A stretch of 64,000 nt of DNA from Ceratodon purpureus (Eukaryota; Streptophyta; Bryopsida; Pseudoditrichales; Ditrichaceae), in contig CM026421.1 in the NCBI GenBank assembly GCA_014871385.1, positions 18,208,158 through 18,272,157 of the forward strand, in the 5' to 3' direction. Each line of letters begins with the position of its first letter. The stretch's first letter is position 1. The translations under genes were made by a program, and so were the position numbers. A model generated the notes under the pieces. The model was given only the letters and a program-made list of their open reading frames with translations. It was not told where the DNA came from and searched no databases. This document shows positions 1-64,000 of this stretch, piece by piece.

Positions 1-186
1 AACTGTACTACCTCGACTCTTTATACTAATGCTGCCTTGCTATTCCTGGTGGCGACTATGTGTTCCAACTCCTTGTTCGCCACGGTGCTGCTTCTCCTTG
101 TCTGCCTTAACTCCCAGTTCGTCAGGATGGTATTTTCCTAGCTGTTCCCTGTTTGTTCATGGAACCCGAGCCTTGGGCGGGTAACA
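1..186 (-). repeat. 3' LTR of the Ty3/Gypsy element (partial)
   Basis: Bases 1-186 match 8969-9154 without a difference that I can see. On the minus strand the repeat begins TGTTACCC directly after the polypurine tract. The remaining roughly 566 bp lie upstream of the window. Confidence 0.95.
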
Positions 187-202
187 TTTTGCCTCCCCTT
201 GT
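187..202 (-). other. Polypurine tract next to the 3' LTR
   Basis: Read on the minus strand this is AAGGGGAGGCAAAA directly before the TG of the 3' LTR. This is the position and composition expected of the plus-strand primer of an LTR retrotransposon. Confidence 0.75.
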
Positions 203-231
203 AGAGTGCAAACCGTCCCTGGTTTGCATGG

Positions 232-3200
232 CTAATGTTTTGTTCTTCGTCCTGCAGGGCGTCGGTCGGGGCGGGTTTCCTCGCGAGGGACCTGTGCGTG
301 GCGTCTTGGCGGGTCTTGGTTGTCATAGATGGTGGCGATAGCGGCGGCGACTCCTCGGTGCAGCAAATTGTGTTTAGTCCTGGAGGTACGGGCATGCTGG
401 TAGATATCAAAGACTGTTTTCCCCAATATCTTATTGCAGGCGGGGCATTGGATATTGTCTGCTTCAGGGTTAGAATATCTTCTAACTAAATCTGGGTGAG
501 CAGCAAAATATTCCTTGACTGCAGCTATGGCCTGTGCGGATTCTTCCTCAGCATCACTATCATCACTGTGTTCTCCCTCCATGTCATACTCTTCTTCTAA
601 TTTTTGTAAAGCTATTTTATGATCACGGAAAGACTTGGGTTGAGCGAGTACCAGTTGGTTGTCATGGTCTGGGCGGTCTTGGATGGCGGGTGTAGGCTGC
701 GAAGGTAAGGCTGTAACCAATGCCATCAGCCGAGGCGAGGCCTGAGGTGTGTCCTCGGTATCAGTGGCAACATCCGGGATGTGCACGCGATCGGGTTGCT
801 CCTGGAAATCGGGGAATAGAGCCGCGACAGGTGCGTATATCTCCTGCCCTTGTGTGGTATGGTCTTGGATGTCATGAGCCCTATGTGTGTTGTGTTGCTG
901 CTCCATAGGCGGGTTGTTCTGCTGCTCCATAGGTGTGGTGACCTCGAGACCCGTGACTTCCAAGTCCATGTCCCAGGAGGGCTCGGATTGTTCTAAGTCC
1001 AAGTCGACCATGGCATCATCGATACAGGTATCCAGGAAATCTTGGGGCGGGACTGCCGAGGCTGGGGGCTTCTCCCATAACATGCGATGAGCATGCGTGG
1101 CGATGAGTTTGGCGGCATTCTGTACCCAGGTGGCTTTGTTGGCCTCAAAATTAGTCTTGGCATTCTCTGTTTCGGTGCGTAGCTGTTGTAACTGGGTCAG
1201 CTCCTCGGAATACCTTGGTTCCATGGATAATGTCCCTGCTCCTGGTGCTGAAGCTTCGCTGAGGATTTTGCACCGTGCTAGGGCCTCAGTAGCCTGTTGC
1301 TCCAACCGGGATGCGTGTTGTTCAGCCAACTGTTTGGCCTTTTCCATGGCGTCAACCTGTTCTCGGGCAGCTGCTAGTTCGAGCTCCAACGTGGCCACCT
1401 GGTTTCGGAAGTTCCCGATAGTCTGGTTTGCTTCCGAGAGCTGGGACCGACATTCCTCCCGGGCCTCTGTGATAGTCTGCTTAGCTTGGGCTTGGGCTAC
1501 TTGGATAGCTTGTATGGTCTTTCGCTTATGGCGTTCTTCGATTTCACCCTGCTGCGCTGCCATGGTCGTCCGCTCCTGCTCCACGGTATGGACAAACTGG
1601 AGGAGGCGTTCCACACAGGTAACCAGTTCCTTGCTTCGTCCTTGGAATTCCCTGGCTTGTGGTCCAAATTCTGTCTTCATGCTTTCCCCCTCGGTTGTTG
1701 CAGGCTCTGATGGTCGAGGTCGCTTGCTGGTGGATGGAGCCGCGGGGTCTCTCTTGGCAGCCATGGCCATTTCTCTCTGTAAATCTAAGAAAGTGCCGAT
1801 CCTGGGTGGCTGGTTGTTGGTGCGGTAGTAAGCCAAGAATCTGGTGATATAGGCAGTGAGGAACGGACCTATCGGGCTGGAGTACGTCTCATCCCTTCGG
1901 TACCCGCGGAGCTGAACTCGGAAATGTTCATCGACAATCAGACCCCAATTGATTTTCTCCCCCTTGTCGGCTAAGAGCAGGAGACTCAGCTGTGCGGGCT
2001 GAATGCGATTACAATTATTCTTGAAGAAAATCTGACTAAGCACCCCTCGCATCCTAGCAAACCAAGGTTCGTTCATGGCGGGGCCAAGGGCAAATACATC
2101 ATACCTTCCATCGGCTTCGGGGGCGATGCCGCTGATGGGTCCTGAAACATCGGGCTGGGGTGTGCTGCAGGTTGGCGTCCATTCGGTGATTCCGGTGCCA
2201 TCCCAGCCAAAAAAGGCATGGAGGTATCGGGGAGAATACCGCACCAACACTCCTTCGACAACTCCTGCTGGAAACTCTTCCTCCTCACTGCGTGTCTTCA
2301 TGGAAGCCAAGAATTCCATGCACTGCGCGACATTGACCTTGCCGTCCAAACGCGTCCAGTACTGGATGAGGTGAGTTTTTGTCAACCACGCCCCATCTGG
2401 TTTCCTCTTCCATTCACGCACCATCCTAGGACTGTAGATCGGGCCCATGGAGGTTTTGGTAGCCATGGTGTGGAGAAATGCTAAGAGAGCGCTGCGAGGT
2501 ATGGAAAAGAAGGAAAAAACTGGACTACAGAGTAAACTGGACCTAGCGCGCAGAGTGTCCAGACGTTGGAGAGAAGTAGTAGTGGAAGGAGGAGGGAGCT
2601 GCCCTGAGTGTAGTGGAAAAGAGCTGCCTATGTCTTCCATGGCTGATTTTGATGTTTGGGCGCAGATGGAGACAAGGGAGGCGCGCTCTGACGGGCTGTC
2701 CGCGGATGATGGCGGCGGGGTCCTATCTAGTCGGGAATGCTCAAGGTGATTTGGACGCCCGGGTTCATGGCGAGCTAGTTGTCCATGAGTATAAGCTACT
2801 GCAAGGGATGCGTAGCCTTGGCTGGGTGGGACGTGTGTAGAGAATCCTTGGCGGCCGAGGTGATGGCCAGGATGGTTGTGACTTCGTAAGTTTGGGTCAC
2901 TAGTAGTGAGTATACTTGGGGGAGTCGGGGGTCTAGGTCTATTGAGTGCTCTAGGCTTGCCAAAACCGTTTGGGTAGTTATCTTGTTGTTGGCTTCGAGT
3001 TGTCATGGGACAAGCTTCCTGCCCGGAATAGATACCCGGGCAGCAATATCTACAGTTGCGGTTCTGAACAGGGGTATCGCGTGGTGGGTTTTCAGTATCA
3101 GACGGATATCTGCCAGATATACCCGGACTGCCGCTCATGTCTACCCGGATGTGGCTTACATGGACCTGTGCTGGACCTTCATGTGAGTGGGAAGGGTCTT

Positions 3201-6200
3201 GGACGTCCGTGGTATCCTTGGTCGATTCTGCCATGGCTTGTGCGTCGGTTGTGAGTTTGGCGTAGATTTCGCCAAGGCTGAGCTTGGGTGTTATATTGGT
3301 TGCTGTGGTATGATAATGTTTAAGTTTATTTGCGTTGACAATAGTAGCATGTTTGTCATAGTATTCATTGTCGACCAAGAGAACAGTATTGTTGGGTAAT
3401 GCCAATTGAACACGATATGGGCCGTGCCAAAGGGATTCAAACTTGGGTCTCTTGATTTTAGGATCACGAGGGCACCAGAGCACTTGATCCCCCTTCTGAA
3501 AAATCCTAGCCGGTTGTGACGCCTGAAAGTACTTGGCGCTGAGAGCCTGTTTATCCGAGATGTTTTTGATTGCCAAGGCCCTGATCTCTTCTAAGTGATG
3601 AATGTCTTGGATACGGGCTGCTAGGACTTTATGTGGAGAGTATTCCCTTGGGGACATGGACTGAAAAGTAGGGGCTATATACTCGGTTGGGAGCAAAGGT
3701 TGGGTGCCATAGACCATCTCAAAGGGGCTGAGTTGCGTGGCGGTTTTGGTTGCTACCCGATAAGCCCATAGAGCAGCTGGGAGACAGTCATCCCAGTCAC
3801 CTTGGTTGGCATGTACGAACCTCCGAAGCATGTTCACAATAGTTTTGTTAGTAGACTCGGCTTGGCCATTTCCCTGGGGGTAGTATACGGTACTTGTGCG
3901 GTGCTTGATGATGTGCTTCTCCATGAGGTCCTCGATGACAGAGTTGACAAAGTGGGATCCTTGGTCGGACACGATCTCCAAGGGGCAACCAAACCTGGTG
4001 ATGATATTGTCGTATAAGAAGTTTGCTGTGACCACCGCGGTGTTACTGCGCAGGGGTTTGGCTTCGACCCATTTGGTCGTATAATCTGTGGCGACTAAAA
4101 TATATTTATACCCTTGTCGGGTGACTGGGCGGATAGGTCCCACGAAATCCAGTCCCCATCTTTGGAAGGGTCCCAATGGTGGTGTGGATTGTAACGGGAC
4201 TTTTCCTTGGTACTGAAAGTTGGTGGTGGATATCTGGCATGCGTGGCAGTTTTTGATATAAGCATGAACGTCTCGGTGGAGTGTTGGCCACCAATATTTG
4301 GCGGTCAAAATCTTTTTGATGGTTGTATCGGGACCTTGGTGCCCGCCAACGGGTCCGTCATGGAGAAGAGCCAGTATGGTTGATTTTTCCTTTGTGGGTA
4401 CGCAGAGTCGGAGGACATGGTCTGGTCCTTGGCGATACAGTTGGCCATGGACGACAGTATAAGGCAGGGTAGTCCTAACAAAACTGATTTTTCGGGTGCC
4501 GGTGAGACTGATTGGGGTGGCACCGGTGGTTAGGTATGTGATAATGTCGGTGGTCCAATCTTGGTTGTCCTGGACAACCACGGTGGCGGCCTGGATATAT
4601 AACTCATTGAAAGAGTCGTCAATTCCTTCTTCCTTGGTATTGGTATCTCGGGACAAATAGTCGGCCACGATGTGCCTCTTCCCAGGTATGAATACTACCT
4701 CAAAATCGTATTCTAACAATATCATTATCCAGCGAGCTACTCGTCCTGTTACAAGGGGTTGATTGACAAGGTATGACAAGCTATGGTGATCGACCATGAA
4801 GCGGAATTTATTTCCTAACAAATAATGTCGGAATTTTTTCACAGCATAGATCATAGCCAAGGCCTCTCTTTCGGTTGTAGAATAGTTTCTTTCTGCCTGA
4901 TTTAACAATCTGCTTGCATAGGCGACAGGTTGATCATGTTTGCCGTTTAGGTTTTGAGCCAGCATCACTCCCACGGCTATGTTGGAAGCATCAGTATGGA
5001 CATGGAATGGCTTGGTCCAGTCTGGTGCGATCAAAATGGGTGCATGGGTGTATGCTTCCTTGATTTTATCCAAGGCTGTCTGAGCTGCTGGTGTCCAATC
5101 TCTGGGATATGTATACTTGGAGTGGTTCAAGGCGGTGATAGGAGCAGTGATGTGTGCAAGTTTTTCGATATAGATACGGTTAAACTGTGACAGACCTAGG
5201 AGTCGTTGGACGCCCTTTTGATCCTTGGGTGGTGTCATGTCCAAGATGTCTTTGATCTTGGCTGGGTCTGGAAGCTTGCCATATTTGCAAACAATGTAAC
5301 CCAAGATGACTCCGGCGAAAAAGAGGAACATACATTTGTCTGCATTTAGACTAACACCGTTGGTTCTGCAGGCATCAAATATGTGTCGCAAATGATCGAC
5401 ATGGTCCTGCATTTGCCCATATACTGTGCCGTCATCCAAGTAAATACGGAAAAAACGTTTCAAGTATGGGCGGAATATTAACTCCATGACTCTTTGGAAG
5501 GTCATGGGTGCATTTTTTGCTCCAAAAGGCATGCGCTCGAACTGGTACGGTCCCCATTCTGTCGAAAAAGCAGTTTTGTTTTTATCTTGTTCAGCCATGG
5601 CTACTTGGTAGTATCCTGAGAAGCAATCAAGGAAAGAGTACATCTCGTGTCCAGCTACTTCGTCTATAATCTCTTCCATGTAGGGCAGGGGGTAGTGATC
5701 TTTTTTAGTTGCTGCATTGAGTTTTCGAAAATCCACACAGATTCGTAGTGCACCATTCTTTTTTGGGATAATGACCATGGGAGAGAGCCATGGCGCTGAA
5801 TCGACAGGAGAGATGAATTTAGCTTTGAGCAGCTTGTCCAATTCTTCCTTGACCCGAGTTGCATAATTCGGGTTCATTCTGTAACGTCTTTGCTGGACAG
5901 GTGTGGCATTTGGCACAAGGTCAATTGTGTGTTCTGCCAGCGTTCTTGGAATACCCTTAAGATCTTCGTGGTTCCATGCAAATATGTCATGGTATTCCCT
6001 GAATAAAGCTATGGCAGCTTGCTTGATTTTGGCTGGGGCGTCTGCATTTATTTTAATAAATTTGGGGTCGTCTATGGTGCCAAGATTGACCAATTCTACT
6101 TTGTCTTTGGCGCCGTGGGTCCATCCATTGACTACCTCATTTTCCAGGGCGCGAAACGCTGGTGTGGCGTTCACGGTGACCGATCCGGCTATTTCCTTGG

Positions 6201-8316
6201 AAAATCTGGGCGGTAAATCATCTTTTTCGGGAGCTGTAACCGGGCTGGCCAAGTGAATTTCAGCCACGGGTATGAGTTCAGGGTTGGCGTGTAAGACTAA
6301 TGCCTCCTGATCTTGGGAGAGTCCCTTTACCCAATCCGTTCCTGCCTTATGTCGAATCTGGGCTGCCTTGGCTCGTGTGATACAACTATCGACAGGGATG
6401 ATCACTGTTTTTCCTTGGCGTTGAATGCGGATGTGGTTTCGAGACCAGTCGTGTACGGCGTTCATATCACGGAGCCATGGTCTTCCCAGGATGATGGGGA
6501 AATTGCTGCTATTTGGCATGTCGATAATGACGAACGTAGCTGGTGTTGATACCCCATGGGTGGTGATAGCTACGGTGGCCAAGATTCCCAAGGGTGTGAC
6601 AGGGTCGTCATTGGCCATTCGGAGGATAAACTTAGCCGTCTTTGGTTGAGGTAGCCCCAGATGTTTTCGCAAATGTTCACTCATGACATTCACACCAGAG
6701 CCTCCGTCGACCAAGACATTAGTAAGCTCATGGTGTCCCAACTGTAGGTGAATTACCGCGGCGTCAGGGTCCAAAGTAGTGGCATTTACTTCCACCACCG
6801 CAGGATCTGATCTAGTTTCCGGCAGAGTGGCTTGTTGCAGATATTTGTGTAATTCAGGACTGATCTTCAATAGCTTGGACAAAGTTATGGTAACATTGGT
6901 GTCATCCAGGATGTGTTGGAGATCTGGGATTGTCGTGGTCATTTCTAGCCCTTTCTGTAAGTCCCTGCGAATGTCATGCAGCCGTTCCCAGTGGTCCGGT
7001 GCAAAGGGTTTTCGGTGTTCCACGACATGATCAGTCACGGTAGCCTTGGACCGTGTAGTGACTGCTGCGGCACTGATGGTTGCCACATTGGTTTCGGCGT
7101 TATGGACCTCGGTCAGAGTAACCCCGCCCCGGCGGTTATGCACTGGTGGTTTTTGGTTTTCCATGGCTGCAGGTGGGGGTCGCTGTATGTCTGAGGGTCC
7201 TTGGGTCTGATTCCACCGTTGCCTTAAGTGTGGGCACTGGCCTCGGCGGTGGTTGGGGGATCCACACTCCCAGCAGGTATCATTCCTCCCTGGCTGGAAA
7301 GCATCCACACTAATTTCGTCAGCATACATGGAGGCCGTTGTGGGTCGTGTGCGTCTTTCATCTGGTCGTGAATTTCCTTGGGCGAACCAGCAACGACCAC
7401 TATGTATTTTGCCACAAGTGGTACAAACCGTGAGTGCTTGGCGGTTGTCGGGTCGCATGGTGGGCAAGGGTAACAGTGGAGACTGTGTACGATTTAGCGC
7501 TCCAAGTTCCCGACTTATGTCATTGGCGGCTGTGAGTATGTCGCTTAGTGTTTTAACGCCACGAATCACAATGCCCTGTTGAATCCATGGCAATAGGCCC
7601 TTTTTGAACCATTCGCATAAATAATCCTCCTCAGGCCGTTGACTAAGCTTGTCCGCCAGTTGCTTGAATCTGTCATAGAATTTGTCCACGGGTTCGTTCC
7701 TGTCCTGAGTGATATTGCCTAAGGCTCTAAGTATCTCTGAGCTTGTTTTCAATTTTCGAAATTTGTGTAGGAAACTTCGCTCCATATCGTCCCAGTTGGC
7801 ATGGGGGTGCTCGGTTTCAAAATCAATATACCAGTTGATGTGGTTTCCTTGGAGCGTGGTTCCGAAGATATTTTGTAAATCCGCGGAGCTAAGTATGCCA
7901 TTTGTGCGGGCAATTACTTTAAACCTGCGAATGTGCCAGTCAGGATCTCCCAATTCGTCAAAAACTGGGTAGGGTATTTTCGGAAATTTGGTAACCCGCT
8001 CTTGGTCACCACCGCTCTGGGAGGTCATAGCAGTGCGGTTCTCTCTAGGAAGAGTAGTTGAGCGAAGAGGGTCCAGGGGTGCTCCCAGGTCATGCGGTGT
8101 AGCATTTGCTGCCTCATTGGTAGCAGTTCCATGGAGGTTTTGGTAATGGAGGCTCAAAAGCTCCAGCTTGGCGTTTGTGGCTTCGTTTTTGGCAGCCAAG
8201 GCTGTCATCTGGTCTTTTAAAAATTGTAACATTTCCTTAGTAGGATCAGGGTCGTCCTGCTGGTTATTTTCTTCGGCGTCATTGATTCTGTCAAGGGGTA
8301 GTTTTCGTGGAGGCAT
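232..8316 (-). CDS. Gag-Pol polyprotein with long C-terminal extension (Ty3/Gypsy)
   Basis: One unbroken frame of 2694 codons. Visible parts, in approximate residues: retrotransposon gag domain (100-270); CCHC zinc knuckle CWECGSPNHRRGQC near 347; aspartic protease with DGGSG near 535; reverse transcriptase with YLDD near 957; RNase H starting at HTDAS near 1105; integrase with an HHCC zinc-binding region near 1320-1370 and the catalytic core (SDQGSHF near 1450, then YYPQGNGQAES). No chromodomain is seen. From about residue 1700 comes a Pro/Ser-rich spacer, then from an internal Met near 1950 a globular block (LIQYWTRLDGKVN and further), a coiled coil near 2290-2420, an acidic stretch, and a C-terminal CPAC...YQHA...H segment near 2620. 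The extension may be expressed as part of the polyprotein or from a separately processed RNA; the sequence does not decide. It acts in reverse transcription and integration of the element. Confidence 0.95.
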   Translation of the reverse strand: MPPRKLPLDRINDAEENNQQDDPDPTKEMLQFLKDQMTALAAKNEATNAKLELLSLHYQNLHGTATNEAANATPHDLGAPLDPLRSTTLPRENRTAMTSQSGGDQERVTKFPKIPYPVFDELGDPDWHIRRFKVIARTNGILSSADLQNIFGTTLQGNHINWYIDFETEHPHANWDDMERSFLHKFRKLKTSSEILRALGNITQDRNEPVDKFYDRFKQLADKLSQRPEEDYLCEWFKKGLLPWIQQGIVIRGVKTLSDILTAANDISRELGALNRTQSPLLPLPTMRPDNRQALTVCTTCGKIHSGRCWFAQGNSRPDERRTRPTTASMYADEISVDAFQPGRNDTCWECGSPNHRRGQCPHLRQRWNQTQGPSDIQRPPPAAMENQKPPVHNRRGGVTLTEVHNAETNVATISAAAVTTRSKATVTDHVVEHRKPFAPDHWERLHDIRRDLQKGLEMTTTIPDLQHILDDTNVTITLSKLLKISPELHKYLQQATLPETRSDPAVVEVNATTLDPDAAVIHLQLGHHELTNVLVDGGSGVNVMSEHLRKHLGLPQPKTAKFILRMANDDPVTPLGILATVAITTHGVSTPATFVIIDMPNSSNFPIILGRPWLRDMNAVHDWSRNHIRIQRQGKTVIIPVDSCITRAKAAQIRHKAGTDWVKGLSQDQEALVLHANPELIPVAEIHLASPVTAPEKDDLPPRFSKEIAGSVTVNATPAFRALENEVVNGWTHGAKDKVELVNLGTIDDPKFIKINADAPAKIKQAAIALFREYHDIFAWNHEDLKGIPRTLAEHTIDLVPNATPVQQRRYRMNPNYATRVKEELDKLLKAKFISPVDSAPWLSPMVIIPKKNGALRICVDFRKLNAATKKDHYPLPYMEEIIDEVAGHEMYSFLDCFSGYYQVAMAEQDKNKTAFSTEWGPYQFERMPFGAKNAPMTFQRVMELIFRPYLKRFFRIYLDDGTVYGQMQDHVDHLRHIFDACRTNGVSLNADKCMFLFFAGVILGYIVCKYGKLPDPAKIKDILDMTPPKDQKGVQRLLGLSQFNRIYIEKLAHITAPITALNHSKYTYPRDWTPAAQTALDKIKEAYTHAPILIAPDWTKPFHVHTDASNIAVGVMLAQNLNGKHDQPVAYASRLLNQAERNYSTTEREALAMIYAVKKFRHYLLGNKFRFMVDHHSLSYLVNQPLVTGRVARWIMILLEYDFEVVFIPGKRHIVADYLSRDTNTKEEGIDDSFNELYIQAATVVVQDNQDWTTDIITYLTTGATPISLTGTRKISFVRTTLPYTVVHGQLYRQGPDHVLRLCVPTKEKSTILALLHDGPVGGHQGPDTTIKKILTAKYWWPTLHRDVHAYIKNCHACQISTTNFQYQGKVPLQSTPPLGPFQRWGLDFVGPIRPVTRQGYKYILVATDYTTKWVEAKPLRSNTAVVTANFLYDNIITRFGCPLEIVSDQGSHFVNSVIEDLMEKHIIKHRTSTVYYPQGNGQAESTNKTIVNMLRRFVHANQGDWDDCLPAALWAYRVATKTATQLSPFEMVYGTQPLLPTEYIAPTFQSMSPREYSPHKVLAARIQDIHHLEEIRALAIKNISDKQALSAKYFQASQPARIFQKGDQVLWCPRDPKIKRPKFESLWHGPYRVQLALPNNTVLLVDNEYYDKHATIVNANKLKHYHTTATNITPKLSLGEIYAKLTTDAQAMAESTKDTTDVQDPSHSHEGPAQVHVSHIRVDMSGSPGISGRYPSDTENPPRDTPVQNRNCRYCCPGIYSGQEACPMTTRSQQQDNYPNGFGKPRALNRPRPPTPPSILTTSDPNLRSHNHPGHHLGRQGFSTHVPPSQGYASLAVAYTHGQLARHEPGRPNHLEHSRLDRTPPPSSADSPSERASLVSICAQTSKSAMEDIGSSFPLHSGQLPPPSTTTSLQRLDTLRARSSLLCSPVFSFFSIPRSALLAFLHTMATKTSMGPIYSPRMVREWKRKPDGAWLTKTHLIQYWTRLDGKVNVAQCMEFLASMKTRSEEEEFPAGVVEGVLVRYSPRYLHAFFGWDGTGITEWTPTCSTPQPDVSGPISGIAPEADGRYDVFALGPAMNEPWFARMRGVLSQIFFKNNCNRIQPAQLSLLLLADKGEKINWGLIVDEHFRVQLRGYRRDETYSSPIGPFLTAYITRFLAYYRTNNQPPRIGTFLDLQREMAMAAKRDPAAPSTSKRPRPSEPATTEGESMKTEFGPQAREFQGRSKELVTCVERLLQFVHTVEQERTTMAAQQGEIEERHKRKTIQAIQVAQAQAKQTITEAREECRSQLSEANQTIGNFRNQVATLELELAAAREQVDAMEKAKQLAEQHASRLEQQATEALARCKILSEASAPGAGTLSMEPRYSEELTQLQQLRTETENAKTNFEANKATWVQNAAKLIATHAHRMLWEKPPASAVPPQDFLDTCIDDAMVDLDLEQSEPSWDMDLEVTGLEVTTPMEQQNNPPMEQQHNTHRAHDIQDHTTQGQEIYAPVAALFPDFQEQPDRVHIPDVATDTEDTPQASPRLMALVTALPSQPTPAIQDRPDHDNQLVLAQPKSFRDHKIALQKLEEEYDMEGEHSDDSDAEEESAQAIAAVKEYFAAHPDLVRRYSNPEADNIQCPACNKILGKTVFDIYQHARTSRTKHNLLHRGVAAAIATIYDNQDPPRRHAQVPREETRPDRRPAGRRTKH

Positions 8317-8382
8317 GGTGGCGGCCTAGGGCTTGGTGTCCCTGGTCTAGGAAGGTATTTTTTACTGATCTCAATTTTCCAT

Positions 8383-8400
8383 CCCCAGCATGGTCGCCAA
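8383..8400 (-). other. Primer-binding-site-like sequence
   Basis: Two bases after the 5' LTR the minus strand reads TTGGCGACCATGCTGGGG. The TGGCG start and GGGG end recall plant Gypsy primer sites of the TGGCGCC...GGGGA type. The match to a specific tRNA 3' end is imperfect from memory, so the tRNA is not named. Confidence 0.6.
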
Positions 8401-8402
8401 AA

Positions 8403-9154
8403 TGTTAGTCTGGGTCAGGGATGGAATTAGATGAGACCAAGTCCAGAAAGGCAGAGCAGAGTACTGTGAAGCAACCAAGGAGTTATATGTCGCTAGAAGT
8501 AATATTAAGTCTAATACCCGAGAAAGGAAGAAGAGAGTTCAGTTCAAGGGCAACTCTCTGATTCTACTGGAAGCCAAGGGGAGTAACGGTTAGGTTTCCC
8601 TAGAGTAGGAAGTTACCCGCCAACCGAGACTTCTCTGTCGACTAAGGAACCAAGGAGGGCTTGAGGTGGGCAAAGACAAGAAAGACTTTCAAAGCAACAA
8701 GCAGCGAGGTGAGAGGGAGAGTGAGAGAGCATAGGCAGCAAACAGAGGCAAGGAGTGGGGTTTCCTTGGGACACGTTTTAGAATGCTTCAGGTCGGGACT
8801 GATAGGTTTATTATTCCAAGGCGTAGTTCAGAGACTACAAGTACAAAAACCCTGAGTAAGGAAATTAGAGGACTCGATCGTCTAGCAAAATGACCTAATG
8901 TCCATAGTCACAAGCAACAGTCTGCTTGTGAAGAGCTTGGAAGCCGTGGAATGTCTAGAGATCCCTACAACTGTACTACCTCGACTCTTTATACTAATGC
9001 TGCCTTGCTATTCCTGGTGGCGACTATGTGTTCCAACTCCTTGTTCGCCACGGTGCTGCTTCTCCTTGTCTGCCTTAACTCCCAGTTCGTCAGGATGGTA
9101 TTTTCCTAGCTGTTCCCTGTTTGTTCATGGAACCCGAGCCTTGGGCGGGTAACA
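8403..9154 (-). repeat. 5' LTR of the Ty3/Gypsy element (752 bp, complete)
   Basis: It begins TGTTACCCGC and ends GACTAACA on the minus strand, the TG...CA ends usual for LTRs. Its last 186 plus-strand bases equal the start of the window. It is richer in G+C than the host sequence that follows. Confidence 0.93.
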
Positions 9155-10639
9155 GATAGCCAAGTTTGGCGCAGCCCTGATTACTTCTAGATTTTACCTT
9201 GACTCTAGTTAGTTAGCTTCTTCGTATGTACATCCAGTTTTATTTGTACTTATACTGGATTGTATTATTCGAGTTTCAATATACTTTGTTAAGTATACCC
9301 GATGTATAGGCAGTTAAATTTTGTACATTTTTCCATCCTATCTATAAAGTATATAATTTACCGGATACGTATATCTATACATGTCTTCAAATTAAAAAAA
9401 TCCGGTATTAACGATCCCGGGACCAGCCGAAACGGCCATTGAATCCCAAAGATTCCCTTTAGATTCTTTTAAGATTCTGCGGTAATATGCGCTCTTATTA
9501 TTTTTTCCAGAAAAAAACGAAAATTTTCAAAAAAAATCAAAAACTGCCCGATGAACAGTACCCTGCTCGCTGCTCACAAGATTGCATTCCTCGGAGCGAC
9601 TCCGAAGCAAACGTCGTACAGTACATTGCATACAGAGATTTATTGTATTCCAATATAATGGAATGTGGTTGCATTAAATCATGTTTTAGCATTATCGGAA
9701 TTCATAGGAACACCCACCCATTCAATTCATATACTGAAGAGTCACTCTTGAAAAAATAAAATATGAGCATTTACACTGTCCACAAATTCCATACATCCAA
9801 TGAATGTTTCGAATTCCATTTTTCCCCTAATTCTGGAATGTGAATTACGCTAAAAACCTAAATTGCAATGACTCACACGTGTAGGACATCTACCGGACGA
9901 AAACAACACTGGAAGGGACGGCCACGATAATCCCACGTGATCAGAGGACTCGAGACCTCAATTCCAAGGACCACATTCGACGTCCTGGAAGTATTTCACA
10001 TCGCCACAACCAGCCAATCACAAACAACACATCGAAGGGCTCCAGTGACGTTACGTACAGGATCCGACGACATCCAAGAGACTCCCCAGTTACCGAAGTA
10101 AACATTCACCCTCCTCCACGTCATCCTTTGTGTCGTCCAAGTCAGCGTCCATGTCAACAATGTCACCGTCCACATAAGCTTTGCACTGAGAATGCAAGAT
10201 CAAACTGAGTTCCAATTTCCGGGCCCCACTTCTTGTCCGTAGTGACGCCCTTCACTCTCCTAAGCCTGCTCGCGCCGGATCTCTCCTCGTCTCCAGCCCA
10301 GTGAAATACATGTCGCCAGACCTCGCTTTTTTCTAATTCTGGCAGTGAAGAACGACTCTCCCTCTGGTAGTGGTTGTACCCTCAAGACCAGCTGCCAAAC
10401 GTTGATCCAAGGATGTCGGAAGACGACCCCAGAAACGATAGTTCGCCCAAAGTTTTGTAATCTTCAGTAGGGTGGTAAGGATCCAAGAGCACAGACTTTA
10501 ACCGATCAGTACAAGGGCTGTTTAGCAATTGAGCTTCCAACTTTGAGCTTCGAAAGAATCGCACCCCAGCTTCCAAGGGAGTTGAGCCCTACCGACCACG
10601 TCTCAAATGGAGTGACATCGTTGGGATGTGAAAGAAGTT
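9155..10639. other. Intergenic stretch, no gene recognised
   Basis: AT-rich host sequence to the right of the retrotransposon. A short plus-strand frame at 9487-9759 is Lys-rich with no family resemblance. 9900-10330 is less AT-rich and could hold the lost 3' part of the P450 relic, but I see no heme-binding FxxGxRxC motif there in any frame. Confidence 0.5.
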
Positions 10640-11461
10640 CGAAGCTCACCATTAAAATTAGGGTGATGTTCTTATCAGGAAGAACATAATTTGCCATCTT
10701 TTAGTCGCGTTTGCAAGAGCACATCCACGAAGTCTGCCACATAACCTTCATCACCTCTTCTCTCTTTCGCCATTTGTCTGTGCTTCTCAATTTCAAGCAT
10801 CCTGCCTGCGATGGCGAAGATGAAATCCCGGTGTTCCTCGAGCTTCTTCTGAAAACCTTGCAATTTGGTGACGAAGGCGAGGTACGGCTCAAAGTCACTG
10901 ATGGTGAAGCCACCAAGCAGGTCAGAGGTGCGAGCAAGCATGCGCTCAAAATCTTCTTTCTCTTTTTCTTGTCCTCGACCTTATCTCCAAAGTGCCTGCC
11001 CACATTCCATTGCATCTCTTTGCAATCACAGAGGAGAGAGTTGAGAAGCAGAAAATGATCAAATGAGGATGTTTCAGTTCACTCACCCAACTATAATTTT
11101 GTTCATCGATCAGTCTTGTAAATGCTACATAAGTTAGGACATTGAGATTACGATACAGTGGGGATTTGTACTGTACAGAGTGCGAGGGAGAAGTCCATTC
11201 GTAATACATACCTCTTGTTGAGGTGCATCCGGGTCATATTATCGGCCATCTTTTGAGGTTAATAGGTCTGCCCTGGTTACCGTCTTCAACAAGCACCTTC
11301 ATCATATTGTGAATCACTTCCGCTCTGGCTGCCTTGTAAGTTGCAAGACGCTTGGAAGCGAGAAGCTCAAAGGCGCATAATTCCTGCAGCTCTCGCCAGT
11401 AACGTCCCCTCGCCACAAGAATATTCTTGTAGTTGTCGGGGAGGATAGCAGACCCTTGGGC
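10640..11461 (-). pseudogene. Cytochrome P450 pseudogene, A-type-like, missing its heme-binding half
   Basis: Minus-strand fragments follow the order of a plant P450: a helix-C region RGRYWRELQELCAFELL (11380-11440), then DNMTRMHLNKRYV (about 11220), then GRHFGDKVED (about 10980), then LLGGFTISDFEPYL with a helix-rich run to FVDVLLQTRLKDGK (10690-10930), and LPDKNITLILM just before a GTGAGC donor at about 10640. In plant P450s the next part is the AGGTDT I-helix, the ExxR motif and the FxxGxRxC heme loop; none was found downstream. The pieces lie in different frames, with apparent shifts near 11240, 10970 and 10695. The N-terminal membrane anchor is also not seen; an acceptor-like CAG lies at 11462. 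The gene cannot make a working monooxygenase. Family assignment is firm; subfamily is not. Confidence 0.75.
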
Positions 11462-11796
11462 CTGTCCAAAAAAGTTGCATGGTGAGTTTGAATTCAAAGC
11501 TCTATGGATACCGCAACGGTGGAAACCACGATGGTTGGCACAGACCCTGCTCACGGACAAACATGTACACCTTCATTCGTTACCAAAAACATGAACAATT
11601 CACAGCCAAAATCAAGCGCATATTTCTCGATACCCCAAAAGTACTGAATCCAGACGCAAAATCAGATTAGGCAACTCGGAAGGCTTTTCACAACGCAGCG
11701 CATAGGAAAAACAAATGTGCTCTCGCAAAGGAATTCTAAGCTCGATCGGGGCTGTGGCACTAGTCTAATCAAACTCTCGGCTAACCGAAGGTACAT

Positions 11797-11880
11797 CAAT
11801 CCGCATATCAACCTTTCTACAACAGATTTGATATGCATTGTCTTTTCAAATCTGTTGTAGAAAGGTTGATATGCGGATTG
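11797..11880. repeat. Perfect 35-bp inverted repeat with 14-base loop
   Basis: Arms 11797-11831 and 11846-11880 are exact reverse complements; the loop is 11832-11845. The pairing stops abruptly at both outer ends. As RNA it would fold into a mismatch-free hairpin. It could be a tiny foldback transposon or a small-RNA precursor. No target-site duplication is obvious. Confidence 0.85.
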
Positions 11881-13648
11881 TAATGCAGTTCATCTTTTAG
11901 TGAGTGTACTACTTGTTAATGGGGAGTTGTATAGCAGATGGTAGAGAAGATCTTCAGGAGCCTCTACATCTTTGATAATTTCCCGATAGATATGTACAAA
12001 TTTCCAGCATTCGTCTGCGCAGTGAGTATTCTTAAGGCTCTTTTCTCGATTCGTTGATGTCCAATTGTGTGAGTGACGATCTAATTCCTGTTTAGGTGTT
12101 AGTGTACATTGATCATTTTCCTGTAAACAATGTGCAAATGGTAGCACGGTACCAGCCGAATCCATACCATTGCTTCCATGCTGTGTAAGTTGGGAACTCA
12201 ACCAAAACTGTTTGCTTAATTTTGCCGCCCGGGGATCTAGTAAATTCGGTGGTTAAAGAAGGGATCAAGCAATGAAGAAATGCCATCAGATGCGGCTATG
12301 TTATATTAACCCTGATGTTTTCTGTACACTGCCTCGTTTCGAGCAACATCCATGATTTAGCCAGCATTTTCCAACTTTGCTCATGGCGTGTGTAGATACT
12401 TGATGCTTGCTCTCGGGGACGGTGCTCTAAGGCTGAACTAGTTGGAAATATTCGCAGTGGCTCTAGCAGCAGTGTGCCATGACGTGATCACCTTGCGCTT
12501 ACGAATGCATTTCTGGTGGCTGCCAGTGATGATCCTATCGCTCTCGGATACAATGACAAGGCTGTTTTGGCAAGTCATCATGCTGCCACTGCGTCACTGA
12601 CAATGCGGGTACTCAACCCTAAGACTTGTTCTACTCAGCACCATCTGTTGCCTGCAATCACTCATTGGATTCATAGCCATTGTGATTTGAGGAATACTGC
12701 AGAGCATCTACGCTTGAATCTGAGTCATCGTGTGGGACTCCACTTGGAGGCTGGGAGCATTATTTTATTTCGTTTCTGAAAAAGCAATGAGCTGCTGGAG
12801 AGCCTTTCTACGACTAAGCCAGGTATGCTAAAAGCACAATAATTCATCACCTGGCGGTATGGTACGTGCTTCAAGAGTTAAATTGCAAGAATGCGAAACT
12901 CCAGTCACGAGAAACCGTTCTACATGAACCAGGAACGTTAGCTGGGCTAACATCTTCCCAATTTGAAACACCAACTCACAACTAATTGCAAGGCCACTTG
13001 GGTCACCAATGCAATGTCGGGGAATTAAAGGACTAACGGTCCTCACAGACAGATCTTATATAAGAGACCATTGTTTAGATAATGCTGTTTTTGAATGTGA
13101 ATTACTACCTGCAATATTCAACTGCTTAATTTGATGTTATTGTGATAACTTGGGGCCCTGCTCTTACAAAACACCATTAGTTGTGATGGCTTGTTGCATG
13201 CTCACATTCACGCCACAGATTGCAATACTCCACACGACAAAGTCCTCATCAAAAGAGCATAGACAGAGCATAGGCAGAGCATAGCATCCCCAGGCAGAGA
13301 AAATATTAAACATCAAAGTACATAAAACCGGTATATATATACAGAGTGTGTAGTTTAGCTTCGGCTGAAGCTTACTACGATGATGGGAGACATACAGAAG
13401 GGGCTTCACTCTTTACAAACTGCACAATCTAGAATAATAGCAGAGAAGCCCTCTCAAAGTAATTCCGACAACGATGCTGCAAACTCGTGAGGTGCAACGG
13501 CGTCACACATAATATTCTATAGACAAACTATAAACACTTCTCATCAGAAATGAGAATCACCCTGTAACATAGAGAGATCTGTGTCTCTGTATTCTATAGA
13601 CACTTCTCAGAAACGGAAATCACCTTGTCATCATCAACATCAGACTGA
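11881..13648. other. Intergenic stretch, no gene recognised
   Basis: Short frames such as 12516-12779 (plus) show no recognisable motif. A TATATAAG sequence at about 13055 on the plus strand could be a TATA box, but no convincing coding sequence follows. Confidence 0.45.
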
Positions 13649-14100
13649 TCACTCCTTGGGCGGTGCGATGTGAGCAGCTTTCACCATTTTAATGATCTCA
13701 GGGTCGATTCCGCGGAAGAAATGGTCGTATGTCATGAACACGTTCATCGGCTCTCCGTGTTTGATGACGTACTGATCTTTGAAGTTAGCACTCAGGATGA
13801 GCGTCTCAATTCCTTTGCAAACAGTTCGCCATCTGATCAGATCCGGAATCTCTCCACATAAGAGCACTTGCTCTTGAAGCTCGACCGGAAGCCTCGTCCA
13901 ATACTCCCGGCGCGCCATGGTGTCCCTGTTCATGTGAAAAAACAATCAAAGACAAGTTGTTTTTTGGGACACACAATTTGTGTGTTGTGTGTATCCTACA
14001 ACTTGGGAAATGATTTTACAGATGATTTGAGAGCTTTGCTTACCTGAAGGGAGCAGGAGGGGCAGGTGTGGGAACTGATGAATAGAATGCAGAAGTGGAT
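13649..14100 (-). CDS. F-box protein, 3' exons
   Basis: Last exon 13925-13649 and the exon before it 14100-14044, joined across a GTAAGC...ACAG intron in a consistent phase (a split Arg codon). The joined product contains a Pro-rich stretch (PTPAPPAPF) and then an F-box: YWTRLPVELQEQVLL, then DLIRWRTVCKGIETLI. F-box proteins bind Skp1 and bring substrates to SCF ubiquitin ligases. After the F-box only about 50 residues remain, ending IAPPKE, with no Kelch, LRR or FBA repeat. It is therefore either a short F-box protein or a fragment. Another acceptor (TTTCGACAG) sits before the 14100 exon, and a donor (AAG then GTATGT) ends a possible upstream exon at 14812. The true start was not resolved; if the gene begins in the last exon, the Met at 13918 (MARREYW) is a candidate. 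Confidence 0.6.
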
Positions 14101-14617
14101 CTGTCGAAACAAACTTGTTTGATTAGAAAACATTGGGCAAGCATGCATGTTAGGGAGCTTGGTGTTTTCTGTCAATGATTTTAATTGTGGTTTGGCACTT
14201 CTGTGTAGAGTTGAGGATACAGAAATGAATATGAACTACAAACAGACAAAGGCTTTTTCATCAAGGTTCAAAATCAGTTAGAAGACTCATAACTAAGTTA
14301 CAGCATGAATTCTCTAGTGATAGATTGGTGATTTGTTCTGTTTATAAAGCAAGTTTGGAGTGGGGATGAGGACTCATAAATTGCTTAAAGGTACAATTAG
14401 TGATATGATAAAGGTTTGCAGAGGTCTGCTTTTAGATTTTAGAAAGAAAGTGGAAAGAGATGTAGTAATTTAACAAAAAATATAGAATAACAAGGGAAAA
14501 ATGCCCATAGGAAAACAAATTATGGAACTATAAGGGGAGGATAGCATAAGAGAGGAGGGTAGAAGACAAAAGAGAGAGATTTTTGTTTTTATTTAAACTT
14601 AATATATTAACATGGTA

Positions 14618-14737
14618 CTCCCTTACTCCCATGTCAACCTTTGTTACTTCCATCTCAACCTTTGATGATCTCTTTAGTTTATCTCTGGTTTTAGATAAAC
14701 CAAGAAATCAACAAAGGTTGAGATGGGAGTAAGGAAG
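14618..14737. mobile_element. Stowaway-like MITE (Tc1/mariner type), 120 bp
   Basis: The 28-bp terminal inverted repeats begin CTCCCTTACTCCCAT and CTTCCTTACTCCCAT and differ at two positions. The element is flanked by TA on both sides (14616-14617 and 14738-14739). TA target sites with CTCCCT ends are the hallmark of Stowaway MITEs. It lies in the likely intron between the F-box exons and the upstream exon ending at 14812. It is non-coding. Confidence 0.85.
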
Positions 14738-14839
14738 TAAACTAGGGAAAAAAACAACAAAAGATATACACAATATAATGAAAGAGTGGTACAAAAAACA
14801 AGGAAACATACCTTCTCTCACAGGAGGGCAATATGAGCA

Positions 14840-15330
14840 GATAGAGACTTCAAGGTGATAAGAAAATAAAGGAAAGAGGATGGAGAAGAGAAGGTTGGAA
14901 GAAGGAGAAAAGAAAGCTAAAGGGGAAGATGAGAAGCTGTAGGGAGGAGAAGTGAAGGCTTGAAGGAAGAGAAGAGAAGGCTAGACAGAGGAGAAGAGAA
15001 GGTTGGAGGGAGGTGAAGAGAAGGATGGAAAATGGAGAAGGGAAAGCTAGAGGGACAAGAAGAAAATACTAGAGGGAAGAGAAGAGAAGGCTGAGAGAAG
15101 AGAAGAGTGGAAGACGGAGAAGAGAGGTCTCCTGGAAAGAGAAGAGAAGGTTGTGCAACACTATAATTGCACGGAGAAGAGAGGTCTGCTGGGAGGAGAA
15201 GAGAAGGTTGTGCAATACTATAATTGATACAAAGGATGTGTAGTATTATAATTGATATAAAGGCTGGAGGAGGGAGAAGGAGTAAAGAAGAAGTAAACAG
15301 AGGAGGGAGAAGAAGTGAAGAAGAAGTAAA
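14840..15330. repeat. Purine-rich (GGA/GAA) tract with degenerate short repeats
   Basis: The plus strand is largely A and G, built of variants of GGAGAAGAGAAGGTTG. The minus strand is a long polypyrimidine tract. A minus-strand frame of 149 codons (15366-14917) is open here only because the CT-rich repeat encodes Ser, Leu, Pro and Phe; I do not regard it as a gene. It could be a pyrimidine-rich leader of the F-box transcription unit. Confidence 0.7.
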
Positions 15331-15538
15331 CCTCGTCAGCACTGCAAAGTCTTCAAGTTGATGCAATGTTTAACTAACTATTCCTCGTCAGCACTACAAA
15401 GTCTTCAAGTTGATGCAATGTTTAACTAACTATTCCTCGTCAACACTGCAAAGTCTTCAAGTTGATGCAATGTTTAACTAACTATTCCTCGTCAGCACTG
15501 CAAAGTCTTCAAATTGATGCAATGTTCAACTAACTATT
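15331..15538. repeat. 52-bp tandem repeat, four copies
   Basis: Units start at 15331, 15383, 15435 and 15487 and begin CCTCGTCAGCACTGCAAAG. They differ from each other at only a few bases, so the array expanded recently. Confidence 0.9.
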
Positions 15539-15990
15539 CTAGCTATACAGTACTATAGTTGATACAAAGGTTGGAAGGGGGAGGATTTGGAAGAAGAAGT
15601 AAAGAAGGATTTACCTCATTAGTACTACAAAGTATTAAAGTTGATGCGATGTCTCACCAACTCTACTAGCTGTGCAGTACTATAATTAATGCAAAGGCTA
15701 GATGAGTCAAAAAAAAAAAGGTTGTACAGTACTACAATCAATATAGAGGCTGGAAGAGGAAGAAAAAATAAACCTCATTACTACTATATAGTATTGGAGT
15801 TGATACAATGTCTCATCAATCATTTGAATTTTATAGTATTATGTTTGACATAGAGCTTGAAGGGGCTAGTAGAAGTAAAGATGGAAACCTCATGAGTACA
15901 GTGTAGTATTAAAGTTGATTTAATGTCTCACCAACTATTCCAAGTTGTATTGTACTATAATTAATACAATGTATGATCAATTATTAAAGT
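15539..15990. repeat. Diverged copies of the same minisatellite theme
   Basis: Blocks beginning CCTCATTAGTACTACAAAG (about 15614), CCTCATTACTACTA (about 15773) and CCTCATGAGTACA (about 15888) each continue with a form of AAAGTTGATGCAATGTCTCACCAACT. They are older relatives of the 52-bp unit, spaced about 115-160 bp apart with GGAAGAAGTAAA-type spacers. Confidence 0.6.
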
Positions 15991-18180
15991 TGATGGAATG
16001 TCCACTAGGAGAAGTCACTTAGTAAAAGCTGTAGAAACTAAGAGAGAACAAAAGTAGAGTATGTTTTATTCCATCGGCCTAAAAATTATAAAAATGTTAG
16101 TTTCATTATAGGGCTTAGAGAAATAGTGCAAATTAATTGTAAGTAATATAGGGTGCATTTATATGTTTTGTATTAGAGTATTTTTTATACTAATGTAGTA
16201 TGCTCTTTATTAATTTATGTGAACTAACATAATAATTAAGGTCTAGGGTTTAGGAAATCAGGGTCTAGGGTATGGGGATAAGATTCTGCGTTTTCCTCGG
16301 ATTTGTTTATTACAAACACTAATTTAGTTGGTTTTGAATGTAGCTAATGCTTGTATGTGCATATACTTCTATTAAACAACCTTCTTGTAATGTTTTCTTT
16401 TTAAATTCAAGTCGAACCAAAGTCATATTTTAAAGAATATTTAACTTATGTTTTGACAAATACAATGTATTTACACCTGGTGTTGGCATCTTATTGACAT
16501 TTAACGGAAGTAGAAGTTCAAGGTTTCTTCAAAATTATTGTGAGCTACTACATGATATAATCATTATAACATTCAAAAGCATGATACCTTCATATAAAAA
16601 GGCTGAGTCTCTCTTGTTTTTTGTTCTATCCAGTATAAGTGCCTTCGATTCAAGTGCAAGTGGAAGCTAGTGCATATTTCATTAAAGAAAAAACCATGTA
16701 AATCATGTCATAAGCTTGTGACATTTATTGGGTTTCATATCAGTTAAAATAACTTGATTTCAATATTTAATCAAGGAATGCAAGCTTCACTATTCAATCA
16801 AGTTCATTGAAAGAATTATTTTAACTTGTTGCCATATATTACAAGAATTATTACGATTTCTCTTATTTTTTTAAAATTGAGTCAATCATGATGAAGAGAG
16901 AAGAGTGACCACCACAAACTACTAATGGATGTGAAGCTAAAAAATAAAAAACCAATAAAAAACCATTAACTACAAATTTTACGTTGGGATTATATTCCAT
17001 ATGTGTAACAGACAATTGTAGTAGATTCCTTAAATTTTGGTCACTTAAATTGTAGTAGATTCCTTAATTTTTGGTCACTTATTGGTTACAAATACTAGTT
17101 GCAGGGACGTCCTCCATGACGAGCCAGAGTTGACCACATTGAATCCTAGTCATTTTATCTTGGGTTCAAAAAATCAATTTTAACTATTCCTTAGATGCGG
17201 TCTTATCCATAGATGGCCTTTTTGATTTTGCCCTTGACTTATTTACCAGTGCCTTAGCTAAATTATAATAAATTGACAAATGTAATTTTCATTCCAAGTT
17301 TAAAACCATTAGGGATCAGTTATCTCTGAATCACATTGTTTGATTTAAAAGTAGATGTCCGCAGATTTTGACATACTAAATAATTCAAGGATGAATGTTG
17401 TTTGATGAGCTATTAGCATGTAAGAATTTTATTGTTGTTTCAACAACGCTTAGTTTCTTGTATTGTCTGTGACTATGCCTTTAGCACTCCCACAATTAAT
17501 TGTAAGTGACATGAAATGCAGCTGCTAAATTTCTAATAGCAAATGAGACGTAGCTCCCATAAGCAAATGAATTAGAGTTGTTGAACTTGAATTAGCGGCA
17601 AAAAATAATAATAGCCATGCGCTTGAAAGCTGAATTTAAAATGCTGGATCGGACAAAATTAAAAACTCAAATGATCAGAAACTCATGTTTGTTCATAAAA
17701 TGTAATTTTGGTCATGAGAGTGGTTACAATGCTAGTGAAATTAACTACTCCTTGCTATAATTAGTCCCTTCACCTCTAAAAAAATAAGATTAATTAAGAC
17801 ACTCTTTCAAGTAAAACCAGTGTCATAAAAAATATCTTAATCGTATTCAAAACACTTTAACATCTTAAAAACATCATTACAAAAACGTCTCAATTAACCC
17901 CATTTTTTTAGCACTACGACTCACTCACGGCTCATTTGTTTCATCGGCCATCTTATCTCAAAAAGACAGTCCAATCTTCAATAAACCACCCCCCCCCCCC
18001 CCCAACACAACACGTGGCAAGAGCTGACGTGTTCATCGTCTTGTGCCACGAAGACACACCCGAAAACCCCATTATCTACCAAATCTCCATACTCAATCCC
18101 CCAACATCTACAAGAATCATAGGTACTCTACCTCCTGAAATCCTCATTATCAACCAAATTCTCCGATATCTAAGAATTCG
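15991..18180. other. AT-rich intergenic stretch with a poly-C run
   Basis: No coding sequence recognised. A run of 15 C lies at 17989-18003. A segment CCCCCAACATCTACAA...TACTCTACCTCC occurs twice, at about 18098-18137 and 18190-18229, a local duplication just upstream of the small-gene candidate. Confidence 0.5.
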
Positions 18181-18968
18181 CAACATTTGAACCCCCAACA
18201 TCTACAAAAATATAGATACTCTACCTCCCGACGAGAGTGCTGGGCTCGCAGTGAATGCTCTCCTCACTCCCTCCGAAGACCACACCAGATTGTTGTGCAC
18301 CGAATCGACCCCCATCGCAAGATTGCATACGAATCCATCTCTCGGCTATCGCACTAAATCGACCCCTCAAGGCTCAGATCGTCTCCAACATCAGGTAAGA
18401 CAGTCACTAGCTCTTGTTGCTGTCTAAATTCACTTTTGTGTGGAATTGATGTCGGTGGGGTAGATTTTCTGCTAGTTTCAAGCACTTTGAATTCTCGTCT
18501 TTCAGGGACGGTGGGGTTTTCTTCACCTTCTCTTTGTATTAGCCTTGTACTGTTCGATCTTGTATCAAAGTAGTACCGTAGTAGCTCATAAACGTCTTGT
18601 TCTCTTTCTGGTCGGTGACCTAATTAACTCCCACTTGGGTTTCCTGAAAGTACCTCATTTCTTAAAACTTTGCAGGTCGTTAGGAGAAGATTAAGTTACG
18701 GGGTGAAATGGGTGTGAATTTCAGTTGGGGTTTTTGATGTTGCCATTTTATGTTACTTTTTTGAAATTTATGTTTTGGTTTTTGATTTTTAAGGGTACAA
18801 TTGATATTTGGGAATTTGTTTGTGTCTTTGCATGTGTGTTGGTATAACGTAGTATGGTTTGTTATGTGATTGATGGAAGGTTTTTGGGTAGGGTATGAGC
18901 TGTTGATTTAATTTTTTTGTTGATTTGGATTCTAAGGTGTTGGATCATGAGCAGGTGAAGCAGGAAAC

Positions 18969-19115
18969 ATGTGTCTGCCATGGTTGTTCGGTGGTGGCGA
19001 CTCAGGTCCCGAGCATAGGGCTCCTTCTGGGCCATCGAGCCAGGGACCGGCAAATGCTGCCCCACATGGGCATCCAGCGGCACCTCCGTCCAGGCCTCAT
19101 CATTCACATAATTAA
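18969..19115 (+). CDS. Candidate small protein (48 aa), behind a 5'UTR intron
   Basis: I do not recognise this family. The layout is that of a real transcription unit: a GC-richer leader (about 18230-18394) ends CATCAG followed by GTAAGA, a T-rich intron runs to 18954 (ending GAGCAG), and 14 bases later comes ATG in the context GAAACATGTG. The product starts MCLPWLFGGGDSGPEHR and is then rich in Pro, Ala, Ser, Gly and His (ending SRPHHSHN). A donor-like GTATGC at 19136 follows the stop, so a 3'UTR intron is possible. No signal peptide or transmembrane segment is evident. Alternatives are a spliced non-coding RNA or a longer protein read in another frame: from 18925 a frame of 66 codons also crosses this exon. 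Confidence 0.35.
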   Translation: MCLPWLFGGGDSGPEHRAPSGPSSQGPANAAPHGHPAAPPSRPHHSHN

Positions 19116-19135
19116 GTTGTGGTAGGCGATGTGAG

Positions 19136-20345
19136 GTATGCTTTCGCATGTATCTCATTTGTGCCTGGTTGTGTTTGTCTTCTTGATGTAGGATGTGTGT
19201 TTCACTTGTTCGTAATGGGTTACATGCACTGCACATCCACCTTCTTTAGCGAGGATGTTTGGCTTCAGGAGTGTATTGTAAGATCTTCTAGAATTTAGTA
19301 TTTGTGTGTATTGTCTTTAATGATGTGCACAGGAGACCTTTCTCGGGTTTATCAACCCAGTTATGCTGGTTATTATCTTCCGGGTGATGTATGGCTCCTT
19401 TTGAACAGGAGGTTGTTAGGCTGAATGGCTCTATTTCAGTTACAGGTGCTTAATGAGTTTTTTTGTCGTGCTCCAGGAATGCCTCAGGAGAGTTGAAGGT
19501 TCAAGTTAATACTTGGTTCGGAAGGAACTCTTATTTATGAGCTTGAGAGTGGAGAAGATAGTCCAACTTCAGCTGTAGGCATTGTTGACTTGACTTCTTG
19601 TAAAGGAGCAACACTTGTCATCATATGTGTATATGTGTTAATAACAATCATACATCTCAAATTTGTGCAATTCAGAGATGTGTTGAAATGTTTTTTTAGC
19701 GTCTGATGAGTTTTGTAATTGAGAGTTACGTTTCTTTTCGTTTCGCTGAATGTTTCCATGATAGATCCAGTGTGTTTAAGAAGAGTGATGATATAATTAT
19801 AAATTTACACAACTAAAATCATACCACAAAGGTTTGGATAAACATGCTCGAAATGTAGAAAATGCTACAAAAATTAGATTCATAACTCAAAATTGCCAAA
19901 AGGAAGCATAATCCTTTGGCCTCGTAATGGACACCAAGTGACTGAAATTATAAAATCCTCTGGAGTATTTAATAACAAGAATTACAGTATCCTAAACCTT
20001 TAACCTTAATTCTACACCTCTAATCAGTGACCCTGTTTTCAAGAATCAATGTATCGACTCCATTCGAATCAAATATATCATATATGTACAGTAATGTTGT
20101 ACAGTAAATAAAGTTCGCTGCTCTGTAATACTCCTACGAGATAGCCTTGTAGCAATATGCTGTTGCAATTTCGTTTTCAGTCGTTGCGGACTCATTAATC
20201 TCGAGAATGACAATCATTCCATGTCCAGATTTGGAGAATTCTTGACAGCTGGTTCAAGTTTCGACATCGCAATTTATGGCCCACTTCGAAATCCCATCCT
20301 CAGAGAGAATAATTGATCATGTCTCTGTTCAATATTCCAAGATCA
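19136..20345. other. Downstream region of the small-gene candidate and 3' flank of the annexin gene
   Basis: No protein family seen. About 20090-20345 is probably annexin 3'UTR on the minus strand, judged only by proximity. Confidence 0.4.
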
Positions 20346-22254
20346 TTAAGCTCCTCCCACGAGGGTAAGAAGAAAATGTCTGTAATCTCCAGACGTGTCG
20401 CTTGAAATCGCTTGCTCGAGAGTTTTCCTATACATAGCCAGAAACTCCTGTTTGATGTAGTACATATCAATCTCGGCACGCGTTGTAATCACTCGTATCA
20501 AATCCTGATCATTTGTACCCAAACCCCTCATTGATGCATTAAGTTCCTGCAAAGAAATTGGCAAAAGCTCAGTAAATATATGTCGTGTTCTTCGAAAGAT
20601 TTGACGGAAAATCCAAACACTAAACTTGTACTTGAAACTACTTCAACCGCAAGTATCATCCATCCCAATGATCCATTTGTATGTGATAATCCGATCCTGA
20701 AAAAAATGGGAAAAGCAGAATTGTACCTGGGCAAAGAATCTGGCAGGATAACAAGTGCATTGAACAACAGCCAGAAGAGCATCTTCAAAACGTCCAGACG
20801 TCTCCCTCTTAATAGCCTGCACCAGAATATGAAATTGTTACATAGTGTCCATAGTTTCTACATTCACTTCTCTTATTAGCCACATCTGACATTCTTAAAC
20901 CAAGTCCAATCAACTATGGTCACACATTCCTTTGTAATAGATACAAAATTAGCAAAGAGAAACTAGATCCATGAATGGCTAATGACACGGTTTTGAACGC
21001 CACAGTCAATTACCTTCTCAAAATCATGGCCATAAGTTTGTCGATAATATTGCAATGTTAGGTTCAACTGAGCAGGACTACGTGTTGTTAGAATATGTAT
21101 GAAAGTGTCTTCATCTGTACCCAGTCGGGCTACGCCAGCTCGGTACAAGGCATGTGCATCTGAGAGTGCATAGTTTGGGTCCACAGCAAAAGTCTCCGAG
21201 CGATTTCCTCTCACCAGCGCCAGCAAAAGCTGTAGAACAGAGTTCGTATTAGGAATAGCCATTTTTCTTGATGATCGTACGAAGTATTCCAGAAAAGGAA
21301 AACAATTTTCATGCCATTGCCTATGCACCTTTAAAGAATCTATGCTTATACTGACTCCTTCCACTCACCTTTCTGTAATCTCCCGAAGTATCTGCTTCAA
21401 TTTGGCGCTCCAACGTTTGATGATACATCGCATGAAATGCTTGTTTGATTTCGTGTATCTGTGATGGTGTGCGAGCGCAGACAATGCCGATCAACGCTAC
21501 ATCTCTAGTGCCCAGTCCCTTCGTTGAATCATATACCAAACTTGCATCTCGTTGTGCTGGGGTCATCATCCATAACAGCATAGCTTTCTGCAAATGAAGC
21601 AAGTTTTAGAGACATGCCGAGTATTTTCTTAGGTGATCCCTATTCTCGATGAGTGGCTAAGTGGATCCCAAATATTCCCACTAGACTAAACAAGGTCCAG
21701 GACAAGGTTACTGCAAAGACACATTTTAAATAACATGCTTAATAACCACCTCAATGTGAAACCCTATACAAATTGAACTGTCTAAAGACGCTCTATACCC
21801 ATGACACTCATGGTCATTGATGTAAGTACCTCAAGTTTGCCGTGAAGTTCGGATTTCAAACGTTTGAAAATGCTCTCTCCATATTGACGTTGATATGCAT
21901 CGGCTATGGCCGTTCGCTGTGGTTGAGTTCTATGACCAAGAATTTGTATAACCCTCTTCTCATCGCATCCGAAACCTGTCAAAATGCCAAGCCCATGACT
22001 CTTGAGTAATGTGAATGAAAAGGATACAAACTCTCTTCAATTAGCCTCTACGGACAAAATTATTATATTAAAAGTGCTGTCCAATTCCTGACTTGTTGTT
22101 GAATAATCTTTTATTACTGTACATAGGAGGCTGATCAGGTCATGACACGTTTCAGCAGCTGGGAAGTGGAAGAGTGCATACCTCTAAATGCTCGATGAAG
22201 ACCGTGAACGTCCTCAGACATATTTAGATACGGCGGCACTGTAATTGTTGACAT
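20346..22254 (-). CDS. Annexin (314 aa, six coding exons, complete)
   Basis: Annexins bind acidic membranes in a calcium-dependent way. Exons on the minus strand: 22254-22182, 21975-21830, 21587-21369, 21229-21014, 20816-20727 and 20546-20346; all junctions are GT-AG and in phase. The product starts MSTITVPPYL and ends LVGGA, the usual length for plant annexins. Four annexin repeats are visible. The type II calcium motif G-x-G-T, then 38 residues, then D/E is intact in repeat 2 (GLGT at 97-100, Asp139) and repeat 4 (GLGT at 256-259, Asp298). Repeat 1 has GFGC (25-28) with Glu67, and repeat 3 has RLGT (181-184) with Glu223, so both are altered at the first element. A noncoding leader exon (22309-22255) is separated by an 801-bp intron from a first exon ending at 23111. 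Family assignment is firm. Confidence 0.95.
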
Positions 22255-23330
22255 TGTCTTATCCAACCTCCTTCGACTGAGCTAAAAGTTTATATGTGAA
22301 AATAGGAACCTGCAATAAAAAATAAATAAGAGTCATGAAACGACCAATCGCATCTCAGTAATTAGTTGTTGACCATGTAGCACTAACGGCCAACATCGCA
22401 CGTACAAATCGGGCCCTACTTGTCAGCGTGAGAAACACACAAGCCTCTGTTACTAGTTGCAACGCTGAAGAATTCATCACCTAGACAAGATTCAGAACGA
22501 GGATCATAAACGGCCAGAAAGAAAATTCAGGCTCAATGTTCTTTTTAAAAGTTAAATTTCCAATCCAAGCCCAACCGGCTTGAAAATTCCAATTGCATGT
22601 CTAAGTAAATTGAACAAATTAAATTCTAAGAAACACAATCTCGAACTCCAATTTTTGTTTTTATAAAAAGGCGGGTAACTAGAGGCTTATGCCGGCCAGT
22701 ATCTTCAATTTAAAAGGTTATTAAAACCAACATACAGAAATTACGTCACAAATCAACAAGTACAACTGTCAATTGCTATAGACAATCACAATCATGAAGA
22801 GAAAGCACAAGCGAACTCCTCAAACGGTGCACCAAAACAGCAGAACTTCGTGAAATTGCTGAGTCATGGCTCATGACTTAGCAATATTCTCCAGAAGATT
22901 GTTCCAACTCTCAAGCCCACGAACTAAGAGGTGAGAAGGAAGAACGAACTTCTAAGAACTTCAAAGATGGCTTAATCATAAGGCAGTCTATCTATGAAAC
23001 CCAACTGCGTGATCCAGCCCCAGCAAACTCCAGCACCATAGAACACCTCATCTCAAGACAAAATTCCGAACACAAACAAAAGTTACAGAAGCAGCTCGTC
23101 GATCACATACCTTCTCCCAAAACCAAAATCTCTAGCAGTACTACGATCCACCACAATCCGGGAACCAAAACTGCAGTCACAAACTAAATCCCTGCAACAA
23201 CAACCACCTGACCAGCTAGCTAGCTAAGGTAACGTAACGATCATATAACGTAACAACAATAGTACTCTCAAAGTGCAGCTTGCACTCTAACTGATCAAGT
23301 CTCAGTCTCTCCTCAAGACCACGAAGCGGA

Positions 23331-23338
23331 TATATAAC
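23331..23338 (-). promoter_or_regulatory. Likely TATA box of the annexin gene
   Basis: On the minus strand TTATATATCC lies about 220 bp upstream of the proposed first-exon donor at 23111, which would place the start of transcription near 23300. This is inferred from position and sequence only. Confidence 0.4.
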
Positions 23339-23339
23339 A

Positions 23340-25600
23340 GTTCTAGATAACTGATGTAGCGGATCCAAACTTAGTCACTGCAAATGTAGGCAGACTGAGT
23401 ACCACTGCAGTTGTACGCGGATTCTAATAAATAATAGAACGCCAGCAGTCAGTCGTCTAGACGAGGACTACGAAGATCATTATCACATGAGCAAGTCAGT
23501 CTTCCGAAGTTTCGACTTGGGTAGCAGTGGTGACGAGGCACAACTTACTGCTGTTAGTTCCAGCAACTTCCGCTCATGAATCCTACTCGGTGTATGACGG
23601 CTCCGAAGCTTGCTGCGCAGGCGATCGATCGGTCGGTCGAAGCGACGTGGAAACCAATGCACTCTTGCTGACACTGGACGCTTCTCGGCTGCGTGGAATC
23701 TGTGAACAGAGTTTTGGAATGGTCGGATGATATTTGGGGTTGGGATGAGAATCGTGGTTGTTGGGGACTGTTCTTGACACGTGTACTCCATCGGGGGAGC
23801 TTCGTGGAAGTGGATATTTGGGCTTGCTGTTCCTGCATTTGGAGTAGGTAGTACTGTTATGAGGATTGGGTCTTGATTGGTAGGTGGGCGGCATGGAATG
23901 TTTGAGTTTATCAAAGGAATTTCATTTCAGTAACAACTAGTCAAGTTGGGAGCTTGACTTGGAGCCAAAACAGACAGCATGAGAGCAAGGTTTCAGTTGG
24001 TCTTGAGGTTTTAAGCGGAAGTCTAGGCAGACCTTGAGTCACTTAGGAATACTCTATTTGGATGTAAAAAGAAGCTTGAGTATTTTTGTGATTGGAAGAG
24101 AAATCTAAGGGAGGTGGAGAGCCTTCACAAAATTAGGGTTATAAATGAAATAGACCCATTGCCGCTTTATATACATGTACCTCTAGTTTAATAAGTTTCA
24201 CCTGAAGCAAAAATTTAAAAAATTATTTTATTGTTGATATACCATATTTATTTACTAACTTCCAAAGTTTCTTGACTATATTTCTCAAGAAATGTTTCAA
24301 AATCGCCATTTCTAGTTTTAATAATAAAAATTGAAACAAGAAATTATTTCAAAAAATTTTCAATTACATGGATTGGACACCATTGGGTAGATGGTGATGG
24401 GGGTATTTAATATGTTACTCCTATATGGATATGATGTGCATCAAAATTAGGTTCACAAGAGGACTTTGAACTAACCGGTTGTATTTTTAATTTATTTTTT
24501 CCCTTGACATATTAACTACAATGCATGTAAGAACCACATAACAATAATCCTATATTTGTGAAAAGTATTATTACAGTGTGAAGTATTAAAATTACCAAAA
24601 TATTTCATAGCATGAAAGTACGATGCAAAGGTTCATTGCTTGAAATCACACAACATGTATATAACGAACAACTTAAGATATTTGATTGTAAATTTGAAAA
24701 TAACAGATTTGGCATGAACAACAATAAAATTAAAAATACAAAGTGCTACAACATTTACAAAAAGAAAGACTATGGTGTCCAAAAATATGGTCTCCAAGAC
24801 TATTTTACTTTTGATACACCAAGAAATAATTTTGATTGTCTTCAAATGAGGGAAAATACTATTCCACAGTTATCAATCTATTACCATTTGTATCTAGTAA
24901 AAATCATTCGAAAAGACCATATAATTTTTTCCTTAAAATATTGCAAATGATATTTTTCCCCTCCAAATTTTAAAAAGTTCAAAAACTAAAAGACACATAT
25001 GTCATGGGCTAAGCCCACCTAGAAGCTCGGATGTACACTCGCTAGTCTAAGATAACTTCAGTTCAAAGATAGAATTTCAAGTAAAAGAATTTTTACTTTA
25101 AGTTAGTTAAAGTAAAAGCTAGACAAAGATTAATATATAAAAAAACACTTATACATTGTAAACTTAATTTCTGTATCAATATTATATTTTACTCCGTAGT
25201 ATATGTTTATTTTGACATCTACACTCTTAGACTCCCAATCCTCCAACACTAACTACACATTGCCCAAATCTTCAAACTTCCTAGACATCAATTCCAGAAA
25301 CCCACAAGCTCCCAAACCCACCCACCTCTTCCAAAAACACATCCAATCAAGTTCCCGGGTAAACACGCTGACTAGGCGGTGACGAAAAACAGCTTGATCC
25401 AAGCACACTCCACGTCAGCACAACGCCAAACCTCAAACACAAGAAAACCTCAAACACGGTATACACTCCCATCAATCAAAGCCCTCACTTGAATCCTCAA
25501 ACCATCAATCAATCCATGCATGCAAAACCATCAATCCAATTCCTTCCACACACATAACTTACACCATTCCTCAAATCAGAGTCCTAATCAATCAGCTGTG
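23340..25600. other. Shared upstream region of the annexin and acyl-CoA dehydrogenase genes
   Basis: These genes are divergent, and this stretch must hold both promoters. 23483-23914 is open in more than one minus-strand frame but encodes nothing recognisable. 24200-25200 is strongly AT-rich. A GC-richer leader begins about 25260. A 13-codon upstream frame (ATG at 25516, stop at 25555-25557) could lie in the dehydrogenase 5'UTR. Confidence 0.45.
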
Positions 25601-26162
25601 TGCTCCAGGTTTTGATCAGTTTCAACCATTCCATGTCCATGTCCATGTCCATGTCCATGTGAGCATCATTCGTGTCTATGGATGTGTACACATCTTCAGT
25701 TGCTTTGCCTCATGATGTTGTGTAGCAATTCGGTAGAAAAAAATGCAACGTTTTTTTTCTCTCATGTTGATGTTGTACTGAATTTTTAGTTCTAGATTCA
25801 CATCTGGAGCTTTGTTTGTGTTTTTGCTCTTCAGGTTGAGTTTTTCATGCTTTGGTTGAGATTTTGATATTTTGGTTGAGTTTTTGATGCTTTGGTTGAG
25901 ATTTTGATAATTTGGTTGAGTTTTTGATGTTTTGGTTGAGTTTGGTGAATTGGGGTCATGTCAGTCTTTTCATATGGATCTGGATCATGTTGCATTGGAT
26001 TGGGTATGTTGAGGTTTTAGGTTTAGTTTCTGGAGGATTTTGTTTCCTGGGTGAATTTGGGGGAGTTTGGGGTGGATTGGGGTCATGGATTTGGTTTTCT
26101 AGGTCTTTGGTTTGGTTTGGGAAGGTGAGTTGATTGGGTTTTTGTCGCTCTTGTTTCAGGAC

Positions 26163-29100
26163 ATGGGGAGATTACAGATTGCGCGAGCGGTATTGGGTGC
26201 GGAGAGGACTTGGGCTGCGAGATCATCGCAGCTGGGCTTGAATCGCTGCTGCTCTGCTGTGACGAAAGCATCGGAGGGGTCATCGACTTCGGTGCAGGAG
26301 TCTCCATCAGCGTCTGCGTCGGAGCATGCTGGTGGGAATGCGGCAGAGATGAACGTGAGATCGAGGACATGGGATGAGCATCGGTTGACTGCAGACCAGT
26401 TGCAATTCCGATCTCTTGCTTCGGTGGGTAATTGATCTTCTTTTTTATCATGTTTGTGTAGTCCGGTGCTTGATGAATTAGAATGGAGAGGAGCATGTTT
26501 ATTCCTGATCAAAGGTTTACAACCTAGCTTGTTCAGGATACAAACATCTAGAAGAGAGGGAGGAGGATTAAATTTCAGAATCAGATTGTTTGGCGTCGTT
26601 CCAAATGGTTCCAGTATTGTGGTAGAGCTCATCAGTTCACGTTTTGTTGATGTATTCATACACTGCAAACAGTTTACTGTACTCGCCTTGAGAAAGTCCG
26701 TAACATGTTGTAACTTTCATCATGGGAGCAGGATTTTGCAGAAAATGAGCTGTTACCATTTGCAGCACAATGGGATGAGCAAAAGCATTTCCCCGTGGAT
26801 GTCTTGCGGAAGGCTGCGAAGTTGGGGTTTGGAGGTATCTTCTGCGGTCACGATGTTGGAGGATCTCAGTATGTATTACCTGCCTTTGGGCTCTGTTATT
26901 CGGTTGTGTATTTTGGAAGAAGCACTGGACGGGAGTCTAGGGTTTATTGTTGAGACAATTCTAATGTTTGCATTATAAATAACCACCTAAAGCTAATGTT
27001 GAAGCCCATCCTCATATATGATCTTAGGTCTTAGGTGCGTCTAAAACGAATATTGAAATAGAAGGTGATAAAACAAATAGAAGGTGATAAACCTAGCCAC
27101 AGTTTGTTTTAGTGGACATTCTTAATCTAAGACTCAACTGGTCTAGAGCCGATTACGCATTAGTCATGGAGAGTCTCGCTAAAGATTTTAGTTATGCTTC
27201 ATTATTTCATCCTCGACGATGTACAACAATAACGCATTCTGAATTGTTTTATCATGGCAGGTTGTCTCGAGCGGATGGAGCTGTTATATTTGAGGCTCTT
27301 GCGTATGCCGACGTGAGCACTACGGCTTATCTCACAATTCACAATATGTGTGCTTCTCTTATAGAGCGGTGAGTACCATATGCTGCGTTCCTGGATTTGT
27401 AGTTTTTGGCTTTCAAACATCTTCGATTCATAGGATCTGTGTGAAGTGAAGTTTTTACTCAATTTGTTCTTGTTTAGAAGGTGTATTGCCAGTATGGAAA
27501 AATATTGATTAATTCGGAGTGATTCCCAACTGTGGAAAACCGCGCTGCTGATCGGGAACTTTGGAGGTTTGAGATCATTGTAGTCAACATGCTCTTTTAT
27601 GTGGTTTGGCAGATTTGGCACAGATGAACAGCGTCAGGCTCTCCTTCCTGAGCTTACTTCCATGGTACATGACCCCCTCCCGCATTTCAGCTATCAAAAT
27701 TTCTGCAGGCATTTATTGCTGTTGACTTCCACTTCTCCAGCTCCAAAATTTATTCTACAGTTAGCAAATGGCTTGCCTGGATGTTAAAGTTGAGCTTTAG
27801 AGGACTACTATCTATTTGTTTCATTGCTTAACATTGTATTATCGTTATGTTAGCTGCAAGTGAGGACGCTTTTGAACATTCATGCTTTGTCGTTGTTCAT
27901 GAGATAACTACGTCTAAGTAAACCTAGTCTCTCAAATTCAGTGTTTGTCGGTATATTGCCTCAAAATTCTGGTTTGGCTGGCGCAGGAGTTGTTAGCATC
28001 ATACTGTTTGACAGAACCCAATAGTGGGAGTGACGCGGCCTCTCTTCAGGTTTCTAAATTGTGATTGATTTTCTGTTTGACCCATTCTTGCATAAACACC
28101 GATCTTTTTGTCAATCTCAGCAATGATGCCATATTTTTGACGCGCATATTATCTTGTAGACTCGGCACCAAGATTAAGGCTGATCGCGCTGATCTTGTTT
28201 TTTAACAGAGTACAGCACGAAGGTCGGAGGGCAGCACGGATTACATACTTAATGGAGAGAAGGTAAGTTTATTTAGATATGTGATTATTTACATATTCAT
28301 GAAGTCGAATGTTCGCCAGAGAATACTTAACCTGCAAATTTCTGTGTTTCGCTACTTTGTTGATTTAATTAAGTTTTATGTGTTCTTTCTGAACAGGCGT
28401 TCATAAGTGGTGGCGGTGTTAGCGATGTGTACTTAATAATGGCTCGTACAGGCGAGCCCGGTCCGAAAGGCATTTCCTGTTTTTATGTTGAAAAGGTGCG
28501 AATCGTCTTTACTCCGCTTTTTTTAACTTTCTGCTTCGTTCAATTCTTGTGATTGGGCCTTCTACAATATTGTATTGTGTGGTGTTATGTGCACTAGGAT
28601 CAAGAAGTATTCAGAGCATCAAACTTGAGAAATGCAGGATTGATGATTCGTGTAGACCAAGCGTTTGACGTAAATTGTTGTCTGAATCAAATATTTTAGA
28701 AGGTTGATATCAGTATGACTTTATCTTTCATATTACGATGGACTATTACACGTGGCAAAGTGGACTCATTGATCATAACTAAGCTGTAAATCATCATAAG
28801 TTACCCAGAGCATCATAAGAAACTTTATGTCGAAGTCTAACCAGAAACGTTGCTGTGTGGCTGCATGTAGGATAGTAAAGGCCTATCTTTTGGGCGCCAA
28901 GAAGACAAGCTTGGGTGGCGTTCTCAACCTACTTCATCGGTGCATCTCTTCACCTTACATATGTTGTTATCATTCTCGATTTATTAACACCAGTTCCAAG
29001 ACCGTCGGATCCAGTTTACGTACCATAGTTCTCCTGATTTTCCAAGTCACTGCTCACCAGGTTAGGAAATATGTTCATTACATAGGTTACAGAATACGAT

Positions 29101-30708
29101 TTTCTGTGGGCTGAAGTATTGTCAGAATCGTCTCAGGTGATTCTCGAAGACGTCCGAGTACCTGAGAGGAATTTAATTGGGAAAGAAGGACAAGGATTCA
29201 ACATAGCAATGTCAGCTTTGGATGGGGGTCGCATCAATATTGCCACATGCAGGTGATAATCCTATATAAAAACTCGCTGACGTCATCATATGGTAGTCCA
29301 GGTCCACAATTTTCATTAAATGCGTAACTCAGTTGAGCAGCGTTTTCACAAAACTTCGTCTATTTCACCTTGTGGCAGTGTTGGAGGGGCCCAATTCTGT
29401 GTAGATGCTGCGCAGGGCTACGTTTCATCGCGGAAACAAGTAAGAGATACTTGTCTTTTTAGTATCAAAGTTGGGCTCTTTTTTGTTGGATGATATGTAT
29501 CTCTGTAAAAGAGTCTTTGACAATCAAATTGAGAGCTTGAATGATTTTGGCTTTCTCTTCATTGTCTGCGCAGTAGTGGGTGTCAAGTTCCCAGGATTTT
29601 ATTTGGATATTACGTTTTAAACATAGATGATTAAAATTGCACGAAGTTCGAGTTTACTCCATGTTTGTTTATCTCATTGGTTGACGCTATCTGCATGTGT
29701 TTAAGGTGAAGATGAGGTTGCACTAATTTTTTTCTTCTGTCGGGTTACAGTTTGGCAAAGCTATCATTGACTTTCAAAATACACAATTCAAGCTGGCGGA
29801 TATGTTGACTTCAGTCCAGGCATCTCGCTTCATGGTTTCCAATGCAGCAACAGCTCTGGATTCAAAGAGCCCTTGGGCTTCAGCTTCAGCAGCCATGGCG
29901 AAGAGGTGGGTAACAAAGTTTTATGGCTAGCTTTTTAGAGTTTCGCTTGTTATGTCACTAGAAAAAGTAGAACGTTGTCATCCTTTACTGAGACGGGATG
30001 ACGTCGAATTTTTTTCATGTAATTAAATCCACCTAGCTCATGATGGTAACTGAGTTTGTATTTCCCACGAGGAAACGAAAGAGCAGCAGGATTGAAATTT
30101 TCTTGTTTGCTTCGGCTCTTAGAATTGGATTTCATACGTTCGTGTTAACAGTCCTAGCACTTACGCTAATGTTCGTCTCTATCTTCAATTTTTTGTTTCA
30201 CAGGTTTGCCACTGATGAATGCTATCTTGTTGCTAATGATGCACTGCAACTTCATGGTGGCTATGGATACCTGAAAGATTATGCGGTATGTCAGCTTAAA
30301 CCATTTTAAGTTCATTTTCTTGTGGAACAGGAGTTCTAGGTATTTTGTAGCATTCTTGTTTTAAAGACGAATGATTCAGAGCATTATAAATGCCTCGGTC
30401 TCTGCTTCTTTTTATCGTTTTGTTCGTTGGCACATTTTTGCACCAAGAATAAATTTTCCCAATTTGGTCAAAAAAATTTGGCTACTATCTGCTTGTGTGA
30501 AAGGATCAGAGAATAGTCATGCTGTAACGTGACAGAGGTCTGTAGTCATTGTTTTAAATGTCACCATTAGGTGGAGCTGATTGAATTCGTGTTTGCATTG
30601 CAGGTGGAAAGGTATGTTAGAGATCTTCGTGTTCACACAATCTTGGAGGGAACAAATGAGATCATGCGCGTTGTCATGGCCCGTCACATGATGAAGTCTC
30701 AAACTTAG
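26163..30708 (+). CDS. Mitochondrial acyl-CoA dehydrogenase, isobutyryl-CoA dehydrogenase (ACAD8)-like, 453 aa
   Basis: It should oxidise a short branched acyl-CoA (isobutyryl-CoA, valine breakdown) with FAD in the mitochondrial matrix. Exons: 26163-26423, 26732-26868, 27261-27368, 27613-27664, 27987-28049, 28209-28262, 28397-28495, 28871-28939, 29137-29252, 29379-29439, 29751-29905, 30204-30285, 30604-30708; all GT-AG and in phase. The start [17 protein letters not shown] is Arg-rich and reads as a mitochondrial presequence. Family signature 1 is [13 protein letters not shown] near 193-205; signature 2 is [20 protein letters not shown], split between exons 12 and 13. The catalytic base is Glu434 in LEGTNE, the position used by isobutyryl- and medium-chain enzymes rather than by isovaleryl-CoA dehydrogenase. 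[17 protein letters not shown] is ACAD8-like. A 5'UTR intron of about 0.5 kb ends at 26159; its donor is CAG/GTTTTG at 25609 or GTGAGC at 25659. No breaks seen. Specific substrate is inferred. Confidence 0.93.
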
Positions 30709-33700
30709 CTTATTCTACGTCATTTGTATAGATCATTTACAGATGTAATTCATGTGCCTGCGCAATTTGCTGTATTATCTTGTAATTGACGAGTATACTT
30801 CTGGTATAGGCTAATCTGAATTAGAATTTCGTGATAGATGTAACTTTTAAAATCTTTATATGAAATCTTGAGTTACCTTTGAAAGGGCTCACAAGCACCC
30901 TCTATTCGTCTATTCATTTCTCTTGTGCAACCCAGTAGTTGCTAGATTGCTTTCGAACTTCTGTTAAATTTCTCCTCTTCCTCATCTTCTTCGGTGTACC
31001 ATACTACTGTAATACTCTCCCCTTGGTCCCATACCATCATCGGTCCATGAAAGAAATGATTTGTAGGGCATGTGTGAAGACAATACAATATTTCAGAAAT
31101 AGTGGCTTCCAAGTTGAAGAGAATCTTGTTTGCAGGAACCTGCTGTTTTTTGGGTAGTGTTGTGCTGGCTTTCTCTGGCTTGTATTATGGTGGTGGAATG
31201 AGTACATGTACATCATACTCAGGATTGAAGACTCTTCTGGATTGCAGGACTGCCTCTATAATGAGAGTTATAATCAAGTGTCTTCTATGTCCTCTGATAC
31301 AGAATAGGGCATTTCCTCAAGACAGAATATAGGGCACGCAACATGTTTCCACCTCATGTCTCCCTTTGAAGGTCTCCTCTCCACAGAGGAAATCCTTTTT
31401 CTTTTGTGAGTGTTTTCCATTGTAGGTAAAAAAAAAAAAAAACATAGGAACTAATGAGAAGATTTTATATTACAAACATATCTGTACTTACCATTGTGAA
31501 AGGTCCCTCTTGGACATGCCTCATTTACATCTTGGTGCAATACCATCACTAAGGTTAGAGACAACAAGGAGAGGAAGTGGAATTATTGATGCACAGAAAG
31601 GTGCCAGAGCAGGAGAGGACAGCAATTTAGTGGAGTTTAAGGAGATGGTTGAGATGTCGTCAACAAACCAACTACATAGCTCATCTAATACTTATTGCCA
31701 CATTATTTAGTCCTATGGATAGTCTGAAGGGGTACAAAGAGCAACAAATGCCACGTTAACAAAACTCCCAGTACAGCCTTATCACTGTCATGAAGCCGCG
31801 TACAACAGAGAGATGTACTCCAGCACCAAAAGCATTATGAGGCTATAACTTATAACTTCCATGGCTTTTGAAGAGATTCATTGATCCATCCCTGTCAAAA
31901 AACAGTGTCAAGAAGTAACAGCTTTGAAATAGTTACAAAGCATATGTACAAACCTACTTACCCACCTACACGTGATGCGTCACCCTTAATTTTCAAGGAA
32001 CAGTATGCACAAAATCAGACAATGCTCTGAACAGCAGTGCAGCACTGGTAGGAGAGCCTAAAGGGGAAACAGACTTGAGAAAAGTAAAGGACAACAAAAA
32101 TGAGACCAGTGAAAAGCCAACAGTGAGTCGCAATGATGAACCGTGTTCGAGGGATACGTTGATGTATGAGACAGTGGCACAGTGATTGTTATTTCCACGA
32201 GTAAATCAGCAACATTAATTTTCTCCACACTACCAACCCTTTTCCAGTGTACTAGTGATCTGCAATTCTGATAGCAAGTTCCTTCTGTTGTGCATCATTC
32301 CTCCTCTCCAATTCATTGCAGTAGTATTATCTTTGAAATATCTAGTGGAAGGCAAAGGCTGTGATCTCCATCCATTGCACCCCGGCCAGCGCCAAAGGCC
32401 TTCAAAAATCAATGTCTGGGAAGGACAGGGGCATGCAGAGGTAGTGGCAGAAGCAGTCCTTATGCAAGTGCAGGGCTATCAATTTTAAACAGAAAAATTT
32501 GAGGGGAAGCAGCGACAACTGTTTTCCAAAAGGTGAGAAGCACAGGCTACTTTCTGTCGGAGAGGACAACAGTTGGCTTTGATTACTGGATTTAATTGTT
32601 GCTGTTGTATGTGAGTATCACATAACCCATCCAAGAGATTGAGGTAGCGCCAATCCACATATTGGGCAGGAGCCTTTGACAGAGTGAGTTAGCCTATGGT
32701 TTTTTGGAACACAAAACACCTCCACACCAAGTCCCATAAGGCTGGGAAGTTAGGTGAGCCAAAATTGACCGCCAAGCACCAATCCCTCGTCCATCAACCT
32801 GGCATGATCTCATGTATAGCATTTGAAGATGCAGGTATAGCCAGATGAAATGGATTCTCTCGTGAATGCATGCAGCAGCGGCCAGGTGTCAGACTCAAAC
32901 TTTGAACCTCTAGATCCATGGTAGCCATTGTTCAAGATTTTTCGCAAAAGGGGAATCCAATCTTTGCAAGCAAAGTTGTTCAAAACACAAGGACAGTGAG
33001 TAGGGGGTGCTAGATTGACCCATAATGATTCTTTCAACATTCTATGTACATGTTTGGAGCTTTCCAGGAACAAGACATAGCAACAGCTTAGAAAGAATCA
33101 CAAACTGATTCAAGCTGTGTGGACTCGTGGAGGGCACACTTTCAGTGCCATTTGGTTTCACAATGGAAACAAATTTCTTTGATGAGTCTGAGCTTTCCAC
33201 TCATAAGTATCCATGTAAGGGTGAGTAAATGGAGTTTATGAGAATTGAAAAGAATGGAGAAGGATTTTGTTAGGGGTGTCAACCAACCAATTCTTAGAGT
33301 GTGCATATTTATTTAAAATCATCATTATGAAAAATAAAGTGAAATATCCTAAGTTACAATCAAAGCATCAACAAAAGGAATCCGGTGTAATTTTATTACA
33401 TGTACTTGACAATCAAATCTTCCAAATTCATAATAAGAATTCATAGAATTGCAAATATTTGACCATTTATTTTCAAAATGGAAACTTGGTTTATAACTCA
33501 CAAAACTCTATAATTCATGGATAAACCAATATTTGGGATGACATTTATTTTTTTGAATAGTGAAATAGGTGGTAATGGTTTTCATTATACGTATTTTTAG
33601 TAGAAGTCTGCATATCAGGTATGGAAATACTATCGCCATAAAATATGCCATGTCTATATTCCTCCACAAAAAAAGAATAAAACAACCAACCGCTACTCCA

Positions 33701-36000
33701 AACACTAGACCCCTTGTAGTCAAAACAAAAAATAAATAAAATTAGTAGCTAGAGCTACTTTATTTTATGTTAGAAACAGGTGTAATGTCTCTAGTCACGC
33801 ATGGTGCTTGTTGGTTGGCACAACTCATTTCCTATCTGCGATTGCTCACTCAGCAGTACCAAGTCACTTTATCCTCTACATCTGCTCAAACAAGTCCATC
33901 AGGGTTCTAATCCGGACCAGTTGTATGAGATAAATGTTCACCACCAACCAACAATGAACTCATGGCTTAGTGACCACACTCATAGAAATATGAAACTTAA
34001 AAGCTAAAACTATTATGGTTTCTTGTTACTGGTTACTTATGACTAAAATGTCTCTTTTTTAAAAGGGGGAGTAAATTTTTATTTCCATACCTTTGTACTG
34101 TAGACATTGGATTGGAGATGATTCAGATGAATCAAACATGCATTTAATTCACGTCGATCTCCTCCGGAGAATGAAGTTTCTCTCTCTCTTCAATTGTGCT
34201 TGGTACCAAAAACTATGATTTTTCCACTTTGGAGAATGTGTGACGAGGTGACATGTCTACAATGATTTTCCATTCAACATTCTTTCAACTGCATTCCCCA
34301 TATTTGGAGAAAAATTCATAGATTTCATTCTATGAATTCTCAGTTTGCAAAAGTGAGGGGATGACCTTGAGATTTGATGGAAATAATTTTAGGAAAAAAT
34401 AAATTAAAAAACAAACAAACAATTCCCCAGAATTACAATTAGGATATAATTTGTCTAACTGTTAGTCTCTTCTTCTCAGCATTCAATAGAAAGAGATGCT
34501 CCCACAGCATGATGACTGCATACATGACATTCAAGTGATTTCATAAGAGTAAACTGCTAAGTAACAAGCCTCACAGTGGCCCAAGCTGATACACACAATT
34601 TAAACTAATTGCAAAAGGTAGCAGTACCAGAAACTGAGAGAATCAGAGCCCAGAGGTGTGATAAAAATAAACAAAGGTTGGGCAAATATAGTGAATAAGA
34701 AAAAGAAAATAAAACATTAAATTTCTTTAGAGTTGTAGTGTATTTTCTAAAAAAATTCAAAGGTCCAAGAATTAAAACTCTTATAATCGACAATAGGTGT
34801 TTTTGAAAACTACCACTAGCTGGCCAAGAAAAGCAATGATAGTTCAACTATTAATAGGCCAACGGGGGGCCACTCACACACCAATAAGGAGTGGGAAATT
34901 AGTACCATCATGAGCTATTAATGGAAGTCTAAAATAATCAGTTGATGGACCTTCTCAATTATAGGCACCATCTACCTTATACAAAAATAAAGACCATATG
35001 GAGAAAAAGGTTTGGTTTGAATAAAAAGTTAGGTGATTTTATTATTCAATAGTGTAATCAATTTTTTACCTTTTAGCGCTCTTTGTTAATATTGATATAC
35101 AACAATATTATCATTAAATTTGAATTAAGCAATTTTGGACTTCATTTTTACCAACTCAAACCTTTCAAGCTTAGCTTCGAATTGATATATGAACACCTAA
35201 ATTTTAATTTATGTTTAATTTTTAACAAAAAGGTTATTATGGACATGAACAAGGGACATTCAGATTATTCTCTTAGTTTAATATGACACAAAATAAATAT
35301 AGGACTATTTTGGAAGACTTTTTAGTTCAAAAAACCTTTGAATCTGATTTTTCCTCATTGATTTGTTATTATGATTATTTGTGGATTTTTTATTTAAAAT
35401 ACGATTAGTATGGTCAACTCTTTATTGTTTAGAAAACGAAGAAAAATAGTTGGTATTTTTTTTGTGTGCCAAGTTGGCATTATTTGTCACGACCCAAATG
35501 ATGATTTTAACATGTCACCCAAAAAATACTGAAGATAGGAATTATAAAATTTTCGTTAGTTTCCGTAAGATAATTAAAATTCAACTCAATCGGCAACTAT
35601 TCACTATGTTTTCAAAACAATTTGTTGAACATGCTAAGTTATTTAAACCATCATGCCATACACTGTCTTAAGAAAGGGAAAAAGTATTCATTTCCTGTAA
35701 TTCAGCTTGAATAGTCTTTGTCGATCAGAGAATATATGCATCAATTTATTTTTTACTGTAACATCTTTTTAATTTGGTGAGGTAAATAGAAATAATGCAG
35801 GTGGATATATAATGCTTAGATAAGCATTTACATCATTGTTTTCCATCTTCACCATTTACAACATACAAACGAAAGTGCAATTTCGATAAATCATCTGAAA
35901 GATGCAAATGCATCCATGATGTGAGAAAAGGTTTCCAGAGATATGAATATCTTGAATGATTATTAGCTTAAAACTGTTGGTAACATGGTCGGAGAGACAC
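30709..36000. other. Long AT-rich intergenic stretch, no gene recognised
   Basis: The first roughly 150 bp are likely 3'UTR of the acyl-CoA dehydrogenase gene. Frames at 31510-31710, 32810-33073 (minus) and others are short and show no family motif. No RNA gene was recognised. Confidence 0.45.
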
Positions 36001-36023
36001 AGAGTAAGTACTCACTTTGTAAG

Positions 36024-36071
36024 TACCGGTTGATTAACTCCAATACAAGATTAGAAGTTAATCAACCGGTA
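36024..36071. repeat. 16-bp perfect inverted repeat (hairpin)
   Basis: TACCGGTTGATTAACT (36024-36039) pairs exactly with 36056-36071 across a 16-base loop. Farther out, CACTTTG (36013-36019) and CAAAGTG (about 36099-36105) also pair, so a larger imperfect foldback of about 93 bp is possible. Confidence 0.7.
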
Positions 36072-37093
36072 TTGAGATGATAAGCTGAGCGGCACTACCA
36101 AAGTGAAGTGTACAACAGAAGCAGTTATTGGAGATAAGTCCAGGCATGTAATGCACAGACAAGAGCTCATCTACATGTAGACCAGTATTATTGACAACAG
36201 TACCATTGTATTATTCATCTTGTGAGTTGCGTTATTACAGATGTGACTGCTGTTATTGACATTGAAACTGAGTGAGAGGTCTGTGAATTATGTCTCAAGG
36301 CACGACGTCACGCCAGTCTGCTCTTATCAAGAGCTTCGAGAGCGTCGTACGTTCAATCGGTGCTTTCAAGGTTTCGACATCATAAGCGCCTTTGAGTTGA
36401 TTCTGGCGACGATGCCAGGAGCCCTTGGTGCCTGCTAACAGCGCACGACAGTGGCTTTTGGCAGGTGTTGAAGGACGGGAGTACATCAGGTAGGCACTGG
36501 GCAGCAAACCGCAAAGGGCATACATGTCAGAGATCGCCTGCCTCAGAATATTCGTGCAGGGGCGGTGTCAATTTCGACAACGTCTGCCTTCAGGTTCTGT
36601 TCTTGGCTGAGTTTAATTCCAGTGGTCCTGACATCTAGAGGTCTCTCTAAGTTGTGTTGTGATTGTGATTGTGTTGTGTTGTGATTTCATCTGGCTATTT
36701 TTCATGTTTCGTTTGTGCCGAGCAGGTTAAATTGTTTAACATATAAGCCTCCAGCAAGAATTCAGACATGATGCAGTTCTTACGAATCCTGACTGACGAC
36801 GGTTACAACAATAAATATTCTCCATGCATTTAACAGGGTGAAGAGTCAAGACTTCGTTTGAAACTCACTTTAGGCATCAATCTGGCGCTGTGCAGAGATC
36901 TCTAACATTACCATGTCGGAACGCATAGCATCATCCGTTCATTTGACCTGGCAGGTACCAGTGCACAAAGTAGAATCCACTGGATGCACAGCAGTAAACA
37001 CAAGAGCGTAACCCTGAGAGATGGCATAGTCAAGTTGGAAGCAAGCTATTCCTGCTCGTCAGTAGCTCCTTACTTCAGAATCGCCTACGGATT

Positions 37094-37319
37094 CAGAGGG
37101 ATGAAGCTAGTGAGAGGCAGGAAGAGGCTGCAGGGACTACCACTCTGCATCAGGGTGTTGCTGTGACAACTGCATTGCCAAGAGTGAACTCAGGAGGGAA
37201 CTTTGTGGAGATATGGGTGAGGGATGGTGCGTGCTATTCCTGACCACCAATAGCTCCTTCCCTCCCAGACTGCACCTCAGGCAGAGAGGGATGAAGCTAG
37301 TGAGAGGCAGGAAGAGGCT
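37094..37319. repeat. Direct duplication of a roughly 90-bp segment
   Basis: A block containing AGAGGGATGAAGCTAGTGAG and the following GAGGCAGGAAGAGGCT occurs at about 37095-37129 and 37285-37319. The preceding sequences (GCTATTCCTG...TAGCTCCTT) are also alike, so the duplicated unit is about 90 bp with a period of about 190 bp. Its origin is unknown. Confidence 0.65.
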
Positions 37320-38333
37320 CACACTTCCCCGACTCACGCCTCCAATAACCACTTGAAATTAAAGAACAGCGTGCACAATTCCATCGCTACCAGAGACGGA
37401 ACTGTCGAAGGCAGAGGATACTCCGCAGAACTGCAGTAACAGAGAGAATTGTTCGCATCTTAGCACCACAGTTGGAGAGATTGGCAGGAATATCCCATCG
37501 CGTAGTCCTATCTCTTGACATGGTAATGATGCACGTAACTCCAGAGCTGGTATACAATCTGATCAAGCAACATAGACCAAATCGGTCGAAATGTCGCACT
37601 TGATCTAACCTCCTCTAGCACTACAAAACTCGACGCGTATTTGCAGTCAAACGGCACCAAGCCGAAACAGTGCGGTATCTCACTGACCGAGATTAACCAC
37701 CAACGCGGCCACCATCCGATTCAAATCTACAAGTCTATGATCATCTACCACGACTCACTACGCTGAAACGTAGAAAAGGACACGGACCAAAAAAACTGTA
37801 AAAAATGCCACAACACTCATACTCTAAAAACATACACATAGAAACCACTTCTAAACATAAAATCAAGACCCTGGCAAAACAACTCCTTATCAACTCCCAA
37901 CACAGCAGAATCCTCCACCGACAAGCTCACCCACGTGAAGGAAACACCTCCCAGAATATACTGCAACAACACAAATTACCAAGTAACCAACAGGGCACCA
38001 AGCCACCCACCTAGTAAGTAGAGAAGAACAAACATAACCTGGATCAGTCAAGAGAAACCCAAACACACAGGCTCCTGAAGGAGAAACCACCCTTCGGGCC
38101 AGGTAACTCCCAGAAGGATCAGATACTAGACAGTATGTCAAAGCCAGGCTAGACTTCCAGATCAAGCTCTCAAGAGCAGCAGTGAGAGCCTGATCAGCCG
38201 AAGTATAACTTCATCAAGCTCAAGGGGAGCAGGCAGATGCTAGACTACTAGAAGACGAGAGACTGGAAGGCAGAGGGAGCTTGGGAGAGAGGTGGCGGTG
38301 CAACTGTGAGTCGCAAGGGCAGAGTGGGGGCGC

Positions 38334-38341
38334 CTTTATAG
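38334..38341 (-). promoter_or_regulatory. TATA-like box in a GC-rich island, minus strand
   Basis: CTATAAAG on the minus strand sits in a GC-rich stretch (about 38280-38490) that contrasts with its AT-rich surroundings. Downstream on the minus strand, pyrimidine-rich leader-like sequence follows, but no recognisable protein is encoded (a 91-codon frame at 38165-37890 has no family resemblance). It may be the promoter of a non-coding transcript or of an old LTR. Confidence 0.25.
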
Positions 38342-38971
38342 CACCTCCACAGGGGTCCAGACTCCAGAGGGGGTCCTCCGGAGGCAGGCTGCCTGCGCTG
38401 GGGAGTAGGCGCTGGCTCTGCGACTCTGGACTCTGGGCTTGGGGGCGTGCCTCATGCCGCTTGGCTTTGCCTTTCCTACTTGGCCCCTCCCTGTTCTAGA
38501 ATTTTCAAGCTTTGCATGCTCAGACTATTTGCATCTGTGGAAAAAAACAATGCTAATCATCACCCGTGTTAATTTGGAACCATGCTAATCATCACCCGGC
38601 AATCAGGGATAGCAAGGAATCCACCATTTCTGTGGTGGACATGCTTGAGCAATGGTCTTGGTAATTTTGGTACTCTTGATACTGTTGATACTCTTGATGC
38701 TGTTGAAACTGTTGTTGAATCGGTATTTCTGTATGGATTGTCGACTACACATTTAGAATGAATGAATGCGCTTGGTGAATATATATAGCTATGGGTAGGT
38801 GCCTTCTTTGTTCCATCTAGGAAGGTTGGATGGGTTGGTCAATTTATATACATTGAAGTTCATATGTCCAATTTCACACATATACAAAGTGTTTACGGAG
38901 TCATTTAAATGTAATCTCTTTATGTATTATTTATGATATCATAGGAGTTTATTTTTTATACGTCCACTCTC

Positions 38972-39857
38972 TTAACTTAAAGGACAGAGGGGTATTTCCA
39001 CAAGTTTTTAGTACCTACACTACCATTCTTGCATTTTCCAAAGTGAGACAAATTTGAGAATCACTATAGGCAATTTAACCGTAAAATCTTTGAAAGTAGT
39101 GGGCTACCAAAATCTGTACCAAATTTTGGGTTTGAAGAAGCAACGGATTGATAGATAATAACATGTAAAGTGTACCAAATTTTGGGTTTGGAGAAGCAAC
39201 GGATTGATAGATAATAACATGTGAGTTAGGAAAAGTAGTGAATTTCTGAAATAATAACAGTGAGTTTCTGTTGTTTGACTGAAAATTGCTACTCAAGAAA
39301 TTTATAAAAACTTGGCAACTAAAGCTAATTCTCTTCTCCAGTATGTTAGGAACATGCACAATTTTTTAAAGATTTTTCTAAATTACCAATTTGGAGAAAA
39401 TAGATTTGACCAGAAGTGTCACTCTATATTTTATTTTTTCAACATGGCACTTTTTGGCAAATTCAAAAGGGTTTCTGATAAATCCAAAACGGTGAAGCCA
39501 TAAAGTAGTAGTCATACAAGCATTCCCAAAAAAAAATGCTAAAAACAAAAATCCACAAGCAGAGATCTTCATTTCAGTGCATAATGTATTCAAAGTACGG
39601 TTGAAACACTGTCACTATGGAAACACTAACTTCACTGTACAAACACCTCACCGAACCATGTTGTTTCTTTTTTCTAAAATCAGGGTTTCACTTTTTCAAT
39701 AAAATTTTAGCGTATACTTATTGCCAACCTGATTCTAAAGAGGTTAGGACAAAAAACACTCAAATCCGAAACTTCTAGGGCATTTTACTAAGGCATTTTA
39801 CTGTGTTTTCTATTTGTGGGGTAACTCAAAAGTGGTTGCTTCGTCCTTTAGGGGTTA
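38972..39857 (-). mobile_element. TTAA-bounded non-autonomous element, copy 1 (subgroup B)
   Basis: It starts TTAACTTAAAGGACAG and ends CGTCCTTTAGGGGTTAA. It is a reversed copy of the element at 54440-55261, sharing the ends and interior stretches such as AGAAAAC.CAGTAAAATG. It contains an extra 56-bp internal tandem duplication (39115-39226). No transposase is encoded. Both copies contain a related frame (WLHRFGFIRNPF), probably only because the DNA is similar. Confidence 0.85.
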
Positions 39858-42800
39858 AGTGGAGCACAAATATTTGAATTTTATGTAAATTTTACATCTA
39901 CTTTTATTCTAAATCAATTCATAATTAAGTCAAACTATAACTTAGAAACCATGTCTAATTTGAGGCTTGGTTCATATTTTTATGTAATATAAGTTATAGC
40001 TTGTTGTCCATATGAATCATCAATTCTAATTTATTATCTCAAGTAGCCATTTATATAGCAAATTATGTCATTTGTATTATCTACAAGAAGTTGTATTGGC
40101 TTAATTATAGCTTTTGAATTTTGTGATATTTTGATTATAGCAATAGTTTTCAAAAGAACTTATTGTTGTTGCTATAGCTTCAATAAAATGATCATATTCT
40201 TGTGGTGATATATGAGTCAATTTTCAACTTATTTTAAATGATGCACAAGTGCTTCAAATACAACATTCAATCAACAATTTGCATCCATTGATTACTTCAT
40301 CTCTTGCAATGATAGGTGGATAATTTCACATAAAAATAATGCTGATTAAAATACAATATTTTTTTTTTTGAAAGAATTGTTGTTTGATTCAATAAATTCA
40401 TGTTCTATTCAACTGGTATAAGTTAACTAATACTAAAGTATATAAGAAGATTTAGGTTAAAACTTTTTACCATCTTTTCAAAAATAGTAAACAATCTTTA
40501 AAAATATGCATTAAAATTGCAAAATAAATCCATTCTATTTAGAATGAATATGCAATCATTTTAATATAACATGAAATCAATAAAAATATGATTGAATAAA
40601 GTTATCAAATCATGCACCATCATTTTTAAAGTTACCTTCAAAAAAAATAGTAATTCATCTCATACCATAAGAAGTTGTTAACAAAAAGCTCAACCAAGCA
40701 AAGACAGTTTACAATGCATCTGCTGATTTTTTGTATTGGATTACTAGATGATTTTTGTATTGGATTACTAGACAAGTTTATAACCAAGCAAAAAGCTCAA
40801 CCAAGCAAAGTTCAACCAAACTAAACTTGTCTTTGTTGAATTCTAAAGTCACATGTATTAAATCTAGTGTAAGCAAGAAAATTAAAATAGAGATTCCTAG
40901 TTATAGTTTAGATTTTTTTGTATACGTGAATGTGAAACACAACATGTTTGTGAAAAGATTAGTGGATATGGTAGCAATTGATTTTTTTTCTTTTCAAAGG
41001 TGAAGATTATATTACATAATGGATGTATTTTGATAAACAATCATTGTGTTGATCTTAATCACATCTCGTGCACATTTTAGCCTTTGTTTACATGCCATAA
41101 TTAACTCTGAGGAAGATTCAAGGTGCATTCATAGACAAGATGATGAAGTAAGATCATGTAAATCCCTTGCAAAAATATATCATGGCTTGTGATGGATCAT
41201 AATCCACACAATTTGCAAAACAGGTGGGTAATATGAAATTGAGTATGTGCGGGTCAATCCTTTGAAGAATTGTCATTCTGTGCAGATATCCCATCATAAA
41301 ATTGAAGCATGGAACTGAGCAGGTGACTAGCTACAAGACTACCAAGGTTGTTCTTCCCGTAAAAAATAATATCATTACAAGCTCAATGGGCCCTTTGATA
41401 GCTTTGTTCAGTCCCTTCTCAAGGGCCTCGGGCGCACTGCAATTTCAAATTTACTTGGTACTTCACAGGTAGTAGCTGGTATTTTACTTTGAAGTCACAC
41501 ATTTTTCAAAATCTCATTTTTGATTTATGAAGACATACAGCTATAAAATTTTAATCCAACTATCCAATTTCATCGAGGTTCCATTGGCACTTGTTTGAGT
41601 AAAGTGTGCTAACATTTATGGGGTAAATGTCATATATAGTATTGTTAATTTCAACACATAAAGATTTATGAAATAAAAATCATCCAAAAAATGCAGCTTC
41701 CCTACAAAACAATATAGGCAATAAGGGGTTAAGTAAGGTGAAGTCATAAAAAGGAAGTCAGAGAAAAGCCATGCAAAAACATGCCAATTGTATATAATCT
41801 ATATGATTATTTCACATGACAGGCCAAGGCCATTTGGAGCTTTGACATGTTTGGATCCTTGTAGAATTCACAAAATAAAACCTAAGGGCTTTGCTCATAT
41901 GGATTGCAGATATTTTCTAAAATTTGTATATCAATGGATTGAATTTATATGCATCAAACACAGAATATTACACAACTTGACAAAGAAAATTGGGTTTGAT
42001 CAAAATAGAAATCCAATTCATTTTCCTTGGGCCATGTCAAATTTTCCTCCCTTCTTGGTGCATCCCAATATTTCATGTGAATTAGCTTTAGATTTAATTG
42101 GTATCGACTGTCATGTAAATTGTCCCTCAGGCTTGCGAAGAAGATCCAAATGAGTTAAACTTCTTGCAAAACATGTTGCATCGTTGTTGGTTTTGAAACC
42201 TCCATGACTTCCGATCTCATTTTCTTGGCACAAGAGAATTAAGTTTTTTTCAGTGATACAAAAAAAAGCCCTGACCTACTTCAGAGTCCAATTGGATGAA
42301 TACGGGAAACTTGTTTTTTGGTGAAATACACATGTGCCAACATCCACAGTTGGCACTATGAATAGTCGTACAATTGTCATTTTTAGATGGTGGATGATAG
42401 CACAACTGCTCGAGAGTGTGCGAGAAAGCCCATTGGAGTTCATTAGATCCACACATAACTTACAGCTAAGCCTTTCTTTGCCCCAAAGCAATCTACTTTG
42501 AATTCCATGCTGAGGCTTGCTTGTGATTTTGGACTTGTCATAGCAAATAAACCATCTAACCTACATGTGACTAGTTTGAAGGAAACGCAAACACATGTGA
42601 AGATAGTTGTTCAATAGGAATCAAAACCTAGTTTAATATATCTATTTTGGGGAAATGGGGTGAAATTCAACCAATAGCTTTGCCACCACATGAATTCAAC
42701 AATCTGGGTATGGGCTTCACATTCAGAACCAAGTCGTTATATTTTGGGGGAATGCTCTCAAATAGTAGTATACTGCTCAGAGAGAAACAGATTTAAACAA

Positions 42801-43751
42801 CAGTGGTGGGACTCAGAAGATTCATTTGTAGTTTGTCTACTTTTCTTTCATGCAGTCCACACAAAACTCTTCAGCAGAAGTAGAAAAATACAAGAAAAAT
42901 ATAACTTAATGTTGAAATTAAAGTCATAGATCATCAAACTTAATAAAATTGTCGCTACATGCTTAAAAAAAATTATCTAAAAAAAATTAAAAAATTAAAA
43001 TTGAAACTTAATAAAATCCACGTGGTTAAATTAGCCATTCTTCTCAAAACGAAATGCTAAATAAAAAATAAAAAATGAAATGCTAAACTTGCATCTCAGG
43101 TCGTGTAGGTGGTTTTTTTATTTTCTATTTTCCATATAATAATCAACTGGATAAGTCCAAGTGAGTAGTCGTATATTTGCTTATAATTGTATTTTGCTTG
43201 CCATTGACAATTTGTTCTCATCTGGATGGGCCTGGATCATTGATTCATTGCAACTATTGGTGTGGCCAGAAACCCCTCAAAGGGGTCACACAACAAGTGG
43301 GCATACAATAATAACTGTGGCAAAGCACATATGCATCAACTCACAAGTAAATGATTGGAACTATTGCAATTCCAGGGGACATTAGGAACATATTCGTCGT
43401 AAAACAATGAGATAGGAACCATGGAATGTTTTGGGAAACTGTCCCAATTCCTGAACAAGACAATGCTTCACCAAAAAAAATTCGGTGAACAAAACTACAC
43501 TAATCTGGCATTTAGTGTCACCTCCTACCTTAGTTGACCAAGGTCACATCTTTTTACTCTTATCTCTTAGTGCCCAGAGTAAAAATAGAAATTGTGATTT
43601 TATACCTTGGTAGCTTAGAATAGTAAATCCTTATGTGCATCTAGACTATCTCGTGCACCTTTTTTTCCCATTAGTATCCAAAAAATTCATTTCTAGAAAA
43701 TTTTAATTATTTATTTAACATCCTATAAATATGGATATGAATGCTTGGACA
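39858..43751. other. AT-rich intergenic stretch, no gene recognised
   Basis: Repeated phrases (AAGCTCAACCAAGCAAAG at about 40688 and 40788; GATTTTTGTATTGGATTACTAGA twice near 40725-40770) show small local duplications. The 121-codon frame at 41788-42153 has no family resemblance. AAGGGGTTAAG at about 41726 resembles a TTAA-element end, but no partner end was found. Confidence 0.45.
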
Positions 43752-44065
43752 ATAATCCCCGCCCTCGTTTTAATGACAAGGCGGGCCCTCATCCTCCTCC
43801 CCTTTCTCCTCTCTCCCTGATTATATTTTTTGGAGGTCTACGGCCCCTTTTAGTAAATTTAATAATTTTTAATGGAATCTGAGACCCCGAATTAACCTTG
43901 GGGAACCCACTAATTTATTTTTAGTTAGTTTACGTATTGTTTTATTTTTATTTTTAATTTTAATTTGTTTTTTCATTAACAAGCAAAATCTAAGGGGCTT
44001 TTTGCCCCCTCCAATGGGAACCCTGGTTGGGGGGGCCTTGTCATTAAGACGAGGCCAAGGTTTAT
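43752..44065. mobile_element. Inverted-repeat element (MITE), about 314 bp, family uncertain
   Basis: About 31-bp terminal inverted repeats share the core CTCGTTTTAATGACAAGGC on the left and CTCGTCTTAATGACAAGGC (reverse complement of the right end). The subterminal regions are GC-rich (GGCGGGCCC, GGGGGGCC), unlike the AT-rich surroundings. I could not fix a target-site duplication, so the superfamily is not called. It is non-coding. Confidence 0.65.
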
Positions 44066-46294
44066 CACCAGAATTATGAATATTGTTATCTTCTTGGGGA
44101 CTTTAAGATTAGATAAGTTGTCGGCCCCTACCTTCTGGACTACTTCTGAACTTAACTCTCAAATGTTTTTCAGATTAAAATAAAAGAAATAGATTGAAAC
44201 AAAAAAAATAATTAAAAATATATATTTAGATTGAAAATTCAATGACTTAAATGAGTTATATCTAAATTCACTTTGATTTATTGGTTAAACTATCTAATTA
44301 CAATTCAAATTTGTTTTTAAAAAAAACATACAATTGAAAGTGATTTCATAATTTTTGAGCAACTATAAATATTAAGAATATATATAAAAAATAAAAAATA
44401 AAAATTTTAAAAATAAAATAAAAAATAAAACTTTGAATATGGAAAGAAAAAATTAAGAAAATTTTGTATTTGTTTTTTTTTAATTCTTTATTTCTAAAAA
44501 CATTGGTTCCTTTGCTTTCTCAATTTCACATTCTATTCTTTTGCTTGAAACTTTTAGAAATTGTGAACTCGTCATTAGAGTTATCTTTAAAGTCACCTTG
44601 TGTTTTAAAAAAAAACCATGAGTTTTGCTTTAATGTTTTTTTTTTTTAATTTTTTATCTCAAATAGTTAGAAGACATGGAAGAACTTGGTGGTCTCTAAA
44701 CTCAATGAAAATCCTTAAAAACTAGTTTTCCTTAATGACAAATAACTCTATTAACACTTCCTTGTTTATATCTCTTCCAATTTTGCATATTTTTGAATTT
44801 TTTTGATACCATATACATTGAAAGGAGACCAATGGTTGTTACTATTGTAATGATGTATTGGTGCTTCTACACGATAACACAACATGTTATCAACTACTTA
44901 TAACATTGTAAGAATAAGAATTGAATACCCAGAAACACAAGGAGATTGTATATTATAGAAAAACTCTGCGTAAAATTATGGGAGATACCAAATTTGCAAT
45001 AATAACGTGACAAATTATATTGAAAATAGTAGAAGTAGCAAATGATGCATTGAGCTATGAGAAAAATAATAATAAAAGAAACACATTTTTTAAGAAGAAA
45101 GGCAACTTCTGTCGAAGAAGAGTCGATAGTAGTAGGTAAAATGTTGATTGTTTGGGGAAAAATGTCATTTTCAAAAAACATTTCTAAAATAGAATTCTTA
45201 GTTTATAAAGCTATTTGCAGGGACTGATTTTATTTTATTGTTATTTTTTTAATATTTTTGGGTCATGTAAATGACTTTGGAGTAATGCGGATGCAAATTG
45301 AAGGAGATACTTGAGTCCAATACACTTATTGAACCATGTAAAGAAAAGAATGTTTGTCACCTCTTTTTTTTTCCTCCTACATCATTTGGACAAATTTTAC
45401 ATAGTGTAGAGCCGAAACCCAAGGGCTTGTTGGTTGTATAACATAAAAAAATGTGAAAAAAATTGCTTATAGGATTTGGCTTTGAATACACACAAAATTC
45501 TTGGTAATTGATATACAAAAAATCCAAAAAAACAATCATAGTTTTATTTTAAGGCTACATAATTGAAATTGTATATTGTCATGGAATCTTTCCGACAAAT
45601 TGGATGACTCCATACAATGTTTTACGTTGAAGATATTTGCATTGACTTGGCCAAATCTTTGAATGAGTGGGGACAATATGAGAACTTCTCAAGCTTGTAC
45701 TGGGGATGTGATAACACCTACACATTGCCCCATGTGAACACAAATTCATACCAAAGTTCAATACCACAGCTTGAAACAAGTTGAGCGGATTGGCCAACCT
45801 CCTCTCTAAGAATTGTAACAATTGAGGATGTCAATTTCAAAAATTCATATGAATTTTTCATAAAGAACCAAAAATATGTTCATTTTGGAGTTCTGCATGA
45901 AAGTCTTAGATATTTGTAACACAGTTTATGCCACCCAAAAATCAGGCAACACATATGCCAAACAACTTAAACTATCAGGATCTGTGTCCTCTACCTCAAA
46001 TGAGTGGCTATGCAATACGAAGTTCCCAACCTGGAAACCAAGTCTTTCAGCTGCTGATGAGGAACCCAAGGGGACCTTGTGGGATGTGCAGGATATGCAG
46101 ACAGATTTTAATTTTGTTTAATAATACATTGCACATCTCGGATCATGTGAAAATAAAAAACCAGCGTGACCCATCAGCAGATTCAGTTATTTCTTGGGAG
46201 AATAAGAACAGGACATCTTACTACCACCACAACCCCAACAAATGTTTAACTTCTTTTTGAAAATGATGTCTGACCAGCTGCGCTTGAGGACTTA
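44066..46294. other. AT-rich intergenic stretch, no gene recognised
   Basis: Only short A/T-driven frames. Two overlapping plus-strand frames at 45876-46260 are open together but show no motif. Confidence 0.45.
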
Positions 46295-46670
46295 GAGCAT
46301 CTACAGCGATGGTCCACAAGCCGTCAAACAGGAGAGTTTGAAAGGGCCGGAGGCCAAACCGTCCCGCACCGTTGCTCCAAAGCGGGATTTAAGGATTGAG
46401 GGCCCGTTAAAATTACTTCAGGGCTCTGGCGCCTCCAGAGTCAAGCAAGGGCCCTTGGGCGTGATTATCGGCTCTCAAGAGCAGACTTCGAGACAAGAAA
46501 CTCAATCTCGGGAGTCCCAGCCACGTACGTGTCATCACGTAGAAGCTTGAAGAGTGAGTGTTGAAGGGCACCGCTGCGGGAACAGACCATTTGCCCTCGA
46601 GGAGGATGCTTCAGGCCACGCTAAACATCTTTTTGAGAGCCCGGCTTGTGGACCATTGTTGTAGATGCTC
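46295..46670. mobile_element. Tourist-like MITE (PIF/Harbinger type), 376 bp
   Basis: The ends are GAGCATCTACAGCGATGG and, on the other strand, GAGCATCTACAACAATGG. The inverted repeats extend about 29 bp (on to GTCCACAAGCCG) with three differences by eye. A TTA duplication flanks it (46292-46294 and 46671-46673). The TTA target and GAGCATCT-type ends fit PIF/Harbinger MITEs. No transposase is encoded; the 70-codon frame inside is incidental. Confidence 0.88.
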
Positions 46671-48024
46671 TTAGTGTTTGCACACCAAATGCGGCTCACT
46701 TTATTTCTCTCCAATTACGAGCGTGGCTCGAATGCCATGCTTGGTTGGGTCCATTTTGTAGCCCTCTCCGTGTTAGCATTCCATGTTTTTTTTTGCTAAA
46801 TTTAGTGCCATATGTCCCAAACTACTTTGTAGAGGTCCTCTTGATGAAGAAGGACTCCATTCAAACATATTAATAGGGGCAAAAATTTGCCCCACCCCTC
46901 TCAAACATGGGCTCCAAGCCACATTCGATGGAGGGATTTAGGACTTCTTTACTAGTGATGAGTGTTTTAACGCGCCAATGGCATATGTCTAGTGTCATTT
47001 TTGGCACCGAAGTCTTTTGTGCACGCCAACACCATGATGGCGCCCCACCAATGAACCTCCCACCAATAGCAACAGACACCTTACCAGCGACGCTATCCCT
47101 TCCATTGGAGTATTTTGGACTGCTCCCCCTACGGCTCCTTCGTGGCAACTTCGAGATTAGTCCCTCACCCAATTCCTTGTACATTCCAAAACCAGTCCAA
47201 TACAAAACATATAAAGTCAATCCAGAAAACAAGGCACCAAGAGTTTGCCCTCTTCATTGCAACATGGCGTTTCAGACATAAAATTTGGCGTTGTTTCAAA
47301 GCTGTTTGGAGTTGGTGCTTCGCTAATGGAGAAACATATACCTTTGACCTTGTGAATAGTGTGGCGATTTTACTATTGGCACGGTAAATGGACCGTCAGC
47401 GGAGAAGCTCTTAGACAATTCCACCAAACGCCTTAATGACTAAGCAAGTTTTGATTGTCACCGCGAAGTATCACCTTGTGGTCCATTGGATAGCGAGAAA
47501 TTACTTAGTATTCAATTAGAAAAATTGGAGTATTCAAAAGCTTGAAAATACCACTTGACATATCTTCTTTTGAATTTGGTCAATGCTCTTGGCTAAAAGC
47601 ATCCTCAATTGTTAGTCCAATCAGAGACACCAACGGGAATTAGCAAGCCCTCTGCTAAAAAGCAACCCTAATGGAAGGTGTATGTCTCACGCCAGTTAAG
47701 TGGGACCCGCCAAACATCGCCCGCTCACGCCAAATTTTTCATTTATGAAGGGAGATGTATACTTCTTGCTAAACTGAATTAATGATGCATCTATCAATCA
47801 AATAGCAGGCTGTTTTGACATGCGGTGGGGCCACAAAATCTAGTCCTGTAATAATAACGAGAGCGACCACTCTTGGCTTGACATATCAAAGCCCGGGTTT
47901 GATCCCATGGCTACAAGGTGAGTGTCCACTGGGCTTAACACATGGCGAACTTCACACTCTACTGTCTAATGACCTCCAAAGCCCGTTTGGAGGGTGGCTA
48001 TGACAAGTCACGATTAGGGATGCC
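46671..48024. other. Intergenic stretch with a possible old inverted-repeat element
   Basis: AGCATCCTCAATTGT (about 47596) and, on the minus strand, GGCATCCCTAATCGT (ending about 48024) may be the decayed ends of a roughly 430-bp MITE abutting the TTAA element at 48025. The 124-codon frame at 46907-47281 has no family resemblance. Confidence 0.35.
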
Positions 48025-48971
48025 TTAATTCCTAAAGGTCCAGGAAAGTGAAAACTACTTTTCGTTATTTCGGGCAGCTTAGATGAAGGGATTAAAATTT
48101 ATATTTTTGTCTAAGATTTTTAGTGGACGTTCTTTTTACCGTGATGTGTACAGTGTACGTCGTAAAATGTGCAAAGTCAAATTCCAATTTTAGAACTTTT
48201 AGCTAGAAATTTTAGATTTCAATTCAACTTTGGGCAATTTAAAAATAGGTTATTTTTTATTTTTGTTTTTTAGAAATATGTTCGTAACTAAATCACTATT
48301 CAAATTCCAAAGTGACTCAAATCAAAAAGTTTATCAATTTTTGAAGGACAACCTCTAAATATTACACAAACAAGCTTCAAAGTTTTTTGTAATTTTACAT
48401 TTTTTCCTTTCAAAATCAAAATTTGAGATTTAAGAATTTTTCAAATTTTTTTTTTTTCCATAATTTACAAAATCATAGATGTAACTTCTCACCATTCACT
48501 TTTTTACTAAACCAAAAAACTTTAACATTATTCAAGTTTTACCATATTGGGATTTTTCTACCTTGTTGTGGAAAATAATTTGGAGACATAAAAATGTACC
48601 AAAAAATCATTATGATGTTTCAAAGGATTTTGATGGAGGTCCCCAATTCATCTATACGGAAAAAATTTTGAGCAAACTGTTTGGGGTAATAATCATCAAG
48701 CCCTCCTTTGCACCATTTAGACTATGCCTTTTTAGCAAAGCGAAAAAATCTTTTCAATCAACTTTGAACCTTATAATCTCGCAAATGGTACAGATCCAGC
48801 GCTTGAAATTGAACCTGGTGTTAGTGCAAGTAGTTAGATTCAAGATCTTACGGTTGGAAATACCAAAAAAGTAAAAATGATTCAAAACATACATCAACTT
48901 CTACAAGGTGGTCAGAAATTGCAGTTTTTTGTTTTGAAGGTCCCAAAATACCTTGGACGTTTAGGGATTAA
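48025..48971 (+). mobile_element. TTAA-bounded non-autonomous element, copy 2 (subgroup A, 947 bp)
   Basis: It starts TTAATTCCTAAAGGTCC and ends GGACGTTTAGGGATTAA. Its interior aligns by eye along its length with the element at 50625-51561: GATTAAAATT.ATATTTTT.TCTAAGATTTTTA near the left, and ACAAGGTGGTCA..AATC/TT..GTTTT near the right. No transposase. The copies are visibly diverged, so the insertions are old. Confidence 0.85.
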
Positions 48972-49284
48972 CAACCATGCCCACTGTAGAGAGAGAAGCC
49001 ACTAAGAGCATGTGCACCGCAAGGATTTTTGCCCGGCCAACCTCAAATACTCATACCCAACTAGCCACCCATAATCAATCAATAAACTTCTCCATTTTCA
49101 AATTCAAAATCTAAAGAAATCTAAAAGAGATTACTAAGCGAGATTGGTAGAAAAGGAATCGTAGGGGAATATTTTAATAGTAGTACCATGATCAAGTTTT
49201 GGTATCATAGTAGTAAGTTTTACATTAGCCTATATATGTACCATATGTGATTTCAACTTTTCACTTCAAATAATTGTAATTATT

Positions 49285-50212
49285 TTAATCCCTAAATGCA
49301 CTGGCGACCAAAATGTGGTCGCATCCTATTTTGGGCAGGCTGCTACGCCTTCAAAAACAATTATTAAGTTTTGAGCTTTTGTATGTAGATTCCTTAAGTC
49401 ATTACGTACATGTCAAGCTTTGTTTCATATGATTCTGATATGTAATGCAAAAGTTATGAAGGATTAAAGGTTCAAAATCTCAACGCGGGCAGCATATAAA
49501 AACTCAAATCTTTTTCTAAAAAATAAATTAAAACATCATCATTTTCTACTGATTTGTATGCACATAGGAAGCTTTGAGCCATGCCAATCCAATAAGTGAG
49601 GTAAGAAATATGAGAAGTCATATTATGCGGGCAGTTCGGTCAACTCTTCATCAAAAATAACTTCAACTATTGATTTTGAACTCGATTTTAGCAATTTTCC
49701 AAAATTAAAAATTGGAAAAGTTTTTGGTTACTTGTTACACCATTTTCATCGTTGGAACTAACAATATCTATTTTCATGTGGACAAAATTAGTAGTTTAGT
49801 ATTTCCTTCTATTCTACATCTTATTTTAATTATTTATGGTTTGAAGATGAAAATCAAGGTTTAATGTTTTGAAATTTTTTGTGAAGAATCTCAAGTCATT
49901 TTTTAAATAGAATATGCAATTTCCCATTCTAAAATTCTAAAGCATATTTTCTGAAAATTCGTTGAAGACAAGATTTTAGTTTTTTGAAGGATTGGAAATA
50001 ACTTGTCTTGGAAGTTTAAACAACACGATCTTGTGATTGTTTTGGTTTCTGACTCTAAGAATTTGAGAAATAGCTTTTTGATGAGTTATTTATAAGATCC
50101 TACGGTTGAAATTGCAAAAGAATGTTATGAAATTAATAAAATCAGCTTGCTTTACAAAGAGGTATCAAAAGATAGTTTGAGCCTGAAATTTTCAAGAGCA
50201 TTTAGGGGTTAA
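49285..50212. mobile_element. TTAA-bounded non-autonomous element, copy 3 (928 bp)
   Basis: It starts TTAATCCCTAAATGCACTGG and ends AGAGCATTTAGGGGTTAA. The ends match the other TTAA elements, but the interior is not obviously similar to any of them. No coding sequence. Confidence 0.75.
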
Positions 50213-50624
50213 TATTGAGAATAAAATTATGAAATTTTTTGCATTCAACAAGAACCTTATCTTTATACACATAAAAAATCCTCTTCAAATTATATACCTC
50301 AAAAACATATGCTAAAATCTTTAAGTGGTCAGTTTTAGGTTTATTTACCTTGGTTGTACACTTCCGTGGCCAAATCTAATTCGTAATGGGTCAAGTTTGA
50401 GCTCATCATCCACCATAATAGACAATTAGTGACTCCATGGTTTTGAGTTCAATAATTTCGAACATATCTTTGGAAGTCATGCATTGCTATGTAGATTAAA
50501 AATCTTTATTATTTGAAATCATAACTATGTTTGATGTGGTTTTTGCTAATTCAACATCACGTTATTTGATAACCAACACTAAGTAGAATCAAAGAATGAA
50601 GTTTGCATCCTCGGATGGGAAGTA

Positions 50625-51561
50625 TTAACCCCTAAGTGCCCAGGAAAGCCAAAATGGCTTTTTGTTGTTTCAGTCAGTCTAGATAAAGAGGTTAAAATTG
50701 ATATTTTTTCCTAAGATTTTTACTGGAGGCTCCCTGTACTGCAGAGTGTATGTGGTAAAATTTTCATAGCCAAATTCCAATTTTAAGACCTTCATCTAGA
50801 AATTTTAGGTTTCAAGTCCAAAATGGGCAGCTTAAAATTGGGCTTTTTTTTTAAAAAAAAAATATTGAAATATGTTCATAACCAAACCACCACTCAAATT
50901 CCAAAGTGACCCAAGTCAAAAAATATACCAATTTTACAAGGGCAGCCTCTAAAAATTACAAAAACAAACTTCAATATTTTCAGTAATTTTTGATTTATTT
51001 CTTTCAAAATTCGTAAAAATTTGAGATTTTGGAAATTTTCAAAAATAATTTTGCTAAAAAATAAAAAAACTTATAAAGGCACCTAACCACCGTTCGGATT
51101 TTTCTAAAACCAAAGATAAGTAACATCATGCATGTTTTAATACATTAACGTTTTCAGACCTGCTTCTAGAAAACAATTTTTATGAGAGCCAAAAAAGGAA
51201 TGAGTCTCTCAAATTTTCCATGGAGGTACTCAACTTGATTACCTACATGGAAAAAAATATAGGCAAAATGTTTGGAGTAACAATCTTCAACTCCCCGTAT
51301 GCACCATTTTGACTATGTCATTCAGCCAATGCCCAAAAAAAGTTATGCTGCAACTTTGAATATTATAATCTCTAAGATGGTAAACATCCAACGGCTGAAA
51401 AGTTTATCAGAACTTATAAAGAAGGTTTAGTACAAGATCTTACAGCTGGATGTCTAAAAAGAAAATTTATTTGGTACAAATCGTCGTTTCGACAAGGTGG
51501 TCAAAAATCACTGTTTTGGAGGTTTTGAGACCCAAAACTTGCTTGGGCACTTAGGGGTTAA
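50625..51561 (+). mobile_element. TTAA-bounded non-autonomous element, copy 4 (subgroup A, 937 bp)
   Basis: It starts TTAACCCCTAAGTGCCCAGG and ends CTTGGGCACTTAGGGGTTAA. The terminal inverted repeat including TTAA is about 18 bp. It is full-length similar to the element at 48025-48971 in the same orientation. No transposase. Confidence 0.88.
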
Positions 51562-52393
51562 AGAAAAGAATGAAGAATGTGACATCTTAGTTTTCTTGTG
51601 TTTTATTTTTATTTTTATTTTTATTTTTTATCAAGGGAGCTAATGAAGTTATTGAGGTGATTGGATTCACTGGTGGCATGCAGATGGGGAAGAAGAAGCA
51701 GGGAGGGTCATGGGAGCCCAGTCATTGGTGGACAATCTTTTGAACAACAACAGGACAAAGCCTCTTCCAACCTAAGATATCACCACTCATGGCACTCCAC
51801 AGATTGAGCTCGCTAAATTTCTGCTGCACAAAAGCCTGATTTCCCATCATTTTGATTCCAGCCATGAGCCTTGCCCCCAAAGAATCTCCCCAAAAGTGGC
51901 ATAAATTGACAGAGCATTGAGCAAAGAGCATTGCATTCTTTTGCAGTGGAATATTAAATTTCTCCCTAGCTTGTGTGTTCAATAAAAAGCCATTCAAAAG
52001 CATGATTTAAAATTGGGATGCAATGCCCCTGTCGCCCACGCCCCAGATCTTTGAAAGCCCCAGCTCCCGGGATTGCAAGGCTGCTCCCCTCCCCTTTCCA
52101 TTCAATGGGCAACTTCTGAGCCCACTTCTACACCTCGGTAACCCGGACTTGTAATTGGCTAATCAGGTCGTGGGAAATTCCTTTTGCCGGAATATATGTT
52201 ATATTATGGTGGAGTCAACCAAATAGCTCCCAAACAAACAAAATTGCAATTTACAAACGGATATCTCTCCATCAGCCATAAAGCCTCAAGAGATATTACC
52301 AAAATTTGCTGGATTTGAAGCTGTAAATATCCCTCTTAAAGTAAGATTTTGAAAATTGATTTGAAGTTGGTGCAGCGGAAAAAGTTGTGAACT

Positions 52394-52395
52394 TT

Positions 52396-52434
<39 letters not shown>
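52394..52434. repeat. (TTTA)n microsatellite
   Basis: About nine to ten tandem TTTA/TATT units in a row. Confidence 0.95.
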
Positions 52435-52436
<2 letters not shown>

Positions 52437-52785
52437 AATTTTACACAAACAAATAACTTTTACAAGTTGTGAACTTTGAATCGTGAATTTATGTTTTGTT
52501 TGACGAGTATTATCTAAAGTTCTCTGATGAATTTGAACTTGCCTTGTGATACCACTACTCATTTTTTTTGGGTAGAATTCCATGGATTGGAAAGATAAGA
52601 GAATTTGGAGTTAAGAGAATTTGGAGTTAAGAGAATGACATTTATGGGACTTTGCTTTTATAAGGTGAGCGCATCTTGATCATGTATTTAGTAAGAGATT
52701 GCATTCCGCAAAGTTGGAACTCTTCACCACGACAATTCATTTGATGTTTGATGTTTTTCTTAGTAGAGGTGATTAAATTAATACC

Positions 52786-54327
52786 TTAACCCCTAAAGTT
52801 ATGAGGGTATTTTTCATCAAAACTGCCTCAAAACAGCCCCCACTATAAGAAACCCGTGTTTTTGAAGACATCCCGAATCATGTTGAAAAAAACAAGTGGA
52901 CGCTAGAAAGGATGTCGTGCAGACATGGAAACATCTAAGACGTAGGGAAAACAAATGCGGACATCCGAAAAAACATGTAAACATCGCCATAGCACGCGCG
53001 TCTCCGGGTGATTTCGAGGGCCGGCAAAGTCTGCAACGTGGACGCCACGTCATGACACATCAGCAGTGAAATTTTCCGGGCAGTGCCGCATGGGCGGAGG
53101 ATGTCACCGCTGCCATGGTGACGTGGCGGACAACGTGGACCCGCCATTTTCTGACGTGGCCGCGGGAAAATCTGACGTGTCAGCCGCGAAAGTCCAGCGT
53201 GGCCTGCCACGTAAGCATAGTTTCGTAATTCAGAAAATAAATGCACTATATCCTTAATTTTTGTATATTAAAAATTAATATAAAAACCGAAGTACACAAA
53301 TTAGAAATTCAGAAATCACAATATAGCGAACGGTATAAGCCATTTGTCATTGTAAATGATATTGCGAATTGATTTCAGAACAAAAAATAAAAACAATGTC
53401 TTTAATTCCTCCTGGCTTTTTGTCCTCTCCCTTTGCTGACCCTGCCCAACCTCTGTTTTTCTTCACTGCGGGCAGGAAGTTACCTCGCAGTCTGGTAACT
53501 TCGCACTGTTTTTACTGTCAGTGAAAACGAGACCGTTGCTGACGTGGCACTTTCACGTTTCCAGGGATGTCCTCCGCCATGTCCCCGCAGACGTATAAGT
53601 TTTTTTAAACATCTTCACGTTTTCAGGCTAGCATGCACGTGTCTCGGCACGATCCGCCCAGTTTACCTCCAAAAATACGTTAACGTCCTCACCTTCTTCA
53701 AGACATGAATGGCCAACATGCGGACATGACAAAAACACGACCATGTTTTTGGAGAACATCCCCAAAAACACGGGTTTCTTATAGTGCCCTCTTCAAAGCA
53801 AGGTGGATTTTGCAAACTTGGGGTCCTTTTTAGTACATCTAATTGTAAGATCCTGTAGCTAACTTCTATGTCTACATGTCCACCAAATCTCACACACTCA
53901 TTCTTCACCCATTGCATGATCATAATGTTCAAAGTAGAAAAACAAGTTTTTTTCCCCTGTGAAGAAAGGGGACAACAAAGTTTTGAAAAATATCAAAATC
54001 TCAATTTTTGGTGGAATTTCAAAGTTTCATCTTTGGGCAGATTTTGGGCAGTTTTGGGCAGTTTTGGGCAGTTTTGGGCAGAATTTGCTGCATTCATAGT
54101 GGCTTAGAAAATTTCAGCAGCTGCCCAACAAGCAGCTTTTGACAGTTAAACCTTCATAACTTTTGATCCCGATGCCGGAATTGAAAAATAAAAATATGCA
54201 CACGGAGCTCTCGGAATGGCACACCTCCATTTAAAATTTCAGAAAATCACGATTCAAATTGCAACCGTAGGTACATACCTAAGTTTCCAAAAAGCCCATT
54301 CTAGGACTATCGTCCTTTAGGGGTTAA
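52786..54327. mobile_element. TTAA-bounded non-autonomous element, copy 5, interrupted by a CACTA element
   Basis: It starts TTAACCCCTAAAGTTATG and ends CGTCCTTTAGGGGTTAA. Taking out the CACTA insertion at 52841-53786 plus its CCC duplication leaves about 593 bp. The right half holds a small array of TTTTGGGCAG units (54031-54081). The interior differs from the other copies, so the shared ends define the group. Confidence 0.78.
52841..53786. mobile_element. Non-autonomous CACTA (En/Spm) element, 946 bp
   Basis: It starts CACTATAAGAAACCCGTG and ends with the exact reverse complement; the terminal inverted repeat is about 24 bp, through TTTTTG. CCC flanks both sides (52838-52840 and 53787-53789), the 3-bp target duplication typical of CACTA transposons. 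Subterminal regions are crowded with GACATC/ACATGG and GACGTGGC motifs in both orientations, as expected for transposase-binding sites. No transposase is encoded. The near-perfect ends suggest recent mobility. Confidence 0.92.
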
Positions 54328-54439
54328 TAAGATATACTACCTTAATAATAGAGGCTTGTTTTGTTTTCAATGTATCGTATTACAAGAAGAGGTCCAAGCG
54401 TATTCCATAGGCATTTTAGTTTTTGGCAAATTCAATTTC

Positions 54440-55261
54440 TTAACCCCTAAAGGACGAAGCAACCACCATTAGGTTGCTCCAGAAATAGAAAACCTAGTAA
54501 AATGCTCTAGAAGGTTCGGATTTGAGTGCTTTTTGTTCCTAACCTCTTTAGAATCAAGTTGGCAATAAGGATACGCTGAAATTTTAGTGAAAAAGTGAAA
54601 CCCTGATTTTAGAAAAAAGAAACAACCTGGGTCGGTGAGGTGTTTCTACAGTGAAGTAAGTGTTTCTATAGTGTCAGTGTTTCAACCAAACTTTGAGCAC
54701 ATAGAAAACTGAAATGAAGATCTCTTCTTGTGGATTTTTTTTAGCAGTATTTTTTTTTTGGGAGATGCTTGTATGACCACTCTTTTATGGCTTCACCGTT
54801 TTGGATTTATCAGAAACCCTTTTGATTTTTCCAAAAAGTGCCGTGTTGAAAGAAATAAAATTCAAAGTGATACTTATGTCAAACCCATTTTCTCCAAATT
54901 GGTAACTTGGAAAAATCTAAAAAGAACTGTGCATGTTCCTAATATACTAGAGAAGAGAATTAGCTTTAGTTGCCAAGTTTTTATAAATTTCTGAATCAGC
55001 AATTTTCAGTCAAACTTGGAAACTCACTATTAGTATTTCAGAAATTCACTAATCTTCCAAACTTCACATGTTATTATGTTTCAATCCGTTGCTGCTCCAA
55101 ATCCAAAATTTGGTACAAATTTTGGTAGCCCACTACTTTCAAAGATCTTACACTTAAATTGCTTATGGTGATTCTCAAATTTGTCTCACTTTGGAAAATG
55201 CAAGAATAACACTGAAGGTACTGAAAACTGTACAAATACCCGTCCGTCCTTTAGGGGTTAA
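54440..55261 (+). mobile_element. TTAA-bounded non-autonomous element, copy 6 (subgroup B, 822 bp)
   Basis: It starts TTAACCCCTAAAGGACGAAG and ends CGTCCGTCCTTTAGGGGTTAA-type sequence. The inverted repeat inside TTAA is 13 bp, CCCCTAAAGGACG. It is homologous along its length to 39857-38972 in the opposite orientation. An 88-codon frame (54728-54994) is partly shared with that copy but has no recognisable motif. Confidence 0.88.
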
Positions 55262-58200
55262 AAGAACTCAATTTAAATATCAAACCAAATATTTTTTTTC
55301 TAACCTCATATCCCATAGTCCTTCTGGAAGAAAAGGAAAAAGAAATGTGTATAGCATGTATTCTACAAAAGAGCATATAATACAACCCAATTGGTTCCAA
55401 GTTACTGCAATATGCACACATATGTATTCTTCAATAATAAAAAGATTGGTCGTGTCATATCACTCAGAATGTGATGGCCTATTCTTTTCGTATTTTGCAA
55501 ACTTTATTATGAGTCCGAGTCTAGTATGTGCAAATGCATGTACAAGCCTCCCTATACAATTATTATTTCTCCTCAAACCGACACCCCCAATAGGGTATCC
55601 GCACAATTGAGACTTTCCACTCTGAGATTCTGAAGCACACACCATTCTCTGGGACTTAAAACATGGCCTGCTAGACATAAAAAGCTATGAGAAATCACTA
55701 TCCAGCATTGCTCAAGTTTTTTCAAGTATGTTCGGATGGCTAGCTGAAACTTATTTGCCGCACAAATCAGCTTCCACATCTGAGCCGCAGTTTCTACAAC
55801 TACATAGTTTCCAGTTGTAGTTGCCACAATCCTGTAGATATCTTGTAACGTACTGCTTAGCGTCACTTCGATCCACAAATCAAGCTACCAAGTTGCAGAA
55901 AATGTGTAACTTAGAACTCGCAGGTTTCAAAATACTCGGTAGCATAGGTTGTGTTGGACATGCAGAGGAAGGGAGGTCACAATCCAACTCATGCAACCAT
56001 CCAGTGCACAGCACACAGAAGTTTAGACTTGGCCGCTGCTGCAGTGGCTTTTCAGGCCTGATCCGGCTATCATGCAGGGCTCACAATTCAATAATGCAGC
56101 TAGATTGTGGCTCAGCGAATAATTCCATTGCAGAGTACGTTACCTTAGTGTATCATGAACTGCACAGGATTATGGTGGTTAGAGTAGACACTGTAAGAGC
56201 ATACGCACGGTAGCCTGACTATTGTCAAAGTACCCATTTCAGACAGTTATGGTTTTCTCTTCACATGGTCACCTTGTAGGATTATGCTAAATGTCCCTTT
56301 TTAAAGAAGAAACTATGGGCAGATTTGTCAAGATTTGAGTTTTTGAGTTGATAGGCAAAAAATAAAACTAAGTTATCCTGGAGGTTGAGGGAAATCTAAA
56401 GCAAGAACTTACATGTTAGAACCATGAAATAAAATAGAACTTCTTCATGAGAAATGAAGTCGCTTTCAAAAAAGACACTTATTAAATAATTAAAATACTC
56501 ACAATTAAAATATGACACAATCTTGAGATATGTAGCCTATGAAGGATACACACAATAATGCCCCTATATTTTGTTAATAATTTCTCTGTAAATTTTTATT
56601 TTTATTTTTATATTCATGCTCTCAAGGTATATGCAAGAGTTGCACACTTTGAAAGTCACAGAGATATATTAAAAAAGGATTAAAAAAAGAGACTAAATTT
56701 CAACTTGTTATTGGACTGCTCTTCATTTTCTTCGAGTCCAGTTTTTCATTGGAGGTAATGCAGGAGATGCACTTAGAGTAGAAATAAACCTTGTTGATTT
56801 CAATGAAATGATCTTAACTTAGAGACCAAGACAAAAAGATGGAGTCTTCACTTAAACATTTCCCACAAATTCAATTTCTCACCAAATTTGAAATAAATTA
56901 TATGCTTTGAAAGTTGAGTAAAGGGGACAAAAGGTATAAAAATCTCAAGAAATATCATGTTGATCCACTATGCCTTTAATTACAATCAAGGGAAAATTTT
57001 GCACCTTCTATTTCACTAAGTAGGTGTACTCATCAACACTTTTTTGGCTATAAGTTGGTTTCTATGGCTTGAAAGGTCCTACACTTAAGCAAGCATTTAC
57101 ACATTGAGAATACATTGATGGTAATTGGTGGTATATCAACGACAAACTTGTCAATATACTTTTAGAGTACATTAATTGTAAACTACTGTAATTTACTATT
57201 TTCACATTTTATCTTATTACTTCATCTTTTTTATCCTCTTGAATTTTAGAATATTCTATTTCACTCGCTTAGCTTTGTGAACATATGATTAGTTTTTGAA
57301 TTTTATGAAAATTAGAGCTTCAAACAGTGAAAAACTATTAGGACCCCATCTTTTTGTCTTGGTCTCTAATTGAGATGTTCCTGCTTCTCCCTTTGAGCGT
57401 TTGACTAATTCTATTGCATTCATTCTGTGTTTGTTGAATGGCTGTTGACCCTAAAGCTGCACAAAAAAGCACCGCTGTAAGAACTAGATTCTTCGCATTC
57501 ACAACAGAGCCAAGTTCCCTTCATGCTGAACATTGCTAACTTAATTGAGAACTAAAAGACTATCAAAGACTTTTGTGTGAACTCAGTGCGCCAACTAGCA
57601 TTTTTTATTTTTCTTTAGATTTTGGGAACAATCCAAGAAAATTCATTGCAGAAAGAAAATTTGGTACAGCTACATGGACACAGCAGGAAATTTGGAATCA
57701 TTCAGAACCCATTCTCTACTGCTGAAGACCCATTCTACAGCAGAACAAACTACACTCCACCCAATCCTTCTGGCGGATGAATAGCCTGCTAAATTCGTGA
57801 CCTTATCAAAGTGTTTCATGATCTTGGAGCTTTTGGCTTTGGGGCGCTGATGAAGCTGGTTGGTAACAAAAATTGAATGGTTGTCTAGAATCATTGATTC
57901 TTTTCATTTATTTTTTCACTATGAAAACTCAAAATTTACTGCGACAGAAAATACACAATCATGCCCCAGGGCAGGAAAACGATCAAATACTAAACAGTCT
58001 ACAATGCTAGGTAATCTTCATTCCAGATCTAGACCAGAAAATTCTGCATTGCACTCCAACAAGAGTTGAACTTGTACATATTGGCACAAGGATTTTTGTA
58101 CAATAGCCTTGTACAGTGGGGTCCAGAAATAATTCGAATTTTTTTTTTCAGTGAGAAAAATTTCAGTACTGCCTACTTTGAAAGCCTCCCGAGAGCTCGG

Positions 58201-58611
58201 ATATTGATATTTCACCACGAAATTTTTAGCAAAGAATCATCTACAAGTTAATTATATGTATGCCATTTTTCAAGGCCAAAACATTTATCAAAAAAAAGTT
58301 ATTCAAAAGCTACCACCAAGGATATGTTTCACTGTTGCCAACTTTGACAGCCTCCCAAAGATTGATTTTTTACTTTTTGGCCATGAAATTCTTGGAACAA
58401 AGTCCCCTTTATGTTGATAACATATGATAGAAAGTTTAAGGCCAAAAGACAAATATCAAAAAAGATATCAACAATCTACCAAAATGTGTAGTTGTCTGAA
58501 ACAATGGAGGAAACCATTTCATTGAAACCAACGGATGAGAAATTGTCCATTTACCATAAAAATTGGCGAACAACATGCTCTTTATCATAAAAAAATTCAT
58601 GCCAATTTTTC
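55262..58611. other. AT-rich intergenic stretch, no gene recognised
   Basis: Short frames (for example 55821-56213 plus, 55573-55878 minus) have no motif. Two similar phrases around 58185 and 58350 (TTTGAAAGCCTCCC/TTTGACAGCCTCCC, followed by AAATT or AAATTCTT) suggest a small old duplication just before the LINE. Confidence 0.4.
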
Positions 58612-59706
58612 GAACAGGCTCTGCCCGACCATTTCGCCCGACCGCGAAAACTCGCCCCGCTCCTTGAAGAGGAGTGGCCAAGACAACTCTTACAGTTGCC
58701 CGCAGCAGAAGTGGAAATTCTCCCCCTGCCCCCGGCCTTATGCCGTCCAGGGTTCACCCCGCTTCACATTTCCAGCTTGCTCCCCGGTCCTCCTCGTGCG
58801 CCTCCTCCCCCTCCTGTGAACACACCTGCTCCGATTATTCAACTAGATACGGAAGATGAAGAAGTCTCAGCGATTATGGTTGACATGGACTTGGACGTTC
58901 TCCTAGAATCGCAAAAAAATCTCCATCCTCCTCATCAAGCTGAACTCTTCGATTCCAGCAACTTAGAGCGAACGGAGACCCTTCCCATGCCAGCTACCGA
59001 TTGCCTTCCAGCTCCCCTGGCTGCTGATCCCACCTGGTCTTCTTTGCGAGAGGCAATGCAAGGCCAAGATTGGCTCTCTACTGTAGCACAGCCAGGCCAG
59101 CAACACTCTGCACCCCCACGCGATCGACCCCTCCAGCAGGGGCTGCAATCCAGCCGACTTCCAGGGCCGCTTGAACCCGCCCACCGCACGCTCGAGCTTC
59201 TAGAGATCCCTCAGCCTTCGCAAGGACGGATTTTCTTCAATCCCACTTCGGATGATGAAATCGAAGACTCAGGTGACGCTGATGACGCCTTCCAGGACGC
59301 CGAAGCCACCCAATTTTCTCCCACCCGCCACCACCATGGTCTAGTTCTCGATCCTAGTGCCGGCACCCCTCCTATTTCCTCATCAGTGATACCGTCTCCG
59401 TTCTTCTCCACTCCTCCCCGTCGGAAAACTGCTGAGGAGTTTGACATCGAGCGAGCTGCCCAACACCTGCGCTCCTTAACAGCTGAGCGTCTTAGCCCTC
59501 CCTCCCCCATCACCTCATCCCTAGGCAGCTCTTCTCTGCGAGCCGCCAAAGCCTCTGCTCAAAGCCAGGGCAATTCCCCCTCTGTTCCTCCACTCGCCTC
59601 TTCTTCCCCTGGCTTTGATGCCTGGGGCATTCGCCGTCTATCCACCTCCCCCAACGCTGAAGGCGCTTACAAACCTTCAACCCCCAGAGTTTCCAGATGC
59701 ACTTAA
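58612..59706 (+). pseudogene. LINE ORF1, 5'-truncated
   Basis: The frame is open from about 58600 (FARPRKLAPLLEEEW...) through to the stop at 59704-59706. The product is rich in Pro, Ser and acidic residues (APIIQLDTEDEE, then TSDDEIEDSGDADD). There is no initiating ATG near the 5' junction and no recognisable RRM or CCHC knuckle, so the RNA-binding part may have been lost. Its stop overlaps the ORF2 start by 10 bases (ATGCACTTAA), a stop-start arrangement. Confidence 0.65.
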
Positions 59707-61741
59707 AACTTCTTACCTTCAACCTTCGAGGCTTGAACGATAAAGCCTCCATTTCCCTGCTCCAACACTACATTCGAGCAGTCCCCGCCGTTGACATCCT
59801 TCTGCTCCAAGAGCATAAACTCCGGCGGGCCGCAGCAGCTTCCTTAGGTAAATTTCTCTGGCCTCAAGCAGGAGCTTGGACGCTAGACGCTAGCCCTGGT
59901 TACAATCAAAATGACCAAGATGATGGCGCTGATTGCGGTGGCGTTTGCATTTTGGTCAATCCTCGTTACACTCAGTTTGTCGTCCAATCCGGGTCGGTCA
60001 TGGGCAATAGAGTCCAATGGATCATTCTGCGAGGGCTTCCGGGCGGAGACGTTGGTGTCGCCAATATCTACGCTCCTAATCAGTCCAGTGACCGGTGCGT
60101 CTTATGGGAGCTTATGGTCGCAAAACTCCCCACTACTTGCCGCTGGATCCTGGCGAGTGACTTCAACATGGTTAAAGCCCGCCAGGACAAAACCAACCCC
60201 TACAGCCGCCTTGTTCCCGCTGGAGAACGCCTCCTACTCCAGAATTTAAAGCAACATTTCCGCGTTTCAGACAACTGCCGCTCTCCAACCAATTTGAAGT
60301 ACTCGTGGGACAATTGTCGTGGCGATTCAGCCCGACTATTGGCACGCCTCGATCGCTTTTATTTGTTTTAGAGCAACCCAGGTGATCGAGCTCGGACCCT
60401 CCTCTCTTATTTGATTCGCGGCAACAGCGCCTGGAGCGACCACTGCCCCGTTGAGTTGACCATACAACTTGAAGTTGACACAGTTCGAAAGAGCAGGTGG
60501 AAGATGAATCCTTCTTGGCTCGAAGAAGCCCGAGGAGACATTGAACGCCTTTGGCGCAGCCAACAGCCAAGCAAATCCTTTTTCTCCAAGTTGAAGGTGG
60601 TGACTCACTTCTACCGTACCTTCTGTAAAGCCAAAGCCCGAAGTTACAAACAGAAAGAAGAGACCCTCACGTCCGATTTAGAAACTACAGCCACGGCCCT
60701 ACATGACGATCCTCTTGATGCCGCTAAGCAGGCCCAGCATGGCGATATCCGCCAACACCTCCAAACTTTCCTCACCCGCAAGGTCGCTGGCAAGCGGCTC
60801 AGGGCCCGGATCAGATGGGGCATCAAAGGCGACATGTTGAACACAGAATTTTTTCCGCTCACTCCGCGAACACTCTTCTGCAACTGCCATCACCCAACTG
60901 CGCACTGCCCACGGTTTAAGTGTCTCCGCCCCCTCAGAGCTTGGCGACACATCAGCGACCTTTTTCGGTAAGCTATATCGCCGGACAGAGCCTTCGCCAC
61001 TTCACGACGCCGCAATGGCCGAGTCCCTGGCCCTTCCGAACCGTCAATTCTCGGCAGAGGCCATCCATGTACTAGCACAGCCTCTTTCCGACTCCGAGCT
61101 CCTCGCAGCCGCTAAGGCCATGGCTACTGAGAAGAGTCCCGGTCCCGATGGCATAGATATTCTCTTCTATGTCAAATTCTGGCCTATGCTTGGAGTAGAA
61201 TTTACCCGCATGATACAGTCCTCGCTGGAGCGAGGAGCTCTTCCCATGGCATGAACCGAGGCCTTATAGCCCTTCTGTTCAAAGCTGGCGACCGTGAAGA
61301 CCTTTCGAATTGGAGACCAATCTCACTCCTGAATACATCATACAAAATTTTGGCCAAAGCCCTTCAACGCCGGCTCCAACCTCTTATGTCTGATGTTATC
61401 AGCAGTGATCAGACCGCCTTCCTCCCCGCCAAGTACATCCTAGATAATGTTCTCCTCCAACACGAGCTTGTGGCATGGGCCTCCAAATCAGACTAGGACC
61501 TTCTGCTCTTGAAGCTAGACTTCAAGAAGGCATACAACACGGTGTCGCTGCCCTTCCTATTCCAGACCATGCGTTCATTTGGCGTCCCAGAGCACTTCAT
61601 GACCATGGTCGAAATTCTTTTTACGAACGCCGCGGCCACTGTTAATCTGAATGGTGGAGAGTCGACACCCTTTGAAGTGCAACGGGGCGTCTGGCAAGGC
61701 TGCCCGCTCGCCCCGTACCTGTTTCTCTTTGTCGGAGAGAT
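59697..61741 (+). pseudogene. LINE ORF2: endonuclease-reverse transcriptase, broken
   Basis: The endonuclease begins MHLKLLTFNLRGLNDKA with LLLQEHKLRR and ANIYAPNQ, and LASDFNMV marks the catalytic core (residues 1-225). It is followed by the linker and RT: KSPGPDGID (61135), NWRPISLLNTSYKILAKAL (61310), DQTAFLPAKYILDN (61408), LKLDFKKAYNTV (61510) and GVWQGCPLAPYLF (61685). In-frame stops lie at 60369-60371 and 61494-61496. The frame shifts near 60850 and near 61250. It cannot be active. Confidence 0.85.
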
Positions 61742-61759
61742 CACTAGAGCAGAACAGTG

Positions 61760-62760
61760 TCCAAAGTGACGTCGTTTAACGCGGTTTTAACGCGGTTTAA
61801 CGCAGTTTAACGTGGACAGTTTTTTTGACGTAAAAATTGCAAAAAGGTCACGGACGTCACTTTGGGTTGACGTGCTGCGTCAACCTTATGTTAAACCAGT
61901 TAACAAGAATTAACGCGCTGCGTCAAAAGTGACGCAAATTGAAAATATGGAAGTTACCCAGGGTGAGTAACTTTCAGGGTGACGTGGACATTTCCCGCGT
62001 TCCTGGATGGATGAAAAATTGGCTGACGTGGCACAGAAATCGGAAGTGTCAGTTGGGTGCATCTATGGCCGAGATTTTGACACGTGGCGTGATCTTCGAT
62101 GTGGTTTTATTCTCTGTTAACGTAGACGCAGTGTGACGTGTTTTTCTGGTTCGTCACCGGACGTTAACTTTGACGTGATGTGACGCATAAACTAATGTGA
62201 TGGGTACTTTTACGCGTTTACAGAGACGTTTTCAGACATTGGACTATGTTAGAGAAAACAACTATTTCATGCACCCAATTCAAATATTGTGTCAAAAGAA
62301 ATACAGCATTACGTCAAAGTAGACGCTGATAAAGAGGTTTGCTAAGTATTTTAACGCGTTTACGGAGACGTCAGTAGACACAGAATTATGAAAGAGGAAA
62401 CAAGCATTTCATGCACCCCATTAGGATTTTGTGTCAAAAGTGACACAATACTTTGACAAAGTTGACGCGTCTAAACACGAAAACCAGATAATAACGTGTT
62501 TCTTGAAACGCCTTTAGACGTACTCTGACGTGGGCAATGTCACCCATTTGAGGCATCCATTTCCAAATTTCTGTTAAATGAAACACAAAGCTATGTTTAT
62601 CTTGACGCATGGACAGCGTCCATTATGACACACAGTAGCGTGATGTAGTGTCCAACCACAACGTCAACAGTGACGCAACATAACGTTTTCCGAGACGTAG
62701 AACTATGTCATATATAACGTACTTTCACACAAACATAGACGTCACTTGAAACGCGAATTA
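61760..62760. repeat. CACTA subterminal repeat region (TGACG / TTAACGCG motifs)
   Basis: At least 20 copies of GACG occur on the plus strand in about 1 kb, many as TGACGT or TGACGC, and there are more on the other strand. AACGCGGTTTTAACGCGGTTTAACG occurs as a cluster at the left edge. In En/Spm elements such arrays bind the element's own regulatory protein. Confidence 0.75.
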
Positions 62761-62984
62761 ACAATGTTGATCAGGTTTATTGCAAAACGCAAATTAACAT
62801 CACTGATGAATACAGATTACTGAAGCCTAGTAGTTTGAAAAGTATGTATGCTACATTTCAATGGACAGCCATTCAATAGCATAATGGAAAATGGCTACCT
62901 GTGCGTACTGACAGCCAGCACTTTCCTACAAAAATGGCTACAATCTACTTCTTGCTAATGCTGGTTTCCTGTGTTGGGTTCTTC

Positions 62985-63930
62985 TTAATCTGCACACTCC
63001 AAATCACATAGCAAACAGTTAGAGAACATAGCATGGGCTGGCAGATGGAAAATCGGAACGATTGATGCGTTAGGGGGAGGGGTAGATCTGAACGTACCTA
63101 TTTGTAGCACTTCACGGGGCCTGCCGGTTTCGGAACCGCTGACTTCTCCAAACCCCCAGCTTCTCCCTGTATACACAATTGAGTCATCATCACGAGGGTA
63201 GAGGAAAGCAATAGCCTGCGTCAACGCCTCCAAACGGGATCTAGTGATCATTTCGAGGCGTAGGGGAACCGTGCGACACCGTGAACGAACAGGCAAGACC
63301 TGCAACTCAACCGAATATAGAGAGAAGTCTATACAGAAAGTATTGGTCAAATTACAATTCAAACCCCCTGTAAGGTATGCACGAAAACACAACAGTGACC
63401 ACTTACCTCTACTGCCTCGAAGGCAACTCTTTTTTTCGGATTTCCGGCCTCCTCCTTAGTTTGTTTTCGCTTTGACGGCGCCTTCTTTTTCGGTGGAGGG
63501 GACTTTAGCTTCTTCGATGCCGCCCTCGTTGTTGCCCTGGCGTTGCCTGTAATTGCCGGTTTAGGATCCCCACTAGTAGCCTCCACTGCCTCCGCTACTC
63601 CTTCTACGGCCTCCACTGCCCCCACTGCCCCTACTGCCCCCACTGCCAGTGCTACCCCTACGCTGGGTGCCCGCCGCATGTCGCTCTGGGGCCACCGAAT
63701 GAAGTATCCGATGGCCTGATTCATGGTGAGGACCTCTTAATCCTCTAGTGGGCACTGGAGGTCGTGGTCGTCCTCGAGGCTTGTGTCACCTGCACGGAGA
63801 CCTCGTCATCCTCTATGGACTGGCAGTGGACTGACTCACCCGGCATCCTGTGCAGCACTCCACATCCAACCAGAACCGCAAAGGGGTCGTCGTAAGCGCT
63901 ACTCAACAACTTTACTGCCATCCCTTTCAA
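62985..63930 (-). CDS. C-terminal exons of the CACTA element's protein (partial)
   Basis: Minus-strand coding pieces: one containing KGMAVKLLSSAYDDPF...VGCGVLHRMPGESVHC...VSVQVTQAS (63930-about 63770), then MNQAIGYFIRWPQSDMRRA (from 63724). The latter is reminiscent of the [MG]xAIGxxIxWP motif found after the transposase in plant CACTA proteins. A low-complexity Gly/Ala/Val stretch, a Lys/Pro/Arg-rich nuclear-localisation-like stretch, and VAFEAVE at a GTAAGT donor (63410) follow. The next exon starts after GTTGCAG at about 63296 (VLPVRSRCRT...) and runs to a GTACGT donor near 63100. A last short exon ending near 62985 is possible. The junction between the first two pieces was not resolved. 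The 5' exons lie outside the window. Confidence 0.5.
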
Positions 63931-64000
63931 AAATGTTCTTTACACAAGCAAACAATGTACATACGGAACCACAGGTGCGGTAACTGTTACAATTGGTTAC

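Follow-up and report, generated by a model that had tools for sequence, protein, structure and literature searches.

A TTAA-bounded cluster of non-autonomous transposable elements with piggyBac-like ends in a land-plant genome

Six elements in a 64-kb stretch of DNA (hereafter the window, meaning all 64,000 nucleotides analysed) are flanked by TTAA and carry short, C-rich terminal inverted repeats, and their interpretation as non-autonomous, TTAA-specific cut-and-paste elements is well supported. The elements sort into four families (A: E0 and E5; B: E1 and E3; C: E2; D: E4), and piggyBac is our best guess at their type. That they form one TTAA-targeting, MITE-like lineage of at least four families moved by a piggyBac mechanism is a reading that we hold to be about evenly poised between right and wrong. 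Five of the elements, which form the cluster proper, were located exactly where a sequence-only reading of the same DNA had placed them, and that reading also gave the correct start of the sixth, E0, the end of which is at 39858 rather than 39857. The features are as follows.

38972 to 39858, minus strand: E0, family A; 887 bp, TTAA at both ends, the 38972 end damaged
48025 to 48971, plus strand: E1, family B; 947 bp, TTAA at both ends, ends TTCCTAAAGGTCC and TCCCTAAACGTCC
49285 to 50212, plus strand: E2, family C; 928 bp, TTAA at both ends, ends TCCCTAAATGCAC and CCCCTAAATGCTC
50094 to 50113, plus strand: AAGATCCTACGGTTGAAATT, the right-arm block of E2, located 119 bp inside its right end
50625 to 51561, plus strand: E3, family B; 937 bp, TTAA at both ends, terminal inverted repeat 13/13, CCCCTAAGTGCCC
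52786 to 54327, minus strand: E4, family D; 1542 bp as it stands, the right arm being the 52786 side
52841 to 53786, no strand assigned: CACTA-type element nested in E4; perfect 24-bp inverted ends CACTATAAGAAACCCGTGTTTTTG, CCC on each side
54440 to 55261, plus strand: E5, family A; 822 bp, TTAA at both ends, terminal inverted repeat 13/13, CCCCTAAAGGACG

E4 had been described as a single element. Its TTAA bounds hold, but it is not undivided, as a second transposon lies inside it (52841-53786), with the CACTA..TAGTG ends and the 3-bp duplication of a CACTA element; a six-frame scan of this insert revealed no Pfam domain and no transposase. After removal of the insert and one CCC copy, E4 measures about 593 bp, and the six elements thus span 593-947 bp.

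The ends of the elements were then compared with chance expectation. TTAA is present at all 12 ends, and at eight of them it is followed exactly by CCCCTAA, while three show C-to-T variants (TTCCTAA once, TCCCTAA twice) and the remaining one, which belongs to E0 at 38972, is damaged and reads CTTAAAGG. The exact motif TTAACCCCTAA occurs eight times in the window against 0.03 expected, a count reached in none of 100 shuffles. The inverted repeats match at 13/13 positions in E3 and E5, 11/13 in E1 and E2, and 9/13 in E4, with E0 damaged. As a control, we collected pairs of the same palindromic 4-mer that were separated by 80-3000 bp and had, directly inside, an inverted repeat matching at 11 or more of 13 positions. 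TTAA gave six pairs, versus a total of two for the eleven other palindromic 4-mers; four of the six were E1, E2, E3 and E5, and the other two were AT-rich. At 9/13 the control no longer separated (24 pairs for TTAA, 54 for AATT, 5 for TATA), so that this test by itself does not make E4 significant; E0 was missed even at this threshold because one of its ends is damaged. The proposal of TTAA-bounded elements with terminal inverted repeats is confirmed.

Two of the families are represented by full-length pairs. The region 54439-55265, containing E5, aligns to 39859-38968 in inverted orientation, E0 and E5 lying in opposite orientation to each other, at 81% counting gaps, or 88.5% across 816 aligned bases when 77 gap columns are excluded. 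Likewise, 50617-51561 (E3) aligns to 48017-48971 (E1) at 70%. Both pairs lie in different flanks, and the similarity ends at TTAA or at most 8 bp beyond it. Within the 64-kb window, no full-length copy of E2 or E4 was found. When the joined 150-bp flanks of each element were compared with the window, no empty site was detected there: over any length, each junction recovered nothing but the flanks it was made from, and the remaining matches were short ones due to chance, simple repeats, or element ends that fall inside the 150 bp.

The elements also share internal sequence on one side. Counterparts of the right-arm block of E2 lie 119-130 bp inside one end in all six elements, although they are weak in some, the other five matching 13 to 18 of 20 bases of a consensus drawn by hand from the alignment. 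With one element per family (four in all), the summed identity of the block was 42, versus at most 37 in 60 shuffles, whereas the left side gave no signal (observed 37, shuffled maximum 37). A 16-base form of the block, allowing up to 3 mismatches, occurred seven times against 1.35 expected. Three of these copies occupy the right-arm position, which is thus represented in only three of the six elements (E0, E1 and E2); of the other four, E1 and E3 hold one apiece, one lies in E4 at the end away from the right arm, and one belongs to no element. E4 matches the 20-base consensus best at that far end (16/20, versus 13/20 at the right arm).

Between families, the right arms of E1-E2 (z 8.3), E1-E4 (13.7), E2-E4 (5.9) and E3-E4 (11.2) were similar to a degree reached by none of 100 shuffles. 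The similarity was marginal for E0-E2 (z 2.8) and E2-E5 (z 3.7), and not above shuffles for E0-E1, E0-E3, E0-E4, E1-E5, E3-E5, E4-E5 and E2-E3. Given these weak scores, the link between family A and the others rests on the ends, the TTAA, the short block and the weak similarity to E2, from which it may be suggested that family A shares an ancestor with the other families. The notion of a close relationship among all six over their whole length was rejected, as the family A right arm does not rise above shuffles against families B and D.

We also searched for a transposase and for outside relatives. The six-frame translations of 48001-55403 contained no Pfam domain with an E value of 1 or less, nor did those of 41001-48000 and 55401-58399 with the limit set at 0.1, and two below-cut-off matches in 36001-41000 (DUF3301 and ZSWIM4-8_C) were taken as chance. 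No PF13843-type DDD transposase was found in the six frames of 36001-58399. Six-frame scans of 9151-14149 and 26501-31499 gave gene fragments only. The domain scans also covered single ORFs elsewhere: one in 1-9150, three annexin ORFs in 14150-26500 and six in 58400-64000. Outside relatives were sought by exact patterns only, in viral and prokaryote contigs. The 17-base end matched one viral and six prokaryote contigs, and the 15-base end of E2 matched 15 viral contigs; neither the E0/E5 core 23-mer nor the right-arm block had an exact match in the viral contigs. At 21 of the 22 matched loci, the stored stretch contained no exact inward-facing TTAACCCCTAA pair within 4 kb. At the remaining locus, phage contig L010, two such motifs lie 1167 bp apart, and this candidate was rejected as chance since a phage gene crosses the supposed boundary. 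All 22 matches to the ends were taken as chance.

The description of the elements as MITEs therefore stands, in that they are short, have terminal inverted repeats and TTAA sites, and show no recognisable coding domain, so that their transposase would have to be encoded elsewhere. Its type had been given as piggyBac- or Kolobok-like, and we favour piggyBac because the ends are C-rich and the 5'-RR start of Kolobok is found at 0 of 12 ends. Many animal piggyBac ends begin with CCC, at least in the part of PMC10813416 available, as do eight of the 12 ends here, the others being the three C-to-T variants and the damaged end. The inverted repeats of piggyBac are given as 12-19 bp in the available portion of PMC2872659, a range that includes the repeats of E3 and E5, next to 11 matches in E1 and E2 and nine in E4. 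The same text terms CC[C/T]T the piggyBac hallmark, a start found at none of the 12 ends here, with CCCT lying one base inward at ten. The starts CACTA and CCCAT are also listed for piggyBac, and CCCCT is absent from the four end motifs named in the accessible part of PMC10813416.

Coral CMITEs, the TTAA MITEs described beside piggyBac in PMC2872659, resemble the present elements, as far as that text goes, in having TTAA on both sides, short C-starting inverted repeats, no coding capacity seen, and families with common internal sequence. They are about 100 bp long and, like piggyBac, have CC[C/T]T ends, in contrast to 593-947 bp, CCCC ends and a one-sided block about 120 bp inside. The present system differs further in its host, which is probably a land plant, and in that no transposase was seen in the six frames of 36001-58399. 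According to the sections of PMC7351741 available, the ends of piggyBac are asymmetric and contain internal binding sites, and its chemistry involves a hairpin and a TTAA overhang; the right-arm block may be a binding site. The ends of T. ni piggyBac are 35 and 63 bp, so that the block here lies deeper.

Under a piggyBac mechanism, an autonomous relative elsewhere would supply the transposase, and the elements would move in trans. The enzyme, presumably of piggyBac identity, would bind the C-rich terminal repeat and the putative right-arm site and cleave at the TTAA-CCCC junction via a hairpin with a TTAA overhang. The ends would then be joined to a new TTAA, a single copy of which would be duplicated to leave TTAA on each side.

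The strongest competitor is a TTAA-specific transposase outside both piggyBac and Kolobok, of Sola3 or of an undescribed superfamily, which we consider possible but clearly less probable than piggyBac. Sola elements make 4-bp duplications and the target of Sola3 is TTAA, while Sola1 has a target and ends unlike those found here. Ends that begin with CCCC and not CC[C/T]T agree with such an enzyme. Sola, but not piggyBac, appears in the searched text of a land-plant review (PMC9033089), and a partial C-fern assembly contains Sola (2739) beside PiggyBac (1230) repeats (PMC6890710, in the part available). Nevertheless, the plant Sola of that review, from Physcomitrella, is Sola1, which has occurrence in plants in common with the present elements, and the CCC starts agree with piggyBac as described in the available part of PMC10813416.

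Mobilisation by a Kolobok transposase would explain the TTAA on both sides at all 12 ends, and Kolobok is reported in chlorophytes and rhodophytes in the accessible text of PMC9587614. The same source gives its ends as 5'-RR..YY-3', and ten Xenopus copies have AG ends (PMC6004289, in the part available); the Kolobok T2-MITE of Xenopus thus shares the TTAA target but starts with a purine pair where the present ends have pyrimidines, and we judge a Kolobok origin to be improbable.

Equally improbable in our estimation are TA- or TWA-duplicating Tc1/mariner or PIF/Harbinger elements with ACCCC..GGGGT ends and a strong preference for TTAA. We know of no Tc1/mariner or PIF/Harbinger family with such ends. 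If only TA were duplicated, the outer T/A would fit by chance at all 12 ends with a probability of about 0.3^12, or 5e-7 (41% GC). A TTAA completed by the outer flank base at every one of the 12 ends thus disfavours TWA or TA duplication, though the palindrome hides the duplication length. Since TTAA is palindromic, an empty site with a single TTAA fits both a duplicated TTAA with CCCC ends and a duplicated TA with ACCCC ends, and the refutation by TTA or TA empty sites proposed in the sequence-only reading is accordingly weaker than it appears. Both superfamilies are established in plants, according to the available text of PMC12550479.

Finally, coincidence of the ends is scarcely credible given the TTAACCCCTAA excess and the 11/13 control. 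In its favour might be cited the chance TTAACCCCTAA pair inside phage genes of the phage contig, one of 22 loci that had been selected in advance by a single end. Coincidence is refuted for E0/E5 and E1/E3 by whole-length pairs ending at TTAA, with E2 and E4, which lack a full-length copy, relying on their ends and right-arm homology.

A flowering-plant host, as implied at first, is doubtful, as the gene fragments that the window contains suggest a spore-bearing land plant instead. The piggyBac type is rarely described in plants. To our knowledge, no superfamily of the plant MITE survey discussed below is defined by TTAA duplication with CCCC ends. The land-plant review PMC9033089 makes no mention of piggyBac in the part searched, and the main text of that survey, of 207 genomes (PMC12550479), contains neither piggyBac nor TTAA, although its plant MITEs are, like the present elements, short inverted-repeat elements without transposase. 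Other papers, including the available part of the C-fern report PMC6890710, do list piggyBac in plants. We tentatively suggest that a spore-bearing land plant may harbour a diversified TTAA-specific lineage, either a piggyBac branch distinguished by CCCC ends and by a long right arm on one side only, or an undescribed superfamily. Such a lineage would escape plant MITE surveys in which elements are assigned to five superfamilies plus Micron.

Transposons of the piggyBac type excise without a scar and are widely used for animal genome engineering. If land plants own a piggyBac lineage, the superfamily would gain hosts beyond its well-described range, and the lineage may yield a transposase that is suited to plant cells from the outset. 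It would also add a class that the survey PMC12550479, in its available text, does not seek. If the enzyme is not piggyBac, the elements would instead mark an unrecognised TTAA-specific transposase in plants.

We examined the six short elements of the window, E0-E5, which fall into four families: A (E0 and E5), B (E1 and E3), C (E2) and D (E4). The cluster of TTAA-bounded elements proposed in the sequence-only reading was indeed recovered, since TTAA is kept at all 12 ends.

Short elements of the window and the element nested in E4
38972-39858: E0, TTAA at both ends
48025-48971: E1, TTAA at both ends
49285-50212: E2, TTAA at both ends
50625-51561: E3, TTAA at both ends
52786-54327: E4, TTAA at both ends
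54440-55261: E5, TTAA at both ends
52841-53786: CACTA-type element nested in E4, with 24-bp perfect inverted ends CACTATAAGAAACCCGTGTTTTTG and CCC flanking both sides

Directly after TTAA, eight of the ends read CCCCTAA, three carry C-to-T changes and one is damaged, and TTAACCCCTAA occurs 8 times in the 64 kb, against 0.03 expected. As a control, we searched for inverted repeats directly inside pairs of palindromic 4-mers. At a threshold of at least 11/13, TTAA gave 6 pairs, four of them E1, E2, E3 and E5, as compared with 2 for eleven other 4-mers combined, and at 9/13 this separation was lost (TTAA 24, AATT 54, TATA 5). Full-length similarity links E5 with E0 in reverse orientation (81% with gaps counted, 88.5% across 816 aligned bases) and E3 with E1 (70%); in both pairs, the similarity ends at TTAA or within 8 bp of it. 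The elements are thus copies of mobile elements, and their ends are not coincidental. The Kimura distances of 0.126 for E0/E5 and 0.385 for E1/E3 indicate that neither pair is a fresh duplicate, and full-length copies of E2 and E4 were not found within the window. Once the nested element, in which no domain was found, is removed, E4 measures 593 bp and each of its ends carries TTAA and CCCCTAA. Tandem copies of TTTTGGGCAG lie at 54032-54081 within E4, and GGGCAG is found again in E1, E2 and E3.

The four families probably represent one lineage. With the elements oriented by their shared sequence, a block near AAGATCYTACRGTTG was present in all six, 119-130 bp from the right end, matching 13-20 of the 20 bases of a consensus that we drew from the same alignment; the top match of E4 to this consensus lies at its opposite end, not in the right arm. 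A consensus-free test with one element per family gave a score of 42 for the block, against a shuffled maximum of 37 (60 runs), and the same test on the left side gave 37 against 37. When up to 3 mismatches were allowed, only E0, E1 and E2 had a 16-base form of the block at its place in the right arm; further copies lay in other parts of E1, E3 and E4, and another fell beyond the elements. The total of 7, against 1.35 expected, was reached in none of 100 shuffles. Outside the terminal repeat, right-arm similarity was clear for E1-E2, E1-E4, E2-E4 and E3-E4 (z 5.9-13.7) and also within the copy pairs E1-E3 and E0-E5. It was weak for E0-E2 (z 2.8) and E2-E5 (z 3.7), and did not exceed that of shuffles for E2-E3 or for E0 or E5 against E1, E3 and E4. 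Family A is thus tied to the others by its ends, its target, the short block and the weak similarity to E2. The left-arm sequence is partly common to E2-E4 (z 7.1) and E3-E4 (z 3.8).

Sola3 is one TTAA-specific superfamily. Two others, as described in PMC9587614, are piggyBac and Kolobok, and the sequence-only reading had proposed a transposase of either of these two kinds, encoded elsewhere. A Kolobok transposase would share the target, but the 5'-RR..YY-3' ends reported for Kolobok (PMC9587614) were found at none of the 12 ends, and this half of the proposal is unlikely. In animal piggyBac, many ends start with CCC according to PMC10813416, as do 8 of the 12 here, whereas the stricter CC[C/T]T motif given for piggyBac in PMC2872659 does not start any end but is shifted inward by one base at 10 of the 12. 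A piggyBac-like transposase is thus favoured, though not proven, and we do not assign the elements to piggyBac. Under a Tc1 or Harbinger origin, the outer flank bases would have to agree with TTAA by coincidence at all 12 ends. No transposase was found in six-frame Pfam scans of 36001-58399, with the rest of the window scanned in part. Scans for exact patterns in collections of viral and prokaryote sequences returned 22 loci and no credible relatives; one of these, a phage contig, carried a single chance pair of ends, so that two 11-base ends alone are little proof.

From the anatomy of E0-E5, we infer a mechanism in which a piggyBac-like transposase would open the ends via hairpins that carry a TTAA overhang and insert them at another TTAA, by analogy with piggyBac as described in PMC7351741. 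The one-sided right-arm block would serve as an added candidate binding site; the piggyBac ends described in PMC7351741 are asymmetric too, although 35 and 63 bp are enough for certain activities there.

The presence of piggyBac in plants is already asserted in print. PMC8086355 reports piggyBac-like elements in plants on the authority of others, the simple summary of PMC10813416 mentions them too, PMC10794571 names PiggyBac among plant superfamilies, and the repeat table of a fern assembly includes 1230 PiggyBac repeats with a combined length of 122,417 bases (PMC6890710). Among the literature matches, flowering-plant papers on Dracaena (PMC6294377) and Stipa (PMC8319324) contain the word once each, and the Ceratopteris chromosome paper does not contain it. 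In a moss paper that matched, the word stands for 'piggybacking' of expression. A MITE survey from 2025, which covers 207 plant genomes including 21 non-flowering ones, sorts elements into five superfamilies and Micron, and its main text contains neither piggyBac nor TTAA (PMC12550479). For land plants, a 2022 review names six inverted-repeat superfamilies, Sola among them but not piggyBac (PMC9033089). Among the literature matches listed, none described a plant piggyBac family with its ends.

The remainder of the window bears on the host. Sub-threshold matches to cytochrome P450 (E 0.021) and F-box (E 8e-4, 19.7 bits against 20.5), together with the repeat content, suggest a land-plant origin. 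A short class I cyclic-nucleotide phosphodiesterase-like fragment around 12486-12608 has a Pfam E of 4.6e-4 and 20.4 bits, short of the 24.8 cut-off, with PDE3 as its top PDB match (E 1.4e-4), and a six-frame Pfam scan of 9151-14149 found no cyclase domain. The phosphodiesterase domain of the land-plant protein CAPE is of class I. According to PMC5159850, CAPE occurs in Marchantia, Physcomitrella, Selaginella and Adiantum, and was not found in the seed plants examined. The fragment and this distribution make a spore-bearing plant more likely, and weaken a flowering-plant premise. Annexin exons lie at 20349-21605 on the minus strand; for the exon at 20966-21364, animal annexin VI outscores plant annexins in the PDB. 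Exons of an acyl-CoA dehydrogenase gene span about 26729-30690 on the plus strand, and for 27259-27366 the PDB matches at E ≤0.1 are ACAD8 only.

Other repeats include a Ty3/gypsy element at 1-9154, whose single open frame on the minus strand (232-8325) spans 2697 codons. Its identical stretches 1-186 and 8969-9154 are probably long terminal repeats and would thus indicate that it inserted recently; the start of the left one may precede the window. Degenerate LINE-like pieces with endonuclease and reverse transcriptase domains lie at 59661-61766 on the plus strand. Long palindromes of about 85-90 bp at 11797-11880 and 14644-14732 (92% and 80% self-complementary) are possible fold-back elements, and a direct-repeat cluster at 15305-15969 contains matching pairs of 53-105 bp that are 77-96% alike.

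Taken as a whole, TTAA-specific non-autonomous elements with piggyBac-like ends are real in this stretch, and while their mechanism is probably ordinary, their host, a probable spore-bearing plant, is unusual. A possible though rather doubtful reading is that a spore-bearing land plant may harbor a diversified TTAA lineage, which would be either a piggyBac branch with CCCC ends or an undescribed superfamily.
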